Positions 1-64,000 of a DNA stretch of 64,000 nucleotides are shown here, one piece after another (the first letter of the stretch is position 1; every line of letters starts with the position of its first letter). Position numbers and translations under genes: made by a program. The stretch spans positions 1-64,000 of the forward strand of contig NZ_CAJHOB010000013.1 in assembly GCF_905120355.1 (NCBI RefSeq). The letters are read 5' to 3'. The notes under the pieces are model-generated. The model saw only the letters and a list, made by a program, of their open reading frames with translations, did not search any database and was not told where the DNA came from. Origin of the DNA: Azonexus hydrophilus. Lineage in GTDB: Bacteria > Pseudomonadota > Gammaproteobacteria > Burkholderiales > Rhodocyclaceae.

Positions 1-399
1 GTGGAAACGACGCTGGCGACGGGCAAAGCCGAACGCGAAGCGGCGGCGGTGATGGCCAAACGCTCGTTGAAACGGGGTTCTACCTTGGGTGCCGACAAGA
101 ATTACGACACCGCTGGTTTCGTCAAGGCAATGCGAGCGCAAGGCATCACCCCGCACGTTGCCCAAAAGACCCACGGGGCGATTGATGGACGCACGACGCG
201 CCATGCCGGTTACGGCGTCAGCTTGCGCGTGCGCAAACGAATTGAAGAAATCTTTGGTTGGGCGAAGACAGTCGCTGGACTTCGCAAGACCTGTTTTATC
301 GGATTGGCCAAGGTGAAGGCGCAAACGACTTTTACCCTGGCTGCTTACAACCTGACGCGAATGGCGACGATCTTTGGCTGGCGATTGAACACGGTGTAG
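1..399 (+). CDS. IS5-type transposase, C-terminal part (cut by window edge)
   Basis: The 132 visible residues are the C-terminal end of a DDE transposase; the N-terminus lies before the window, so position 1 is not a real start. ADKNYDT (residues 31-37) holds a catalytic Asp at 32. RVRKRIEEIFGWAKT (76-90) holds the catalytic Glu in the Y-R-E-K setting typical of IS5-type enzymes (Y71 precedes it). The protein ends normally with TAG at 397-399. The right end of the element probably lies within the next hundred bases, but with no second copy here its terminal repeat cannot be defined. Confidence 0.85.
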   Translation: METTLATGKAEREAAAVMAKRSLKRGSTLGADKNYDTAGFVKAMRAQGITPHVAQKTHGAIDGRTTRHAGYGVSLRVRKRIEEIFGWAKTVAGLRKTCFIGLAKVKAQTTFTLAAYNLTRMATIFGWRLNTV

Positions 400-456
400 G
401 GCGAAATCCGCCCACCGGTTGCCGAAAGGCAGCCCAAACCCCAGTACGGGGCCATA

Positions 457-477
457 AAACCGGCTGAAATCCGGTTT
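457..477 (+). other. Small hairpin near the presumed IS5-type right end
   Basis: AAACCGG (457-463) and CCGGTTT (471-477) form a perfect 7-bp stem with a 7-base loop, about 60 bases after the transposase stop. No T-run follows, so it is not a clear terminator. It may be a subterminal structure of the insertion sequence. Confidence 0.35.
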
Positions 478-575
478 CAAGGCGCAGCAAGGGGTTTCGA
501 ATGTTCGATTCATGTTTGTCAGAGTTCGGTTGCCGGAGGCGTCAGGGGAAAATTCAACGGCCTGTTAATGCGCGA

Positions 576-974
576 ATGAATCGTGTTGAACCGGGTAACG
601 CCGAAAAAATTCTATCCCTGTGCGGGAACAAGGGGGCTGAACCATTAGAAACAATAGTCTATCGATTTGGTTCTGTAGAAAAAGTTGAAATTGAACTGGT
701 CGCTTCCGTTAAGAGTAAAGCCGGTATTGTCAGACAATCCGACGAGGCTTCTCATGCTGGCCTGATATCCATATATTTTTACAAAGGGCAGTATGCATAC
801 GAAGTCAGCGAAGGCTTGGGGATGACGACGGGGGTCCGCCTCAACGCCTTTTTCCAGAAAAAGAAAATCGTAGGTTACGAGTCAAATGACTATGACTCAG
901 AGTTGCTGAAAATCAACTTTGATCAGCCAATATCTCCAATATTCAAGCGGGTAAGCCCATTGCAAGCTTGGTAG
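576..974 (+). CDS. Hypothetical protein, 132 aa
   Basis: I do not recognise this protein. The ATG at 576 (MNRVEPGN) is preferred over the in-frame ATG at 501, because the 25 residues before it are Arg/Cys-rich and look like translated IS end. The product is soluble and mixed alpha/beta, with no signal peptide or membrane segment. A middle region (about residues 65-100) has alternating hydrophobic residues ending in YFYKGQYAYEV. It stands alone between an insertion sequence and a secretion operon and is AT-richer than its neighbours, which fits acquired DNA. An immunity-type protein is possible by size only. Confidence 0.5.
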   Translation: MNRVEPGNAEKILSLCGNKGAEPLETIVYRFGSVEKVEIELVASVKSKAGIVRQSDEASHAGLISIYFYKGQYAYEVSEGLGMTTGVRLNAFFQKKKIVGYESNDYDSELLKINFDQPISPIFKRVSPLQAW

Positions 975-1218
975 ATGCGGGCCGCGTGGTCCGGAATTAG
1001 GACCTAAGCTGGATTCTAATGTGAGTCTGGACGGCCTTTCTAGCCTGAGGGCGAGATTTTTCTCAGCAGATGTCACAGCGGGGTTCATCTGTCGATTTCT
1101 TGCTATGCAATCCAACTAGTGACCGAAGTATGCTGCTGGAGTATAGTGCTGGGCGCGTTGCGCCTCTGTGGTCCTGTTTGCCGTGGAGTCCCTGAAATAA
1201 ATCCTGTTACCTGACTCC

Positions 1219-2688
1219 ATGCCTGGTTTGTCCCGGTCATATTCTTCGCGGAAGTTTCCCTTGTTTCGATGTTTCTTTCCTCGTCCAGGCGCTGCCGGTT
1301 TCGGCTGGCGTTTTTCCGTCTTGATGCTGGCCCTTGGGCTGGCCGGCGCAGTGCAGGCACAGTCGCTTGCCGTCCTGCTCGAACGGGCGCGCACCGGCGA
1401 GCCGACCTATCTGGGGGCGAAGACCAATGTGCTGGCGGCCCAGGCGCGCAACAGCCAGGCCATCGGCGCGATGTTGCCGCAGGTCAGCGCAACGGCCAGC
1501 GCCAACGACAATGACCGCAATTACAAGACGCGCAATTCCAGAGTGCCGGAAGCGCGCGACCAGTACGACAGCTATTCGGCCCAGATCAACCTGACCCAGC
1601 CCCTGCTGCGTTACGCCAATATCGTCGGCTGGCGCCAGGCGCGCGCGGTGGTCGGGCAGGCCGAGCACCAGTTGGCCGGGGCCGAGCAGGAGTTGTTCGC
1701 CAAGCTGGTCGGCGCCTGGTTCGACCTGCTGGCGGCCCGCGATGCCGTGGCTTTTACCGGGCGCCAGGCCGACGCCTTGCAGCGCCAGTGGGAAATTGTC
1801 AGCCGGGGCGCCGAGTTGGGCGTTTACGGTCAGCCGCAGGTGGACGAGGCGCGCACCAAGCTCGATCAGGCCTTGTCGGACGCCGTGGTGGCGGAGACCG
1901 ACGTGCATTTGAAGCGAGCGGCGCTTGAACAACTGGTCGGCGATTTGCCGGAGCGCGAGTTGCCCTACATGCTGGGCGAGGCGGTATTGGCCTCGCCGAC
2001 CAGCGATTCGTTGGAAAAGTGGCTGGAAAATGTCGAAACGGGCAATCCCAATATCCTGGCGGCGACCCAGGCTTACGAAGCGGCCACGGCCGAGGTGCGC
2101 AAGCAGCGCGCCGGGCATTTCCCGACCCTCGACCTGGTCGCCAGCTATGGCAAGAACGGCCAGGCGGTCGGCGGTTTTCCCGGGCAGGCCGGCTACGACA
2201 TCACGCAGGGTACGCTCGGTCTGCAATTGAATGTGCCGCTGTTCGCCGGCGGGTCGCAGTCGGCCAAGGTGGACGAGGCGCTGGCGCAGAAGGAAAAGGC
2301 CCGGCTTGATCTGGAAGCCGCCCGCCGCACGGCGATTCTCAATACCAAGCAGGCCTGGTTCGGCTGGCATGGCGCCTTTGCCCGCACGCGGGCCGGCAGC
2401 CAGGCGGTCAAGGCGGCGCGTTCGGCGCTGGCCCAGGCCAGGGCCGGCCTGGAAAACGGTTTGAAGACCGAACTCGACGTGTTGCAGGCCGAGCAGCAAT
2501 TGCGGGCCGGACAGCGCGATTTCCGCAAGGGGCGTTATGACCAGGTGGTGGCGTTCGTGCGCCTGCTGGCGGCGAGCGGCCGGCTGACCGATGGCGACGT
2601 GGTGGCGCTCGACGGCCTGCTCGTCGAATCGCCGGAGGCTGCCGAACCGCCTGTCGATGCACGCATGATCAAGGTGTCCGGACGATGA
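1219..2688 (+). CDS. TolC-family outer-membrane efflux/secretion channel
   Basis: A 489-residue outer-membrane factor that should form the trimeric beta-barrel and periplasmic tunnel of a type I-like exporter. The N-terminus ends in a signal peptide (MLALGLAGAVQAQ, cleaved near residue 48). The mature part has two repeats rich in long Ala/Gln/Glu helices, as in the TolC duplication (for example AEHQLAGAEQELFAKLVGAW and ARAGLENGLKTELDVLQAEQ). The first Met at 1219 gives a long n-region; an alternative start is the ATG at 1324. Its stop overlaps the next gene's start as ATGA, so it heads the four-gene operon running to 8682. Confidence 0.88.
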   Translation: MPGLSRSYSSRKFPLFRCFFPRPGAAGFGWRFSVLMLALGLAGAVQAQSLAVLLERARTGEPTYLGAKTNVLAAQARNSQAIGAMLPQVSATASANDNDRNYKTRNSRVPEARDQYDSYSAQINLTQPLLRYANIVGWRQARAVVGQAEHQLAGAEQELFAKLVGAWFDLLAARDAVAFTGRQADALQRQWEIVSRGAELGVYGQPQVDEARTKLDQALSDAVVAETDVHLKRAALEQLVGDLPERELPYMLGEAVLASPTSDSLEKWLENVETGNPNILAATQAYEAATAEVRKQRAGHFPTLDLVASYGKNGQAVGGFPGQAGYDITQGTLGLQLNVPLFAGGSQSAKVDEALAQKEKARLDLEAARRTAILNTKQAWFGWHGAFARTRAGSQAVKAARSALAQARAGLENGLKTELDVLQAEQQLRAGQRDFRKGRYDQVVAFVRLLAASGRLTDGDVVALDGLLVESPEAAEPPVDARMIKVSGR

Positions 2689-4547
2689 GCGCGAACGGGA
2701 ATTTGGTCTCGCCAGAAAACAACGAGGGTGTGCCGCCCGAGCTGCTGGCCTGGGATGCCTTCGTTTCGGCCAAGACCGCGGAAGGGCGCTGCCATGCCTG
2801 GCTTGCCCTGGTCTGCGGAAAGGTTCGGGGCGCCCGGGCGGCGGCCGTGCTGATCGAGAACACCCTCGATCACACCTTCGTGCCGATGGCGGTCTGGCCC
2901 AAGGCGAGTCCGGACATGGGGCGCCTGGGGCCGGTCGTCGAGGCGACGCTGCGCGATCGGCGCGCTGTCATCAAGCCTGTGGCCGAATCGCCGGGTACGA
3001 CGCAAATCGCCTATCCGCTGATGCTCGACGACTACGTGGCGGGCGTCGTGGCGCTGGAAGCGGACTGCCCGGAAAACGAAGTCGGCGAAGTGCTGCGCGA
3101 AATCCACTGGGGTAGCGCCTGGCTCGCCAACCTGCTGGCCGGCCGCGAGTTGTCCGAGGCGGTTTCGGCGCGCGAGCGCGTCGGGTCGGTGCTCGAGACG
3201 ACGGCCGTGGCCTTGCGCCACGGCAAGTTGCGGCAGGCCCTGTTCGAGGTGGCCAATACCCTGCGCCAGCGTTTTTCCTGTACCCGTGTTGCCATCGGGC
3301 TGGTTTCGGCGGCCACGGTCAGGCTGATCACCCTGTCCGAGGCGGCGGTATTTGAAAAGCATGCCTTCCTGGTCAAGGCCTACGAACAGGCCATGGAAGA
3401 GGCGCATGACGAGGGTGGGGCGGTGCGCACGCCCGCCTTGGCAGCGGCGGATTCACCCAGCGGTGCGCGCGTCTGGCCCAAGCACGAGGCCCTGCGCGCG
3501 GTCTCCGGGGCTGGGGCGGCGCTTTCCTTTCCGCTGATGATGGGCGCGCAGGCCATCGGCGTGCTGACCCTGGAGCGCGAAACGGCCCTTTTCTCCGACG
3601 ACGATCTGGTCTGGCTCGATGCCTTTGGCGCGCTTGTCGCGCCGATCATCGAGCAACGCCAGGCGGCCGAGCGCGGCGCCTTCCGCCGTCTGGGCCGGGA
3701 TGCCCGGCAGGTTCTGGAAAAGATTTTCGGGCCGCGCCACCTGACCTGGAAGGCCGGGACGGCGGGCGTGCTGTTGGCCTGCGCCATCCTGGTCCTGGTG
3801 CCGGTCAGTTATCGCGTTTCGGCGCGGACGGTGATCGAGGGTGAGATCCAGCGTGTCGTCGCAGCTCCCTTCGAGGGCTTTGTCGGTGCCGCCTACGCGC
3901 GGGCCGGCGATACGGTCAAGGCCGGCCAGCCGCTGGCCCAGCTCGACGATCGCGAATTGCGCATCGAGGAGGCCAAGTGGTCGAGCGAGCGAGACCAGTA
4001 CGACAATCGCCTGCGCGAGGCGATGGCCAACCATGACCTGACCGCCATGCAGGTGGTGGGCGCGCAATTGCGCCAGTCGTCGGCGCAGCTTGCCCTGGTC
4101 ACCGAGAAAATCGCCCGGGCCCAACTGAGTGCGCCCTTCGACGGGATCGTGGTGTCCGGCGATCTCAGCCAGCAGGTCGGCGCGCCGGTCGAAACCGGCA
4201 AGAAGCTGTTCGAGGTCGCGCCCCTGCAAAGCTATCGCATCATCCTGCAGGTCGATGAGCGCGATATCCGCCACCTGCGCATGGGCCAGGACGGCCGCCT
4301 GGTGATGACCGGCATTGCCGGCGAGCCGATGGATTTCAAGGTGGCCAAGGTGACGCCCGTGGCGACGGCCCAGGACGGCCGGAATTTCTTCCGCGTCGAG
4401 GCGGCACTGGCCGAGGCTTCGCCGCGCCTGCGGCCGGGCATGGAAGGCATCGGCAAGGTCGAGGTGGGCGACCGCTCGCTGTGGTGGGTGCTGACCCACA
4501 GCTTCACCGACTGGCTGATCCTCTCGCTGTGGACCTGGCTACCCTGA
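2685..4547 (+). CDS. GAF-domain HlyD-type periplasmic adaptor
   Basis: A 620-residue inner-membrane protein. Residues 1 to about 360 are cytoplasmic and include a GAF-like sensor domain (about 175-330, including RFSCTRVAIGLVS and GAGAALSFPLMMGAQAIGVL). One membrane segment follows (about 363-383, AGVLLACAILVLVPVS). The rest is a membrane-fusion-protein module: a lipoyl-like half (FEGFVGAAYARAGDTVKAGQ), a helical hairpin, the second half (AQLSAPFDGIVVSGDLSQ) and a beta-barrel domain. Such adaptors normally join an inner-membrane transporter to TolC. A GAF sensor on the cytoplasmic side is unusual and suggests ligand-gated activity. It overlaps the TolC gene by 4 nt. Confidence 0.85.
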   Translation: MSANGNLVSPENNEGVPPELLAWDAFVSAKTAEGRCHAWLALVCGKVRGARAAAVLIENTLDHTFVPMAVWPKASPDMGRLGPVVEATLRDRRAVIKPVAESPGTTQIAYPLMLDDYVAGVVALEADCPENEVGEVLREIHWGSAWLANLLAGRELSEAVSARERVGSVLETTAVALRHGKLRQALFEVANTLRQRFSCTRVAIGLVSAATVRLITLSEAAVFEKHAFLVKAYEQAMEEAHDEGGAVRTPALAAADSPSGARVWPKHEALRAVSGAGAALSFPLMMGAQAIGVLTLERETALFSDDDLVWLDAFGALVAPIIEQRQAAERGAFRRLGRDARQVLEKIFGPRHLTWKAGTAGVLLACAILVLVPVSYRVSARTVIEGEIQRVVAAPFEGFVGAAYARAGDTVKAGQPLAQLDDRELRIEEAKWSSERDQYDNRLREAMANHDLTAMQVVGAQLRQSSAQLALVTEKIARAQLSAPFDGIVVSGDLSQQVGAPVETGKKLFEVAPLQSYRIILQVDERDIRHLRMGQDGRLVMTGIAGEPMDFKVAKVTPVATAQDGRNFFRVEAALAEASPRLRPGMEGIGKVEVGDRSLWWVLTHSFTDWLILSLWTWLP

Positions 4548-4553
4548 TCGCCT

Positions 4554-6701
4554 ATGACGCGCAGCCTGTTCAGTTCGTCCTGGCATAGCGTGGCCGACCT
4601 CCGGCCGCGCCTGGTGCCGCAGGCGCGCATTCATCGTCACGTCTATCGCGGCCAGGTCTGGCATGTCGTGCAGGACCAGACGGGCGGCCGCTACCATCGG
4701 CTGTCGCCGGCCGCCTACAACCTGTTGCTGGGCATGGACGGCACGCAGAGCGTGCAGCAGTTGTGGGAAAAGGCCAACCAGTCCGGCGATGGCGATGCCT
4801 GCACGCAGAACGAGATTGTCGATCTGCTGGTCCAGCTGCATGCCGCCGATCTCCTGCAGGCGGATACCAACCCGGATTCGGCGGCGCTGTTCGAGCGCTA
4901 TCGAAAAAAGCGCAGTGCAACGCTCAAGCAGTTCCTGCTCAATCCGATGAGCCTCAAGCTGCCGCTCATCGACCCGGACCCCTTCCTGGTGCGCTGGGCG
5001 CCGCTGCTGGCCTGGTGTTTCACGCGGGCCGGCGGTCTGCTCTGGCTGGCCGTCGTCCTGCCGGCGCTCGTGATGGCGGGCCAGCACTGGCCGGAACTCA
5101 CCCGCAACATGTCGGACCAGGTGCTCTCGTCGAGCAACCTGCTGGTCATGGCCTTCGTCTTCCCGATCGTCAAGCTGCTCCACGAACTGGGTCACGCCTT
5201 CGCCAGCCGGGTCTGGGGCGGGCCGGTGCACGAAATGGGCGTGATGTTCCTGGTCTTTGCCCCGGTGCCCTATGTCAATGCCTCGGCCTCGTCGGTATTC
5301 CCGTCGAAATGGCGGCGCGCCGTCGTCGCGGCGGCCGGCATGCTGGTCGAGCTTTTCCTCGCCGCGCTGGCGCTCTATGTCTGGCTGCTGGTCGAACCCG
5401 GCGTGGTGCGTGCGGTCGCCTACAACGTGATGGTGGTGGCCGGCGTCTCCACCCTGATCGTCAATGGCAACCCGCTGTTGCGCTACGACGGCTATTACAT
5501 CCTGACCGATCTCATCGAAATGCCGAATCTCGCCCAGCGCGGCCAGAAATACCTGGCCTACCTCTGGGACCGCTACGTCTTCGGCGCGCATGACGTGGAC
5601 GAACCCCAGGAAGGCACGGCGGAAAGACGCTGGTTGCTGGCCTATACGCCGCTGGCCTGGTGCTACCGCGTTTTCGTGACGGTCTCGATCATGCTCTTCG
5701 TGGCCGGGCAGTTTTTCATTTTCGGTGTGCTGATTGCACTCTGGGGACTGGTTTCGCTGATCGGCATGCCGATCTGGAAGGCCTACAAGCACGTTGTCCG
5801 CAGTCCTGGCCTGCAGCGCCACCGGGTGCGCGCCGCGCGGATTTCGCTGGGACTGGCCGCTGCCGTGCTGTTCCTGTTCTTCGTCGTGCCGCTGCCTTTG
5901 CACAGCCGTGCCGAAGGCGTCGTCTGGCTGCCCGATCAGGCCATCGTGCGCGCCGGCGGCAACGGCTTTTTCCGGCACTGGCTGATCGAGCCGGGCAGCC
6001 CGGTCAGCAAGGGCGAGGCGTTGTTCGAACTGGAAGACCAGTTGTTGAGCACCGAGCTCGAAGTGGCGCGGGCCAAAGTTGCCGAGGCCGAGGCGAAATA
6101 CCGCTCGGAACAGTTCGTGGATCAGGCCAAGGCGGCCTTGTCGGGGCGCCAGCTCGAACAGGAGGAAGCCGTGCTGGCCAAGCTCGAGGAAAGGGCCGGC
6201 AAGCTGGTCGCCTATGCCGAAACCGATGGCGTGCTGGCCGCTGCCGTGTCGCAGGACATGCCGGGACGCTACCTCAAGAAGGGTGAACTGGCCGGCTACG
6301 TGCTCGAAAGGAATTCGCTCATCGTGCGTGTGGTGGTGCCGCAGAGCAATATCGACCTGGTCCGTGCCTATTTCCGCTCGGCCGAACTGCGCCTGGCCGA
6401 CCGGGTTGGCGCCAGCCACTCGGCAACGCTGGTCCGCACGCCGGCCGGCGGGGTCGAGGAGTTGCCGACGCCGGCGCTCGGCGTGGCCGGGGGCGGGCAG
6501 ATTCCCACGGTGCCGAGCGATCAGAATGGGGTCAAGACCACGGAGCGGGTATTCCTGGTCGATCTGGCCTTGCCGGCCGATGTGCCTTCCACCGCTTTCG
6601 GCGAACGGGTCCATGTGCGTTTCGGGCACGGTTGGGAACCGCTCGCCTGGCAGGGTTTTCGTCGTCTCCGCCAATTGCTGTTGAGCCATTTCAATGTCTG
6701 A
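4554..6701 (+). CDS. PqqD-like / M50 zinc metalloprotease / HlyD fusion protein
   Basis: A 715-residue polytopic membrane protein in three parts. Residues about 15-105 resemble a PqqD-type peptide-binding domain (HVVQDQTGGRYHRLSPAAYN, then TQNEIVDLLVQLHAADLLQ). The middle is a site-2-protease-like M50 domain with HELGHAF near residue 211 as zinc ligands and catalytic Glu, and NGNPLLRYDGYYIL near residue 305 as the second ligand motif. After about residue 440 there is one more membrane segment and a HlyD-like lipoyl/hairpin/barrel part (LPDQAIVRAGGNGFFRHWLI, FELEDQLLSTELEVARAKVA). It could bind, cut and pass on a peptide or a leader. It begins 7 nt after the adaptor and overlaps the SecA-like gene by 8 nt. 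Confidence 0.85.
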   Translation: MTRSLFSSSWHSVADLRPRLVPQARIHRHVYRGQVWHVVQDQTGGRYHRLSPAAYNLLLGMDGTQSVQQLWEKANQSGDGDACTQNEIVDLLVQLHAADLLQADTNPDSAALFERYRKKRSATLKQFLLNPMSLKLPLIDPDPFLVRWAPLLAWCFTRAGGLLWLAVVLPALVMAGQHWPELTRNMSDQVLSSSNLLVMAFVFPIVKLLHELGHAFASRVWGGPVHEMGVMFLVFAPVPYVNASASSVFPSKWRRAVVAAAGMLVELFLAALALYVWLLVEPGVVRAVAYNVMVVAGVSTLIVNGNPLLRYDGYYILTDLIEMPNLAQRGQKYLAYLWDRYVFGAHDVDEPQEGTAERRWLLAYTPLAWCYRVFVTVSIMLFVAGQFFIFGVLIALWGLVSLIGMPIWKAYKHVVRSPGLQRHRVRAARISLGLAAAVLFLFFVVPLPLHSRAEGVVWLPDQAIVRAGGNGFFRHWLIEPGSPVSKGEALFELEDQLLSTELEVARAKVAEAEAKYRSEQFVDQAKAALSGRQLEQEEAVLAKLEERAGKLVAYAETDGVLAAAVSQDMPGRYLKKGELAGYVLERNSLIVRVVVPQSNIDLVRAYFRSAELRLADRVGASHSATLVRTPAGGVEELPTPALGVAGGGQIPTVPSDQNGVKTTERVFLVDLALPADVPSTAFGERVHVRFGHGWEPLAWQGFRRLRQLLLSHFNV

Positions 6702-8682
6702 CGCGCGTGCCCTGCTGATCGGTCGGGGTATCGAACTCGGCGACGGTGCCTACCTCGAACACGCCGACCAGCCCACGCATGCCGTCGAAGAGTGGCTGCG
6801 CGCACTGCTTGCCCGTCTGGCCGGCGGCACCGCCAAGCGCGACAGCAGTTTCGTGCGCCAGGTCAACGCCCTCGAGGAGGAGATCAAGGCGCTGGGCGAC
6901 GATGCCTTGCGCGCGGCAATGCGCGCAGTCACCGCGCAGATGCAGACGGCGGGCTTTCGCGAGGACTTGCTGGCGCGCGCCTTCGCCATCGTGCGCGAAG
7001 CATCGCGCCGAACCCTGGGCATGCGCCATCACGATGTCCAGTTGCTGGCCGGGCAGGCCTTGCTGCGCGGTCGTATCGCCGAGATGGCCACCGGCGAGGG
7101 CAAGACATTGGCAGCGACCCTGGGGGTATGCACGGCGGCGATGGCCGGTGCGGCGGTTCATGTCGTGACGGTCAATGATTACCTGGCCGAGCGCGATGCG
7201 GAGGACAACACCCCGCTGTTCGCATTCTTCGGCCTGAGCGTCGGCGTGGTCAAGCAGGACATGTCGATTGACGACCGGCGGTCGCTGTATGCGCGGGACG
7301 TCGTCTATGTCTCCAACAAGGAACTGACCTTCGACTACCTCAAGGACCGCATCGCCCTCGGCGCGACGATTGCCTCGCAACTCAAGCTGCGTCGCCTGAG
7401 CCGGGGACGCGGGACGGCCGACGGCATCCTGCGCGGCCTGCATGTGGCCATTGTCGACGAGGCCGACAGCGTGCTCATCGACGAGGCAAGAACGCCGCTG
7501 ATCATTTCGGAAACCCTGCCGGACGACCTGGGCGAAGAGATCTACCAGCAGGCCATCAGCGTCGCCGGACAACTGCAGCCCAGGCTCGATTATGTCCAGG
7601 GGCGGCAGCGCGATATTTGGCTCACGGCAGCCGGTGAGAGTACCGTGGCCGGGCTGGTCAAGGATTTCGGCGGCGTCTGGAAATCCCCACTGTGGCAGAA
7701 AGAGTTGATCGGCAAGGCGCTGTCGGCGCTGCACATGTTCCAGCGCGATCAGCATTACATCATCGTCGAAAACAAGGTCCAGATCGTCGATGAGTTCACC
7801 GGCCGGGTCATGCCCGACCGTACTTGGGAGCGCGGCCTGCACCAGATGATCGAGGCCAAGGAAAATTGCGAGATCACAGGGCAGCGTAGGACCCTGTCGC
7901 AAATCACCTACCAGCGGTTTTTCGGGCGTTATCTCCTGCTCGCCGGCATGACGGGAACGGCGGAGGAGGTCGGGCCGGAACTGAAACGTGTCTACGACCT
8001 CGACGTGACGCGCATTCCGACACACAAGCCGACGCGGCGCCTGCGTCTGCCGGATCAGCTTTTCCGGACATCGGACGAGCGCTGGCAGGCGGTCGCGGCG
8101 CGTGCCCAGTTAGTGGCCGAGGAAGGCCGGGCCGTGCTGGTCGGCACCCGCTCGGTCGAAGCTTCCGAAATCCTGAGTCAGTTGCTGGTCGCGCGCGGCG
8201 TCGCCCATACCGTTTTGAACGCCCGCCAGGACAAGGAAGAAGCGGATGCGGTCGGGCAGGCCGGCATGGCCGGCCGGATCACCGTGGCGACCAATATGGC
8301 GGGTCGCGGCACCGATATCAAGCTGGCCCCGGAAGTCGAGGAGCGCGGCGGCCTGCATGTGATCCTGACGGAATTCCACGAAAGCGCCCGGGTTGACCGG
8401 CAGTTGTTCGGGCGCTCGGCCCGTCAGGGCAATCCGGGTTCCGTCGAAGCCATCGTCAGCCTGGGCGACGAACTATTCCAGCGTTATACCCCGACCCTGG
8501 TCCGTCTCGGCCTGCCTTTCCTGCCCGGTGCCGAAACGCCCAATGCGCTACTGCTCAAAGGCCTGGTGCGCTATGCACAGAGCAAGGCCGAAAGGCAGAA
8601 CCGGCGCATTCGCCTCGATACCATTCGCCGCGACCGTCAGTGGCTGAAAGCCTTGGGCTTTGTTGGCGGCGAGCGTAAGTAG
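6694..8682 (+). CDS. SecA-like preprotein translocase ATPase, short form
   Basis: A 662-residue SecA paralogue. Visible motifs are Walker A in MATGEGKTLAATL (about residue 130-142), the DEAD-box-like VDEADSVLIDEARTPLIIS (about 255-273), GMTGTAEEVG (about 420), TNMAGRGTDIKL (about 531) and GRSARQGNPGS (about 570). It is well short of housekeeping SecA (about 850-900 residues) and lacks the C-terminal Cys-rich SecB/zinc tail. It is therefore probably a dedicated motor for this operon rather than the essential SecA. The ATG overlaps the end of the M50 gene (ATGTCTGA). The N-terminal 80 residues are not SecA-like and may bind a partner. Confidence 0.88.
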   Translation: MSDARALLIGRGIELGDGAYLEHADQPTHAVEEWLRALLARLAGGTAKRDSSFVRQVNALEEEIKALGDDALRAAMRAVTAQMQTAGFREDLLARAFAIVREASRRTLGMRHHDVQLLAGQALLRGRIAEMATGEGKTLAATLGVCTAAMAGAAVHVVTVNDYLAERDAEDNTPLFAFFGLSVGVVKQDMSIDDRRSLYARDVVYVSNKELTFDYLKDRIALGATIASQLKLRRLSRGRGTADGILRGLHVAIVDEADSVLIDEARTPLIISETLPDDLGEEIYQQAISVAGQLQPRLDYVQGRQRDIWLTAAGESTVAGLVKDFGGVWKSPLWQKELIGKALSALHMFQRDQHYIIVENKVQIVDEFTGRVMPDRTWERGLHQMIEAKENCEITGQRRTLSQITYQRFFGRYLLLAGMTGTAEEVGPELKRVYDLDVTRIPTHKPTRRLRLPDQLFRTSDERWQAVAARAQLVAEEGRAVLVGTRSVEASEILSQLLVARGVAHTVLNARQDKEEADAVGQAGMAGRITVATNMAGRGTDIKLAPEVEERGGLHVILTEFHESARVDRQLFGRSARQGNPGSVEAIVSLGDELFQRYTPTLVRLGLPFLPGAETPNALLLKGLVRYAQSKAERQNRRIRLDTIRRDRQWLKALGFVGGERK

Positions 8683-8779
8683 ACTGCCTTCCGCGGCTAC
8701 CTATTTGTTTCCTTGCGAACTGCAGAATGGCTCTACGGCTCCTGACCAAACGCCCATCAACCATACATTGTGGGGGGTA

Positions 8780-8857
8780 ATGTCAAACGAAGTAGGGAAG
8801 GGGACCAACCCCAATTTCCGCAGTACGGACACCGGCCTAGCGAATTTATTTGAATAG
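8780..8857 (+). CDS. Tiny ORF after the export operon (25 aa), possible gene stub or precursor
   Basis: ATG at 8780 follows a G-rich ribosome-binding stretch (TGGGGGGTA) and opens 25 codons, starting MSNEVGKGTNPNFRST and ending LANLFE, with TAG at 8855-8857. It lies 97 nt after the SecA-like gene on the same strand and runs 12 nt into the 3' end of the convergent WYL gene. It could be the first codons of a lost export substrate, a small peptide cargo or a chance ORF. Nothing in the sequence settles this. Confidence 0.25.
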   Translation: MSNEVGKGTNPNFRSTDTGLANLFE

Positions 8858-9664
8858 CAACGGAAGCAATTTTTCGGAATTCGCCACTTCTAGCTGAAAT
8901 TCTGGTGGCTCCTCATGCACAGGATCAATTGAGGCCTTAAGATCGAAAATCACATACTGAGCTAAGCAAGCGCGAATTGATAGAAAGCGATTTTTTTCCC
9001 CAGAAAAAAATTCATTTCGAACAACTTGTTGTTGATCAGGCGAAAGCTTGCGATGCGCTTTAAGTTCGAGCTCAACAAATGTCTCCCACCCCTTGTCCTT
9101 ATCAAGGTTGAGCAGAAATCGTTCAAGAGTTGATTCTGCCGAGTGAATTCGTCCCATAGTGAAATCACGAAAGTCCTGTCGTTTCATGCACCAGGCACGA
9201 ACATGCCATCGACGACCCACATGCACTATGGCATGAGGAAAAATAACCCGTTTCCCATACGCAGGATTTGTCATCGACGCATAGGCGATTTCAACCCCAG
9301 TTTTCCCTAGCACGGCCTTTCGAAGCGTTGCGAATATCTCTGGTCGAACTTCCGTCAGGTCGACGCGAGCATCCACAAGGCCGGGATTCCCACCTTCAGA
9401 GGCCATGGTGTGCAGAACGTATTCGTCCAGCGGCACTGAACACTCAAATTCACGCGGATTTGCAAGGCGGAGTACCTTGGCTCGGCCGTCTTCGGTGAGC
9501 TGATCGCCAAGCATTGCCCTGAAATCGGCGAGCAGCCGGCTGGCCTGCACGGGTTGCAAATTGAAGAGTTGTCGAACCCTTGCATTGCCGATCTCGCCCT
9601 CCCAGGAGAGAACGCCTTCCATGATTCTCAATCGTTGATCGCGAAGTGCTGGCCTATTTGACAT
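8846..9664 (-). CDS. WYL-domain transcriptional regulator
   Basis: A 272-residue cytoplasmic regulator. Residues 1-60 form a winged-helix-like DNA-binding part (RIMEGVLSWEGEIGNARVRQ, then QASRLLADFRAML). The region about 110-200 is WYL-like: GVEIAYASMTNP, FPHAIVHVGRRWHVRAWC and FRDFTMGRI match the usual beta-strand pattern with the R-H-V-R-A-W core. WYL proteins of this build (such as CapW and BrxR) often repress or control phage-defence operons. This one is divergent from the SMC-type operon, with only 82 bases between the start codons, so local control is likely. The ligand is unknown. Confidence 0.85.
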   Translation of the reverse strand: MSNRPALRDQRLRIMEGVLSWEGEIGNARVRQLFNLQPVQASRLLADFRAMLGDQLTEDGRAKVLRLANPREFECSVPLDEYVLHTMASEGGNPGLVDARVDLTEVRPEIFATLRKAVLGKTGVEIAYASMTNPAYGKRVIFPHAIVHVGRRWHVRAWCMKRQDFRDFTMGRIHSAESTLERFLLNLDKDKGWETFVELELKAHRKLSPDQQQVVRNEFFSGEKNRFLSIRACLAQYVIFDLKASIDPVHEEPPEFQLEVANSEKLLPLLFK

Positions 9665-9695
9665 ACTTAACCTGTTGAGTGTTTGTCATTTATCT

Positions 9696-9728
9696 TATAC
9701 GATAACATATCATTAACGATAACATCGT
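9696..9728. promoter_or_regulatory. Candidate WYL operator / shared promoter region
   Basis: The 82-base gap between the WYL gene and the SMC operon is very AT-rich. It contains ACGATAACAT twice as a direct repeat (9699-9708 and 9716-9725), 17 bases apart start to start. The position between divergent genes and the repeat suggest an operator for the WYL protein. The exact -10 and -35 elements are not certain. Confidence 0.5.
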
Positions 9729-9746
9729 ACCACCAAGAGGCCAGCT

Positions 9747-12700
9747 TTGGACTTCCGACTTACTCGCATCATCCTGATCGATTCCTACTGCCGCAGCCGC
9801 ATCGTTGAACTCGATGTCAGCGGGCACATCACCATCAATGGCGAGAACGGAGCCGGCAAGACCACCTTGTTACGGTTGCTGCCTATGTTCTTCGGCGAAA
9901 GCCCGTCTCGGATCATTCGCGGTGATGCAGTCACGGAGCGTTTCGGCAGCTACTATTTCCCGACTACTGGCTCCTACGTTATCTTCGAGTATCTGCGCCG
10001 GACACATAAGGCCATGGCAGTGATTCATCCAGATGGTCAAAGTGGCGAAGGCGTGGTTTATCGCCTGATCGATAGCGAGTACAAGCCGGCGTTGTTCAAG
10101 CACGAAGGCCAGGTTGTCCAGACCCGCGACCTCTATCGGCATCTCGACAAGCAGGGCGTTTTCGACTCGAAGCCGCTGACACTCCACGCCTATCGGCAGA
10201 TCATCCAGAACACCGCCGGCCGCGAGCACCGCAACTTGGCCGCCCGTTTTTCCTTCACGGGCGGCACCGGAAAACTGACCCATCTTGAGCGTGTGGTCAC
10301 CGGCATCCTTCAGCGTGCAACCACCTTCCACGACCTAAAGAAGATGATTGTGTCGTCCGTCCTGAACGGCGATGAAGTCTTTGCGCTCCGCACTGGCCGG
10401 CGCGACTTGCAGCACTGGCTCAATGAGCATGAGGCCCATCGGCAAGTCATGGAAAAAGCGCCGGTCATGGCTGATCTGGAGCAGGCCGATCAAGGCCGCC
10501 GGCTGATCAATCATGAATTTACGACCCTCCATGCGAAGTTCCAGTTGCTCCACGACTACTTTCAAGAACAGGTTGTAGAAGGTGAGAAAGCCGAGGGGCG
10601 GGCCAAGACTGACCTCACCGAGACCGAGGAAGAGTACAGAAAGCGCCTGCAAACCATTTCGGATGCAAAGATTGCAGCAGACTCCCGTGCCAAGCAGGCT
10701 CGTCAGGCCATTGAGCAACTGGACGCCCGGAAGCGCAAATACGAGACGGACAACATCGCCGGCAAGATAACGAAAGTCGATTCAATTGCTGCATGGGAAG
10801 CTGAGCTGAAGCCGCTCAAGCAGCAGTTGGATGACCTGGAGCGAGAGGTCAAATCGCTGACGGAGACGTTCACGGCAATGGAAACCGAGGCCAGAAATCT
10901 GGCCCGCGATCAGAAGTCCGAGCTGGACGACAAGAAGCCCGGCATCTACGAGTCTTTCGGAAAGCGCAAGGAAGCGCTCATTGAAGCTCACGGGAAAAAT
11001 CTCAAGGCGATCCGGTTGCGCCATGAGCCCGAACTCGAAGCGGCGAGCGCCAAAGTTACGGACTTCAAGACCCAAAAAGCCGGGCTGGAGGTCGAGGTCA
11101 AAAAAATCCAGGCTGATCCGGAAACCGTTCTGGCCTTGGAAATGGAACGGGAGAAGCAAACGAATGCCAACACCGATCTATCCGAACTTCACGACAAAAC
11201 CGATGGGCTTCAAAAAGCCCTTATCAAAGCCAAGCGGGAATACGACGATCTGGAATTGCAGGTCAATGAAGGTGAAAACGCCATCGAGAAGGCGGAGGTT
11301 GAACTTGAAGAACTTCTGGCGGCCGAATCCGCTGGGGAAGACACATTCCTTGGGTTCTTGCGCCGGAACAAGCCGAACTGGGCATCCGACATCGGACGCG
11401 TGGTTTCCCCTGAAACGCTGCTGAGGACTGATCTTGCTCCGGTTCTGGGTGATGGTCACGATCTGTACGGGGTGACTATCGATCTGGAGCAACTCAAGGC
11501 GGGCCGCTACTCCTCCGAAGAAGCAATCCAACAGGAAATCAAACTGGTTCGTGGCCGGCTGGAAAAGCGGAAAGGTGAGGTGGCAGAAGACAGGAAACTC
11601 CTGCTTAAGAAGAAGGAGGCAATGGATAAGGCCAAGACCGCCATTACCCTTCACGATGCCGCCATCGCTACCGCAAAGAACCGGAAGCTGTCTGCTGATA
11701 CGGCGGTAAAGACTGCACTTCTCCGAGTCGAGCAAAGCAAAAAGGCCGCAGCCACAAAAGCCCAAGGAGAGCTTGATATATGCGCCAAGAATCTTTCCTT
11801 GGCTGTTCAGGCGCTGGAATCACTCAAGAAGGATCACCGCAAAGAAATCGATGAGGTCGAGAGGCTGCACGCTGCAAACCTCGTTCAACTGAAGCCCGAA
11901 GAGACAAACGCGCTCAATGAGATCGATGCCCGCAAGAGGACTATCGATGCCGACTTGGCTGCCAAAGTCGCCCAGATCGCCAAGGATCGCGACGCCAGCT
12001 TGCACGACAAGGGTTATTCAACTGATGTCCTCAATGGACTCCGGACGCGCATTTTCAGACTGGATGGCCAGATTGCGGAAGCCAACAATCTACGCTCAGA
12101 GGTGATTCAGTATCGCGACTGGCTCGATACCTTGTGGTCTCAACGGCCAACACACATACAGGATCAGCAAACAGCAGATGCAGATTCCGCTCGCCTGAAG
12201 CGCGAGAACGAAGAGGTGCTCAGGGAGCGCAAGGAAGTTACCGACAAGAAGCAGACTGCCATCAAAGAGATCGGCGAGAAGATCGACAAGCACGAGAGAA
12301 AGCGCATTCTGGCGCTTGGCCAAACTCGCGATCTGGTTCATTGGCCACAGGATCAGGAAACCCTGAAGGCCGGTTTCGAGCAGATTCCCGATATCGATGC
12401 ACTCGTGGCCGAGCGCCGCCGCTTGATGGCAGACCTTGATAACCTCCGGGAAAAGATTCGCCAAGGGGTTGAAGATATCCGGCGGCAGATGATTTCGCTT
12501 GTCGGCACTGGTCCCGAGAAGTTCTATGCAAGCGCTGTGGCGACATCGGGTTATCCGCGCCCTGGGATGGAACACGAGTGGATTGAAGTATTCCGCACCT
12601 GGTTCCAGCATGAATACGAAACCAATCGGATAGACCTTCTTCAGCGCGGAAGAACACTTGCCCAGAACATCTCCTATTTCTGGAAAAGTCTTGATGACTT

Positions 12701-13364
12701 CAAGCGCAATGTCAGCACCTTTGCGACCGATCTTCGAGCCAATCTGGAGCAGGGCCAAATCTTCGACAGTATTGCTGACGTAAGCACAGAAATCCGGGCC
12801 GAGGTCGATACTCAGGGCTACTGGGAAGCGGTCGGCAACCTGCATCGTGAATATGAGACCTGGCACGCCAATGGCGATCCTGCATTGCCGCCGGCCAGCT
12901 TTGTTGACGCCGCCAAGCAAGTAGCGCTTGTCGTTGGTGAGGACAAGGGGTTGGTTGCTGACCCGGTTGACCTAATCAGCCTGAAGATCAGTGCCAACGT
13001 GAACAACCAAGGAGTGAAGACTGCAAGCAATGAGCACGAGCTGGCCAACATCAGTAGTAACGGCCTCTCCTACATCATTCTCTGCGTGATCCTGATTGGC
13101 TTCGTGAACCGGATTCGCCGTTCAGAGAACGTTGTCGTGCCTTTCGTCGTGGATGAACTGAAAGACTTGAGTTTCGCCAACGCCAAGACGCTGCTCGATC
13201 TTCTGACGCGGAACAATATCACCATGATTTCGGCTTTTCCGGATGTCGATCTTGACCTGGCCGAGCTGTTCGAGCGGAACTACAAGATTCTCCCGGGCCG
13301 CAAGGTCGGCTTGATCAACCTTGATGACGAAGTCGAGAACAACGAGGAGGAAGCGCATGTTTGA
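9747..13364 (+). CDS. jetC: SMC-like ATPase of a Wadjet/MksB-type system (JetC-like)
   Basis: A 1205-residue condensin-like ATPase. The head carries Walker A GENGAGKT (residues 32-39), then a very long Glu/Lys-rich coiled coil (about 265-950), with the second half-head at the C-terminus: a signature-like ISSNGLS (about residue 1100) and a Walker-B-like VVPFVVDELKDLS (about 1130). In Wadjet/MksBEFG systems the SMC forms a ring with kleisin and MukE-like subunits, extrudes DNA loops and lets a Toprim nuclease cut small circular DNA. The start is TTG, chosen because AAGAGG lies 6 bases upstream and the next Met is after the Walker motif. It overlaps the next gene by 8 nt. The Wadjet subtype is not assigned. 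Confidence 0.82.
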   Translation: MDFRLTRIILIDSYCRSRIVELDVSGHITINGENGAGKTTLLRLLPMFFGESPSRIIRGDAVTERFGSYYFPTTGSYVIFEYLRRTHKAMAVIHPDGQSGEGVVYRLIDSEYKPALFKHEGQVVQTRDLYRHLDKQGVFDSKPLTLHAYRQIIQNTAGREHRNLAARFSFTGGTGKLTHLERVVTGILQRATTFHDLKKMIVSSVLNGDEVFALRTGRRDLQHWLNEHEAHRQVMEKAPVMADLEQADQGRRLINHEFTTLHAKFQLLHDYFQEQVVEGEKAEGRAKTDLTETEEEYRKRLQTISDAKIAADSRAKQARQAIEQLDARKRKYETDNIAGKITKVDSIAAWEAELKPLKQQLDDLEREVKSLTETFTAMETEARNLARDQKSELDDKKPGIYESFGKRKEALIEAHGKNLKAIRLRHEPELEAASAKVTDFKTQKAGLEVEVKKIQADPETVLALEMEREKQTNANTDLSELHDKTDGLQKALIKAKREYDDLELQVNEGENAIEKAEVELEELLAAESAGEDTFLGFLRRNKPNWASDIGRVVSPETLLRTDLAPVLGDGHDLYGVTIDLEQLKAGRYSSEEAIQQEIKLVRGRLEKRKGEVAEDRKLLLKKKEAMDKAKTAITLHDAAIATAKNRKLSADTAVKTALLRVEQSKKAAATKAQGELDICAKNLSLAVQALESLKKDHRKEIDEVERLHAANLVQLKPEETNALNEIDARKRTIDADLAAKVAQIAKDRDASLHDKGYSTDVLNGLRTRIFRLDGQIAEANNLRSEVIQYRDWLDTLWSQRPTHIQDQQTADADSARLKRENEEVLRERKEVTDKKQTAIKEIGEKIDKHERKRILALGQTRDLVHWPQDQETLKAGFEQIPDIDALVAERRRLMADLDNLREKIRQGVEDIRRQMISLVGTGPEKFYASAVATSGYPRPGMEHEWIEVFRTWFQHEYETNRIDLLQRGRTLAQNISYFWKSLDDFKRNVSTFATDLRANLEQGQIFDSIADVSTEIRAEVDTQGYWEAVGNLHREYETWHANGDPALPPASFVDAAKQVALVVGEDKGLVADPVDLISLKISANVNNQGVKTASNEHELANISSNGLSYIILCVILIGFVNRIRRSENVVVPFVVDELKDLSFANAKTLLDLLTRNNITMISAFPDVDLDLAELFERNYKILPGRKVGLINLDDEVENNEEEAHV

Positions 13365-14001
13365 TCAGGTCACCATTCGCCTACTCGAAGGCAAGTTCAT
13401 CTGTGAATCGACAGCGCCGGAAGCCTTCCGCTGGCTCAACTCTGAGGAGTCACGCCAGGATGTTGCTGTTTACCTCGACCGGATCGGGCGTCGTCTGACC
13501 AAGACCCCGAATGGCGTTGCCTACTACGCTACCTGGAAGCGTGTCAGTTCCGATGAGCGCTCTGAGGTAAAGCGTGTCTTTGCCAACATCAAACAGATGA
13601 TCCGGCCGGTCATTCACTTCATCAATCTGTGCATGGAGGTGGAGAAGAAGGATTCCAGCCCGGCAGCGGGTGACCGCTTGGACTACGCGGTGCTTCTGAA
13701 AGCGGTCACTGAAAATCCACATCTCTTCGAGGTACTGCGTGAGTTCGCCACAATGGGCAAGGAATTCACCGTCACTGACGCTTCAGCGAAGGGGATGCTG
13801 GACAAAGTCATTAAGCAAATGGAAAGCTGGGGCTATCTGATTCTGGTCAATCGCGAGCAAGAGTCCTACCGCTTCACGGGGAAGATCGATTACTACTATC
13901 AAGTGATCGAATTCCTCATGGACCCGGCTCAGAACGAAGGCATTACCGATCCAACAGCTGAGGATCAGGAGGATGCGCCAGGGCAACGGGGGCTACTGTG
14001 A
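13357..14001 (+). CDS. jetB: MukE/MksE-like subunit (JetB-like)
   Basis: A 214-residue acidic, helical protein starting MFDQVTIRLLEGK at ATG 13357. The ATG overlaps the SMC stop, and an AGGAGG-like site lies within the SMC end. The middle and C-terminal parts look like tandem winged helices (YAVLLKAVTENPHLFEVLRE, and GMLDKVIKQMESWGYLILV followed by a beta hairpin YRFTGKIDYYY). Size, position between the SMC and the larger helical subunit, and translational coupling match the MukE/MksE/JetB role of bridging kleisin and DNA. It overlaps the next gene as GTGA. Confidence 0.7.
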   Translation: MFDQVTIRLLEGKFICESTAPEAFRWLNSEESRQDVAVYLDRIGRRLTKTPNGVAYYATWKRVSSDERSEVKRVFANIKQMIRPVIHFINLCMEVEKKDSSPAAGDRLDYAVLLKAVTENPHLFEVLREFATMGKEFTVTDASAKGMLDKVIKQMESWGYLILVNREQESYRFTGKIDYYYQVIEFLMDPAQNEGITDPTAEDQEDAPGQRGLL

Positions 14002-15215
14002 GCAAAGGTGATCCAGTACAGGAGTTGCTGCTAAAAATCAGCCTCAGTGCAAAAACTGTGGCCGAAACCTATTATCAAGGTAGGGTACACAAGACTGAAG
14101 AGAACTTCCGTGACATCGAACGTTTGCGGCATCTTCGTCTCCTGTCGCTAGATATTCGTGATGCCTTCCAGCTACGGGCCAGCTTCCGCCATTTCCTGAA
14201 TGCGGCGCTCAACACTGAGCGTCTGTTTTCGATGGGGGCCAACATCGGTGGCTATTTTCAGCGCCTGTCCGATCTGGTTGAGGGCCATTCTGTGGCCTAT
14301 CAGGAAGGGCGTGATGCCGATTGCGAGCGCTATGAAGTCGAAACACGCGAAGCCATCAGTGATATTGCCGATGCTATCGACGATGAATTGATCATCCTTC
14401 AGGCCCAGGTCTCCACCCGCTTTGCAGCCGTTTCGACCATCGCCGAGAAGAAGCGCCAGAACCTCCACTACCAGAAGCGAACTCAACAACTGGTCAATCT
14501 TCTGGAAAGCTTCCACTTCTCGGACATTGGTGAGCAGCTGGCCGGGCACGAGGAATTGGCACTGTCCTTCAAGTCACTGCTGGCAGACCGCATTCCTGCA
14601 TTCCGCGAGTCGCTATGGACCATCCTAGACACGCTGAACCAATACCTCTTCGAGTTCCGCAAGATCGAGGAACGCGCCAAACGGGTTCGCGCTTTTGCTC
14701 TGCACTTGAACCGCAATCCGGACTGGGAGCCGAAGGCATGGGATGAGGTTGCTGAACCGGCTGACTGGCTGCGTTGTGCGACCCCACTCGAAATCCAGAC
14801 CCACCCCGACGTATTGACACCGGAAGCAGAGGAATTTTTCTCCGAGATTGCTCGGTCGATTCCCGATACAGCGGGAGCCAAGAGCCGTACTGCCCGCCCG
14901 GCCGGCAATTTGGATGAGGAGCCTGGCAATCAGCAGATTCAGCCGCCAGAATCACCAATCCGCAAGGCGATCCGGATGTATTTCAAGGATGCGAAGCGCT
15001 CATCCGAGGGCATATCGGCCCGCGATTGGTGGGCAGCCAATCCCATCGTTCTCGGCAGCATCAAAGAGGAAATCTGGGTTCTCCGCGTCCTGGCTGAACA
15101 CGACAACAAGGGGAAGCTCGGCAAGTGGCAGTTGCGCATGAACTCTCGGCCACATCCAGACTTTGACGGAAACCTCCTCATCAAGGATGTCGTGATCTCC
15201 AAGAGGGCTGCCTGA
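13998..15215 (+). CDS. jetA: Kleisin-type MukF/MksF-like subunit (JetA-like)
   Basis: A 405-residue mostly helical protein starting at GTG 13998. Long heptad-like segments (about 60-240) are followed by a proline/acid linker (about 285-315: ARPAGNLDEEPGNQQIQPPE) and a C-terminal domain that looks like a winged helix (ISARDWWAANPIVLGSIKEE). Two globular ends joined by a flexible linker fit a kleisin that links the two SMC heads. Assignment rests on architecture and neighbours; the sequence itself is divergent. It overlaps both neighbours by 1-4 nt, so one transcript is expected. Confidence 0.65.
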   Translation: MSKGDPVQELLLKISLSAKTVAETYYQGRVHKTEENFRDIERLRHLRLLSLDIRDAFQLRASFRHFLNAALNTERLFSMGANIGGYFQRLSDLVEGHSVAYQEGRDADCERYEVETREAISDIADAIDDELIILQAQVSTRFAAVSTIAEKKRQNLHYQKRTQQLVNLLESFHFSDIGEQLAGHEELALSFKSLLADRIPAFRESLWTILDTLNQYLFEFRKIEERAKRVRAFALHLNRNPDWEPKAWDEVAEPADWLRCATPLEIQTHPDVLTPEAEEFFSEIARSIPDTAGAKSRTARPAGNLDEEPGNQQIQPPESPIRKAIRMYFKDAKRSSEGISARDWWAANPIVLGSIKEEIWVLRVLAEHDNKGKLGKWQLRMNSRPHPDFDGNLLIKDVVISKRAA

Positions 15216-16120
15216 TGCTTGATCAAAAGCTCGCAGAAGCCATGCAGCGCATCCTGTCTCGGCAGGACGAGCGTTTCACTTTGACAGCCACTCTTCAGCG
15301 CCTGGTTGATGACGGTATCGGCACCAAGCGCGGGAAGTCGGTCTATTTTTACGAACGTGATCGTCAGGCGATGCGCGAGTGGCTGGAGGCCAAGGGCTTC
15401 TCAACCGAGCCGGTGGATATGTCCGGCATGAGCCGTGCAGAGCGGCTTGAGGTCACTCCCCACGAGAAGGCAGGTGGTGAAGCCGTAAAACGCAACCGCA
15501 TCTCGATCAAGGCGCTAGCTGGGCAAGCTCTCGTTATCGGTGGTCAGCCTATCAACCTGCCTGAAGAGTCTCATCTGGACGTGGATTGGACGAAGATCGT
15601 CAGTCAGATCGGCCATCGTTGCATTATGGTGGTCGAGAACTACGAGAGCTTCAATCGGATTCACGAGACCAGCTTCAAGCTCCCTGTGGAATATCGCTCT
15701 CCCTTGGTGGTTTATCGCGGTGATCCGCACGAGAGTCGCATCGATAACGTTCTGATGTTTCTAGGAGATGCAAAGTTGCCAGTCCTAGCTTTCGTTGATG
15801 CCGATCTGGCAGGAGTAGTGATTGCCGCTAGTTTGCCGTGGCTTGTAGGAATGGTTACTCCAGACCTACCTACGCTTGGTAAGCAGCTTTCATCGCCGCA
15901 AATAGGTCGCAGGGACCTTTTTCAGAATCAGTACCCAAGCGTCCAGAACGCGATAGCTGAAATTCCAGCAGATGCTCCGTGCCGGGGCGTGCTTAATTTG
16001 ATCCTTAAATACCGTTCGGCGGTAGTACAAGAGTATTGGATTGGGCGAGATACTTGCCTCCTTACAGATCAAGACAGTCAGGATAGGGATTTGGCATTTG
16101 CTCGCCGCGGGCAGTACTAG
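15215..16120 (+). CDS. jetD: Toprim-type nuclease subunit (JetD/MksG-like), compact form
   Basis: A 301-residue protein. The N-terminal half resembles a small DNA-binding domain (TLTATLQRLVDDGIGTKRGK; RDRQAMREWLEAKGF). The C-terminal half has Toprim metal-binding motifs: VVENYESF with Glu141, and FVDADLAGVV with Asp195 and Asp197. In Wadjet, the JetD dimer cleaves DNA that the SMC ring has reeled in. It is shorter than the JetD proteins I know (near 400 residues). It starts by TGATG coupling to the kleisin gene and ends 15 nt before the GIY-YIG gene. Confidence 0.75.
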   Translation: MLDQKLAEAMQRILSRQDERFTLTATLQRLVDDGIGTKRGKSVYFYERDRQAMREWLEAKGFSTEPVDMSGMSRAERLEVTPHEKAGGEAVKRNRISIKALAGQALVIGGQPINLPEESHLDVDWTKIVSQIGHRCIMVVENYESFNRIHETSFKLPVEYRSPLVVYRGDPHESRIDNVLMFLGDAKLPVLAFVDADLAGVVIAASLPWLVGMVTPDLPTLGKQLSSPQIGRRDLFQNQYPSVQNAIAEIPADAPCRGVLNLILKYRSAVVQEYWIGRDTCLLTDQDSQDRDLAFARRGQY

Positions 16121-16135
16121 CTCAATGGAATAAAA

Positions 16136-17008
16136 TTGAAACCGAAAACATTTTGGTGTGGGTCTCCTGACCCCGTAGATATCTATTTATACGTTCTTGA
16201 GTTGAACGATGGATGCTATTACGTCGGCCTCACGTCAGACCTTGCCAAGCGCTTGCAACAACACTGGGACGGTGACGGGTTTGGTGCAGAATGGACTCGC
16301 CTACATAAGCCACGCCGGGTGATGCACGCAATTAATACGGGAACACGAAATACCCGCGAAGCAGAAGACCTCGAAAACGAAGTCACCATTTTGATGATGA
16401 TCCGTCATGGCATCGAACAGGTGAGGGGAGGGCATTTCAGTTATCCAGATCGCCAATTGGTCGAACACCATCTGCGCCTAAAGGGGGCCTGGGAGCGGGT
16501 GGTGCTTAGCGAACTCGACAAACAACCCTGTGATACGAATGAATCTTGGGATCAGGCGATGCGCACATTGCTTGAGCATGCCACCCGTTTCTATGACGCA
16601 GGCTCCCCCAAGGACCAACAGCAGGTACTCTTTGCTGATATCTATCGGTTGACCCGCTATCGCTACTGGCGAGATGAATTTGCGCCGGCGCTTAATCCAG
16701 CGTTCTGGGGAGGCAAAGGAATCCTACCTGTGCTCCTATCTTTTCAACTGGGACGAACCGTTGGTAGTCGGCTTGATGGCCCATTTAACGTTCTGGCGGC
16801 AGCTTTATGTAGAGGGAAAAATGGGCATCATCCGCTGCGACGCCTATTTCTAAAAGTCTGGCAAACCTACGAGCCTCAGCGCACGGCAACACAGGCAATC
16901 ACGCTGGAAAAATTCCTTACCTATCTCGACGAAGAGACTGAGTACGATAGGCAATACGATGAATTTATCTCGGTGCTGTTTCCAGAAACCCGGCATTTGC
17001 TTCGCTAA
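16136..17008 (+). CDS. GIY-YIG nuclease-domain protein, accessory to the SMC operon
   Basis: A 290-residue protein starting at TTG 16136 with GGAA about 7 bases upstream. The N-terminal 90 residues match a GIY-YIG nuclease core: YLYVLELNDGCYYVGLT (17-33) gives the two Tyr-containing strands, Arg39 and His43 follow in LAKRLQQH, and ENEV (80-83) gives the candidate metal-binding Glu. Residues 100-290 are helical and unrecognised, with several Trp and Arg residues. It lies 15 nt after the Toprim gene on the same strand, so it is probably co-transcribed. Such a gene is not part of the standard four-gene Wadjet set; it could add a second nuclease activity. Confidence 0.7.
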   Translation: MKPKTFWCGSPDPVDIYLYVLELNDGCYYVGLTSDLAKRLQQHWDGDGFGAEWTRLHKPRRVMHAINTGTRNTREAEDLENEVTILMMIRHGIEQVRGGHFSYPDRQLVEHHLRLKGAWERVVLSELDKQPCDTNESWDQAMRTLLEHATRFYDAGSPKDQQQVLFADIYRLTRYRYWRDEFAPALNPAFWGGKGILPVLLSFQLGRTVGSRLDGPFNVLAAALCRGKNGHHPLRRLFLKVWQTYEPQRTATQAITLEKFLTYLDEETEYDRQYDEFISVLFPETRHLLR

Positions 17009-17136
17009 ACGGCTAAGTCATCCAGCCCAAGGATTTGAACTGGTAACCCCCCCCTGGGTCAGAATAGTTGTCGCTTCGATAGAATCTTGAATTGAGGGTT
17101 CGGTTTCGCTGGCAAAAGTGAAGTAGAGGGGTTTTT

Positions 17137-17863
17137 CTAGTAGTCAGTCACGCTGAAACGCGAGGATAAAGACGTGCGAGTGTTGCGGATCGCGCACCTC
17201 GCCGATCAATTGCTTTGGGCTTTCATCGAAGCACACCACCGGGTGTGCCGGATCGTAAGGGGCGGCGTACACGTCAAGCACGTCTTCCATTGCCGCGACA
17301 AACTCCGCGCTGACCTCGGGAATGCACCATTCCTGGACCTGCCACGGTTTCAGGGTGTTTTTTTAAGAGCCGTGACCGTCTCATGACTGAACGACTCGGC
17401 ATAGCCCAGCTGAACGACCTTGTCGGCCAGCAACCGCAGCGTCCAATGGTCATGTCCGGCCGGAGCTGGCGTACAGGCTATCGCGATGATTTGGGCGCAT
17501 TGCTTGTCGCTCAGCTTCGGCGCTTTGCCTGGGCGAGGCCTGTCCTGCAGGGCCGCCTCAACGCCTTCCTCGACACATTTTTGCCGGGTGTTGTAGATCA
17601 TGGTGGCAGAAACTGCCAGGGCTTCCATGATCTGTGCATCCTTGCTTCCTGCCGCCGCTTTCAGCAAAATCCGCGCTCGCGTCTGTTTGCGCGCTGCGCT
17701 CTTTCCCTTGCGCAGCAAGGCTTCCAGCATTTCAACTTCATCGTCCGTTAGCATGACTCGATACTTGATCGCGGGCATCGCTCTCTCCTCGGGGTGGGTA
17801 ACACCCATCGCTCAGCAACTTGCGCGCCAAAGATCAGTTCGATTCATGGTGACTGACTACTAG
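17137..17863 (-). mobile_element. Internally deleted IS630-type element with both inverted repeats
   Basis: CTAGTAGTCAGTCAC (17137-17151) is the exact reverse complement of GTGACTGACTACTAG (17849-17863). The next nine bases inward match at 6 of 9 positions. CTAG at the outer ends fits IS630-family insertion at TA. The element is only about 727 bp, against roughly 1.1 kb for full IS630 relatives, because the second half of the transposase is missing just inside the left repeat. It could still move if an intact transposase is supplied elsewhere. Confidence 0.8.
17144..17778 (-). pseudogene. IS630-type transposase, frameshifted and C-terminally deleted
   Basis: Translation starts at ATG 17778 (MPAIKYRVMLTDDE) after a GAGGAGAG ribosome site. 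The first frame encodes the helix-turn-helix part up to HETVTALKK. There an A7 run (complement of 17358-17364) calls for a -1 shift. The new frame reads [18 protein letters not shown], then [17 protein letters not shown] with the first catalytic Asp, and ends at TGA inside the left repeat. The other two catalytic residues are gone, so the enzyme is inactive. The A7 slip site is probably the original programmed frameshift of the family. Confidence 0.75.
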
Positions 17864-18029
17864 TATCCCCGCCCGCTTAACCGTAAACTCCCATCGATCC
17901 CCTTTTTTGCGCTTGCTCGCCATTGCCAAGATTCGCCTTGCTGTAATGTTGCTCGGTAGGATACCGCGTTTTTGTGGGTGGATGTAAGTGGCCTAGAGTG
18001 GGCTTCAAGTCGGCGGGCCACAAAAGAAA

Positions 18030-18058
18030 AACCCGCTAACTCATTGAATTAGCGGGTT
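18030..18058 (-). terminator. Rho-independent terminator after tRNA-Val
   Basis: AACCCGCTAA (18030-18039) pairs perfectly with TTAGCGGGTT (18049-18058). On the minus strand the hairpin is followed by TTTTTCTTTT. It lies directly downstream of the tRNA-Val gene. Confidence 0.85.
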
Positions 18059-18063
18059 TATTT

Positions 18064-18139
18064 TGGTGGGTGCTAACGGGGTCGAACCGCTGACATTCGC
18101 CTTGTAAGGGCGACGCTCTACCAACTGAGCTAAGCACCC
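18064..18139 (-). tRNA. tRNA-Val (anticodon TAC)
   Basis: The reverse strand folds as a full cloverleaf: acceptor GGGTGCT pairs with AGCACCC, the D arm is GCTCAGTTGGTAGAGC, the anticodon stem TCGCC/GGCGA encloses CTTACAA with anticodon TAC, and the T arm contains GGTTCGACC. The CCA end is encoded (18064-18066). The anticodon reads GTA and, with modification, other Val codons. It follows hupB on the same strand and is probably transcribed with it or from a nearby promoter. Confidence 0.95.
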
Positions 18140-18173
18140 GTCTGCATGACAGCAGAGGAATTGCGCAATTCTA

Positions 18174-18446
18174 TCAGTTAACTGCGTCCTTGAGGGTCTT
18201 GCCCGGACGGAATTTCGGAGACTTGGCAGCCTTGATTTCGATGGTCTTGCCGGTTTGCGGATTACGGCCGGTACGAGCAGCGCGCTCGCCGACGTAGAAG
18301 GTGCCAAAACCGATCAGGTTGACGCTGTCGCCAGCTTGCAGGGCACCTTTGATTGCTTCGACGGTGGCATCCAGCGCACGGCCAGCTGCAGCCTTGGAAA
18401 TGTCGGCTGCGGTAGCGATTTGATCGATCAGTTCGGTCTTGTTCAT
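18174..18446 (-). CDS. hupB: DNA-binding protein HU-beta
   Basis: A 90-residue histone-like protein of normal family length. It has the HU signature: [11 protein letters not shown] at the start, [21 protein letters not shown] (about 46-66) forming the DNA-gripping beta arm with its Pro, and the closing [14 protein letters not shown] bends and compacts DNA as a dimer. The AGGGGAC ribosome site lies just before the ATG, and a strong promoter is visible upstream. In many Proteobacteria hupB sits next to lon, as here. Confidence 0.97.
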
Positions 18447-18496
18447 TGAAGTCCCCTAATTAAGGTCTACGGTGTGGAAAATGCTGTGAAGGCGGC

Positions 18497-18526
18497 TTTA
18501 TATCTTTTCGGAAATCCTTGTGTCAA
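18497..18526 (-). promoter_or_regulatory. Sigma-70-type promoter of hupB
   Basis: On the minus strand TTGACA (18521-18526) is followed after 18 bases by TATAAA (18497-18502), about 50 bases before the hupB ATG. Both hexamers are near consensus. Confidence 0.75.
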
Positions 18527-18585
18527 GCGGATTTCGCAGGTTTTTTCGAGGCCTGGGCGAACTACCATCTGGCATTCATTACGAA

Positions 18586-21012
18586 TCAATGGGTAAGCGG
18601 CGTTTTCTTGACCTCGGCCACAGCTTCAGCTGCGATCTCAGGAGCGATTTCTTCAGTATCTGGCAAGGCTTCCGGCATACGCTCAAGGGCGCGCTCCAGA
18701 ACCTGATCAATCCAGCGCACCGGCACGATTTCGATCCGGTTCTTGATGTTGTCCGGCATTTCCGTCAGATCCTTGGCGTTCTCCTCCGGAATCAGCGCCG
18801 TCTTCAAGCCACCACGCACGGCAGCCAGTAATTTTTCCTTGAGGCCACCAATGGCCAGCACCTCACCCCGCAGGGTGATCTCTCCGGTCATGCAGACGTC
18901 GCAGCGCACCGGAATGCCGGTAAATGAGGACACCAGCGCCGTGGTCATGGCAATCCCGGCCGAGGGCCCGTCTTTGGGGGTTGCGCCTTCGGGAACGTGA
19001 ATGTGCAGATCGGTTTTCTCGAACACGTCGGCGGCAATGCCAAGACGCTGAGCGCGGGCACGAACCACCGAGCGGGCGGCTTCGACGGATTCCTTCATGA
19101 CATCGCCGAGCGAGCCGGTACGGATGATATTGCCCTTGCCGGGCATTTTGGCGCACTCGATGGTGAGCAGTTCGCCGCCCACTTCGGTCCAGGCCAGGCC
19201 AGTCACCTGTCCGATCTGGTTTTCCTTTTCCGCCATGCCGAAGCTGTAACGGCGAACGCCCAGATATTTGTCGAGGTTCTTGGCGCTGACGGTGATCTTG
19301 CTGTCGCGCGACTTCATGACCAGAGCTTTGACCACCTTGCGGCAAATCTTGGAAATTTCCCGTTCGAGCGCACGCACGCCGGCTTCCCGCGTGTAATAGC
19401 GGACGATGTCGCGAATGGCGCTTTCGGCAACCGTGAGTTCAGTGGTTTTCACGCCGTTGTTCTTCATCTGCTTGGGCAGCAGGTAACGCAGGGCGATGTT
19501 GATTTTTTCGTCTTCGGTGTAGCCAGACAGACGGATGACTTCCATCCGGTCCAGCAGGGGTGCCGGAATGTTGAGCGAGTTGGCCGTGGCCACGAACATC
19601 ACGTCGGAGAGATCGAAATCGACTTCGACGTAGTGATCCTGGAATGTGTTGTTCTGTTCCGGATCAAGCACCTCCAGCAATGCCGACGAGGGATCGCCAC
19701 GGAAATCCTGGCCGAGTTTGTCCACTTCATCGAGCAGGAACAGCGGGTTGCGTACGCCGACCTTGGTCAGACTGCTGAGGATCTTGCCTGGCATGGAGCC
19801 GATATAGGTACGGCGGTGGCCGCGGATTTCGGCCTCGTCACGGACGCCACCGAGCGCCATGCGCACGAACTTGCGGTTGGTCGCCTTGGCAATCGACTGG
19901 CCAAGCGACGTCTTGCCGACCCCCGGAGGGCCAACCAGGCAAAGAATCGGGGCTTTCACCTTGTCTACCCGTTGCTGCACGGCAAGGTATTCGACAATGC
20001 GTTCCTTGACCTTCTCCAGTCCGAAGTGATCGGCATCGAGTACCTTCTCGGCGGCACGCAGATCCTTGCTGATGCGGGTTTTCTTGCGCCAGGGCAGGCC
20101 GACCAGGGTTTCAATGAAGTTGCGCACGACCGTGGCTTCCGCCGACATCGGCGACATCAGGCGCAGTTTTTTCAATTCGCCTTGCGCCTTGGTCAGCGCT
20201 TCCTTGCTCATGCCGGCAGCGGTGATTTTCTTTTCCAGTTCTTCCAGATCGGCGCCGTCTTCGCCTTCACCAAGTTCTTTCTGGATGGCTTTGACCTGCT
20301 CATTCAGATAGTACTCGCGCTGACTTTTTTCCATTTGCCGTTTGACACGGCCACGGATGCGTTTTTCCACCTGCAGGATGTCAATTTCAGCTTCCAGCTG
20401 CGACAGCAGGCGCTCGATACGCGCCCGTACGCTTTCCATTTCGAGCACTTCCTGCTTCTGCTCGATCTTCAACGGCAGATGGGCCGCGATGGTGTCGGCC
20501 AGGCGACCGCTATCCTCGATTGCGGAAATGGAAGAGAGTACTTCCGGCGGAATTTTCTTGTTCAGTTTGACGAACTGCTCGAACTGGCTGATCACGGTGC
20601 GCCGCATCGCTTCCACTTCGTGATCATCACTGGCTTGCTGCGGCAAGGGCAGGGCCGTTGCCATGAACACTTCCGATTGCACATCAATCGCTTCGATGCG
20701 GGCGCGCTGCGTCCCCTCGACCAGCACCTTGACCGTACCATCCGGCAATTTCAGCATCTGCAGGATGTTCGACAGGCAACCGATGTGGAACAGATCCTCG
20801 GCGTCTGGTTCGTCCTTGGTGGCCGATTTCTGCGCCACCAGCATGATCTGCTTGCTCGCTTCGCCGTCGGCCTCCATCGCCATTTCCAGCGCCTTGATCG
20901 ATTTCGGGCGACCCACGAACAGCGGGATCACCATGTGCGGAAAGACAACCACGTCACGCAGAGGCAAAAGCGGGAGCTCGAGGGTTTCCGGAAGGGTGCT
21001 GGGGAGGGTCAT
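18586..21012 (-). CDS. lon: ATP-dependent protease Lon
   Basis: An 808-residue cytoplasmic AAA+ serine protease that removes misfolded and regulatory proteins. The N-terminal substrate domain begins ELPLLPLRDVVVFPHMVIPL. Next come a coiled-coil region, the AAA+ module with Walker A GPPGVGKTS (near residue 360) and Walker B LFLLDEVDK, and the protease domain with catalytic Ser in PKDGPSAG (near 684) and Lys in GGLKEKLLAA (near 727). Full length, no lesion. It follows clpX on the same strand with about 100 bases between them that include a palindrome. Confidence 0.98.
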   Translation of the reverse strand: MTLPSTLPETLELPLLPLRDVVVFPHMVIPLFVGRPKSIKALEMAMEADGEASKQIMLVAQKSATKDEPDAEDLFHIGCLSNILQMLKLPDGTVKVLVEGTQRARIEAIDVQSEVFMATALPLPQQASDDHEVEAMRRTVISQFEQFVKLNKKIPPEVLSSISAIEDSGRLADTIAAHLPLKIEQKQEVLEMESVRARIERLLSQLEAEIDILQVEKRIRGRVKRQMEKSQREYYLNEQVKAIQKELGEGEDGADLEELEKKITAAGMSKEALTKAQGELKKLRLMSPMSAEATVVRNFIETLVGLPWRKKTRISKDLRAAEKVLDADHFGLEKVKERIVEYLAVQQRVDKVKAPILCLVGPPGVGKTSLGQSIAKATNRKFVRMALGGVRDEAEIRGHRRTYIGSMPGKILSSLTKVGVRNPLFLLDEVDKLGQDFRGDPSSALLEVLDPEQNNTFQDHYVEVDFDLSDVMFVATANSLNIPAPLLDRMEVIRLSGYTEDEKINIALRYLLPKQMKNNGVKTTELTVAESAIRDIVRYYTREAGVRALEREISKICRKVVKALVMKSRDSKITVSAKNLDKYLGVRRYSFGMAEKENQIGQVTGLAWTEVGGELLTIECAKMPGKGNIIRTGSLGDVMKESVEAARSVVRARAQRLGIAADVFEKTDLHIHVPEGATPKDGPSAGIAMTTALVSSFTGIPVRCDVCMTGEITLRGEVLAIGGLKEKLLAAVRGGLKTALIPEENAKDLTEMPDNIKNRIEIVPVRWIDQVLERALERMPEALPDTEEIAPEIAAEAVAEVKKTPLTH

Positions 21013-21051
21013 CGAAGTGCCTTTTATAATTTGCTACACAATAAGTAGGAA

Positions 21052-21067
21052 GCCCCCAATTGGGGGC
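21052..21067. other. Perfect palindrome between clpX and lon
   Basis: GCCCCCAATTGGGGGC is a perfect 16-base palindrome midway between the clpX stop and the lon start. It could act as an RNA hairpin limiting read-through from clpX or as a protein site. No long T-run follows, so it is not a standard terminator. The AT-rich AAATTATAAAAGG on the minus strand just after it may contain the lon -10 region. Confidence 0.45.
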
Positions 21068-21112
21068 AAACTACCAGGTTTCAAGAGACTGCGGCCCGCC
21101 GGGCCGCGAACC

Positions 21113-22384
21113 TCAGTTTCCCCCTGAAACCTTGGGTTGTTCAGCGTAGATCAGGAGTGGCGGGGTAGTGCCGGTGATCATGTTCTCATCGATCACGACC
21201 TTTTCGACATTTTCCATGCTCGGGAGTTCATACATGATGTCGAGCAGGGCATGTTCCATGATCGAGCGCAGGCCGCGCGCGCCGGTCTTGCGTTCGAGTG
21301 CCTTTTTGGCCACCGCCGTCAGCGCCGCCGGACGGATTTCCAGTTCGACGTGCTCCATGCCGAACAATTCCTGATACTGCTTGACTAGGGCGTTCTTCGG
21401 CTCGGTCAGGATCTGCACCAGCGCCTCTTCATCCAGTTCCTGCAGGGTGGCCACCACCGGCAGGCGACCGATCAGTTCCGGAATCAGACCGAACTTGATC
21501 AGATCTTCCGGCTCTGTTTCGAGCAGGGTTTTCCCTACCTCGCGGCCATCGTCCTTGCTCTTGACCTCGGCGCCAAAGCCGATGCCGCCTTTTTCGGAGC
21601 GGTTGCGGATGACCTTTTCCAGACCGGCAAAGGCACCGCCGCAGATGAACAGGATATTGGTGGTATCGACCGGAATGAAATCTTGATTCGGATGCTTGCG
21701 CCCACCTTGCGGCGGAATCGAAGCCACGGTGCCTTCGATCAGCTTCAGCAGGGCCTGCTGCACACCTTCGCCGGAAACGTCACGGGTGATCGACGGGTTG
21801 TCTGATTTACGCGAAATCTTGTCGATTTCGTCAATATAAACAATGCCGCGCTGAGCCCGCTCAACATCGTAGTCGCACCCTTGCAGCAGCTTCTGGATGA
21901 TGTTTTCCACGTCCTCGCCGACATAGCCGGCTTCGGTCAGCGTGGTGGCATCGGCCATGGCGAACGGCACATTGAGCATGCGGGCCAGGGTCTGGGCCAG
22001 CAAGGTCTTGCCCGAGCCGGTCGGGCCGATAAGCAGAATGTTGCTCTTGGCGAGCTCGACCGGGCTATCCGTTTTGCGCGCGTGGCGCAGGCGTTTGTAG
22101 TGGTTGTACACCGCTACCGCAAGAATGCGTTTGGCGACATCCTGGCCAATCACGTACTGATCGAGAATGCTGCTGATTTCACGCGGGGTCGGCAGTTCAT
22201 CCGTCGTGGCGATGCTGAAACTGCCTGGCTCACTGGTCTCCGGCTCCTCGCGCACGATGTCGGCGCACAGGAGGATGCACTCATCACAGATGAACACCGA
22301 CGGACCGGCGATCAGTTTCTTGACTTCATGCTGGCTCTTGCCGCAGAAGGAGCAGTACAACAACTTGTCTTGGCTATCGCTCAC
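21113..22384 (-). CDS. clpX: ATP-dependent Clp protease ATP-binding subunit ClpX
   Basis: A 423-residue AAA+ unfoldase that feeds substrates to ClpP. The N-terminal zinc-binding domain has C11, C14, C33 and C36 (CSFC ... CDEC). Walker A is GPTGSGKT (near residue 120), the pore loop GYVGE follows, and Walker B is [10 protein letters not shown]. The IGF-type ClpP-docking loop is present as GGIGFGAE. Length is normal. It sits 18 bases downstream of clpP on the same strand, the standard clpP-clpX pairing. Confidence 0.98.
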
Positions 22385-22402
22385 CGAATGATTCTCCTAA
22401 GC

Positions 22403-23035
22403 TTAAGCAGCGGCCGCGCGGCGGCTCAATACCTGGTCGATCAGACCATATTCCCGGGCCTCTTCGGCGGAAAGGAAGTTATCGCGATCGGTATCTTTTT
22501 CGATCTGTTCCAGCGGCTGACCACTGTGCTCGGCGAGCATGCGGTTGAGCTTGTCCTTGATCGACAGAATTTCCTTGGCGTGGATGGCGATGTCGGAAGC
22601 TTGTCCCTGAAAACCACCCAACGGCTGGTGGATCATCACCCGCGAATTGGGCAGGGCAAAACGCTTGCCCTTGGTGCCTGCAGACAGCAGGAAAGCGCCC
22701 ATCGAAGCGGCCTGACCGATACACAGCGTGGACACATCCGGTTTGATGAAGCGCATGGTGTCGTAGATCGACATGCCGGCAGTCACCGAGCCACCCGGCG
22801 AATTGATGTAAAAGTGAATATCCTTGTCAGGATTTTCCGCTTCCAGAAACAGCAACTGCGCAACCACCAGATTGGCACTGACATCATTGACCGGGCCAAC
22901 AAGAAAAATCACCCGTTCCTTCAACAGACGTGAATAGATGTCGAAGGCGCGCTCGCCCCGACCGCTCTGTTCGATGACCATGGGCACCAGGCCCAGGGCT
23001 TGCGGGTTGAGATGACTGGTGTTGTCAATCAGCAT
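22403..23035 (-). CDS. clpP: ATP-dependent Clp protease proteolytic subunit ClpP
   Basis: A 210-residue serine protease forming the double-ring chamber for ClpX. Catalytic Ser111 lies in [14 protein letters not shown] and His136 in MIHQPLGG; the third residue is expected near residue 185 (EKDTDRDNF). The glycine-rich oxyanion stretch [10 protein letters not shown] is intact. It is expressed between tig and clpX in the usual order tig-clpP-clpX-lon. Confidence 0.98.
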
Positions 23036-23099
23036 GGCGATCTTTCTTGTGCAGGCAGTTGTTTCAGTTGCGTGTTTCAGGAGCTAGGGCAGGCGCGAA

Positions 23100-24413
23100 T
23101 CAGGCAGCCTGTCCGGGGGCTTGCATCAGGTCGTCGAGAGCCACCGCCTTGTCGGTGACTTTGGCCTTGCTCAGCACCCATTCAACGACGTTGTTTTCCA
23201 GGACCAGCCCTTCAACATTGGCGAGTTGCTGCGGCTGGCTGTTGTACCAGCGGATGAACTCTTCCGGCTGTTCATAGCTGGCTGCCATTTCCTTCAGCAT
23301 GTCTTGCACCTGTTCCGGCTTGGCTTGCAACTCAGCAGTCTTGACAATTTCCGCCAGCAGCAGACCCAGGGTGACGCGGCGTTTGGCCTGATCGGCGAAC
23401 CAGGCAGGCTGCAGCGGGAAATCCTTGGCCTTCATGCCACGTTGCGCCATGTCGCTGCGTGCCGATTCCATCAGACGATGAATTTCGGAATCCACCAGGG
23501 CGGCCGGCACGGCAATGTTGTTGGCCTTGAGCAGGGCTTCCATGGCCTGATCCTTGATGCGAGCCTCGATCCGGCGCTTGACTTCGCGCTGCAGGTTGGC
23601 CGTGACTTCGCTGCGCATCTTGGCTACATCACCATCGGCAACGCCCATCATCTTGGCGAAATCAGCATCCACTTCCGGCAGACGCGGGGCCTGGACTTGC
23701 TTGACGGTGATTTCAAACTGCACGGTCTGGCCAGCCAGATCCTTGGCTTGGTAGTCTTCCGGGAAGGTCAGGTCGAAGGTCTTGCTTTCGCCGGCCTTGC
23801 AACCTTCGATGGCTTCTTCGAACGCCGGCAGCATCATGCCTTGGCCGAGAACGAAGGGGTAATCCGTGGCGGTGCCGCCATCAAATGCGACGCCATCCTT
23901 CTTGCCACAGAAATCGATGACCACGCGGTCTTCCTTGGCGGCGCCGCGGTCGGCGTTTTCATAACGCACACGTTGCTTGCGCAGGATTTCGATGGTGTTG
24001 TCGATTTCCTTTTCGCCCACTTCCAGCGTCGGGCGCTCGATTTCGGCGGCAGACAGATCACCCAGGGTGATTTCCGGATAAACCTCGAACACCGCAGTAA
24101 ACGAGAGGTGGGTGGTGCTGTCGTTCACCTTCGGTTCCAGGGTGGGGTAACCGGCAACGCGCATTTTCTGTGCATTGACGGCTTCACCAAATGCCTGATC
24201 CAGTTTTTCCGACAACACTTCCTGGCGGGCCTGATCGCCGTACTGCTGCTTGACGATGGCGAACGGCACCTTGCCCGGACGGAAGCCCGGCATCTTCAGA
24301 TTACGCCCCATACGCTTGAGACGCGGTTCCATTTCCCGTTCGAGATCGGCAATCGCCACGGTGAGATCGATGCGACGTTCCAGTTCGTTGACTTGTGCAG
24401 TGCTTGCTTCCAT
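23100..24413 (-). CDS. tig: Trigger factor (ribosome-associated chaperone and prolyl isomerase)
   Basis: A 437-residue chaperone that binds the ribosome exit tunnel. The start at ATG 24413 (MEASTAQVNELERR) is preferred to the upstream in-frame codon at 24440 because it matches the family N-terminus. The ribosome-binding signature appears as PGFRPGKVP. The FKBP-like isomerase domain follows (DRVVIDFCGKKDGVAFDGGT, then FVLGQGMMLPAFEEAIEGCK), and the C-terminal helical substrate-binding arms are complete. First gene of the tig-clpP-clpX-lon group. Confidence 0.96.
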   Translation of the reverse strand: MEASTAQVNELERRIDLTVAIADLEREMEPRLKRMGRNLKMPGFRPGKVPFAIVKQQYGDQARQEVLSEKLDQAFGEAVNAQKMRVAGYPTLEPKVNDSTTHLSFTAVFEVYPEITLGDLSAAEIERPTLEVGEKEIDNTIEILRKQRVRYENADRGAAKEDRVVIDFCGKKDGVAFDGGTATDYPFVLGQGMMLPAFEEAIEGCKAGESKTFDLTFPEDYQAKDLAGQTVQFEITVKQVQAPRLPEVDADFAKMMGVADGDVAKMRSEVTANLQREVKRRIEARIKDQAMEALLKANNIAVPAALVDSEIHRLMESARSDMAQRGMKAKDFPLQPAWFADQAKRRVTLGLLLAEIVKTAELQAKPEQVQDMLKEMAASYEQPEEFIRWYNSQPQQLANVEGLVLENNVVEWVLSKAKVTDKAVALDDLMQAPGQAA

Positions 24414-24598
24414 GAAAATTTCCTGAGCGTTAGGGGGCAAAAATTAAAGCGGGCAATGTTACCACAGCGTTATCAAGGCGTTCATTTTGTATCTGTTGCA
24501 AATAGACGCGGACAGGCAAATCCAAGAACTTGTGCGGAAAACGGTAGAAGAGGGTAGACATTCACCAGACAAGCTCTTAGAATGCGCGCTCTTTCGGC

Positions 24599-24675
24599 GG
24601 CGGCTGTAGCTCAGTTGGTAGAGTCCCGGATTGTGATTCCGGTTGTCGTGGGTTCGAGCCCCATCAGTCGCCCCA
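24599..24675 (+). tRNA. tRNA-His (anticodon GTG), target of element integration
   Basis: The cloverleaf has the His-specific extra G at position -1 (24599), acceptor GCGGCTG paired with CAGTCGC, D arm GCTCAGTTGGTAGAGT, anticodon loop ATTGTGATT with anticodon GTG, T arm GTGGGTTCGAGCCCCAT and an encoded CCA (24673-24675). The gene is intact although an element is integrated at its 3' end: the last 18 or so bases needed are supplied at the junction, as is common for tRNA-targeting integrases. Confidence 0.95.
24652..24669 (+). repeat. Left attachment repeat (attL core)
   Basis: GTTCGAGCCCCATCAGTC lies in the T arm and acceptor stem of tRNA-His and is repeated exactly at 32455-32472. After it the sequences diverge (GCCCCAG here, CCCAAAAA there). 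Confidence 0.85.
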
Positions 24676-24709
24676 GAACATAGCTTCACCAAGCACCATG
24701 AAGCACCAG

Positions 24710-24743
24710 AAACCCCGATAGCTCAAGGCTTTCGGGGTTTTTG
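24710..24743 (+). terminator. Element-borne terminator after tRNA-His
   Basis: AAACCCCGA (24710-24718) pairs with TCGGGGTTT (24732-24740), followed by further T residues. It lies just inside the element, directly downstream of tRNA-His, where it can replace the host terminator that was pushed to 32489-32527. Confidence 0.8.
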
Positions 24744-24793
24744 CTTTCTAGCATCCCACACCATACAACCCCATCCCAATACCGTTTTCCTGT

Positions 24794-24811
24794 CGGTAGA
24801 CTTGACGGTAT
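24794..24811 (+). repeat. Arm-type repeat near attL
   Basis: CGGTAGACTTGACGGTAT occurs here and again, exactly and in the same orientation, at 32385-32402. The core TGACGGTA recurs at 24824-24831. Short repeats near both ends of a tRNA-integrated element are typical integrase or excisionase arm sites. Confidence 0.65.
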
Positions 24812-24863
24812 TCGGCAAAGGGGTGACGGTACACACTGAAATGATGGTATTTCGGGGGTGTGC

Positions 24864-26093
24864 ATGGCTACCAACAAGCTGACGACGGTCAAAATCAACC
24901 AGGCCAAGCCCGGCGAGAAGGCACAGAAGCTCGCCGACGGCGGGGGCATGTACCTGCTGCTCGACACCAAGGGCGGCAAATACTGGCGGCTCGATTACCG
25001 GTTTGCCGAGAAGCGCAAGACCCTGGCGCTGGGCACGTTTCCCGAGGTCTCACTCGAGGAGGCGCGGCGGGCTCGCGATGCGGCGCGCAAGCAGATCGCC
25101 GGCGGCATCGATCCGAGCGCCGCCCGCAAGGTCGACAAGCTGACGGCGGCGCACCGCGCCAACAACACGTTTGAGGCCGTCGCCCGCGAGTGGCACAAGG
25201 AATTCTCGCCGACCTGGACCAAGCACACCCAAGAGAAGAACCTGCGGATCTTCGTGGTCTATGCCTTTCCCTGGATCGGCAATCGGCCGATCTCCGAGGT
25301 CACCGCCCCCGAGCTGCTGGCGATCATTCGGCGCGTCAAGGAACTGGGCTATCTCGACACCGCCCACCGCCTGCGCATGACCGCCGGCCAGGTGTTCCGC
25401 TATGGCATCAGCACCGGCCGCTGCGAGCGCGACATATCGGGCGACCTGCGCGGCGCCATCCCGCCGCAGCGCAAGAAACACTATGCGGCGATCACCGATC
25501 CGGCCGAGTTCGGCAAGCTGCTGCGCGATATCTGGGCTTACCAGGGCAGCCTGATCACCTGTTCGGCGTTCCGGCTGTCGGCGCTGTTCGGCCTTCGCCC
25601 TGGCGAGGTCCGCAACCTGGAGTGGTCCGAGGTGGATCTGGCCGCCCGGCTGATCCGTATTCCCCTGGGCAAGATGAAGGCGCGGCGCCTGCATGTCGTG
25701 CCCCTGGCCGACCAGGCAGCGGCGATTCTGGAGGACTTGAAGCCATTGACCGGCGCCGGGCGCTTCTGCTTCCCCGGTCTTCAGAGCCGTGACCGGCCGA
25801 TGAGCGAGAACACCATAAATGCCGCGCTGCGCCGCCTGGGCTATGACACCCAGAGCGAGCAATCAGCGCACGGTTTCCGTAGTTCGTTTTCGACCATGGC
25901 GCATGGCTCAGGCTTGTTCCGGCCGGAGGTGGTCGAGGTGCAGCTCGCCCACAAGCACGGCGATGCGGTGCGCCTGGCCTATGACCGGGGGGACTTCCTC
26001 GAGGAGCGGCGGCGTTTGATGGCTTGGTGGGCGGGGCTGTGCGACCAGATGCGGGAGGGGGCGGAAATCGTTTCTTTGGGAAAGGTGGCTTGA
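24864..26093 (+). CDS. P4-type tyrosine recombinase (integrase)
   Basis: A 409-residue site-specific recombinase. The N-terminal arm-binding domain has the P4-type pattern (LADGGGMYLLLDTKGGKYWR, LALGTFPEVSLEEARRARDA). The C-terminal catalytic domain shows the first Arg in LSALFGLRPGEVRNLEW, the HxxR box in AHGFRSSFSTM and the downstream His in QLAHKHGDAV, close to the expected Tyr (AYDRGDFLEERR). ATG 24864 is chosen over GTG 24858. It reads away from attL in tRNA-His and probably catalyses insertion and excision of the element. Confidence 0.93.
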   Translation: MATNKLTTVKINQAKPGEKAQKLADGGGMYLLLDTKGGKYWRLDYRFAEKRKTLALGTFPEVSLEEARRARDAARKQIAGGIDPSAARKVDKLTAAHRANNTFEAVAREWHKEFSPTWTKHTQEKNLRIFVVYAFPWIGNRPISEVTAPELLAIIRRVKELGYLDTAHRLRMTAGQVFRYGISTGRCERDISGDLRGAIPPQRKKHYAAITDPAEFGKLLRDIWAYQGSLITCSAFRLSALFGLRPGEVRNLEWSEVDLAARLIRIPLGKMKARRLHVVPLADQAAAILEDLKPLTGAGRFCFPGLQSRDRPMSENTINAALRRLGYDTQSEQSAHGFRSSFSTMAHGSGLFRPEVVEVQLAHKHGDAVRLAYDRGDFLEERRRLMAWWAGLCDQMREGAEIVSLGKVA

Positions 26094-26654
26094 GTGTTCG
26101 ATCCATGGACGGCAACCATTCAGGAGGCGATGGCCGAGCAAGAGCGTTTTGCTAAAGCTGGCGTAGATCCTTCTCCTCTTGGACCTATTGCACAAACTGT
26201 CGCAGCTCATGAAGTTTTATCGGCGAAGGACAGGATCGATTCCGGTGATGGTTTCGCCCTACTTGGCGCAATTAGAAATGTTGTTTCACATGGTCTCGTT
26301 GCTCCTGATTGGTTGGCTTATGCCTTCAATCGCCGTTATTACGCGGTAACGATGTTCAGGGCAGGAAGCTGGGACGATCCATTAGCGTTTGGTCGGCCGT
26401 TCCCGAAGGGAACCAACCTGGCCGCACGGCGAAAAGCCAAAATTGGCCGAATCAAAGTCTTTAATGCTGTTAGAGAAAGACTTGCCAAGCAACCCGATAC
26501 ACCCATCGATAAATCACTGTTCGAAGAGATTGGACGGCCGCTGGGTTTTGGCGCGACATTGACCGAAACCTTTTACTACCTAGAACTGAAGATGTCTGGG
26601 TTAAATCCCGCAAACAATCGGAAAACTGCGGGATTACGCAAAAAGCCGAAGTAA
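26094..26654 (+). CDS. Hypothetical protein, 186 aa, next to the integrase
   Basis: I do not recognise this protein. It starts at GTG directly after the integrase stop codon (no gap), so it is probably translated from the same message. The product is soluble and basic toward the end (ARRKAKIGRIKVFNAV; NRKTAGLRKKPK). The middle part has LVAPDWLAYAFNRRYYAV, which could be a DNA-binding or structural core. Its codon use is AT-richer than the integrase. It may be an element-specific accessory or regulator. Confidence 0.65.
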   Translation: MFDPWTATIQEAMAEQERFAKAGVDPSPLGPIAQTVAAHEVLSAKDRIDSGDGFALLGAIRNVVSHGLVAPDWLAYAFNRRYYAVTMFRAGSWDDPLAFGRPFPKGTNLAARRKAKIGRIKVFNAVRERLAKQPDTPIDKSLFEEIGRPLGFGATLTETFYYLELKMSGLNPANNRKTAGLRKKPK

Positions 26655-26718
26655 ACAGAATTCACAGCCATGCATCCCGCACCATCCCGGTGCTGGGCGT
26701 TCCATCAAAGGAAAGCAC

Positions 26719-26949
26719 ATGGCAGATAGCATAATCCAGCCTCTACTGTCAGCATTCGATTCGCTACCAGATTCAGCATTGGTCGACGTCAAGGTTATGG
26801 CGGGTCTCTTTGGCTGCTCGGAAAACACAGCTTGGCGGCGCTATGGTGGGTATTCAATCAAGGTTTCCCCCCAGCAAACACGTTGGCTAGTTGGCGATGT
26901 GCGCAAGATCATGGCGCGCCTGTTGGCCAAGAGGCAGGTGGTTTCGTGA
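26719..26949 (+). CDS. AlpA-like small DNA-binding protein (possible excisionase)
   Basis: A 76-residue protein with a helix-turn-helix of MerR/AlpA type: VDVKVMAGLFGCSENTAWRR (about 22-41), then a short wing and WLVGDVRKIMARLLAKR. Proteins of this kind in P4-like elements switch on the integrase or act as excisionase. Its position just after the integrase region supports such a role. A terminator follows at 27029-27064. Confidence 0.65.
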   Translation: MADSIIQPLLSAFDSLPDSALVDVKVMAGLFGCSENTAWRRYGGYSIKVSPQQTRWLVGDVRKIMARLLAKRQVVS

Positions 26950-27007
26950 TGCTGGCGCCGATTGTTTTCTTGACACGGTTTACCAGCGGCGAGCACAATA
27001 AAGGCTC

Positions 27008-27222
27008 TCTCAAAGTCGAAGGCCGGAACCAGACGGCCAGCAGCACGCAGCCTTCTGGTTTTTTGTTTTGCCCCCGCCGATTTGTCGCGGATTGCCAACG
27101 CTGGCAGTCCGTCAACCGTCAACGGGGGTTGCGGGTATCCGTAAGGACCCGGCCGCATCCTTCGACGCGGAGAGACAACCCCCACCAGTTCCTTGGTGGT
27201 TCTCAAATCTCAAAGTCGAAGG
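27008..27222 (+). repeat. 15-bp direct repeat spaced by 200 bp
   Basis: TCTCAAAGTCGAAGG is present at 27008-27022 and at 27208-27222, exactly 200 bases apart. The first copy lies just before the terminator hairpin; the second overlaps an AAGGAGG ribosome site before ATG 27234. The interval has no convincing plus-strand gene. A 121-codon ORF on the minus strand (26841-27206) covers it but cannot be confirmed. Confidence 0.5.
27029..27064 (+). terminator. Rho-independent terminator after the AlpA-like gene
   Basis: CCAGACGGC (27029-27037) pairs with GCCTTCTGG (27050-27058) with one mismatch, and six T residues follow. It separates the integrase-side genes from the replication genes. Confidence 0.65.
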
Positions 27223-27765
27223 AGGCCATCACCATGGCTAAACACCCTGGGCGCAGGCGAGCGCCAATCCATTTATGATTCCCCCGTCGAAATCGACAAA
27301 GCCGCATTGATCTTGGCTGCAATTAGCCAAGTAGCCAATGATGCCCACGAAGGATTCGATAATGTTCATGTCGCTGGCAATTGGCTCACGCTGATCGAAG
27401 CAGCATCGAGTGAGGCACACCGTTTGCTGACAGGCCTGCCGCTTCATAGCGAAGGAGGTGCAATCCTTCCTCTGGTTAGCGAGGTGAGCCAGGCTAAGCT
27501 CTCTACGGTCGAATCGACCAACCAATCTACCCAGTTCAAACCGCACCTAGACCGCGATACGGCGGCCAAGCTCAATCCCTTTGTTGGCATTACCTGCTGG
27601 GAGGACACGGCGTCAAACGTGCGCGGCGGCCTGGAATTCCTGGCGCGTGCTGCCGAGGTAATTCCAGAAGGTGTTTCGATCAGGGCCGCTTATGGTCTAG
27701 ACCTGACCATGCAGGCAATGGCAAATGCGCTTGCCTTCGAGACGGAAGGGGGAAGTAATGAGTAA
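27193..27765 (+). CDS. Hypothetical element protein, up to 190 aa, start uncertain
   Basis: I do not recognise this protein. The reading frame is coherent from about 27290 (VEIDKAALILAAISQVANDA) to the stop, with helices and a GLEFLARAAEVIPEG segment. The frame opens at TTG 27193, but the best ribosome site (AAGGAGG at 27219-27225) serves ATG 27234 in another frame, which stops after 14 codons. Either a later TTG such as 27307 is the true start or a one-base frameshift joins the two. It ends next to the following small gene, so the replication genes form one run. Confidence 0.5.
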   Translation: MVVLKSQSRRRPSPWLNTLGAGERQSIYDSPVEIDKAALILAAISQVANDAHEGFDNVHVAGNWLTLIEAASSEAHRLLTGLPLHSEGGAILPLVSEVSQAKLSTVESTNQSTQFKPHLDRDTAAKLNPFVGITCWEDTASNVRGGLEFLARAAEVIPEGVSIRAAYGLDLTMQAMANALAFETEGGSNE

Positions 27766-28045
27766 GTTGGCTACTTTCAACACTGACGATCAGCGCCTCA
27801 TTGCGGCGCATCAGACGGTTGTCGACTTTGGGGCTGGATACCTGAATTCCCTGGTTGGTAAGAGCCCGAAAGATACCTGTCAAAAAATCGAAAACCTGAT
27901 GCCGTTTCTGCAGCGCCAAATTGATACGGCGGACGGTGGCAGTTTTGAGGATGTGCGCCCAGTTCTATCGTTCCTGGTGAAGTCCATCTGGACCGCCGTT
28001 CAATACGAAATTAGTGTTGGCGAATCCGCGGATGTGGTGCGGTGA
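27758..28045 (+). CDS. Hypothetical small protein, 95 aa
   Basis: I do not recognise this protein. It starts at ATG 27758 (MSKLATFNTDDQRL) with a GGGGGAAG ribosome site and overlaps the end of the previous gene. It is acidic and mostly helical (TVVDFGAGYLNSLVG; IENLMPFLQRQID; PVLSFLVKSIWTAV). Its stop overlaps the primase start (TGATG). Its place suggests a replication accessory protein. Confidence 0.6.
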   Translation: MSKLATFNTDDQRLIAAHQTVVDFGAGYLNSLVGKSPKDTCQKIENLMPFLQRQIDTADGGSFEDVRPVLSFLVKSIWTAVQYEISVGESADVVR

Positions 28046-28875
28046 TGGGCTTTCACAGTGATTTTGAAAGGGCGCTGGAAGCTTCCGGCCTGGCGATGCA
28101 CAAGCCGGCCTTTGTCGGCGATGGCCGTCTCCACCGCTACCGGGTTGCTGACGACAAGGCAGGCAGCAAAAACGGCTGGTATGTCCTGTACCTGGACGAG
28201 AAGCCCTTCGGGGCTTTCGGCAGTTGGAAAACAGGACAGTCACTGACGTGGACCGCAACCAAGCCCGAGACCATGACGCCGGCCGAGCGGCGCGAGCTCG
28301 CGGCGCGGATGGAAGCGGCCCGGATCGCCCGCGCTGCTGAGCAGGCCAAGGTGAGAGACGAGGCAGCGAAGCGGGCGGCGCGGCTGTGGGAGACCGCAAA
28401 GCCTGCCGGCAACGATCATCCTTACCTGGTCAAGAAACAAGTGAGCGCATTTGGTGTGCGTGATCTGCGCGGGCAGTTGGTAATCCCCTTGCGCGATGCC
28501 GATGGCCGGCTGTGGAGCCTGCAATTCATCGCGGGCGACGGCCGCAAAACCTTCCTCACGGGCGGCCGCAAGCGCGGCTGCTATCACGCAATAGGCCGGC
28601 CAGCATCGGCCCTGTGCATCTGCGAGGGCTACGCGACCGGGGCGACGATCTACCAGGCAACCGGGCACGCGACGGCTGTGGCCTTCGACGCCGGCAACCT
28701 GTTGCCGGTGGCTGAGGCCTTGCGGGCGAAGTTCCCGAGGCTGTCCCTGGTGATCGCTGCCGATAACGACAGCGAGACGGCGGGCAATCCCGGCCTGACG
28801 GCGGCAACGGCAGCAGCGCGGGCGGTTGGTGCGGCGGTGGCGGTGCCCGATTTTGGGAGGGCTGGCCATGTCTGA
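28045..28875 (+). CDS. Toprim-domain DNA primase-like protein
   Basis: A 276-residue protein of the kind found in satellites and plasmids as a primase. The N-terminal part carries a DUF5906/zinc-ribbon-free head with DGRLHRYRVADDKAGSKNGW and GAFGSWKTGQ. A basic helix follows, then the Toprim fold: LCICEGYATGATIYQ holds the catalytic Glu and LVIAADNDSETAGNPG holds the Asp pair. It should make RNA primers or act with the next gene in starting replication of the element. It overlaps the DUF3987 gene by 8 nt. Confidence 0.8.
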   Translation: MGFHSDFERALEASGLAMHKPAFVGDGRLHRYRVADDKAGSKNGWYVLYLDEKPFGAFGSWKTGQSLTWTATKPETMTPAERRELAARMEAARIARAAEQAKVRDEAAKRAARLWETAKPAGNDHPYLVKKQVSAFGVRDLRGQLVIPLRDADGRLWSLQFIAGDGRKTFLTGGRKRGCYHAIGRPASALCICEGYATGATIYQATGHATAVAFDAGNLLPVAEALRAKFPRLSLVIAADNDSETAGNPGLTAATAAARAVGAAVAVPDFGRAGHV

Positions 28876-30463
28876 CCATTCCGATTTCAACGACCTGGCA
28901 CGGGTGGCGGGCGGCGGCGCGGTGGCGGCGGCGATCGCTACCGCGATTGAGTCGAAGCTGCCGCAGCAGAGCCGGGAGAACAATCCAGTTGTCAGCATCG
29001 CCGACAATTGGCCGGACCCGATCATTCCCGGCCAGATGCCGGTGCCCGACCTGCCGGCAACCCTGCTGCCGACCTGGGCGGGGAAGATGGCGGCGGCCGT
29101 GGCTGAATCGACACAGACACCGCCCGCCATGGCGGTGATGTGCGCCCTGTCAGTGCTGGCCACGGTGCTGCATCGCCGCTTCGAGGTGGCACCGTTCGGC
29201 GAGGATGATGAATACACCGAGCCGCTGAGCCTTTGGACCCTGACGGCGCTACCGAGCGGGAGCCGGAAGACGGCGGTTATCAATGCCCTGGCTGCACCGC
29301 TGGTCTATTGGGAGAAGCTGGAGCGGGATCGGCTGCGCAGCGAGATTGCCAGAACGACAGCGGCGCGGCTGGTGGCGAAAAAGCGTATCGAGAAGCTGAC
29401 CAAGGATGCCGTGAATGCCGAGAACGAGGCCGACCGCGAGCGCATCCGCAAGCTGATCCAAGAGGAAGAAGAGGCCATGCCGCCGGAAATCAGGGCACCC
29501 CGCCTGTTTACGGGCGATGTGACGGCTGAGCGGTTGCAGGCCTTGTTGGTCGAGCATGGCGAGCGCATGTCGGTATTGAGTGACGAGGCCGGGATATTTC
29601 TCATCATGGCCGGCATGTACTCCGGTGGCATGGCAAGCCTGGACGTATTCCTGCAAGGCCATGCCGGCACGCCGATGCGCGTTGATCGCGCTGACCGCTG
29701 CGCCCATATCGACAAGCCGGCATTGACCTTCGGCCTGGCGTTGCAGCCGGGCGTACTGGCGGATGTGGCGAGCAGCCGGCGCTTTCGGGATAGCGGTCTG
29801 CTGGCCCGCTTCCTGTTCGCCATGCCAGAGAGCAACGTGGGCAAGCGTGATGTGCGGCGGCGCTGGGCGATCCCTAGCTATGTGAAGAACGACTACGAAA
29901 GCCGGCTGCACAACCTATTGGATGGCCGCCAGCAATATGCAGGAAGCCCACGCGTCATCGGCATGAGTGATCCAGCGCGGGAGGCCTGGCTTGATTTTGC
30001 TGACGAGATCGAGCAGCAGCAGGGCGAGCGCGGCGGCCTGGAGTCCATCGCGGATTGGTCCAGCAAACTGCCCGGCGCAGCGGCGCGGATCGCGGCGCTT
30101 CTCGAGCTGGCTGAGGCTGGCCCCAGCGCAGAGAGCGTCAGCCTTGAGGCGACAGCCAATGCCGTCGAGCTTTGCCGGCTGCTGATCCCGCACGCACAGG
30201 CAGCCTTCGGCCTGCTCGGCGGCGATGCGACGGACACCGATGCCGGTGCAATCATCAAGTGGGCGCAGGAGGGGCGGCGGCTGTCGTTCAGCCGGCGCGA
30301 TTGCCAGAAGGCGATGGAAGGCCGCTTTCGTTCGGTGGCACGCCTGGAGAAAGCCATTGAACGACTGAGCCAGAGCGATTCAGCCCGGGTTGAGAAGGTG
30401 CCAAACAAGGGCGCACCACCGACCACCATGATTCGCATGAATCCAAAACTGTTTGTCGACTGA
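28868..30463 (+). CDS. DUF3987 helicase-like protein
   Basis: A 531-residue protein whose layout matches DUF3987 replication proteins. A proline-rich start (DPIIPGQMPVPDLPATLLPT) is followed by a P-loop-like TALPSGSRKTAVINAL (degenerate Walker A, near residue 143), a charged helical hairpin (190-215) and the conserved VLSDEAGIFLIMAGMYSGG (near 240). The C-terminal domain contains RLLIPHAQAAFGLLG and a winged-helix-like end. In satellites this pairs with a Toprim primase to replicate the element. The last codons overlap the first GTCGAC motif of the origin candidate. Confidence 0.78.
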   Translation: MSDHSDFNDLARVAGGGAVAAAIATAIESKLPQQSRENNPVVSIADNWPDPIIPGQMPVPDLPATLLPTWAGKMAAAVAESTQTPPAMAVMCALSVLATVLHRRFEVAPFGEDDEYTEPLSLWTLTALPSGSRKTAVINALAAPLVYWEKLERDRLRSEIARTTAARLVAKKRIEKLTKDAVNAENEADRERIRKLIQEEEEAMPPEIRAPRLFTGDVTAERLQALLVEHGERMSVLSDEAGIFLIMAGMYSGGMASLDVFLQGHAGTPMRVDRADRCAHIDKPALTFGLALQPGVLADVASSRRFRDSGLLARFLFAMPESNVGKRDVRRRWAIPSYVKNDYESRLHNLLDGRQQYAGSPRVIGMSDPAREAWLDFADEIEQQQGERGGLESIADWSSKLPGAAARIAALLELAEAGPSAESVSLEATANAVELCRLLIPHAQAAFGLLGGDATDTDAGAIIKWAQEGRRLSFSRRDCQKAMEGRFRSVARLEKAIERLSQSDSARVEKVPNKGAPPTTMIRMNPKLFVD

Positions 30464-30625
30464 ATCGAGTTTGTCGCCATGAAGCCTATTTTTAATATCT
30501 TTATCTTTATATTCAGACAGATGCAGTTATCCAGCCATAGACAAACGACAAAGTCGACAAACTCGACTAACTGCACAAAGTTTGAGCGTCTGTCGACTTT
30601 GTCGACTTTTTCGATTGTCGATTAT
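30452..30625. other. Candidate replication origin with GTCGAC repeats
   Basis: Four GTCGAC palindromes lie at 30455-30460, 30553-30558, 30592-30597 and 30601-30606, most inside the longer motif TTTGTCGACT or its reverse. Related half-motifs lie at about 30468 and 30614. Between the first and second is an AT-rich block (30483-30525). A repeat cluster with an AT-rich stretch right after primase and helicase-like genes is the usual form of a satellite origin. About 400 bases from 30464 to 30865 carry no convincing gene. Confidence 0.5.
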
Positions 30626-30865
30626 CTGCCGCTGCCATCCGGATTTCGACTCCGCAATTTTGCGGAGATCGATTGCGCCGGAGGGGGGGCTAAATCTTTC
30701 CAAACAATATTTTCGGAGACCGCTCGTCCCAGTCTTTGCTCTCACCCGCGAAATGGACAGGGGGAGGGGGTACGTGCTCAATAATTCAGTTTGGGAATAA
30801 CAATCTTGAAAAAACAATTTTTATCGAATAAAGTTTTCAACGTTCGCAGCGCTGCGGGATGCAGT

Positions 30866-31054
30866 ATGGCGTTCGGTCACTTCGGTAGGTCATTGCTTGG
30901 TTTCTTAGGGATTAAGAAGCCGGAATCGACCAGGGCCGATTTGGCAAACCGTAAGCGACAGCTTGAGCGAGACCTGCGGGATGCAGGTTTTAGTAGAGCA
31001 GAAGCGAAACGGCTAGCCGGTGCAATGGTGCGCCAAATAGAACCGAATCCATGA
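30866..31054 (+). CDS. Small protein, 62 aa, upstream of the capsid gene
   Basis: I do not recognise this protein. ATG 30866 gives MAFGHFGRSLLGFLGIKKPE, a short amphipathic start, then a charged helix (ADLANRKRQLERDLRDAGFS) and AEAKRLAGAMVRQ. An upstream TTG at 30791 is possible but less likely. It ends 13 bases before the capsid gene, so the two are probably co-transcribed. A role in head assembly is an inference from position only. Confidence 0.5.
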   Translation: MAFGHFGRSLLGFLGIKKPESTRADLANRKRQLERDLRDAGFSRAEAKRLAGAMVRQIEPNP

Positions 31055-31067
31055 AAGGAATTTCCTG

Positions 31068-32303
31068 ATGAATAAGATCATCAACAATCGTGCAGTACAG
31101 GCCATCCTGGCTATAACCCTTGTCTTTGCGGCATACGCAATGGGGTGGCTTTCACCTGAAATGGCCGTAGCTGGCGGGTTGCTGCCGATGGCGATCGGCG
31201 AAACCGACTTTGGTAGTCTGAAGGATCTGCTGGTCAAGCAAGGCGAAGAGTTCGCCAACTTCAAAGCTGCCCGCGAGAAAGAAGCATCTGAACTGCGTTC
31301 CGATTTGGATTCTTTGCATAAGAAGCTGAATCGACCAGGAGCGGCGGGCTCTGGTAATCCTGGCGAAGGTCACGGCGGTTTGACAGCAGGCAAGACCTCA
31401 AAGGGCGCCCCCTTCTATCTGTTGAAAAAGGGCGAGCGTATCAGCCAGCGTAGTTCCGAGATCGGCGAGTTCGACTTGGGCGAGTTCGTTCGTGATTCGG
31501 TGGTTGGCAGCCGTAAGGCAATGGTCTCGGGGCCTGCACTGGTGCCGGTCGGCGTGTCCGATATGGTGATCGATGCGGTACGTGATTTGGTAGTAGTTAC
31601 CGCCGCCGGTGCCCGAACCTTGGTTATCGACGGTCCTACCAACTTGGCACGCATCGACGGGGACCCGACAGTTATCCAGCACACGGAGAACACTGATGAC
31701 ATCACCGAGAGCGATATCGATCTTGGCTACGTCACATCGAACCCCAAGTTGCTGGCTGCGGTGATCCCGCTCTCCGAGGAACTGGTGCAGGATTCGCCGA
31801 ACTTGAACGACGTCATTAAAATGGCTGTCGCTGGCGCCTTTGCTACGAAGATTGACGGCCTGATTCTCGCCAAGCTAGTGGCCGATGCTGCTATCCCGGA
31901 TTCAGCCGCCGGCCAGGATCCGGCAGCCTGGGGCAAGGTGTTGGAGGCGGTGGGTAGTGCCATGGCCCTCAAGCAACAAGTGCCGTCCGCACTGATCGGG
32001 GCACCGGGTGACTTCATTGCTCGAGCTTCCCAGTTGGCTGCTGGGGCTGGATCGTGGCTTGGCAAACCTCCCGCATTGGCCGGCATGGCGGAGTTCAACA
32101 CGACCGGTATCACGGCCGGTACCGCGATCTTCGGTGACTTCGCCAAGGCGGTGCTGATGACGATTCGCTCTGAAATCCGCCTGGAGGTGATCCGCTGGAA
32201 GAACACTGGCAAAGGCCAGCATGCTCTGGTGGCGCATGCCCGTGCCGATGGCTACGTTGTCCAACCGAATGCGCTGTATCGGATGCTGAAGACGCTCGCC
32301 TGA
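31068..32303 (+). CDS. HK97-type phage major capsid protein
   Basis: A 411-residue protein. A hydrophobic stretch (about 9-30, AVQAILAITLVFAAYAMGWL) comes first. Next is a coiled coil (about 50-88, VKQGEEFANFKAAREKEASE) like the delta scaffold domain of HK97 capsids. From about residue 140 the HK97 fold is visible: VIPLSEELVQDSPNL, ALIGAPGDFIARAS, and the C-terminal AVLMTIRSEIRLEVIRW with VVQPNALYRML. No protease, portal or terminase is nearby. A terminator follows at 32318-32349. It is the only structural phage gene in the element. Confidence 0.85.
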   Translation: MNKIINNRAVQAILAITLVFAAYAMGWLSPEMAVAGGLLPMAIGETDFGSLKDLLVKQGEEFANFKAAREKEASELRSDLDSLHKKLNRPGAAGSGNPGEGHGGLTAGKTSKGAPFYLLKKGERISQRSSEIGEFDLGEFVRDSVVGSRKAMVSGPALVPVGVSDMVIDAVRDLVVVTAAGARTLVIDGPTNLARIDGDPTVIQHTENTDDITESDIDLGYVTSNPKLLAAVIPLSEELVQDSPNLNDVIKMAVAGAFATKIDGLILAKLVADAAIPDSAAGQDPAAWGKVLEAVGSAMALKQQVPSALIGAPGDFIARASQLAAGAGSWLGKPPALAGMAEFNTTGITAGTAIFGDFAKAVLMTIRSEIRLEVIRWKNTGKGQHALVAHARADGYVVQPNALYRMLKTLA

Positions 32304-32317
32304 TCGTAGCAAACTAG

Positions 32318-32349
32318 AACGCCCCGCTCGACAGATCGGGGCGTTTTTC
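32318..32349 (+). terminator. Rho-independent terminator after the capsid gene
   Basis: AACGCCCCG (32318-32326) pairs perfectly with CGGGGCGTT (32337-32345), with a T-run after it, 15 bases beyond the capsid stop. Confidence 0.88.
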
Positions 32350-32384
32350 TTCGTGCATGAGTTCTGGCTCTGCTGTTTGAATGA

Positions 32385-32402
32385 CGGTAGACTTGACGGT
32401 AT
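32385..32402 (+). repeat. Arm-type repeat near attR
   Basis: This is the second exact copy of CGGTAGACTTGACGGTAT (first copy 24794-24811), 52 bases before the right attachment core. The matched sites near both ends support integrase or excisionase binding. Confidence 0.65.
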
Positions 32403-32454
32403 CTAATCCCAAACGAATCTGTACGGCTAGGCGGGTAGGGCGTTTCCGGGTTTT

Positions 32455-32472
32455 GTTCGAGCCCCATCAGTC
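32455..32472 (+). repeat. Right attachment repeat (attR core)
   Basis: An exact copy of the 18 bases in the tRNA-His T arm and acceptor (24652-24669). Chromosomal sequence resumes after it with CCCAAAAAATTCCCG and the displaced tRNA terminator. Confidence 0.85.
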
Positions 32473-32488
32473 CCCAAAAAATTCCCGT

Positions 32489-32527
32489 AAAACCCCCGTG
32501 CCGCAAGGCCTCGGGGGTTTTTATTTT
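32489..32527 (+). terminator. Displaced host terminator of tRNA-His
   Basis: A stem of about 10 bp (AAAACCCCCG with CGGGGGTTTT) followed by TTATTTT lies 16 bases after attR. Before integration it would have stood just downstream of tRNA-His. Confidence 0.75.
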
Positions 32528-32970
32528 AACCTTAGGAATTTCACCGTGCCCAAAGCGGCCCCATTGGTGGCAATGAGCGCCCCATTTTTGTCACGTCGAC
32601 TCGATCTAATATGCGTCGAAAACCACCGTTCTTGGCGCGATTGAGCGCAGGAGCAAGCGTTACGTCACTGTCGATGAGCTAGTACACTTCGTCGCCCCAG
32701 AGCTCGACGTCCAGACCCTGTGGACGCCTCTGTGTAGCGAGCGAAATCAATCGCCCGCTGCCAGCTGACAAGCCTGCACAACTCAATGCGCCGCCATGTC
32801 TCTGGTCTAAAACAACTTTAATCGTTTCGCAACCACCATACACTCTGTTCCTTGATGAACGCCAGTTCCGGGGTACATGCAATCAAATAGTTGCGCTGAT
32901 GCTGCAAGCCGGTGCAAACAGAAAGCGGCACAACGCGCGAGCTTGCAAAAAAGTCAAACCTTCAATGCAG
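32528..32970. other. No gene seen between attR and the nuclease gene
   Basis: These 443 bases hold only short ORFs without ribosome sites or recognisable products. The stretch may be the remains of older insertions. Confidence 0.6.
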
Positions 32971-32993
32971 AAAACCCCGCTTTCGCAGGGTTT
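32971..32993 (-). terminator. Terminator of the HsdR-N-like gene
   Basis: On the minus strand AAACCCTGC and GCGGGGTTTT form a stem with one G-T pair and a GAAA loop, ending in T residues, just after the stop codon of the nuclease gene. Confidence 0.7.
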
Positions 32994-32996
32994 GTC

Positions 32997-34091
32997 TTAT
33001 TCGGCAATATAAGCAGAAACAGTGGCTCTTAAGCGATCTGCGAAATTGTAGATTTCATCCGGATCGGTGATTAGAACCTTCTCTTCTTCCTTGCCGTTCA
33101 TCAACCCCAAATACAAGCGCTGAGAGTTGTTGAAGCGCAACCGACAAATAGGTTTACGGTTGTTATCGTCAAAGAGGATAGCGCAATAGCTTTGCGCATC
33201 CCGCATGACAACACGCTTGGACGGGACAAGATCGCGCAGGATCGCGCGAACAATGTGAAAGCCCTCGATTTCTTCAAGGGTGGTTTCGATGGTCGCGCCC
33301 TGTGTTTCCACTTCCTGCGCAGCGGGTGTATCCACCGGATTTTGCGTAGCCGGAGCAACGGCTGGCATCTCGGGAGACATAGCTTCGCGCAGGCGGTCAT
33401 TGATTCGGGAGCTGATCAGTTGCTTGAATGCTCGCTTTGTAATCTCCGTGAACTGCTCTTTGAGCGCCGGGGTAAAGCGCTTTCCGGGCAGCAAATCCAG
33501 CGAAACAAGCCTTACAAAGTCTTCTGACGGGGCGTTCATCCATTCGGCCAGCTGGTTGCGAATGGCTCGTGTGTACTTCAGATCGTTGGCAGTGGTCAGG
33601 ATGGAATCAACGTCAAACGCCACCTTGGCGAACTTCTTCAGCTCTTCGACTTCCTGATCCTTGAAGTCCAGCATGCTGAACTCAAGGAACGGCTTTTCGT
33701 CCATTTTGTTGGGCTGATCCAGATCCGTGAAGAAACGGTAGGTCAAGCCATTGGTGAGCACCCCGAATCGGGCCTCAGTGACATGGAAATAGCGGAACAG
33801 TTGGCTCGCATGATTATTGCTCAAGTCACCGCCGCACTTCTTACATTCAAACAGGATGATCGGCTTTCCGTCTTTCAGGATCGCGTAATCAACCTTCTCG
33901 CCCTTTTTGGTGCCTACATCTGCCACCAGTTCCGGCGTTACCTCGGTAGGATCAAAGACGTTATAACCGAGCAACTGAATGAACGGCATGATCATCGCTG
34001 TTTTGGTCGCTTCTTCGGTTTGGATCAGGTCTTTGTTGCTTTCAATCCGAGCAGCAAGCGCCCGCAATTGATCGATGAAGTCCATAGCCAT
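32997..34091 (-). CDS. Stand-alone HsdR-N-type restriction-like nuclease
   Basis: A 364-residue protein starting at ATG 34091 (MAMDFIDQL) after GAGAGG; the longer frame upstream has no ribosome site. Residues 20-140 match the N-terminal nuclease domain of type I restriction HsdR and related proteins: TEEATKTAMIMPFIQLLGY with Glu27, VDYAILKDGK with Asp68, and ILFECKK with Glu82 and Lys84, that is, a full PD-(D/E)xK core. The rest (about 150-364) has no helicase motor; it contains a Pro/Gln-rich linker and a beta-rich C-terminal domain (PICRLRFNNSQRLYLGL). No methylase is beside it, so its role is uncertain: orphan defence protein or DNA-repair factor. Confidence 0.78.
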   Translation of the reverse strand: MAMDFIDQLRALAARIESNKDLIQTEEATKTAMIMPFIQLLGYNVFDPTEVTPELVADVGTKKGEKVDYAILKDGKPIILFECKKCGGDLSNNHASQLFRYFHVTEARFGVLTNGLTYRFFTDLDQPNKMDEKPFLEFSMLDFKDQEVEELKKFAKVAFDVDSILTTANDLKYTRAIRNQLAEWMNAPSEDFVRLVSLDLLPGKRFTPALKEQFTEITKRAFKQLISSRINDRLREAMSPEMPAVAPATQNPVDTPAAQEVETQGATIETTLEEIEGFHIVRAILRDLVPSKRVVMRDAQSYCAILFDDNNRKPICRLRFNNSQRLYLGLMNGKEEEKVLITDPDEIYNFADRLRATVSAYIAE

Positions 34092-34238
34092 AAACACCTC
34101 TCTTAATATTATTCGGGGATGATACAACAGCCGCGCCGCTTATCACGGGGCTGGGGTACAAGAAGGAGCTGGGGGCAAGCCCTTCGCTCGTTCAGCCTCC
34201 GTTATAATCCAGCCCCTTTTGTTCTGGAATACCCTGCC

Positions 34239-35813
34239 GTGAGCGCTCTTGTTGAAGAAATCTCCCGCCGCCGTACGTTTGCCATCATTGCTCACCCGGA
34301 CGCGGGGAAAACCACGCTGACCGAGAAGCTGCTGTGGTTTGGCGGCGCCATTCAGGTGGCGGGCGAAGTGCGGGCGCGCAAGGCGTCGCGGCATGCCACC
34401 TCGGACTGGATGGAACTGGAGAAGCAGCGCGGCATTTCGGTGACCTCGTCGGTGATGCAGTTTCCCTACCGCGAGTGCATGATCAATCTGCTCGACACGC
34501 CCGGCCACGAGGATTTTTCGGAAGATACCTACCGCACGCTGACGGCAGTCGATTCGGCGGTGATGGTGATCGACTCGGTCAACGGGGTGGAAGCGCAGAC
34601 AATCAAGTTGCTCAACGTCTGCCGCATGCGCGATACCCCGATCCTCACCTTCGTCAACAAGCTCGACCGTGAGGGCAAGTCGCCCATCGACCTGCTGGAT
34701 GAAATCGAATCGGTGCTGGGAATCGAATGTGCCCCCATGACCTGGCCCATCGGCATGGGCAAGCGCTTCCGCGGGGTGTATCACCTCTACAACGACGCGG
34801 TGACTTTTTTCGATCCGCAAGCAGAGAAGGGGACCGCCGAAATCATTCCGGGGCTGGACAATCCGCGCCTGGACGAACTGCTGGGCGAGCAGGCCGACGA
34901 GTTGCGACTGGACATCGAGCTGGTCCGTGGTGCCTCACACCGCTTTGACTTGCAGGCCTATCTGGCCGGCAAGCAGACGCCGGTGTTTTTCGGCTCGGCA
35001 GTCAATAACTTCGGCGTGCAGAGCTTGCTCGACGCGGTGGTCGATTATTCGCCAGCGCCGGCAGCACACCCGGCGGTCAGCCGGCGGGTGGAAGCCGCGG
35101 AGCCAAAATTCTCCGGTTTCGTGTTCAAGATCCAAGCCAACATGGACCCCAAGCACCGCGACCGCATCGCCTTCCTGCGCGTATGTTCGGGACGCTTTGA
35201 CCGGGGCATGAAAGTAAAACAGGTCGCCACCGGCAAGACCCTGTCGATCAACAACGCCATTACCTTCATGGCGCGCGACCGCAGCACGGCGGATGAGGCC
35301 TATTCGGGCGACATCATCGGTATCCCCAACCATGGCACCATCCGCCTGGGCGAAACCTTCACCGAAGGTGAAGATCTGCGCTTTACCGGCATCCCGTCCT
35401 TTGCGCCGGAAATGTTCCGTCTCGCAAGAATTGGTAACCCACTTAAAATCAAGCAATTGCAGAAAGGTCTTCAACAACTTGCTGAAGAAGGCGCCACGCA
35501 GTTGTTCCGCCCGATTTCCGGCACCGACATGATTCTCGGGGCCGTCGGCGCCCTGCAGTTCGATGTGGTCGCGCACCGCCTGGAGCACGAATACGGCGTG
35601 CAGGTGATTTTCGAACACTACAACTGCTCGACGGCCCGCTGGATCGTCGGCGATCCTGCGGAATTGCGCCAGCTGTCCGACCGTTACAGTGCCAACGTTG
35701 CGCTCGATGGCGCCGATGATCCGGTCTACCTGGCACCGAACAATGTCTATCTCAACATGGTGCGGGAAAAGTATCCCAACCTGCGCTTCCTGGAAACACG
35801 GGAAGTGGCTTAG
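34239..35813 (+). CDS. prfC: Peptide chain release factor 3
   Basis: A 524-residue translational GTPase that recycles RF1 and RF2 after termination. The start is GTG 34239 ([17 protein letters not shown]), which matches the family start; the longer frame upstream is not conserved-looking. G motifs: [17 protein letters not shown] and NKLDREG. The switch region [12 protein letters not shown] and the C-terminal domain ([17 protein letters not shown]) are complete. It is divergent from the nuclease gene. Confidence 0.96.
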
Positions 35814-35863
35814 CATGCCGCTTTCTGGTCGCCGCACAACAGCATGAGCCGCATTCCGCCTGA

Positions 35864-36484
<621 letters not shown>

Positions 36485-36490
36485 CGCGGC

Positions 36491-36973
36491 ATGCGAATCC
36501 ACATTTCGGTAGCCCAGCAGCAACTCAGTCTGTATACCGACGACGGCAACCTGCTGCGGCGTTATCCGGTTTCCACCGCCAAAGCGGGAGTTGGCGAGTG
36601 CTGCGGCAGCTTTCAGACACCGCGGGGTCGGCACCTGATCCGCGCCAAGATCGGCGCCGGAGCCCCCGCAAATACGGTGTTCGTGCGCCGACGCCCGACC
36701 GGAGAAATCTGGTCGCCGGAACTGGCTGCAGCTTTTCCCGGACGCGACTGGATTCTCACCCGCATTCTCTGGCTGTCCGGCTGCGAAGCCGGATTCAACC
36801 GACTCGGCCAGGTGGATACCATGCGCCGCTTCGTTTACATCCACGGCGCTCCCGATACCGCACAGATGGGCGTGCCCGGCTCGCATGGCTGCGTGCGTAT
36901 GAGCAATGCCGATCTGATCGACCTGTTTGACCGCGTGCCCTGTTATACGCCGGTCGAAATCTGCGAGAACTGA
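36491..36973 (+). CDS. L,D-transpeptidase (YkuD-type) protein
   Basis: A 160-residue YkuD-type domain: MRIHISVAQQQLSLYTDDG at the start, YIHGAPDT with the conserved His, and GSHGCVRMSNADLIDL with the catalytic Cys in SHGCVRM. Such enzymes form 3-3 cross-links or attach proteins to peptidoglycan in the periplasm, yet no signal peptide is visible here, so export is unclear or another N-terminus exists. Its last 31 bases overlap the convergent NRDE gene. Confidence 0.85.
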   Translation: MRIHISVAQQQLSLYTDDGNLLRRYPVSTAKAGVGECCGSFQTPRGRHLIRAKIGAGAPANTVFVRRRPTGEIWSPELAAAFPGRDWILTRILWLSGCEAGFNRLGQVDTMRRFVYIHGAPDTAQMGVPGSHGCVRMSNADLIDLFDRVPCYTPVEICEN

Positions 36974-37704
36974 ATCTCCTCACCGGCAGGCGAAAAGCTT
37001 TTTTCCAGGAGCAGGGCCTCACCGGAGCGGTGTCGCAGGTAAAGCGTTGAGGCCCGGGTGCCATAGTTGGGCGAACAGACAAAAATGGCCGACAGCAGCC
37101 GCTCCCATTCGGGGGACACGCCGGTCGCGGGCAGATCATGCTCGGCGGCCAGATGCCGGTCCGCCAGCAGGGTAAAAAAAGCTTCCGCAGCGGGCAGCGT
37201 TTCCAGCGCACTGACAAAGGCCGTGCGCGCCCGCACCAGTTTCGGCCAGGGCGTATCGAGACGATGGTTGGACAGGCCGTAAACGCCAGCAGGTAACACC
37301 TGCGCTGCAGCGCTCCCTGCTGGCTGACGGTTGCTCAGGTAAAGCAGCGTATCGTGGTCGGCGAGCAGCAGGTTGAATCCCGAATAGGCGGCAAGATCGA
37401 TACGCGCGGCAAAAGTGGCGGCGGCATCCGGCTGGCGCAGGAAACCTGCGGTCAGTTCGCCGCGTGAGCAAGCTCCCGCCGGCACCCCTGGCTCGCGGAC
37501 ATTGGTCACGGCGGCAAAACGACCATCACGATGCGCAGCCAGCCAGGTACCGCCAGCCTGCCGGTCACGCCCACCAAAAATCTGTGGCGCATCGTCCCAG
37601 AACGCTGCGGCATCGGTAGGACGGGCATGAAATTCGTCCCGATTAGCAGCGACCACCAGCGGAAACTCGGGATGCACCTGCCAGCCGGCAACGATCAGGC
37701 ACAT
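36943..37704 (-). CDS. NRDE-family (TANGO2-like) protein
   Basis: A 253-residue protein with the family hallmark MCLIVAGW (Cys2) and VVAANRDEFHARPT, followed by FGGRDRQAGGTWLA and FAAVTNVREPG. The Ntn-hydrolase-like fold begins at Cys2 after Met removal. The biochemical role of bacterial members is unclear; eukaryotic TANGO2 relates to haem or lipid handling. It lies 21 bases downstream of ygfZ on the same strand, so co-transcription is likely. Confidence 0.88.
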   Translation of the reverse strand: MCLIVAGWQVHPEFPLVVAANRDEFHARPTDAAAFWDDAPQIFGGRDRQAGGTWLAAHRDGRFAAVTNVREPGVPAGACSRGELTAGFLRQPDAAATFAARIDLAAYSGFNLLLADHDTLLYLSNRQPAGSAAAQVLPAGVYGLSNHRLDTPWPKLVRARTAFVSALETLPAAEAFFTLLADRHLAAEHDLPATGVSPEWERLLSAIFVCSPNYGTRASTLYLRHRSGEALLLEKSFSPAGEEIQFSQISTGV

Positions 37705-37725
37705 CGCCGTCTCCCCGTGCTGCGA

Positions 37726-38757
37726 TCAGGCCGGGGCATCATGTTCAGGGTGAACGGCCCGTGCAACCAGCGGCGCCCCGTCCCGGGCGCCCAGGCGCAC
37801 CGTCCCGGCATGACTGACCTGAATCACCGCCAGCCCGGCAAAACCGCCACCGGGGGCTGGGGCACCCGTCACGATCTGGCCCACGGCCTGATCCGGGTTG
37901 TCCGGGGAGAACAGTTCGCCGCCTGCCGCCAGTTCCAGCGGACTATCGACCCGGAACAAACTCCGCTTCACCTTGCCCAGATACTGTGTACGGGCGACGA
38001 TTTCCTGCCCGGGATAACAGCCCTTGTTGAAACTCAGCCCCCCGATCTGTTCGAGATCAAGCATTTGCGGCACAAAAGCTTCCTGTGTCGCTTGCGTCAC
38101 CAGCGGCAGGGCATTTTCAACATCCAGCCAGCGCCATACCGGCAGCCCCACTGGCCGCGCCTTGCCGGCCAACTGCAGCCACACATCCGCGGCCTGCGCC
38201 AGCGGACAGATAACGATGACCCGCTGCGCATCCAGTCGCAGCACTTCAATCGGGCCCTGCTGCAGACTGTGCAGCACGTCGCCAGGCGCCCGCAGCCCGG
38301 CGGCAGCCAGCGCTTCATCAAGCTGAGCGCCGGCCAGGCCGAGCAGCACACATTCTGGCTGCGCCGTCAGTGTGACCTTGGCACGCAACACGTACATGCG
38401 CAGGCGTTTTTCACTGAATGCGAGGAGATTTTCTGCCAGCAGCAGCCGATAGCCAGCGGCGCCACGCCGTACGATGAAACTCGCTAGCAGACGCCCCTTG
38501 GCGGTACACCAGCCGGCATGACGCGCCTGATCCGGTGCCAGCGCAGTGATGTCGCTGGTGAACTGGTTATGCAAAAAAGCCCCGGCATCGTCTCCGCCCG
38601 CATCCAGCACCGCCAGATGGGTAAGCGGCGCCAGCACGGTCTGCTGGCCAGCGGCGTGCAATTCGCCGCTCGCATCGCCGAAATCAAGGACTTCACCCGT
38701 GCTTTCCGAAAAATGTGCCTCGGTGGATTCGAGAAAACTACGCCAGTGCTCATTCAT
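37726..38757 (-). CDS. ygfZ: Folate-binding protein YgfZ (Fe-S cluster assembly)
   Basis: A 343-residue tetrahydrofolate-binding protein of the GcvT-like family that helps assemble or repair some Fe-S enzymes. The hallmark K-G-C-Y-x-G-Q-E is present in FNKGCYPGQEIVARTQYLG. The N-terminal region (DDAGAFLHNQFTSDITAL) and GRLLASFIVRRGAAGYRLLL match the family. It is divergent from mltG with 159 bases between the starts. Confidence 0.93.
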   Translation of the reverse strand: MNEHWRSFLESTEAHFSESTGEVLDFGDASGELHAAGQQTVLAPLTHLAVLDAGGDDAGAFLHNQFTSDITALAPDQARHAGWCTAKGRLLASFIVRRGAAGYRLLLAENLLAFSEKRLRMYVLRAKVTLTAQPECVLLGLAGAQLDEALAAAGLRAPGDVLHSLQQGPIEVLRLDAQRVIVICPLAQAADVWLQLAGKARPVGLPVWRWLDVENALPLVTQATQEAFVPQMLDLEQIGGLSFNKGCYPGQEIVARTQYLGKVKRSLFRVDSPLELAAGGELFSPDNPDQAVGQIVTGAPAPGGGFAGLAVIQVSHAGTVRLGARDGAPLVARAVHPEHDAPA

Positions 38758-38916
38758 GCAAGATATTCCTTGGAGGGGCCGCCAGCCGCGAAAGCGGGCG
38801 AGAGGAGGGGGTTGTGGGCTATTATAGCGGCCGCTGCCGAGCCTCTTCCTGCGGATGGCACGGCATGTCGCTGCGGGAAGTGCTGCAAGGACCCCGCATC
38901 CTGCTTACGAGTTCCC

Positions 38917-39930
38917 ATGCGTACCGTCTTTCGTCTATTCATTGTCTGTTTTTTCGGCGCTGCCATTGCGCTGGGGTTGTTTTATGCCTGGGCAACGCAA
39001 GCCTTGAATGTGTCTGCCCCAACGGAAGACGAGAGCGCCGCGCATGCCATCGAGTTCCGCATCCCCCCCGGCAGCAGCCTGCGTGCTGCCGTGCAAATTC
39101 TCAATACTGCCGGCGTACCACTTGATGCCGACCTGTTTGCCCTGCTGGCCCGCCTGCAAGGGCAGGGGGGGGCAATCAAGGCGGGCAGTTATGTCTTGTC
39201 GCACGGTGAGACACCGCAGACGCTGCTGCAGAAGCTGGTTGGTGGCCGGGTCAGCCAGGCCAGTGTCACCCTGGTCGAAGGGTGGACTTTCCGCCAGTTC
39301 CGCGCCCGCCTGGATGCACAAACCACACTGCAGCATGACACGGCGGGCATGAGCGAAAGCGAGATTGCGCAGAAACTGGGCTTGCCCAGTCTGGAAGGGC
39401 GGTTTCTGCCCGATACCTATCTGTTTGACAAAGGCAGCAGCGACCTCGATATCCTGCGCCGTGCCGGCCACGCCATGGAACGCGCGCTGGCAAGCGTCTG
39501 GCAGGCGCGCCCGCAAGGCTTGCCCTACAAAACAGCCGAAGAAGCGCTGATCATGGCGTCCATCATCGAAAAGGAAACCGGGCGGCCGGAGGACAGGGCG
39601 CACGTCGCCGCCGTTTTCGTCAATCGCCTGCGCATCGGCATGCGCCTGCAGACCGATCCGACGGTTATTTACGGCCTGGGCGACAGCTTCGACGGCAATT
39701 TGCGCAAGATTCACCTGCAAACCGATACCCCGTACAACACCTACACCCGCGCCGGCCTGCCGCCGACGCCCATTGCCATGCCCGGCCTGGCAGCGTTGCA
39801 GGCAGCTTTTACTCCCGCAGCCAGCAAAGCCCTTTATTTTGTCGCGCGGGGCGATGGCAGCAGCCATTTTTCGCGCACCCTGGACGAACACAACCAGGCC
39901 GTCAACCGCTACCAGCGAGGCAGACCATGA
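38917..39930 (+). CDS. mltG: Endolytic murein transglycosylase MltG
   Basis: A 337-residue inner-membrane enzyme that cuts nascent glycan strands and sets their length. ATG 38917 gives an N-terminal membrane anchor ([20 protein letters not shown]), then a LysM-like region ([17 protein letters not shown]) and the YceG domain with catalytic Glu in [13 protein letters not shown] and the closing [20 protein letters not shown]. The much longer frame opening at 38518 runs through the divergent ygfZ gene and is rejected. Overlaps tmk by 4 nt (ATGA). Confidence 0.96.
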
Positions 39931-40535
39931 GAGGAAAATTCATCACTTTTGAAGGCATCGATGGCGCCGGCAAAAGCAGTCACGTCAATTGGCTGGCCGA
40001 CACCCTGCGCCAGCGCGGTCTGACCGTACAGGTCACTCGCGAACCCGGAGGCACACCGCTGGGCGAGAAGCTGCGCGAACTGCTCCTGAACGAGCCGATG
40101 CATCTGGAAACGGAAACCCTGCTCATGTTCGCCGCTCGCCGCGAGCATATTGCCCGCGTTATCGAGCCCGCCCTGGCCCGTGGCGAGTGGGTGGTTTGCG
40201 ACCGCTTCAGTGACGCCACCTGGGCCTACCAGGGCGGAGGTCGAGGCCTCGATAAAACCAAGTTCCTGACTCTGGAACACTGGGTGCTCGACCATCTGCA
40301 ACCTGATCTCACCTTGTTGTTCGATCTGCCGCTAGCCGTGGCCCGCGAGCGCATCGCACTGGCCAACCGCACCCTCGACCGTTTCGAACAGGAACGTGCC
40401 GATTTTCATGAGCGTGTCCGCCAGGCCTACCTCGACCGGGCGCAACATTTCGCCCAGCGCATGCGTGTCATCAATGCCAGCCGCAGTCTGCCAGAAATCC
40501 AGAAAACACTTGAAGAAATAATCAAAACCATTTGA
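39927..40535 (+). CDS. tmk: Thymidylate kinase
   Basis: A 202-residue kinase making dTDP from dTMP. The P-loop is [12 protein letters not shown], the DR(Y/F) motif is [17 protein letters not shown], and the thymidine-binding [14 protein letters not shown] is complete. Length is normal. It is translationally coupled to mltG and sits next to holB in the usual order. Confidence 0.97.
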
Positions 40536-40537
40536 TT

Positions 40538-41581
40538 ATGAACATTTTAGATCTTCACAAAAAAACCTGGGACGAACTATCTTCACGGCGAGACAGGTTG
40601 CCGCATGCGCTCCTGCTCAGCGGTCAGCGCGGCATAGGCAAGTTTGCCGTGGCAAAGGATTTTGCGGCTTCGCTATTGTGTGAAAACCCGGACGCGCAGC
40701 AACGTGCCTGTGGACATTGCCTCGCGTGCAACTGGTTTGCCCAGGGCAATCACCCGGATTTTCGCCTGCTGCAACCGGAAGCCATGACGGAAATCAGCAG
40801 CGGCGAGGAGGAGGGGAAGAAGAAGGCGAGCAAGGAAATCCTCATTGATCAGGTCCGGGCGCTGGATGAGTTTCTCGGTGTCGGCAGCCACCGTGGCGGA
40901 CTGAGCATCGTCCTCGTCAATCCAGCCGAAGCGATGAACCGCAATGCCGCCAATTCAATCTTGAAAATACTTGAAGAACCTCCTGCAGGTATATTGTTTT
41001 TATTGATTTCAGATGAGCAATCAAGATTGCTACCCACCATTCGCAGCCGCTGCCAGAGCATCTTGATCGGTCTGCCGGAAACGCCCGCCGCACAGGCCTA
41101 TCTGCGCGCTTCCGGGATCGACGACGCTGAACGCTGGCTAGCCTTGAGTGGCGGCGCGCCCCGCCTCGCCCTCGAACTGGCGGAAAAAAACGGCAGCGGG
41201 CAGGGCAGCTGGCTACCGACCCTGCTCACGCATCTGAAGCAGGGCGCGCAGCACGACCCCTTGCGCGCCGCAGGCGACATCGACAAATTACTACGCGAAC
41301 AAAAGGGGGCACTGAGTTTGCGGCAGATCATCGATACCCTGCAGAAATGGCTGATCGATCTGACGCAAGCCGCCAACAGCCTGCCAGTGCGTTATTTTCT
41401 GGCGAACAATGGCGAAATCAGTGCCTTGGCTGCTAAGATTCCCAGCACTCGGCTGGTGCGCGCTTACCGCAAACTTGCGACACAGCGCCGGGAAGCCGAG
41501 CAACCAGTGAACGGACGCCTCTTTCTGGAAGGTGTTTTTCTCGATTACCGGGATTTGTTTAGTCCACGACCGGGTGAATGA
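40538..41581 (+). CDS. holB: DNA polymerase III subunit delta'
   Basis: A 347-residue clamp-loader subunit. ATG 40538 (MNILDLHKKTWDE) is preferred to TTG 40532. The AAA+ fold has a modified P-loop (SGQRGIGKFAVAK), the zinc-binding Cys group (CENPDAQQRACGHCLAC), the NAANSILKILEEPP segment with the SRC sensor (LPTIRSRCQSI), and the C-terminal helical collar domain. In the clamp loader, delta' is the stator. Its stop overlaps the PilZ start as ATGA. Confidence 0.94.
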   Translation: MNILDLHKKTWDELSSRRDRLPHALLLSGQRGIGKFAVAKDFAASLLCENPDAQQRACGHCLACNWFAQGNHPDFRLLQPEAMTEISSGEEEGKKKASKEILIDQVRALDEFLGVGSHRGGLSIVLVNPAEAMNRNAANSILKILEEPPAGILFLLISDEQSRLLPTIRSRCQSILIGLPETPAAQAYLRASGIDDAERWLALSGGAPRLALELAEKNGSGQGSWLPTLLTHLKQGAQHDPLRAAGDIDKLLREQKGALSLRQIIDTLQKWLIDLTQAANSLPVRYFLANNGEISALAAKIPSTRLVRAYRKLATQRREAEQPVNGRLFLEGVFLDYRDLFSPRPGE

Positions 41582-41949
41582 ACGCAATGAGTGAAGTCAA
41601 AAACGTACCCCAGCGCCCCAGTGTTTTGTCGCTGAATATCAATTCAAAATCAGCGCTTTACGCCGCTTTCATGCCGCACGTGAAAAATGGCGGCATCTTC
41701 ATCCCCACCACCCGCGGCTATGCTCTCGGCGATGAAGTGTTCATGCTGTTGTCGCTGATGGATGACCCGACCAAACTGCCGATTGCCGGCACCGTCATCT
41801 GGGTCACGCCGCCCGGCGCCCAGAATGGCCGCGCACAAGGCGTTGGCGTGCATTTCAACAATGATGAAAGTGGGCACGAGGCACGCCGCAAAATCGAAGG
41901 GCTGCTAGGTGGCGTGCTGCAATCGGTACGCCCCACGCATACGCTGTAA
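41578..41949 (+). CDS. pilZ: PilZ-domain protein, type IV pilus related
   Basis: A 123-residue protein of the classical small PilZ group (VLSLNINSKSALYAAFMPHV, GGIFIPTTRGYALGDEVFML, VTPPGAQNGRAQGVGVHF). This group sits after holB and supports type IV pilus assembly; it lacks the RxxxR motif needed to bind c-di-GMP and so probably acts by protein contact. Starts within the holB stop and ends 6 bases before tatD. Confidence 0.9.
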   Translation: MNAMSEVKNVPQRPSVLSLNINSKSALYAAFMPHVKNGGIFIPTTRGYALGDEVFMLLSLMDDPTKLPIAGTVIWVTPPGAQNGRAQGVGVHFNNDESGHEARRKIEGLLGGVLQSVRPTHTL

Positions 41950-41955
41950 GCCCCC

Positions 41956-42738
41956 ATGTGGGTCGACTCGCATTGCCATCTTGATCTGCCTGAACTGGCC
42001 GGCTGCCTGCCGGAAGTGCTGGTCAGCATGCAGGAAAAAAACGTCGTTGCGGCACTCACGATCGCCGTCAACCTTGAGGACTTCCCCCAGGTTCTGGCGC
42101 TTGCCGAACACTCGGAGCGCCTGTACGCCAGCGTCGGTGTGCACCCCGAGTATGCCGATGCCAGAGAAGCCACGGAAGATGAACTATGCCGCCTTGCGCA
42201 GCATCCTAAAATCCTCGGCATTGGTGAAACCGGACTGGATTACTACTGGCAGAAAGATCAGCCTGAATGGCAGCGGCAGCGTTTTCGGACCCACATCCGC
42301 GCCGCCCGTCGCGTTGGTAAACCGCTGATCGTGCATACCCGCGATTCCGCCACCGACGTCATCCGCATCCTGCGAGAGGAGGGCGCCGATGCCGTCGGCG
42401 GCGTCATGCACTGCTTTACCGAAAACTGGGAAACCGCAGCGGCAGCCCTGGAGCTCGGGTTTTACCTGTCTTTTTCCGGCATCGTCACTTTCAAGAACGC
42501 CACACAGGTCAAGGAAGTTGCCCAAAAATGCCCGCTTGACCGGCTCCTGATCGAGACCGACGCACCTTACCTGGCCCCGGTGCCGTATCGTGGCAAACGC
42601 AACCAACCGGCTTACGTTGCCCACGTCGGCGAGGAAATCGCCCATTTGCGGGGGCTGGATCTGGCAGAGATCAGCAGCGCCACCTGCGCCAATTTCTGCC
42701 GTCTGTTCAATCCACCGCCCCTGCATTCATACGCCTAA
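41956..42738 (+). CDS. tatD: TatD-family metal-dependent DNase
   Basis: A 260-residue TIM-barrel hydrolase with all metal ligands visible: VDSHCHLDLPEL at the start, GIGETGLDYYW, LIVHTRDS, GVMHCFTENWE and LIETDAPYLAPVPYRGKRN. Members are 3'-5' exonucleases or work in DNA quality control. It follows pilZ in a conserved order and ends 3 bases before the ankyrin gene. Confidence 0.93.
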   Translation: MWVDSHCHLDLPELAGCLPEVLVSMQEKNVVAALTIAVNLEDFPQVLALAEHSERLYASVGVHPEYADAREATEDELCRLAQHPKILGIGETGLDYYWQKDQPEWQRQRFRTHIRAARRVGKPLIVHTRDSATDVIRILREEGADAVGGVMHCFTENWETAAAALELGFYLSFSGIVTFKNATQVKEVAQKCPLDRLLIETDAPYLAPVPYRGKRNQPAYVAHVGEEIAHLRGLDLAEISSATCANFCRLFNPPPLHSYA

Positions 42739-42741
42739 ATC

Positions 42742-43365
42742 ATGAAAAAAATCCTTGCCCTGACTCTCGCTGCTGCTTTGTCCCTGCCGCTGCACGCCAG
42801 CACCTATGACGATCTGATTCACGGCGCAATGCTTGGTAGCACCAGTGATATCCGTTCCTTGCTGCAACGCGGAGCTTCCGTCGACACCACGGACGCGCAG
42901 GGCAACACCTTGCTCATGCTGGCTGCGCGTGACGGGCACAATGAGTTGCTCCGATTGCTGATCGAGCACCGGGCCAAGCTCAATGCCCGTAATGCCGCGG
43001 GTGATACCGCCCTGGCGCTGGCTGCATTTCGCGGGCACCTGGAAAGCGTGCGTATTCTGCTCGATGCAGGCGCAGCGCAGACCGTCCCAGGTTGGCCGCC
43101 GCTGGTTTATTCGGCATTCGCTGGTCACAAAGAGGTTGCCCAGCTACTTCTGGCGCGTGGGGCCAACGTCAATGCCAGCGCCGACAATGGCATGACAGCA
43201 CTGATCGCAGCAGCGCGAAACGGCCACACTGAAATTGCCCGCATCCTGCTGGCAGCGGGTGCGGACATCACCATGAAAACAGATCGAGGCGAAACAGCAC
43301 GTCAGATCGCCTTGCAATACAAAAACACCGACATCGCCGAACTGATCGACAAGCGCAGCAACTAA
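42742..43365 (+). CDS. Exported ankyrin-repeat protein
   Basis: A 207-residue protein with a clear signal peptide (MKKILALTLAAALSLPLHAS) followed by five ankyrin repeats, for example GNTLLMLAARDGHNELLRLL, GDTALALAAFRGHLESVRIL and GMTALIAAARNGHTEIARIL. It should be periplasmic and bind a partner protein. It is translated right after tatD. Confidence 0.92.
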   Translation: MKKILALTLAAALSLPLHASTYDDLIHGAMLGSTSDIRSLLQRGASVDTTDAQGNTLLMLAARDGHNELLRLLIEHRAKLNARNAAGDTALALAAFRGHLESVRILLDAGAAQTVPGWPPLVYSAFAGHKEVAQLLLARGANVNASADNGMTALIAAARNGHTEIARILLAAGADITMKTDRGETARQIALQYKNTDIAELIDKRSN

Positions 43366-43662
43366 GCTGCTCAGGTGCTGTGCGGTACCGACAACAAGGC
43401 AGGAATGTTTGTGTTTTGTTTGTCGCCTTGCAAGGGCTGACTGAGAAACACCCTGGGTAAATTGATCTTGCGGGCCGCAAACGATGGCCTCTCAGACCTA
43501 CCTTGCTGGTGTCGCATAATTTGCATTATGTTAAATAAAGTATTGCTCAGCGTGCCAAGCAAACAGCCAATAAACTTCTCGACTCCTGTCATGGCCCGTT
43601 TAGGCAACCGGCTAACGTCTGTCACACGCTAAAATACTCGCCTTTTCTCGGAGGGTCCGCAT
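43366..43662. other. Intergenic region before the bio genes
   Basis: About 300 bases without a credible gene. The AT-rich part near 43525-43545 (TGCATTATGTTAAATAAAGT) could hold the promoter for bioH-bioC-bioD, but no clear -35/-10 pair can be named. A GGAGG ribosome site lies just before the bioH start. Confidence 0.5.
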
Positions 43663-44373
43663 GTGACACGTTCTCTCGTTTTTCTCCCCGGATGGTGTCT
43701 TGGACGCGGGCCGCTACTAACCACAGTGCGGGCGCTGGAGGGTCAGTTCATTGATCTACCAGGTTATCTCGACAGCCCACGCTGCGCTGATTTCACTGAC
43801 GCCGTAGAACAGATTGGCGCGCGTCTGCCAAAAGACTGTGTGCTCGCAGGCTGGTCGATTGGCGCCCAGTTGGCGTTGGCAATCGCGGTGCGCTTTCCTG
43901 ACAAGGTCGGCAAACTGCTGCTCGTCGCGGGCACGGCCTCTTTCGTGCAGCGTGAGGGCTGGCCGCATGCCATGCCGGAATCCACGCTGGCCGAATTCAC
44001 GGCCGCAATGATAGCCGACCCAGCGGGGATGCTGCCGCGCTTTGTGGGTGGCTTCAACCGGGGCGACGACTACGCCAAGGAGGTAACCCGGCGCATTCTC
44101 GAAACGGCCGACCCTCTCCCCCCCCCGGAAGTACTGGCCGATGGCTTGGCCTGGCTGCGTGATGTTGATTTACGCACCGCCGCTCCCCTGGTCAAGGCAC
44201 CCACGCTGCTCATCCACGGTGCAGCCGATCCCCTGATGCCGCTGGCGGCAGCTGAAGCGCTGGCAGCACTGATTCCTGATGTGCAGGTGCACAGCATGCG
44301 GGGCTGCGCTCATGCACCTTTCCTGTCACAGCCAGAAGAATTTCTTGCTCTAGTCCGCGCCTTTATCGCATGA
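43663..44373 (+). CDS. bioH: Pimeloyl-ACP methyl ester carboxylesterase BioH
   Basis: A 236-residue alpha/beta hydrolase starting at GTG 43663 after GGAGG. The nucleophile elbow is LAGWSIGAQLA (GxSxG form GWSIG), the Asp lies in LIHGAADPLMP and the His in MRGCAHAPFLS. In biotin synthesis it removes the methyl group from pimeloyl-ACP methyl ester. It overlaps bioC by 4 nt; bioH, bioC and bioD form one operon. Confidence 0.9.
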   Translation: MTRSLVFLPGWCLGRGPLLTTVRALEGQFIDLPGYLDSPRCADFTDAVEQIGARLPKDCVLAGWSIGAQLALAIAVRFPDKVGKLLLVAGTASFVQREGWPHAMPESTLAEFTAAMIADPAGMLPRFVGGFNRGDDYAKEVTRRILETADPLPPPEVLADGLAWLRDVDLRTAAPLVKAPTLLIHGAADPLMPLAAAEALAALIPDVQVHSMRGCAHAPFLSQPEEFLALVRAFIA

Positions 44374-45137
44374 GCACACCCGCACGGCACCAGGTGCGCC
44401 AATCGTTCGAACGCGCCGCAGCCACTTACGACCAGGCCGCCGGAGTACAACGCCTCGCCTGCAAGATTCTGGCCGAACAATTGCCGCAGTCACTATCGGC
44501 CACGCCGCGACTACTCGATGCCGGTTGTGGCACGGGCTATGCCCTGCCCTTGCTGCAGGCGTTCGCCCCGACAGCCGAGGTGCTGGCGCTCGACCTGGCA
44601 CCCGCCATGCTGGCGCGTGCGCATGCGGCAACGGCCAGAATACAAGGCGATCTGGAGTGCCTGCCACTGGCCACGGCCTGTATCGATCTGTACTGGTCCA
44701 GCCTGGCCTGGCAATGGTGCGATCCCGCTCGCGCTCTGGCAGAAGCCCGGCGGGTGCTGCGCCGCGGGGGGCATTTCCTGCTCTGCAGCCTGGGACCCGC
44801 AACTTTCACCGAATTGCGCCAGGCCTTTGCAGCGGTCGATGACTACCCGCACACCCTCGACTTTCTCGCTGGCGACACGCTGCTGCAGCTCGCGCAAAGC
44901 GCAGGATTTCCGGCGCTGGAGTTACGCTGCCAGCGCGCTACCGTGCACTATCCAGACGTTAGACATCTGCTGCAGGCGGTGAAGGCCGTTGGCGCCAATC
45001 AACTCGGCCCGGGTCGCCGTACCGGGCTGATGGGACGGGCTGCTTTTTCCCGCTTGCGCACAGCGTACGAAACGCAGCGGCAGGCGGCTGGCCTGCCACT
45101 CTCCTACGACCTCATTTTTTTATCCGGAACCGCATGA
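44370..45137 (+). CDS. bioC: Malonyl-ACP O-methyltransferase BioC
   Basis: A 255-residue SAM-dependent methyltransferase that starts pimelate synthesis. The N-terminal helix matches BioC (VRQSFERAAATYDQAAGVQR), motif I is LLDAGCGTGYALP, and the DLAPAMLARA and LYWSSLAWQWC segments are typical. It overlaps both bioH and bioD by 4 nt. Confidence 0.94.
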   Translation: MSTPARHQVRQSFERAAATYDQAAGVQRLACKILAEQLPQSLSATPRLLDAGCGTGYALPLLQAFAPTAEVLALDLAPAMLARAHAATARIQGDLECLPLATACIDLYWSSLAWQWCDPARALAEARRVLRRGGHFLLCSLGPATFTELRQAFAAVDDYPHTLDFLAGDTLLQLAQSAGFPALELRCQRATVHYPDVRHLLQAVKAVGANQLGPGRRTGLMGRAAFSRLRTAYETQRQAAGLPLSYDLIFLSGTA

Positions 45138-45823
45138 GCACTGCTTATTTCCTGACCGGCACCGATACCGAAATCGGCAAGACCCACATCGTCTGCGCGC
45201 TCCTCGAGCAAGCGCGCCAGCTGGGCTTGCGCGCCACCGGACTGAAACCGGTGGCAGCCGGGATCGAAGCGGATGGCGAAAATGACGATGTGCGCCGTAT
45301 CCGTCAGGCCAGCAACGTTGCTCTGCCCGCTCCGATACGCAACCCCTACTGTTTTGCGCCGCCCATCGCGCCCCATCTGGCGGCGGCCCAGGCCGGCGTC
45401 GAAATCGATTTCGCCCGAATTGCCGCAAGCCTGAGCAACGCGCAGCAGCACGCTGATTTTGTCGTTGTCGAGGGTGCGGGTGGATTCTGCATTCCGCTCG
45501 GGCCGGATCAAACCAGCGCCGATCTGGCGGTAGCCCTGCAGTTGCCGGTCATCCTCGTGGTCGGCCTACGCCTGGGCTGCCTCAACCATGCCCTGCTCAC
45601 TGCCGAAGCCATCACCCGCCGCGGCTTGGTGCTGGCCGGCTGGGTCGGCAATCATCTGGCAACGCCGATGTCGCACGCTGCGGAAAACATGGCTACCCTG
45701 CGCGCCCTTCTGCCGGCGCCCTGTCTGGGCGAAATCAGCTGGCGGGATGACGGCGATATCAGCGCCAGTGCCAACGAACTACAACTGCCACCCAGCGAAT
45801 GCTTCAGGAGCCGGGCAATATAA
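45134..45823 (+). CDS. bioD: Dethiobiotin synthetase BioD (first copy)
   Basis: A 229-residue ATP-dependent enzyme that closes the ureido ring using CO2. The P-loop is FLTGTDTEIGKT, the substrate Lys lies in GLKPVAAGIE, and the Mg-binding Glu in VVVEGAGGFCIPLG. It closes the bioH-bioC-bioD operon. A second bioD lies at 61877-62548. Its last 20 bases overlap the end of the convergent HD-GYP remnant. Confidence 0.94.
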   Translation: MSTAYFLTGTDTEIGKTHIVCALLEQARQLGLRATGLKPVAAGIEADGENDDVRRIRQASNVALPAPIRNPYCFAPPIAPHLAAAQAGVEIDFARIAASLSNAQQHADFVVVEGAGGFCIPLGPDQTSADLAVALQLPVILVVGLRLGCLNHALLTAEAITRRGLVLAGWVGNHLATPMSHAAENMATLRALLPAPCLGEISWRDDGDISASANELQLPPSECFRSRAI

Positions 45824-46258
45824 GTGCGTGCGGATCGAGGTCTTGATCGACGAACTCCGGATTTGCTTCGGAACCCTGTGGCGATGTTTCATCCTGGAAC
45901 TGCTGGCGGATCTCCAGAATATCTTCCCAGCCGGCGAGAAAAGCCTCCACGCAGAGCGGATCAAAGTGCTTGCTGCGACCGTTTTCCAAGTACTGTAGCG
46001 CCTCTTCGAGGGGCCACGTCTTTTTGTACGGCCGTTCGGAGGTCAGCGCGTCGAACACGTCTGCCACCGCCACGATGCGACCGAATAACGGAATATCGCG
46101 CCCTTTGAGCCCCGCAGGATAACCGCTGCCATCATATTTTTCGTGGTGGGTACGGGCAATTTCTGCGCCCGCCTGCAGCACTTCCGAACCGCTATCTTTC
46201 AGAAGCTCATAGCCAAACAGGAGGGTCGGCCGGGAATCATGAAAAATTCCCCGAAAAC
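45804..46258 (-). pseudogene. HD-GYP phosphodiesterase, 5'-truncated remnant
   Basis: Only the C-terminal half of an HD-GYP domain remains: an HP-IG-like segment (PTLLFGYELLKDSGSEVLQ), ARTHHEKYDGSGYPAGL with the HHE and GYP parts, and VADVFDALTSERPYKK. The N-terminal metal-binding H...HD and any sensor domain are missing; the frame hits a stop at about 46267, inside the KfrA-like gene. No ribosome site is present. It is probably dead, broken by the event that brought the KfrA-like gene. Confidence 0.8.
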
Positions 46259-46261
46259 TGC

Positions 46262-47338
46262 CTACTCTTCTGAATTAAAAAGCGAATCTTGATTGTCAAC
46301 GCTATTTTTCTTGGCGTTGGTGCTCTTCGCCTGTGGCGACTGTAATGTCGCGAGCTTTTCAAAGACTTTCTCGTGGCTAGCGGCAACGGCTTTTGCCGCC
46401 ATCAGTTCGGCTGCCAGCCGCTGCCCCGTTTCCATGCTCTCCCTTAGCTTGCAGAGGTTCGCTTGGTTTTCCTTGTCCAGATCGGACACTCGCCCGTTGG
46501 CTTGCGCCAACTGATCCGTCAACTGTTGGATTTTCACCTCGGCAACGGCCAACTGCTCTTTGACCGAGCGCAATGTTCGTACTTCGCCATCGTGTCGATG
46601 AAGTTCACTGTGCGCATGGGTGAGCTCGCTTGATAGACGGGCATTGTCCTCATGACTGCGGATGAGTTCTTGCTGTTTCGCGTTTGCCGTTTCCTTGGCA
46701 TTACGCAACTCCCCCTGCAAGAACTGGATCTGCTGTTCGAACTGGCGCTGATCCTGCTCCCGTTGTTCCTTCGCTGCGGTTCGGAAATGCGCCAGTGCCT
46801 CGCGGGCGTGTTGGTGCTTTTCCTCCAGCGACACACGGTGCGCTTCTTCCTTTACCAGTTGCCCTTCCATGTCCTGGATGCGCTGAGCCATTTGTGCCCG
46901 AACGATTCTCTCTTCTTGGAGCACGCTTAGTATTTCGCTGTGGGCTGCTTTCTCTGCACCCAACTCCAGGGCCTGGCGTTCAGACTGGCTGCGAAAGGAT
47001 TCCACTTCATTACGTAATGTGGCGATGGTGTCGTTCAGCGCCGCAATTTCTGCCTTGTGCTTATCGGTCAGAGCCGCCAAACGCTGATCAGCTTCTTCAT
47101 GCAGGCGTTCTGCGAGCCTGGCAGCCAGATCCTGGATGGCTTCACTGACCGCGACCTGGGTACCGGTACTGCCGCCTTCCTCTTCTTCGATTTCCTTCAG
47201 ATAGCGGTGAATCGTGCCTTTCGAGCCGGTATCGCCTAACTCGCTGCGAATTGCGTCGATCGATGGGTAGCGCCCCATCGCCAACAGCTTGTTACGCGCT
47301 CTGACGACTTCTGACTTGTAGATTCCTGCTCTGGCCAT
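46262..47338 (-). CDS. KfrA-like DNA-binding coiled-coil protein
   Basis: A 358-residue protein. ATG 47338 (MARAGIYKSEVVRARN) has a GAGG site 6 bases upstream and is preferred to ATG 47356. Residues 1-50 resemble the KfrA N-terminal DNA-binding domain (SEVVRARNKLLAMGRYPSID, DTGSKGTIHRYLKEIEEEEG). From about residue 65 to 330 the protein is a continuous Gln/Glu-rich coiled coil. KfrA proteins of plasmids bind their own promoter and form long structures; chromosomal relatives occur in mobile or defence regions. Repeated TATTACG motifs before the gene suggest self-control. It sits between two broken genes. Confidence 0.8.
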   Translation of the reverse strand: MARAGIYKSEVVRARNKLLAMGRYPSIDAIRSELGDTGSKGTIHRYLKEIEEEEGGSTGTQVAVSEAIQDLAARLAERLHEEADQRLAALTDKHKAEIAALNDTIATLRNEVESFRSQSERQALELGAEKAAHSEILSVLQEERIVRAQMAQRIQDMEGQLVKEEAHRVSLEEKHQHAREALAHFRTAAKEQREQDQRQFEQQIQFLQGELRNAKETANAKQQELIRSHEDNARLSSELTHAHSELHRHDGEVRTLRSVKEQLAVAEVKIQQLTDQLAQANGRVSDLDKENQANLCKLRESMETGQRLAAELMAAKAVAASHEKVFEKLATLQSPQAKSTNAKKNSVDNQDSLFNSEE

Positions 47339-47359
47339 GGCATCCTCGTATTTCATACC

Positions 47360-47462
47360 GTATTACGTATTACGATATTACATACTAATCAAACGAAGTT
47401 CAATGCAGCGAAAGTAGCAAATATAAGACGCGATAATGGTTGATTATTTGTTGTAATACGCA
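47360..47462 (-). promoter_or_regulatory. Operator-like repeats upstream of the KfrA-like gene
   Basis: CGTATTA occurs twice in tandem (47360-47366 and 47367-47373), followed by a variant CGATATTA (47374-47381). An inverted copy TGTAATACG lies at 47452-47460. The spacing and closeness to the start codon are what one expects for KfrA autoregulation. Confidence 0.5.
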
Positions 47463-47544
47463 ATGGTGACCCCAAAGTCTTGAACATAATTACGAACGGA
47501 CATTCTGGCTACACTGGAATTCAATATGTTGCGCCTGTTCCAGC

Positions 47545-48322
47545 TACCCGCAAGAATTGGAAGAAGCTGTCGGTCGTGTCACGGGCGTGCGCGCCGGGAC
47601 CGAGCGCCTGGTGGTACTGGCCGAAACTCGTACGGCGCAGGATGGCAATGAAGCAATTCGCGCTGAGGTAGAGCAATTGGCTATAGAACTCACCGGCCCA
47701 CTCTGGGGACTCTGGGTGTGGATGGTTTTCGGCCTCCTGGCACCGGTCTTCTGGGTTGCGATAGCGCTTGCGCCAACGCTCGCCGCGCGGCGTCTCGCCC
47801 GAATCGGATCACGCCTTGCCCTGACTGCGACTGGCATCCAGCCACGAGCAATCGGCTGCGCTACCCGCACGTTTCGCTTTTGTTGCCAAACAGGAATTGC
47901 TTGCTCACCCGCTGGCCGCGATACCGTTGAAACGCCTAGGCGCAGTTTTCGTTGAGCGCTTTGATACTGTGCGCGGTGTTGAAGACACGCATGCACTGGA
48001 GAGGCGGGCTGGAGCAGGCAACGCCCTTGTAGTCTTTGCCGAAGGAACCTTCCGTGAACCGCCCGGTGTATTGCCCTTCCGCATGGGGGCTTTCCTGGCC
48101 GCTGCCCGCGCCGATGTTCCGGTCATTCCTGTCACTTTGAGCGGCACCCGCCGTCTTCTTCCTGACCTTAGTCTGTGGCCACGCTACAGCAAATTGACGG
48201 TTACCGTCCATCCACCGATCATTCCCGCAGGAGCAAACTGGCACGCAGCCCTTGTACTGCGCGACACCGCGCGGGCAGTCATCCTGGCGCAATCGGGTGA
48301 ACCGGACGCTACTGTGCGCTGA
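47545..48322 (+). pseudogene. Remnant of an AMP-ligase/acyltransferase fusion
   Basis: The first frame begins with YPQELEEAVGRVTGVRAG and TERLVVLAETRTA, the C-terminal part of a fatty-acyl-AMP ligase. A membrane segment follows (LWGLWVWMVFGLLAPVFWVA). Then the frame changes, and from about 47876 another frame reads FVAKQELLAHPLAAIPLKRL and VVFAEGTFREPPGVLPFRMG, the PlsC acyltransferase end with its EGT motif. The adenylating domain and the acyltransferase HxxxxD motif are missing, so the gene is dead after deletion and frameshift. Overlaps the mscS 3' end by 14 nt. Confidence 0.78.
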
Positions 48323-49196
48323 TGTCGCAGTGCGGTTTGGTTAACTGACCCGGTCTCAATATTCGCCAGGTATCGCGAAACACGGCCTGCTCCACTTTCA
48401 GCCGCAGATGACTCGGACAGGCCACTCTGATCACGAGCATTAGTTGCTCGGGGTCGGAAAAATCCCACAGAATCTTGTTGCGGCCAGAGGGAAAAGCGAT
48501 GAAGCTTTCGTCGGAAATTTTGCGGAAATGCGCTTCGGCCTCGCTTTGCCAAGTCTGTGTCGCCTCATCGGCAGCCGCCAGCGCCGCAGATTCCACGCGA
48601 TCAAGATCCCACATTGCTTCATCGGGGATCGGCATGCGAAACAGATGCAATACGTAATCTCCGGTGAGAGATGTGTTTTTCAAAGGCGTGGTCAGCAACA
48701 AGCCATTCGGAAACTCAGCCATCTTGCCGGTCTGCTGCCCGGCATAGCCTAACTCCGCCAACGTCGTGGCAAATATGTCGATGTCGATGACCCGGCCATG
48801 AAGTTGGTTGATTTCAATGAGATCACCTACCTTGAACGGCCGGACGAAGGTGATGTAAAGATAGCCCAGCACGCACATCAGCAGTTCTTTGCTGACGATC
48901 AGGACGGCCCCGGCAACCGCTGCTAGGGACAGGGCAAAACCGGCAATCGTCGACGCCCAGACCGAGATGATGACGAAAAAAACCAGGAACCAGATGACGT
49001 TCCGGGCCCAGACCAGATGCATCCGACGCTTCTCGGCGGAAATTTCCCCTCGCACAAGATAGCGCGCCCAGAGGTGAGAGAGAGCGGCACCTACGGCAAT
49101 CAGGAAGAAGGTCGCAATGACCTTCTCCCATTGGCCAGGAATGGCGACAAACAGTTCATGCAGCATGGGCATCAACGCGGCGCTCCGGTCAGCCAT
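48309..49196 (-). CDS. MscS-type mechanosensitive channel
   Basis: A 295-residue inner-membrane protein with about three to four membrane segments (VIATFFLIAVGAALSHLWA, NVIWFLVFFVIISVWAS, GFALSLAAVAGAVLIVS). The pore helix is followed by the MscS beta domain (RPFKVGDLIEINQLHGRVID) and a C-terminal cytoplasmic domain. It should release solutes on osmotic downshock. It sits with psiE and nhaR genes in the same direction. Confidence 0.87.
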   Translation of the reverse strand: MADRSAALMPMLHELFVAIPGQWEKVIATFFLIAVGAALSHLWARYLVRGEISAEKRRMHLVWARNVIWFLVFFVIISVWASTIAGFALSLAAVAGAVLIVSKELLMCVLGYLYITFVRPFKVGDLIEINQLHGRVIDIDIFATTLAELGYAGQQTGKMAEFPNGLLLTTPLKNTSLTGDYVLHLFRMPIPDEAMWDLDRVESAALAAADEATQTWQSEAEAHFRKISDESFIAFPSGRNKILWDFSDPEQLMLVIRVACPSHLRLKVEQAVFRDTWRILRPGQLTKPHCDISAQ

Positions 49197-49224
49197 TGAC
49201 AGAAGGAATAATGGAGCCTGGCAT

Positions 49225-49689
49225 TCACGAATTCGAGCCTTTTCTCCGGATAACGATCAAGTAGTATCCCACGGACAATGCCAGCGTTACCGCGGCTGTT
49301 GCATAGACATGCTCAGCCCCCAACTCGTTGAAGTCCAGCACGATGACCTTGCGAGCAATGGCCATCAGAGCCGTCCCGAGGACAATCTCAACGGCCAGTT
49401 GCCGGTTATGGTTGTCTTCGACATAAAGAATGATGTTGTGAAATATTTCAACTGCGATCAGCACTGCCATGAATGCACCGAAGGTTGCGAGAATATCCTT
49501 GATTTCAAGCAGCATGAATGGCGGTGCCATCAAGCGCTGGTAAAGCACATAGACCACATCCGCCACGCCCCAGATGATGACCATTACCATGACCGCAGCG
49601 AGTACGCGTGCAACTTGGGAGATTACCCTGTTGAAGAAGGACAGTACAGGATCCTGTGTTTGGTGATTTGACTGTTCGTTTGTTTGCAT
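49225..49689 (-). CDS. PsiE-family inner-membrane protein
   Basis: A 154-residue protein with four membrane segments (VLAAVMVMVIIWGVADVVYV; ILATFGAFMAVLIAVEIFH; LAVEIVLGTALMAIARKVIV; AAVTLALSVGYYLIVI) and the family-typical FHNIILY. The PsiE family is linked to phosphate starvation in E. coli, but its function is unknown. It lies 22 bases after nhaR and 28 bases before mscS, so the three genes may form one unit. Confidence 0.85.
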   Translation of the reverse strand: MQTNEQSNHQTQDPVLSFFNRVISQVARVLAAVMVMVIIWGVADVVYVLYQRLMAPPFMLLEIKDILATFGAFMAVLIAVEIFHNIILYVEDNHNRQLAVEIVLGTALMAIARKVIVLDFNELGAEHVYATAAVTLALSVGYYLIVIRRKGSNS

Positions 49690-49711
49690 GATGGCTGCCG
49701 ATTGAGGAAAC

Positions 49712-50626
49712 TCACGTTGTTGGAACTGGCTGGGTGATGCTGGGAAATAATGCTGAACGTTCGGATTCCATGACTGTCATGATCGCCGGGTGAACAACCC
49801 GTCGCTCGGCCGTTATGGCCCAGAACCCCTCATGAATCTCATTGACCACGCCGATGCAGCGCGTATTGTAGCGTGTGCATATTTCATCCCTCAGAACGGC
49901 GGGCCCCGGGAAAAACCCAGCGCCCGCCTGCCCAAAAGCTTTCATCAATGCACCATCGTCGAACTCGCCCATCAGCCGCGGCACTAAGCGCAGGTCGCTC
50001 AACCAGCGATCGATATGACCACGAATAGCGGAATGTCCCCCCGGTAGAAGCAGCGGCGCATCGTTCAGGCATTGCGGAAAATCGCCAAGTTCTGCGCACA
50101 AAGACGCCCCCCCGAAAAACGCCAAGGGGCTTTCCCCCAACTTATGGCTGTGCCCGCGGATGGCCAGCCCGGACGGCATCGGACGATCTGCCACGACCAT
50201 GTCAAGACGCTGCAAGGCCAATTCGGCCAGCAGCATGTCGATAGTGCCTTCCCGGCAAACCAGCCTAACGGGCTCAGGTAGTTTGCCAACAGGGGCCAGC
50301 AAACGGTAAGCGAATGTTTTCGGGACGACGTCCGTGATGCCAATGCGCAGTACCGGGATCGGTTGTCTTTGGCGGGCCGACAATGCCTGCTTCAACTCCC
50401 CGCTCAGATGCAGGATTTCATCGGCGTAGGACAGAACCTGCCGGCCCGCTTCGGTAAGTTCCAGGCCACGTCCAGCCGGACGAAACAGCGCCGCCCCGAG
50501 GTCCTCTTCAAGATGGCGGATCTGTCCGCTAATGGTCTGCGGCGTGAGATTCAACGTCTCAGCAGCACGGCTGATGCCACCCACCTGGGCAACCGTCCAG
50601 AAATACCGAAGATGCTTGAGGTTCAT
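49712..50626 (-). CDS. nhaR: LysR-type activator NhaR
   Basis: A 304-residue regulator. The helix-turn-helix is NhaR-like (HLRYFWTVAQVGGISRAAET, LTPQTISGQIRHLEEDLG, then LELTEAGRQVLSYADEI), and the C-terminal effector domain is full length. In E. coli NhaR senses Na+ and pH stress. Here no nhaA is adjacent; instead the divergent operon has stress genes, and a perfect inverted repeat lies between them. Confidence 0.85.
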   Translation of the reverse strand: MNLKHLRYFWTVAQVGGISRAAETLNLTPQTISGQIRHLEEDLGAALFRPAGRGLELTEAGRQVLSYADEILHLSGELKQALSARQRQPIPVLRIGITDVVPKTFAYRLLAPVGKLPEPVRLVCREGTIDMLLAELALQRLDMVVADRPMPSGLAIRGHSHKLGESPLAFFGGASLCAELGDFPQCLNDAPLLLPGGHSAIRGHIDRWLSDLRLVPRLMGEFDDGALMKAFGQAGAGFFPGPAVLRDEICTRYNTRCIGVVNEIHEGFWAITAERRVVHPAIMTVMESERSALFPSITQPVPTT

Positions 50627-50655
50627 GTGACTGTTCGTTAATTGCCGAAATATTG

Positions 50656-50679
50656 TTAATAAAAATTCGTGTTTATTAA
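50656..50679. promoter_or_regulatory. Inverted-repeat site between nhaR and the HPF-like gene
   Basis: TTAATAAA (50656-50663) and TTTATTAA (50672-50679) form a perfect inverted repeat with an 8-base spacer, 30 bases from the nhaR start and 50 from the HPF-like start. It has the T-N11-A form seen in LysR-type binding sites. The surroundings are AT-rich and could hold both promoters. Confidence 0.6.
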
Positions 50680-50729
50680 AGCATTTTTTGCTCCTATCGT
50701 GCTCTCATATTCACAACGAAGGAGCAAAC

Positions 50730-51071
50730 ATGCAGATCGACATCCGCGCCAAAGGCATCGAAATGAGCGAAGGCTTGCGTGATCATACCGAGCGCTGCCT
50801 CAATTTTGGCCTGGATTGGGCCCAGCAAGATGTAGATCGCGTCGTCATCACACTGTCTGACATCAATGGACCGCGTGGTGGCAACGATAAGCGGTGTCAG
50901 CTAAGAATACCGCTACCCCGGATGCGCGATGTCGTGATCGAGGAAGTTGCCGATGATCTCCAGATCGCTATCGCCCGATCCGTCGACCGGGCGTCCCGTA
51001 GTCTGGAGCGTCGCTTGTCGCGACAGCGTGAGTTCGGCCCGTTGCCGCCATCCTGCCCGACGGAGGACTGA
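50730..51071 (+). CDS. HPF/S30EA-like ribosome-hibernation-type protein
   Basis: A 113-residue protein starting at ATG 50730 (MQIDIRAKGIEMSEGLRDHT) after GAAGGAG. The N-terminal fold matches the short ribosome hibernation factor domain (beta-alpha-beta with DRVVITLSDINGPRGG and CQLRIPLPRMRDVVIEEVAD), and the C-terminus is a basic helix (SRSLERRLSRQRE). Such proteins inactivate 70S ribosomes in starved cells. It begins the divergent stress gene run and is 1 nt from the next gene. Confidence 0.8.
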   Translation: MQIDIRAKGIEMSEGLRDHTERCLNFGLDWAQQDVDRVVITLSDINGPRGGNDKRCQLRIPLPRMRDVVIEEVADDLQIAIARSVDRASRSLERRLSRQREFGPLPPSCPTED

Positions 51072-51072
51072 A

Positions 51073-51657
51073 ATGAGCCTTTCCAAACTTTCCCTGTTCA
51101 GCATGCTGGCGAGCCGGATTTTTGCAATCAGCCGCCGGACCTGGATTCTGATTTCGGTCGTCATCCTGATGTTCACAATTCTGGCCGTCTGGCTGACGAT
51201 CAGCTTGGCTGGATGGCTGTTCGGCATGGCTCAGGAGGGGGTTTCGGCTGTGCCGGATGTCGCGCGCAGTGCCGTTCAACAAGTTGAGAAAGTCGTGCCG
51301 GGGGCAACCCAGGCCATCGAGGATCTGCGGGCGATCGGTCAAGCGGCGCCGCCTGCCCGCGATGTTTCAGGAACCGACCCGATTCCCGTGGCGCGTTTTC
51401 CTGGCCTAGCCCGTACGCACTGGCAACGTGAAGATCAAGGCATCACGGTACGTTACGAAGGAAAGGCTGATCTGGCAGCGGTCCTGGACCATTATGCCAA
51501 GGGCTTTGCCGAGCATGGTTATCGACAGGAACTCCTCGCCGCCACACCAAGCGAGGAGCGCCATGATTACCACAAGGGAGAAGAACGTATTGGCGTAACC
51601 TTCGTGCAGCAGAAAGAAAACAGGGTTTTGGTAAGCATCACGACTCGGCAGCCATGA
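51073..51657 (+). CDS. Single-span membrane protein of unknown function
   Basis: A 194-residue protein with a cytoplasmic Arg-rich start, one strong membrane segment (about 24-46, WILISVVILMFTILAVWLTI) and a periplasmic part. That part contains a helix and a compact domain (RYEGKADLAAVLDHYAKGFA, RIGVTFVQQKENRVLVSITT) reminiscent of small lipoprotein-like domains. I do not recognise a named family. It follows the HPF-like gene after 1 nt and precedes the P-type ATPase by 26 nt. Confidence 0.7.
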   Translation: MSLSKLSLFSMLASRIFAISRRTWILISVVILMFTILAVWLTISLAGWLFGMAQEGVSAVPDVARSAVQQVEKVVPGATQAIEDLRAIGQAAPPARDVSGTDPIPVARFPGLARTHWQREDQGITVRYEGKADLAAVLDHYAKGFAEHGYRQELLAATPSEERHDYHKGEERIGVTFVQQKENRVLVSITTRQP

Positions 51658-51683
51658 TTGGCGCCACATAAGGGAGAAACACC

Positions 51684-54380
51684 ATGGCGACACACCAGGC
51701 CGACTCTTGGCACGCACAAGCCCATGAACACTGCATTGAGCAACTAGCGGTCAATCCGACCGCCGGACTGAGCAGCGTGGAAGTGATAAACCGCCTAGCC
51801 GAACACGGCCCCAACCGCCTGGCGGAAAAGCCACCGCGTTCCGCCTGGTTGAAATTCTTCGACCAGTTCAAGAGCTTGTTGGTGCTGATCCTGATCGGTG
51901 CTGCCGTACTGGCAGGTGCGATTGGTGACTTCAAGGATGCCATCGTGATCGGCATCGTCGTGCTGCTCAACGCTGCCCTTGGGTTTTTCCAGGAGCATCG
52001 TGCGGAGGCGGCACTAGCGGCATTGAAAAACATGCTGGCGCCCGGCGCCCGGGTGCGTCGCGATGGTCAGATGCAGCAGATCGAGGCGGCTGATCTGGTG
52101 CCCGGCGACATTTTGCTGCTCGAAGCCGGCGACCGCATTCCGGCCGATGCAAGGGTTCTGAGCGCGCACAGCGCCGAAGTCGCGGAAGCGGCATTGACCG
52201 GCGAATCCCATGCCGTCGCAAAACTCCCGGATACCGTAGCGGAATCGGCGGTTCTGGCGGAACGTCACAACATGGTGTTCATGAATACCGTGGTGACCCG
52301 CGGTCGCCTCGAAGCCCTCGTCATCGCCACCGGGATGCACACCGAAATGGGGCGCCTGGCCGGTCTGCTGGCCGAGACCGCAGAAGGCGAAACCCCCTTG
52401 CAGATTCAACTCGATGGCCTGGGCAAGCGGCTGGCGATCATCGCCACCGTCGTGGTCGGCCTGATGTTCTTCATGGGCCTGATGCGCGGGGATGAACTGA
52501 TCAAGACCGCGATGACCGCCATCGCCCTGGCCGTGGCCGCCATTCCCGAAGGCCTGCCGGCGGTGGTGACGGTGACGCTGGCCCTGGGCATGCACCGGAT
52601 GGCCAAGCGCAACGCCATCGTCAAGAAGCTGGCCGCAGTCGAGACTCTCGGCTGCACGACGGTAATCTGCTCCGACAAAACCGGCACGCTGACGCTCAAT
52701 CAGATGACCGCCCGCGCCGTTTACACCCAGGGCCAGCGTTACCTGGTCAGCGGCGAGGGTTACGGCGGTGAAGGCCGCTTCGAAGGCATCATCTCCGGGG
52801 CGCCAACACTGGGCCATGTCCTGCTGCCGGCAGCCTTGTGCGTCGATGCCCGGATCAAGGATGGCGCCCTGATCGGCGATCCAACCGAGGGAGCCTTGCT
52901 GACGCTGGCGGCAAAAGCGGGTCTGATGCCGGATGCCGTCCTTGAGCACCGGCCGCGTATCGCCGAAATTCCGTTCGACTCGGCCACCAAGTACATGGCC
53001 ACCTTCCACCACGATGGCGACCGGGTCATGATGTGCGTCAAGGGCGCACCCGACGTGCTGCTGGCGCTGGCCACCAGCCATCTCGGGGACGCCCCTGCGG
53101 CCTTGCCGATGGATGAGAAGAGCCGCGCCGCCTTCATCGCCGAAAACGAGGCGCTGGCCAACCAGGCCTTGCGCGTGCTGGCGCTGGCTAGCCGGGTCAT
53201 TCCCGCTGCCGATTTCGATCCGGCCGGCAATCTGTTGCCCTGGGTTCAGGATCTGACCCTGCATGCGCTGGTCGGCATCATCGATCCACCACGTGCTGAA
53301 GCGAAGGAGGCCATTGCCACCTGCCACGCTGCCGGCATCCAGGTGAAGATGATCACCGGCGACCACCGGGTAACGGCCGCTGCCATCGCCCGGGAACTGG
53401 GTCTGAAGGGCGAATCCCACGAGGGACGCGAACTCGATGGACTCAACCAGAGCGAAATCGCCGCGCTGGTCGAGAAGAGCGCCGTCTTCGCCCGGGTCGC
53501 CCCCGAGCACAAGATGCGCATTGTCGAAGCCCTGCAGGCCAAGGGCCATGTCGTGGCGATGACCGGCGACGGGGTCAACGATGCGCCGGCCCTGAAAACC
53601 GCCGACATTGGCGTCGCCATGGGGATCACCGGTACGGAAGTGACCAAGGAAGCGGCAACCCTGGTGCTGACCGACGACAACTTCGCCTCGATCGTCCGCG
53701 CAGTCGAGGAAGGACGCACCATCTACGAGAACATCATCAAGTTCGTCCGCTTCCAGCTGTCGACCAACGTCGGGGCGATTCTCACCGTCCTCGGCGCGCC
53801 CTTCCTCGGCCTGGCCACGCCATTCACTGCCATCCAGATCCTTTGGGTCAACATCATCATGGATGGCCCGCCAGCCATGACCCTGGGGGTCGAGCCGGCG
53901 CGCTCGGGCATCATGCGCGACACCCCGCGTCAGGCCGATGCCGGCATCCTCTCGGTGCAGCGCCTGTGGCGCATCGGTCTGTACGGTGCGACCATGGCCG
54001 TCGGCACGCTCGGCCTCTACGCCTGGGCGATAGAGGCCTCCGGCGAAGCCAAGGCGATGACCCTGGCCTTCACCACCTTCGTCCTCTTCCAGTTCTTCAA
54101 CATCTTCAATGCCCGTGCCGAACACGGCAGTGCCTTCAACCGGCAGTTCTTCGCCAACGGCAAGCTGTGGCTGGCGCTGGCCGGCGTCGTCCTGCTGCAG
54201 ATCGTCGCGGTGCATTGGGCGCCGGCACAGGTGATTTTTGACACAGTGGATCTGTCGTTGAACGAATGGCTGCTGGCAACCGCCGTGGCTTCCTCGGTGC
54301 TCTTCATTGAAGAGCTACGCAAGCTGCTCGTTTCGCTTGTTTGCCGCAGCAACGCCACCACCACCGGACAGGAAAGGTAA
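51684..54380 (+). CDS. P-type cation-transporting ATPase (P2-type)
   Basis: An 898-residue membrane pump. Motifs: TGES (ALTGESHAVAKLP), PEGLP in M4 (AAIPEGLPAVVTV), phosphorylated Asp in CSDKTGTLT (near residue 332), the hinge TGDGVNDAPALK (near 630) and the M6 segment WVNIIMDGPPAMTLG with Asn and Asp ion ligands. This pattern is that of Ca2+/Mn2+-type (P2A-like) or related pumps; the ion is not certain. Full length. It is part of the run behind the NhaR site. Confidence 0.92.
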   Translation: MATHQADSWHAQAHEHCIEQLAVNPTAGLSSVEVINRLAEHGPNRLAEKPPRSAWLKFFDQFKSLLVLILIGAAVLAGAIGDFKDAIVIGIVVLLNAALGFFQEHRAEAALAALKNMLAPGARVRRDGQMQQIEAADLVPGDILLLEAGDRIPADARVLSAHSAEVAEAALTGESHAVAKLPDTVAESAVLAERHNMVFMNTVVTRGRLEALVIATGMHTEMGRLAGLLAETAEGETPLQIQLDGLGKRLAIIATVVVGLMFFMGLMRGDELIKTAMTAIALAVAAIPEGLPAVVTVTLALGMHRMAKRNAIVKKLAAVETLGCTTVICSDKTGTLTLNQMTARAVYTQGQRYLVSGEGYGGEGRFEGIISGAPTLGHVLLPAALCVDARIKDGALIGDPTEGALLTLAAKAGLMPDAVLEHRPRIAEIPFDSATKYMATFHHDGDRVMMCVKGAPDVLLALATSHLGDAPAALPMDEKSRAAFIAENEALANQALRVLALASRVIPAADFDPAGNLLPWVQDLTLHALVGIIDPPRAEAKEAIATCHAAGIQVKMITGDHRVTAAAIARELGLKGESHEGRELDGLNQSEIAALVEKSAVFARVAPEHKMRIVEALQAKGHVVAMTGDGVNDAPALKTADIGVAMGITGTEVTKEAATLVLTDDNFASIVRAVEEGRTIYENIIKFVRFQLSTNVGAILTVLGAPFLGLATPFTAIQILWVNIIMDGPPAMTLGVEPARSGIMRDTPRQADAGILSVQRLWRIGLYGATMAVGTLGLYAWAIEASGEAKAMTLAFTTFVLFQFFNIFNARAEHGSAFNRQFFANGKLWLALAGVVLLQIVAVHWAPAQVIFDTVDLSLNEWLLATAVASSVLFIEELRKLLVSLVCRSNATTTGQER

Positions 54381-54384
54381 ATCC

Positions 54385-55344
54385 ATGACTCAGGAAAACA
54401 TCAAGGCCATTCTTGCCATTGCCATTCACGCCGCTTTTGCCGACAGCAACAAGGATGATCGCGAACGGGAGGAGATTCGGCGTATCGCGGAATCCCTGGC
54501 CGAACAGGCGGCGGCGCCGGATCTCGCCCGTCTGTATCAGGACGTGCTGCTCAAGCGCCTGACGCTGGCGTCGGCCACCGCCATGCTGGCCGACGCCAGC
54601 CAGCGCCAGCTGGCTTATGAAATGGCCTTGTGCGTGTGCGAATCCGATGGCCGTCTGATTGACAGCGAGCGGCTTTTTCTCGACGAACTGAAACGCCTGC
54701 TGGCATTGACGGCGAGCGAAACCGACCTGATCGAAGGCGAGGCAGACCTGCTTGCCGATCAAGCGAGCGCAGTCATTCCGCTCGCCCCTGCGGCTGGCGC
54801 CGCAGCGGTCGCTGCGTCACCAGCCCTGGCGAGCGATGCCGAACTGGACAAATCCATCCTCAACTACGCGCTGCTCAACGGCGCACTCGAACTGCTGCCT
54901 CAGTCCTGGGCGTCGATGGCGATCATTCCCTTGCAGATCAAGATGGTCTATGGCATCGGCAAGTCGCATGGCGTCGAACTTGATCAGGGGCATATCAAGG
55001 AATTCATCGCCGCCGCCGGTGTCGGGATGACCTCGCAGTATCTCGAACAGATGGGCCGCAAACTGCTGGGTGGCCTGATCGGCAAGGCCGCCGGCAAGAC
55101 GGCGGGCAACTTCGGCGGGGTTGCGGTCGGCATGGCGTTCTCCTTTGCCACCACCTATGCCCTGGGACAGGTCGCCAAACGCTACTACGCCGGCGGCCGC
55201 ACCATGAATACGGCCATGTTGCGCGACGCCTTCCAGAATCTGCTGGGCCCGGCCAAACAGATGCAGGTACACTATACGCCACAAATCCAGCAGAAAGCAG
55301 CAACGCTGGACGCCGCCCAGGTGATGTCGATGATGCGCGCCTGA
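54385..55344 (+). CDS. TerB-like and DUF697-like two-domain protein
   Basis: A 319-residue protein starting at ATG 54385 (MTQENIKAILAIAIH). Residues 1-115 are a TerB-like helical domain with the acidic motif ADSNKDDREREEI and ESDGRLIDSERLF. After an Ala/Pro linker comes a glycine-rich helical part (about 165-285; GKSHGVELDQGHIKEFIAAA, KAAGKTAGNFGGVAVGMAF) like DUF697, which is often membrane-associated. It lies 4 nt after the ATPase gene. The function is unknown; TerB-like proteins are stress-linked. Confidence 0.75.
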   Translation: MTQENIKAILAIAIHAAFADSNKDDREREEIRRIAESLAEQAAAPDLARLYQDVLLKRLTLASATAMLADASQRQLAYEMALCVCESDGRLIDSERLFLDELKRLLALTASETDLIEGEADLLADQASAVIPLAPAAGAAAVAASPALASDAELDKSILNYALLNGALELLPQSWASMAIIPLQIKMVYGIGKSHGVELDQGHIKEFIAAAGVGMTSQYLEQMGRKLLGGLIGKAAGKTAGNFGGVAVGMAFSFATTYALGQVAKRYYAGGRTMNTAMLRDAFQNLLGPAKQMQVHYTPQIQQKAATLDAAQVMSMMRA

Positions 55345-55383
55345 GCAGATTTTCCCCAGGTTCGCTCAAAGAAGATACGAGAC

Positions 55384-57065
55384 ATGATTGCTGAGCATTT
55401 TCCGCCCAAAGCCAAAGACATTCCATACGAGTCATTGTTTCAGGCCGCCAACGACATCATGCTGCTGGCCGACGCGAACAACACCATCGTTGAAGCCAAC
55501 GAATGTGCCGTCAATACCTACGGCTGGCCGCGGCAGGAACTGCTTGGGAGGCCAATCGACAGTCTGCGCTCGCCGCGCGGGCGCTTTGATTTTCCGGTGG
55601 ACATGGAAAATCTGCGCCTTCGTGGCCAGCAGTTTTTCGAGACCGAGCATCAAACCGCCGACGGCCGCCGCTTTCCCGTCGAAGTCAGCGCATCCCTGAT
55701 TGACGATACGCGCGGGGGGCTCCTGCTCAAAATTGTGCGCGACATCAGTGAGCGCAAGGCATTTGAGGCGCAAATCCATGAACTGGCCTATTTTGATCCG
55801 GTGACCCGGCTTGCCAATCGCCAGCTTTTTGTCGACCGTCTGACGCAGGCGATAGCCTTGTCACGTCGCGACGGCTTGCCGCTGACCTTGTTACTGATCG
55901 GCTTTCCGGATTTACGGCGCTATGCCTTTCTTGAGGAAGGGGCAAAAAACCTCGCTAAGGAAGCGGCCAAACGCCTTCTGGATTGCATCCGCGCCGAGGA
56001 TTCCTGGGCCGTATCAGCGATGGTGAGTTCGCCCTGCTCCTGCACGCCGACGCTCGTGGTGCTGAACGGGTTGCCACACAGATTCTGGCGCGCTTCGCTG
56101 ACCCCTTCCCGTTTGGCGACAAGGAAGTGATCGTCGAGTGCGACATCGGCATTGCCTGTTATCCGGACGATGGTCGGAGCTCCGAGGATCTGCTGAGCGC
56201 CGCCCTTGTCGCCTTGCTGCCAGCCCTGTCCGAAAAGGGCAGTACCTACAATTTTCACACGCCCTGCCTGGGCCGTTCCGCTCACCGACGCCTTGAAATC
56301 GAAACGCATCTGCGGCGCGCCCTGACGCAAGGCGAACTGTTCTTGCACTATCAGCCGCAAATCGACGTCGTTACCGGCCGCATGGTTTCTGTCGAAGCGT
56401 TGATGCGCTGGCAACACCCTGTCTGGGGTTGGGTGTCGCCGGCTGAATTCATTCCGGTTGCCGAGGATTGCGGACTGATCGACTCACTGGGGAACTGGGC
56501 GCTGGAAACTGCGCTGGGTGACGCTTCCCTATGGCGTGACCAGGGTGTGGATTTGCGGGTGGCAGTCAACCTGTCGGCCATCCAGTTGCGCGACCCCCAT
56601 CTGCTCGTCCGGATCCGGCGTTGCCTCGACAGACACGGATTGGCGGCCTCGGCATTGGAGATTGAGGTAACCGAAAGCACGGCCATGCGTGATGTTATCG
56701 ACGCCCTAACTCATCTGCATGATTTCACCGATGCTGGCATTCATCTGGCAATCGATGATTTCGGCACGGGCTATTCATCGCTCGCCAGCCTGAAAAACAT
56801 TCGTGTCGGGCTACTGAAGCTTGATGCATCTTTTGTCAGCGGCTTGCCGGAAGATGCCGAGAATGCCGCCATTGCCGCGGCCATCATCCGCATGGCCGAC
56901 GCCCTGGGAGCACGTACCCTGGCTGAAGGCGTCGAGACCCGGGAACAATTCGACTGGCTTCGGGCGCAAGGCTGCCATCTGGCCCAAGGCTGGCTGTTCG
57001 CCCGGGCCCTGCCGGCGGTAGAAATCCCGGCACTGTTCCACCGCAACTTTTTAACTTCCCTATAG
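55384..57065 (+). pseudogene. PAS-GGDEF-EAL protein gene with a frameshift
   Basis: Frame one starts at ATG 55384: a PAS domain (SLFQAANDIMLLADANNTIV, about 18-130) and the start of a GGDEF domain (LAYFDPVTRLANRQLFVDRL). Around 56003-56008 one base is missing: frame one turns into unrelated residues, while another frame continues with GRISDGEFALLL, the rest of the GGDEF domain, and a full EAL domain with VEALMRWQHP, DDFGTGYSSL and LAEGVET. The GGDEF motif is degenerate (SDGEF), so only the c-di-GMP phosphodiesterase part looks active. The shift could be a true mutation or a sequencing error. The annotated span covers both frames. Confidence 0.82.
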
Positions 57066-57075
57066 GTTAGTCACC

Positions 57076-58722
57076 ATGTCATTTCACTCCATCAGTGCCC
57101 GTCTGGCTGCTTTTACTGTCTTTGCCGGGTTGTTGCTCGTCACCATTGCAGCCGTTGGTCTGCTGGGCGGAAAAAAGGCTGTCGATGCGCTTAATTCAGT
57201 TTATGAGGATCGAACTGTACCGCTGGTTGATCTCTTTCGCCTGGCCGAACTGCGCGCCGCCAACGAGAAGGAAATCCTGCTGATCCTGCAGCGCGACCCC
57301 CGTTCCCCCTTGTCCGGCGCGCACGGCCAGCCATTGAGTGAGCATTTCGCCAATTTCGAACGCCGTAGCGCCGAGATCAACGCGCTCTGGAACAAATATA
57401 TGGCAACCAACCTGAGCGAGGAGGAAAAGCGCCTTGCAACCGATTTCGCCAGCAAGCGCTCGGCGTGGATTGAGCGGGTGCGCCCCCTGTTCGAGCGCAT
57501 CAAGGCGGAAGATTACGCTCCGGAAGTATCCCGGGCCTTGCTCGCCGCCACACTGGATGAAGGCAAGGCGGTCAGAGAGGCGCTTGATGCCCTGGCGATC
57601 TATCAGGCAAAGACCGCGAAAGCCCTTTTCGAGGAAGAGCAACGCGATTTCCGCACCGATCTGATCGTTTTGGCTTTGGTGGGTCTGGGCGGCCTTCTCG
57701 GCCTCGGGGTCTACGCCTGGTGGCTGGCGCGCACGATCACCCATCCCATCAACCAAGCGGTGAGCGTGGCTGAGGCGATCGCCAACGGTGAGCTCAACCG
57801 TCCGGTTCCCACCGGTGGACGTGATGAAGCCGGGCGCTTGCTGGCTGCATTCGCGCTGATGCAGGACAGTCTGCGCACCATGGTCAGTGCCTCGCAGCGC
57901 AGCGCCGACGATCTGGCCTGCGCGGCCATTGAAATGTCTACTGCCGCCCAGGCTTCGGCCGCGGCCACCACCGCACAAAGCGAAGCCGCCTCGGGGATGG
58001 CTGCCGCCGTCGAGGAAATGTCGGTTTCCATCGATCAGGTGCGCGATCATGCCCGCGAGGCCCGTCATGTGGCAGCCAGTGCCGGCGAGGCCTCACGCAC
58101 CGGTGGCGCGGTGGTGCATTCGACCAGCAACGAAATGCGACAGGTGGCAACGGCGGTCAACGACGCGGCGCATTCGATTCGCGAACTGGAAAATTACTCC
58201 CGGGAAATTTCGGCCATCGTTGATGTGATCCGTGATGTTGCCGATCAGACCAATCTGTTGGCGCTGAATGCCGCCATCGAGGCGGCTCGGGCTGGTGAGC
58301 AGGGACGTGGTTTTGCCGTCGTTGCCGACGAGGTGAGAAAACTCGCCGAACGCACCTCGAAATCGACCCAGTCGATCGCCAGCGTCATCGAAAAGGTGCA
58401 GTCCGGTGCCCGCCACGCGGCACAGGAAATGGAAAGTGGCGTCAATCGCGTCGGCACCGGGGTGGATCTCGCGCAACAGGCAGGAGATTCGATCATCGGC
58501 ATTCAGGACGGTGCAAACCGGGTGGCAACGACCGTCGACGATATTGGCAGTGCCCTCGACGAACAGTCGGTGGCCGCCCAGGAAATTGCCCAGGGCGTTG
58601 AACGGATCGCCCACATGGCCGAGGAGAACAGCGTTCGTGCCCGGCAAACCTCAGTCGCTGCCGAGCGACTCAAATCGCTGGCCAGCGATTTGAAGGGTTC
58701 CGTCGCCCGTTTTCGTGTCTGA
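57076..58722 (+). CDS. Methyl-accepting chemotaxis protein
   Basis: A 548-residue receptor: first membrane segment (about 10-30), a periplasmic four-helix-bundle sensor domain (about 35-190), second membrane segment (about 194-216, [20 protein letters not shown]), a HAMP domain (about 217-270) and the signalling domain. The conserved hairpin tip reads [20 protein letters not shown], followed by [18 protein letters not shown]. It lies 10 bases after the EAL gene. Confidence 0.95.
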
Positions 58723-58776
58723 GCCACTGAGACGCCGACAAGGATTATCCAGACGATCGTTCAAGGGAGATTGAAG

Positions 58777-59661
58777 ATGAAAGCCAGCCAATCGATTCTC
58801 GTGGCCACCGATTTCTCGGCGCCAGCCACTCTCGCTGTCGAACGTGCTGCCCGGCTGGCGAGGGAATGGCAGTGCCCGCTCAATCTCCTGCATGTCTTCA
58901 ACCCATTCGCCTGGGAACATGCAGGACATCTGCTGCCGGACCTGCTCATTCGACACAACCCGAAGGTGCGCAGCGAGACGATGCTGAACCGACTTGCCGA
59001 CGACATGGCCGTCCGCAACGCATTGTCACGAGTCGGCCGCCAGCTGGTGGTCGGGCGTGCCTCTGCCGTCATCGCCGATCACGCCGTCGTTAGTGGCGCC
59101 AGTCTGATCGTCATTGGCATTCGTGGCGAGGGCATCGTTCACGAACTGGCCCTGGGCGGCACCGCCGTCAAGGTGTTGCGCCGCAGCCCGTGCCCGGTGC
59201 TGGTGGTTCGCCAGAAACCCGTTCCGCCGTACCGGCGGATCGCCATCGCGACGGATTTTTCGGCAACGGCGACGCGGGCGCTGCGTGCCGCCCTGGCGAT
59301 ATTTCCGGAAGCACAACACATCGCGATTCATGCCAGTCGTGCGCCGTACGAGGGGCGGATGCGTCTGGCCGGTGCCTCGCCCGAGGATGTCGAGCGTTAC
59401 CGCAGCGATGAACTGGCCGCAGCCGGACAGGACATGGACGCCTATCTGGCGGATGCGGACTATGAAGCTGCCGGTGGAATATCCCGCGTCATTGGTCACG
59501 GCTACCCGGCGGCTGTGCTGCTCGACGAATTGCGCCGAGCCCCCTGCGATCTGCTGGTGCTCGGCCGGCACGGTCAATCGGTGCTCGATGAGCAACTGCT
59601 CGGCAGCATCACCCTGAATCTCCTGCACCACGCGCCGTGCGACGTGCTGCTGGTTCCTTGA
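58777..59661 (+). CDS. Tandem universal stress protein (UspA-type), first copy
   Basis: A 294-residue protein of two Usp domains (about 5-145 and 150-294). Both have the ATP-binding pattern G-2x-G-9x-G-S/T: GIRGEGIVHELALGGTA and GRHGQSVLDEQLLGSIT. ATG 58777 follows AAGGGAGA and is preferred to TTG 58771. Such proteins act in survival under hypoxia, starvation or damage. It is followed after 16 bases by a CBS protein. Confidence 0.93.
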   Translation: MKASQSILVATDFSAPATLAVERAARLAREWQCPLNLLHVFNPFAWEHAGHLLPDLLIRHNPKVRSETMLNRLADDMAVRNALSRVGRQLVVGRASAVIADHAVVSGASLIVIGIRGEGIVHELALGGTAVKVLRRSPCPVLVVRQKPVPPYRRIAIATDFSATATRALRAALAIFPEAQHIAIHASRAPYEGRMRLAGASPEDVERYRSDELAAAGQDMDAYLADADYEAAGGISRVIGHGYPAAVLLDELRRAPCDLLVLGRHGQSVLDEQLLGSITLNLLHHAPCDVLLVP

Positions 59662-59677
59662 TATTCGGGAGAGCGGA

Positions 59678-60301
59678 ATGTTTTCCATCTACGGCATGAC
59701 AGGCCAGGTATTCAGCGGCACGCTGGAGGCGATGAACCGTGTCTATCCGCTGGCGCGAGCCCGCAATACCCGAGGCGTAGCCCAGGAGGGCGATGAAATA
59801 GGTGTCGAGAACATGGCGACGCCATTGCAACGGGAGGCCGTCCGTGCCTATCGGAGAATGCTGCCCGACGACCTGGAGCGTGGTCCGCTGATTCATGCGG
59901 CCCAGATCATGAGCCATCCGGTCACGGTGCTCAACCAAAAAAACGCGGTTGCCGACGCTTGGCGCGTCTTCCAGCGTTGTGGAATCCACCAGGCACCGGT
60001 TCTGGACGACGCGCACCGGCTGATCGGGATGGTCAATGAGCGGGACTTGCTGACCGTCATCGATATCGACGGTGAACATGTTCTCGAAAATCTGCAACGG
60101 CGGGTGAGTGATGTCATGACCTCGCCGGTCGTGGCTTCCGTACCCGTGACCGACATTCGACGCATCGCTGCGGCGATGCTCGAAGGTGGCTTGAGTGCCG
60201 TTCCCATCGTCAATGAAAGCGAAATCATTGTCGGCATCGTTTCCCGTACCGATGTCTTGCGCGCGGTCATGACCGATCCGCCCCTCAGTCTGTGGCGTTG
60301 A
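59678..60301 (+). CDS. CBS-domain pair protein
   Basis: A 207-residue protein. The first 75 residues are unknown and basic (TPLQREAVRAYRRMLPDD). Then come two CBS motifs: AAQIMSHPVTVLNQKNAVAD with HQAPVLDDAHRLIGMVNERDLL, and VSDVMTSPVVASVPVTDIRR with SAVPIVNESEIIVGIVSRTD. CBS pairs bind adenine nucleotides and act as energy sensors, which fits the neighbouring Usp genes. Confidence 0.9.
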   Translation: MFSIYGMTGQVFSGTLEAMNRVYPLARARNTRGVAQEGDEIGVENMATPLQREAVRAYRRMLPDDLERGPLIHAAQIMSHPVTVLNQKNAVADAWRVFQRCGIHQAPVLDDAHRLIGMVNERDLLTVIDIDGEHVLENLQRRVSDVMTSPVVASVPVTDIRRIAAAMLEGGLSAVPIVNESEIIVGIVSRTDVLRAVMTDPPLSLWR

Positions 60302-60442
60302 AATACACCGGACGATTAGGACCCCCCTCATGGCGCCCCGCATTGTTCGCTATTTGACGAGCTATCGGTAAGTACACTTCGCGTTTATTCAGGATGCTAT
60401 CGGACTTATCCTTGTCTCGAATGTCAATGAATCGAGAGAGGA

Positions 60443-60871
60443 ATGATCATGATGACCCTGCAAGCCCGTGAATGGACGAAAGGCGCCCATCGGTTGCGTC
60501 ACTATCCGGCCGACAGTACCCGCGCCAGGGCGCGCCTTGCCGTGTTGGCCATCATCGCCGGCGGCAACACCGACATCCGTACGTTCGACGCCCTGGAGCA
60601 ACACGGTGAATTCCGCACGCTCGACCTCGAGCGCGAAGATTTCTTGCGCGCCCTGTTTGACCTGTGCTGCGATCTCCTTCGGACATCGGAGGGGAGGAAT
60701 GGCAGAATATTTCCCGAAACACTTGATGCCCTGATGGATGAAATCCACAGCCAGCATGCGCGGCGCACCTTGTGCTGTCTCATGATCGAAAACATGCGGG
60801 CTGATCATGGCAGTGCCTTGGCCGGAAAACTCCGCCTCGGCGATGCCAGCCAGGATTGGCCTGCGCGTTAG
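60443..60871 (+). CDS. Small helical protein, 142 aa, TerB-like in outline
   Basis: I do not recognise this protein with confidence. ATG 60443 follows GAGAGAGG. The segment RLAVLAIIAGGNTDIRTFDA and LEREDFLRALFDLCCDLLRT has the helical, acidic outline of TerB-like domains; similar domains occur in the protein at 54385-55344. It lies between two Usp-type genes in the same direction, so a stress role is likely. Confidence 0.6.
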   Translation: MIMMTLQAREWTKGAHRLRHYPADSTRARARLAVLAIIAGGNTDIRTFDALEQHGEFRTLDLEREDFLRALFDLCCDLLRTSEGRNGRIFPETLDALMDEIHSQHARRTLCCLMIENMRADHGSALAGKLRLGDASQDWPAR

Positions 60872-60917
60872 GCACAGGGGTTTTACGAGATGTTCATCAC
60901 ACCATCGGAGATTCACC

Positions 60918-61814
60918 ATGAATCCTGAATCCTTGCACGTATTGATTGCCTTCGATGGTTCGCCTTCCTCAATGGCTGCGGCTCGCAGCTGGTCGACATG
61001 GAGTTCCGCCCAGATTGCGCTCACAGCAACCTTGCTCACGGTTACTGACGGGGCCATGGAGAAAGAGGGAATTGCTCCTGTCTGTCACCCGCTGGCTGAC
61101 GCGGTGAGTACCGCTCAGGAATGGTTTGCGCGCAGCGGGGTGAAAATGGAATACGTTGTCGTGGATGGCGGAACCCCGGCGACGAGGATCATCAACGAAG
61201 CCCAACATCGTCAGGCCGACCTGATCGCGATGGGAACTCGCGGCCTGTCACCGCTGCGCGGATTGCTGCTCGGGTCCATTGCGGCCGAAGTTGCCAGAGG
61301 CAGTCCGATCCCCATCTGGCTGATGGGGCCGCATGCGGCGATACCGGCCACACTCGGCCGGCGTCTCCGGCTACTGATCGCCGTTGATGGGTCGGCACAT
61401 GCTGCCCATGCGGCAGCCTGGGCGGGGCGCATGGCGGCGCGTCTGGGCGAAGCATCGCTCGAACTGTTCAGCGTGCAGCCTGCCTTCTCTCCTTTCGAGG
61501 GCATGCTCGATGCCGCAGCAGGTGATTTTCGTCACTGGGGCCTGGGCGTTGGCGAAGCCGCCATCGCCGCCGCTCGGCATGCCATGGGGGATGTCGGCCA
61601 TCAGGCGACTGGCGCCGTGGCAACCGGAGACGCGGTTTCCATGATCCTGGCGCAGGCTGAAGAGAGCGGAGCCGATGTCATCGTTGTCGCACCGCAAGGC
61701 GTCAACGCGCTGGAGCAGGCAGCCCTTGGCAGCGTGTCGCAATCACTGTTGCTCTCGGCACGCTGTCCGATACTGCTCGTTCCGCGCCACTTGACTATTG
61801 ATGACGCGGATTAA
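60918..61814 (+). CDS. Tandem universal stress protein (UspA-type), second copy
   Basis: A 298-residue protein starting at ATG 60918 (MNPESLHVLIAFDGSP); the longer frame from 60807 runs through the previous gene. It has two Usp domains. The first has the full nucleotide motif GTRGLSPLRGLLLGSIA; the second is partly changed (APQGVNALEQAALGSVS). It ends the stress gene run; bioD2 is convergent. Confidence 0.92.
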   Translation: MNPESLHVLIAFDGSPSSMAAARSWSTWSSAQIALTATLLTVTDGAMEKEGIAPVCHPLADAVSTAQEWFARSGVKMEYVVVDGGTPATRIINEAQHRQADLIAMGTRGLSPLRGLLLGSIAAEVARGSPIPIWLMGPHAAIPATLGRRLRLLIAVDGSAHAAHAAAWAGRMAARLGEASLELFSVQPAFSPFEGMLDAAAGDFRHWGLGVGEAAIAAARHAMGDVGHQATGAVATGDAVSMILAQAEESGADVIVVAPQGVNALEQAALGSVSQSLLLSARCPILLVPRHLTIDDAD

Positions 61815-61876
61815 GGTCGTAACCGGAATTACGCCTTGGCCAAGATGACAGCGCTTGGCTTTCGCAAAACGAATGT

Positions 61877-62548
61877 TCAGCTAACCCATTTCTGAACCCA
61901 CAATGCAAGTTGCGGATTGGGTGGGTTGTTATAGGTCTGATGAATCACTGGGGCCGACAGCCAGCGTTGCAGATCGGTATGGTTATCGAGGAAGGGGTTG
62001 TCTGGTTGGGCAACCTGATTCAGCACTACGCCCATCAGGGGCAGTCCGCGCATCTGGATGGCCTCGATGGCCAGCAAGCTCTGATTGACCGCACCCAGAC
62101 GATCGGCTACTACCAGCAGAACGGGCATGCCCATGCCGGCAGCCAGATCGGCATTCAGTGCGCCGTGGGCGATCGGTGAATAGAAGCCGCCGGCACCTTC
62201 AACCAGCAGAAAGTCATCGTCGCCGACCCCATTCAGACAGGCAGCATGCAGATCCCCAATCTCAAGCGGCCGATTGGCCAGCCTGGCCGCCCACTCCGGA
62301 GAAACCGGCGGCTCATAGCGATATGGACAGACAGCCTCCAGCGCATCCATGGCGCCAGCTGCCGCGTTTAGCCGAACCGCATCCGAAGGTTGGAGAATGT
62401 CGCTTCCAGCCAGCTTCTCGCATCCGGTTTCGACGGGTTTGCGCACGCGCACACGTTGCCCGTTCTCCCGAAGCGCTTTTGCAACCTGGATGCCGATGGT
62501 GGTCTTGCCAACTCCGGTGTCCGTTCCGGTGATGAAAATGCCGCGCAT
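61877..62548 (-). CDS. bioD2: Dethiobiotin synthetase BioD (second copy)
   Basis: A 223-residue paralogue with intact P-loop (FITGTDTGVGKT), substrate Lys (VRKPVETGCEK) and Mg-binding Glu (LLVEGAGGFYSPIA). ATG 62548 is chosen; the upstream frame of about 90 codons lacks family features. It is only distantly like the bioD at 45134. It lies 52 bases downstream of sbtB on the same strand. It may give CO2-responsive or alternative biotin synthesis. Confidence 0.9.
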   Translation of the reverse strand: MRGIFITGTDTGVGKTTIGIQVAKALRENGQRVRVRKPVETGCEKLAGSDILQPSDAVRLNAAAGAMDALEAVCPYRYEPPVSPEWAARLANRPLEIGDLHAACLNGVGDDDFLLVEGAGGFYSPIAHGALNADLAAGMGMPVLLVVADRLGAVNQSLLAIEAIQMRGLPLMGVVLNQVAQPDNPFLDNHTDLQRWLSAPVIHQTYNNPPNPQLALWVQKWVS

Positions 62549-62600
62549 TGATGTCTCTTTGCACCTCGGCCGCACCGATGGGGCGACCTGATTGTTGCCT

Positions 62601-62912
62601 TCAGAATTTGCCGGGCCGCAGCACTTCGACCTCGGAAAGGCACGCCACCATGGCGTAATTCGAGTAGTACCGTTCCTGCAAGTGCGCCAGCAGCGTTTCC
62701 GCCTGGGGGCGGGCACAGATGATCTCGATTCGAATGTTCTTTGATTCATCCCAGGTGGCGTCCCGCACCCCGCGGCTTCCTTTGCCGCGCGCGTCGCAGA
62801 TGGTGTAGCCGCGAATCCCCAGTCGATCAATATCCTTGATCAGGACGTGCTCGAGGGTCGCTTCTGTAAACACGGTGAGCAGCGTGCGTTTTTCGGTCTG
62901 TATGGGGATCAC
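62601..62912 (-). CDS. sbtB: PII-like SbtB-type regulator of bicarbonate uptake
   Basis: A 103-residue PII-like protein (KRTLLTVFTEATLEHVLIKD, GYTICDARGKGSRGVRDATW, VACLSEVEVLRPGKF). The T-loop lacks the Tyr and pattern of GlnB, as in SbtB. SbtB proteins bind adenine nucleotides and switch SbtA on or off. It overlaps sbtA by 4 nt, so the pair is translationally coupled. Confidence 0.88.
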   Translation of the reverse strand: MIPIQTEKRTLLTVFTEATLEHVLIKDIDRLGIRGYTICDARGKGSRGVRDATWDESKNIRIEIICARPQAETLLAHLQERYYSNYAMVACLSEVEVLRPGKF

Positions 62913-63856
62913 GGCGTCGCTCCTGTCAGTTGGGTGGCCATCCAGTGATAAAGCGGGATTCCGGCCAGAATATTGAAGGGGAAAGTCACGCCCAGTGAAC
63001 CGGCCAGAGACACGGCGGGATTCGCCTCAGGCACGGCGATCCGCATGGCGGCCGGGACGGCGATGTAGGACGCCGAAGCCGCCAGGGTGGCCAGCATCGT
63101 CATCCCGCCGACCGAGAACCCGAGCATCATGCCGGTGCCGAGGCCAAGACAAGCCGACAGCAGCGGCATGGCCAAGCCAAAAGCGATCAGGGACAAGCCG
63201 CGTCGCTTGAGCTCGTCTACCTGACGGCTGACAATCAGTCCCATTTCCAGCAGGAACAGAGCCAGCACTGCCTTGAACAGATCGAAGTACATGATCTTGA
63301 TGGGTTGCAAGCCCTCCGGCCCTGCCGCCCAACCAATCGCCATCCCCCCCAGAAGCAGGGTTACGCCCTTGCCCAGGAAGGCCTCATGACCCAATGACCT
63401 CCAGTCGGTGTCCTTGCTGACCCCGCGAGCCAGAACGATGCCGACGAGAATGGCGGGAATTTCCATGACAGCCAGCAAGATCGCCATTTGCGGTTCGACA
63501 TCGATACTGCGTGACGACAGCCACGCTGCAGCAACGGCAAAAGTGGCGACGCTGACCGACCCGTAGTGGGCGGCCGTTGCTGCGGCATTTGGACGGTCAA
63601 AACGAAAAATCGCACGCAAGGCGCCAAAGGCGATCAACGTCTGAACGACGCCCAGCACGACCACCGCCAGCAGTTGGGGCAGCAATGGCCCCAGGGGCTG
63701 GGTTGCCAGGCCTTGGCCGCCTTTCAGGCCAATTGCCAGCAGCAGGAAAATGGATAGCGAGTCGTACAGAGCGCTCGGCAGTTTCAACTCCGAGCGCAGG
63801 AGTCCGGCAACCAGCCCGAACAGGAAAAACAGGATGACCGGATCAATGCTGTTCAT
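62909..63856 (-). CDS. sbtA: Sodium-dependent bicarbonate transporter SbtA
   Basis: A 315-residue membrane protein with about ten hydrophobic segments. It begins IDPVILFFLFGLVAGLLRSE and contains LPSALYDSLSIFLLLAIGLK, GSVSVATFAVAAAWLSS, LFLLEMGLIVSRQVDEL and FPFNILAGIPLY, all typical of SbtA. It should take up HCO3- with Na+. With SbtB, it shows an inorganic-carbon uptake unit. Confidence 0.92.
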   Translation of the reverse strand: MNSIDPVILFFLFGLVAGLLRSELKLPSALYDSLSIFLLLAIGLKGGQGLATQPLGPLLPQLLAVVVLGVVQTLIAFGALRAIFRFDRPNAAATAAHYGSVSVATFAVAAAWLSSRSIDVEPQMAILLAVMEIPAILVGIVLARGVSKDTDWRSLGHEAFLGKGVTLLLGGMAIGWAAGPEGLQPIKIMYFDLFKAVLALFLLEMGLIVSRQVDELKRRGLSLIAFGLAMPLLSACLGLGTGMMLGFSVGGMTMLATLAASASYIAVPAAMRIAVPEANPAVSLAGSLGVTFPFNILAGIPLYHWMATQLTGATP

Positions 63857-63867
63857 GGTGACGATCT

Positions 63868-63999
63868 TCAGGGATTACAGTAATCGCAATGGGCCGGATC
63901 AGCGAAGGCGACCCCGTCCTTCCGGAGATGTTCTTCCCGAAAGTTGCAAGCGGGACAGCCCCAGACCTGTCCCCGCTGCTCGCGGGTAGGCAGGCCGCA
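63868..63999 (-). CDS. C-terminal end of a Cys-rich protein (cut by window edge)
   Basis: A minus-strand frame enters from beyond the window and ends at 63868 with 43 visible residues: CGLPTREQRGQVWGCPACNF, then a basic-acidic stretch and HCDYCNP. The Cys-x-x-Cys pairs suggest a zinc ribbon. It ends 11 bases before the sbtA start, so it probably belongs to the same transcript. The family is not recognised from this fragment. Confidence 0.5.
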   Translation of the reverse strand, partial: CGLPTREQRGQVWGCPACNFREEHLRKDGVAFADPAHCDYCNP

Positions 64000-64000
64000 T

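Follow-up and report, generated by a model that had tools for sequence, protein, structure and literature searches.

A TolC, GAF-HlyD, PqqD-M50-HlyD and SecA-like gene run as a candidate exporter of giant LEPR-XLL proteins

SecA normally partners SecYEG, and TolC partners ABC or RND transporters. What might be moved, then, by a run of genes that holds a TolC-type channel and a SecA-like ATPase and neither kind of pump? The window analyzed here, 64,000 nucleotides of Azonexus hydrophilus (positions 1 to 64,000 of contig NZ_CAJHOB010000013.1, here C13), poses this question. Judging from the sequences compared, the best reading is a dedicated, TolC-based and ABC-free exporter for one giant LEPR-XLL protein, and we consider that reading likely.

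The four genes and their products

A first-pass annotation of the window had described four tightly coupled genes for an outer-membrane channel, two adaptors, a metalloprotease and a SecA-like protein. All of the open reading frames were found as described, in one tight run on the plus strand at 1219-8682 (Table 1). The genes for TolC and GAF-HlyD overlap, as do those for the M50 protein and the SecA-like protein, and 6 bases separate GAF-HlyD from the M50 gene. The annotation's remark that no ABC or RND gene is present holds for the four genes, as searched with Pfam and NCBIfam profiles. Among annotated loci of relatives, neither an ABC exporter nor an RND inner-membrane pump lies in the conserved run, and the ABC genes farther out are outside it. 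Four promoter-like sites were found on both strands of 900-9000, against 0.9 expected by shuffle, and the reading frame at 501-974 matches neither Pfam nor NCBIfam families. By hydropathy, TolC has an N-terminal signal-like hydrophobic stretch at residue 34, and GAF-HlyD has a single hydrophobic stretch near residue 357 besides its adaptor domain.

Table 1. Features at the start of the window
Feature	Coordinates	Strand	Evidence or remark
3' end of a DDE transposase (DDE_Tnp_1) at the contig end	1-399	+	The assembly's link to the giant gene breaks here
Promoter-like site upstream of tolC	1119-1147	+	Weak; inside a stretch conserved in sibling genome G052 (1117-1290)
TolC-type outer-membrane channel	1219-2688	+	TIGR01844 type_I_sec_TolC, 244.6 bits, over cut-off
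GAF-HlyD	2685-4547	+	Pfam GAF, HlyD_D23 and HlyD_3, each over cut-off
PqqD-M50-HlyD	4554-6701	+	PqqD leader-binding-like, M50 intramembrane metalloprotease and HlyD adaptor domains
SecA-like ATPase, 662 aa	6694-8682	+	SecA_DEAD 334.7 bits; P-loop_SecA; SecA_PP_bind

The window's M50 protein scores just under each Pfam cut-off (PqqD 18.9, M50 26.6 against a cut-off of 27.2, and HlyD_3 20.6 bits). In an alignment of 36 members that includes it, M50 and HlyD_3 are each matched in 32 and PqqD in 20 at E<=0.01, and NHLM HlyD is matched weakly in 12. The catalytic residues HExxH (210-214) and D312 are kept in all 36. In the AlphaFold model (pLDDT 84.3) the HExxH motif and the distal aspartate lie in membrane helices, as in M50 intramembrane metalloproteases, and the adaptor part matches MexA/MacA. 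The daptide intramembrane metalloprotease model NF041824 also matches 36/36, and in this the protein resembles the RiPP export systems (daptide M50, PqqD binders, NHLM HlyD), which likewise pair a PqqD-like domain with a related intramembrane M50. The window's protein differs from them in its score of 142.5 bits, below the equivalog cut-off of 300, and in a cargo of thousands of residues rather than a small peptide. A search of viral contigs for the M50 protein gave no match.

The SecA-like protein has the DEAD motor, the preprotein cross-linking domain and only the first scaffold helix of SecA. SecA_DEAD, P-loop_SecA and SecA_PP_bind match all 36 aligned members, the ATPase motifs are kept, and the Walker A residues TGEGK are invariant. 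The wing/scaffold domain SecA_SW, the SEC-C zinc tail and the two-helix finger are absent from it; SecA_SW is matched in one member of the 36 (E 0.0023). As a control, the genome's own full-length SecA matches SecA_SW at 243.7 bits and SEC-C at 37.9 bits, and its residues 660-882 and 889-906 (also 512-521 and 529-547) have no counterpart in the short protein. The absent parts are those by which SecA works on SecYEG. In a tree, the SecA-like proteins split from canonical SecA. Accessory Sec (SecA2/SecY2) offers a parallel, a second SecA-family ATPase beside the canonical one and linked to large surface proteins, but here there is no SecY2, the wing, finger and tail are gone, the host has TolC, and the four SecA2 models score the protein at 390-518 bits, all far below their cut-offs of 725-1100.

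Giant LEPR-XLL proteins as the shared cargo

The first-pass annotation had suggested searching the neighborhoods of homologues for a shared cargo, and this gave a clear answer: giant repeat proteins with a basic N-terminus followed by LEPRxLLSxD, the NCBI LEPR-XLL domain. The single LEPR-XLL (NF012209) match in the own genome lies in a 13,219-residue protein on contig C20 (C20:40027-368, minus strand), in a frame of 13,252 codons from stop to stop that scores 37.1 bits against a cut-off of 17. A small adaptor gene precedes the giant gene. The first reading missed this cargo and third adaptor because window base 1 is where C13 begins, within the transposase (1-399). Since cargo and operon are on different contigs, with a transposase at the break, their linkage here rests on a sibling genome (G052, M50 93% identical), in which a 12,710-codon giant frame ends about 200 bp before a TolC gene (92% identical), followed by GAF-HlyD, M50 and SecA. 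By its N-terminus the own giant is the ortholog of this one. We found no paper assigning the LEPR-XLL tag an exporter in the excerpts seen of the CC-licensed literature.

The trio of GAF-HlyD, M50-HlyD and SecA-like genes stands together in 72 of 80 named loci, and in 63 of the 67 whose sequence extends some 2 kb to either side of the M50 gene, so the set recurs more than by chance. The relatives' neighborhoods were tabulated by tblastn, and TolC was found near 11 of the 80 loci only, with few reference sequences. Most of the sets are in Pseudomonadota, but Desulfomicrobium and further delta-type bacteria, Rokubacteria and Nitrospiraceae also have cases, and an Omnitrophota bin carries its SecA-like gene on a separate contig. 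Massilia sp. Leaf139 (L071) and Dyella sp. OK004 (L069) are among the hosts with an intact set. DUF3467 was considered as a further part, being beside many relatives, and was rejected as a required one because it has no match in the own genome.

Cargo and protease are mostly inherited together. Across 299 phylum genomes, LEPR-XLL was found in 39, an M50 of the window's clade (clade I, by a threshold set after the list was seen) in 35, and both in 30 (Fisher p ~4e-28, uncorrected for shared ancestry), which is 30/35 with the clade-I M50 against 9/264 without. LEPR-XLL was also found in 42 of 48 clade-I genomes drawn from those of the 80 loci, and, in a set of 100 relatives that counts the own genome, in 7 of the 8 with this M50. 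These samples overlap (contigs G049:C49 and L109, and G075:C27 and L128, look identical). There was no LEPR match in 5 of the 35 and 6 of the 48, and one LEPR genome of the 39 (G356) has neither M50 clade.

In G107 and G133 the SecA-like gene is not beside the M50 gene read but on another contig, and on the plasmid of L039 a plasmid search found none. At the SecA position of 2 of the 67 eligible loci (L118, L119) is a degenerate protein with Walker A lost and the DEAD motif altered; an intact copy lies on a different contig of the L119 genome, and the L118 genome has none besides canonical SecA. Whole-genome searches for four loci without an intact adjacent copy agree with the proposed system for L073 and L108, are ambiguous for L119, and speak against it for L118.

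A second clade and the length of the cargo

The own genome holds a second M50-HlyD clade as well (clade II, on contig C4), whose M50 is about 27% identical to the window's. Both the C4 locus and an E. coli plasmid (L041) resemble the window's system in having a giant LEPR-like cargo, adaptors, M50-HlyD and no ABC gene in the run, and TolC is annotated in L041 as it is in the window. They differ in that the leader is LEPRxLFDGA, whereas clade-I cargos mostly have LEPRx(L/M)(L/Y)(S/A)(A/G); in that the own HlyD on C4 has no GAF match; in that no SecA-like gene stands beside M50 in the loci read; and in that the cargos are smaller, with frames of 1,927-4,504 codons. The own C4 cargo carries the clade-II leader motif, which in the form LE(P/Q)Rxx(F/L)D(G/A) occurs in 7 of 12 stretches taken without reference to it and in 5 of 6 taken for a LEPR hit, and is absent in L217, a stretch with room for it. 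To our knowledge the clade-II system has no published name. No energy source is evident for this SecA-less clade.

Cargo length follows the SecA-like gene: in hand-picked rows, the frame beside it exceeds 5,000 codons in 28 of 32, against 1 of 17 without it. The first version of this comparison had 29 SecA-like-positive rows. Twenty came from the 30 of 42 LEPR genomes with the cargo adjacent by coordinates (same-contig placement assumed), and 15 of these 20 also have a long plus-strand frame at the same locus; the other nine were the own genome, G052, G038, G087:C14, G075:C27 and four annotated plasmids. L118 was placed in the SecA-less group, L119 was added only in a later version with L080, L094 and L099, and eight loci with the SecA-like gene elsewhere or on short contigs were left out (L073, L076, L078, L082, L083, L084, L096, L098). 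Of the 13 clade-II sizes, four (L219-L222) belong to stretches that had been selected by their LEPR hit, and the list of 40 loci with long frames includes some minus-strand shadows at high G+C. Smaller LEPR frames do stand beside an intact SecA-like gene in L080 (1,968 codons), L099 (3,643), L094 (4,443) and G075:C27 (4,601), those of L099 and L094 on the opposite strand.

Because the SecA-like protein is without the parts that work on SecYEG, is degenerate in two loci and is absent beside the sister-clade M50 in the loci read, it looks like a module for long cargo, added to an exporter whose core would be TolC, M50-HlyD and the remaining adaptors. The first-pass annotation had read the run as a chimeric system for export or maturation across two membranes, with a dedicated SecA as its driver. 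The first half of this is well supported. The second is supported only in part: the ATPase motifs are kept, but the three traits just named count against it.

Proposed mechanism and alternatives

We are fairly confident that the four-gene system exports the giant LEPR-XLL protein. From the gene order, the co-inheritance, the kept catalytic residues and the missing SecA domains we infer the following steps. The four genes would supply inner-membrane, periplasmic and outer-membrane parts of the exporter. The cargo would start with its basic leader, free of a Sec-type hydrophobic core, which may be bound on the cytosolic side by the PqqD-like domain of M50-HlyD and clipped at or in the membrane by the M50 site; on balance we favor such a reading role for PqqD-M50, with clipping as its probable outcome. 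TolC and the HlyD domains of three proteins (M50-HlyD, GAF-HlyD and the small adaptor) would make up a single conduit leading from the cytosol to the cell exterior and lacking an ABC or RND pump, and GAF may gate the complex through a small ligand. The SecA-like ATPase could clamp the chain and push it or block its back-sliding, and would be needed above about 5,000 residues; that it is an ATP-driven feeder of very long chains seems to us evenly poised. Taken as a whole, we tentatively suggest a previously undescribed secretion system of two clades. In it, PqqD-M50-HlyD would read the LEPR leader and itself serve as the inner-membrane component of a TolC conduit free of any ABC or RND pump; in the clade-I version, a SecA core that has lost the parts working on SecYEG would push single polypeptides of ~0.7-1.4 MDa directly across both membranes.

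Alternatively, the giant may cross the inner membrane through SecYEG, with the short SecA as a cytosolic holdase or targeting helper and TolC and the adaptors doing the outer-membrane step. The own genome does have one SecY and one canonical SecA, the model of the SecA-like protein has its best TM-scores, among the structures compared, with SecY-engaged SecA (6itc 0.82, 5eul 0.81), and the degenerate protein of L118 fits a non-motor role. This route is nevertheless unlikely, since only 2 of 49 frames have a signal-peptide-like core before LEPR (mean hydropathy over 1.6 across 12 residues), the own genome has no second SecY (SecY2), and the scaffold, finger and wing of SecA are missing. TolC-adaptor conduits also usually work without a periplasmic intermediate.

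It is improbable that the genes form a maturation and surface-anchoring device, in which M50 and PqqD would process a giant exported otherwise, leaving TolC and the adaptors to secrete the leader after cleavage or some small product. A likeness to RiPP leader peptidases is seen in M50-PqqD, but among annotated genes no RiPP precursor or modifying enzyme lies within the run conserved between the plasmid loci read, and the association of several adaptor genes with a single giant cargo, together with the size trend of the SecA-like gene, fits giant transport better.

Type I secretion, whose cargo includes giant adhesins such as LapA, shares with the window's system a TolC channel, adaptors of the HlyD type, repeat adhesins of very large size and the linkage of cargo to exporter. 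It differs in its ABC ATPase/permease, in place of which the window's run has an M50 protease-adaptor fusion as the inner-membrane part, an N-terminal LEPR leader and a SecA-derived ATPase. Type I secretion through an ABC transporter encoded elsewhere in the genome is very improbable: RTX domains are reported for a LEPR-XLL giant of Vibrio (PMC10868602), but the own giant has no RTX family match, and the conserved run of annotated loci holds no ABC exporter.

The preferred reading, an ABC-free exporter dedicated to the giant, names a candidate exporter, signal, protease and motor for LEPR-XLL proteins of 5,000-14,000 residues; if it is true, single proteins of up to ~14,000 amino acids are marked and exported across both membranes. 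A SecA core without the two-helix finger would also offer a natural way to test which parts a SecA motor requires for moving protein.

The four-gene set and its neighbourhood

The first-pass annotation had assigned four adjacent genes to TolC, GAF-HlyD, PqqD-M50-HlyD and SecA, and family searches bear these assignments out, with the caution that the PqqD, M50 and HlyD matches of the window's third gene each fall slightly below the Pfam cut-offs. In the alignment of third-gene members, M50 was matched in 32 of 36, HlyD_3 in 32 of 36 and PqqD in 20 of 36 (E<=0.01). The NCBI model of the daptide intramembrane metalloprotease (NF041824) matches 36/36, the window's protein scoring below the model cut-off. 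AlphaFold's model of the M50 protein (pLDDT 84.3) has an N-terminal strand-and-helix region at the PqqD match, long helices bearing HExxH and the distal aspartate, and, C-terminal to these, strands and a helical hairpin matching MexA and MacA. This domain order suggests a cytosolic PqqD part and a periplasmic adaptor part.

Genes of the set in the window
Gene	Position	Strand	Basis
TolC	1219-2688	+	ORF and family matches
GAF-HlyD	2685-4547	+	ORF and family matches
PqqD-M50-HlyD	4554-6701	+	ORF and family matches
SecA-like	6694-8682	+	ORF and family matches

M50 relatives were searched in 100 related genomes, in plasmids and in 84,980 species genomes; the last gave at least 535, of which the best 80 were taken as loci. 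GAF-HlyD-type and SecA-like genes are both present in 72 of these best 80, and in 63 of the 67 loci with about 2 kb available on both sides of M50 (exceptions: L073, L108, L118 and L119). Searches of the 80 loci with few references detected a small third adaptor in 57, TolC in 11 and a same-strand DUF3467 gene in 18. In six loci (L101, L102, L112, L116, L140 and L143) an additional 0.9 kb or so separates M50 from the SecA-like gene.

A DDE transposase (1-399), cut short by the end of the contig, opens the window. Between it and tolC, an ORF of 157 aa (501-974) has no family match in Pfam or NCBIfam. Adjoining the set, at 8846-16120, are a WYL gene on the minus strand and then MukB/JetC-like (DUF3584, 1205 aa), MksE-like, 405-aa and DUF7281 genes, a run that resembles an Mks/Wadjet-like condensin operon; its PADLOC matches are weak (JetC3 15.5 bits, JetB1 17.2 bits).

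Giant LEPR-XLL proteins as candidate cargo

The longest listed ORF in the window has 1,205 residues. The genome has exactly one match (E<=0.001) to LEPR-XLL, the NCBI domain NF012209, at C20:39800-39862 on another contig, within a 13,252-codon frame. From its likely ATG this giant has 13,219 residues with 15 cysteines, and a domain scan in four pieces, covering all but a few residues, matched an M10 metalloprotease as well as CARDB, He_PIG, Big_9 and cadherin-like repeats. A 279-residue adaptor gene lies immediately upstream. The sibling genome G052 encodes four proteins 91-94% identical to the window's, and a single 12,710-codon frame, with an N-terminus nearly that of the giant, ends about 200 bp before its TolC start. 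C20 ends about 370 bases past the giant and C13, the window's contig, starts inside the transposase; their orientation fits the G052 order, the join being putative.

Seven plasmid relatives (L034-L040) were read. Five (L035, L036, L037, L039 and L040) have an annotated gene of about 4,000 to 12,700 residues upstream of DUF3467 and the adaptors, its product being Ig-like, LamG-like or LEPR-XLL. In the other two, an open frame without annotation takes that place, with 4,238 codons or more in L034 and 2,547 or more in L038. In six of the plasmid relatives, all alphaproteobacterial (L035-L040), a DUF3467 gene separates GAF-HlyD from the giant; a search of the window's own genome gave no DUF3467 match. 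Of the 55 named loci whose upstream flank spans 9 kb or more, 40 contain a further frame of at least 1,400 codons, and in 26 such a frame lies upstream on the same strand and runs past the edge.

Co-inheritance was scored for LEPR-XLL and clade I, the window's type of M50 protein, in tests that ignore relatedness. Among 100 relatives, own genome included, LEPR-XLL occurs in 9, clade I in 8 and both in 7 (Fisher p 1.8e-8). Among 299 genomes of the phylum, own included, the counts are 39, 35 and 30 (p 3.7e-28), with three candidates scored per genome and a clade-I threshold (profile E<1e-165) chosen after the list had been inspected. The samples may overlap, since G049:C49 resembles L109 and G075:C27 resembles L128 (apparently the same contigs); this likeness also suggests that the window belongs to the genus of L109, an Azonexus bin. 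By the listed family labels, genomes of the phylum sample with both LEPR-XLL and clade I fall in 12 of the 17 families holding clade I. Another M50-HlyD (E<1e-70) is present in 8 of the 9 LEPR genomes lacking clade I, with none in the ninth (G356), compared with 41 of 255 genomes having neither clade I nor LEPR (p 6.6e-6). Starting from 50 of the 80 named loci, 48 genomes could be scored, and 42 of them have LEPR-XLL; two of the remaining six have a variant near a long-frame start, LEARLLF (L100) and LESRQLF (L141), found by a loose pattern and therefore weak as evidence.

A Vibrio protein of about 8,000 residues is reported to combine LEPR-XLL with RTX/serralysin domains (PMC10868602), and in another paper LEPR-XLL is a transcript label (PMC9611531).

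We conclude that the set is a putative ABC-free, TolC-based exporter for LEPR-XLL giants. In membership tests it fell outside type I secretion, the accessory Sec pathway, drug pumps and the export of RiPPs, and on these tests and a limited literature search it would be a new kind of exporter. Full-text searches confined to CC-licensed PMC papers gave no description of it; one may exist, for instance in subscription journals or preprints.

The SecA-like protein and the energy step

The profile built from 36 SecA-like members aligns with residues 10-608 of B. subtilis SecA, where it breaks off within the first scaffold helix. In a comparison with seven canonical SecAs, residues 660-882 and 889-906 of the genome's own SecA have no counterpart in the SecA-like protein; on SecA domain maps these correspond to the wing, two-helix finger, linker and zinc tail. 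SecA_SW is matched, marginally, in 1/36, against 243.7 bits for the own canonical SecA. The AlphaFold model (pLDDT 84.6) has a single long C-terminal helix, and its best TM-score fit among the listed structures is to SecY-engaged SecA. A 100/100 branch divides SecA-like from canonical proteins in a tree of 20 and 7 sequences, respectively, with SecA2 left out. TGEGK and D-E-x-D are invariant in the 36 aligned members, which were picked for good matches; outside them, L053 has TGAGK, and the SecA-position proteins L118:11826-14078 and L119:12055-13845 have lost Walker A and have an altered DEAD motif. Both degenerate proteins adjoin LEPR giants.

In rows hand-picked for adjacency, LEPR frames adjoining an intact SecA-like gene have a median of 9,914 codons (n=29, range 4,601-13,995) and those without one alongside 3,270 (n=16, range 1,927-4,610). 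With L119 (7,731 codons), an ambiguous case, and three smaller frames adjoining a SecA-like gene put back in, p is still about 5e-7. Clade II, a second, SecA-less M50-HlyD clade, makes up 13 of the 16 rows, which confounds size with clade. Clade I contributes the other three rows that have no intact gene alongside (4,054, 3,014 and 4,610 codons); these point the same way, with the caveat that G075 has intact copies elsewhere and the L039 search covered the plasmid only.

In the proposed mechanism, PqqD-M50 would read the leader and probably cut it, and the SecA core would feed long chains. The energy step is the weakest link, because clade II has no adjacent SecA-like ATPase, the L118 protein is degenerate and the SecA-like protein lacks the parts known to make the SecA stroke. 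Its role may be that of a clamp or a ratchet, not of a pump, and SecYEG may still participate.

Two clades and their leaders

The genome has a second system at G000:C4:70688-84291 (loci L204 and L046), with two adaptors, an M50-HlyD 28% identical to the window's, a frame in the place of TolC and a 2,551-codon cargo frame starting MQKKNRTSFRSSSRALALEPRLLFDGAGAV; no SecA-like gene was found beside the M50-HlyD. The cargo motif is LEPRLLFDGA, and NF012209 gives no match to this start at E<=0.001. The pattern LE(P/Q)Rxx(F/L)D(G/A) occurs near a long-frame start in 7 of 12 clade-II stretches fetched irrespective of the motif; four of the others (L211, L213, L215 and L218) are at a contig end, and in L217, with enough room, the motif was not found. 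Stretches fetched for their LEPR hit have it in 5/6 cases, and the cargo of an E. coli plasmid relative starts LESRQLFDGAAL. Most clade-I cargos have LEPRx(L/M)(L/Y)(S/A)(A/G), and some have MEPR, IEPR or LESR.

With frames started at the first in-frame Met, by which some leaders may be overlong, the stretch before the motif has a median net charge of +6 and is hydrophobic (>1.6) in only 2 of 49 frames, clades I and II pooled. Being basic and rarely hydrophobic, it is therefore unlike a Sec signal peptide.
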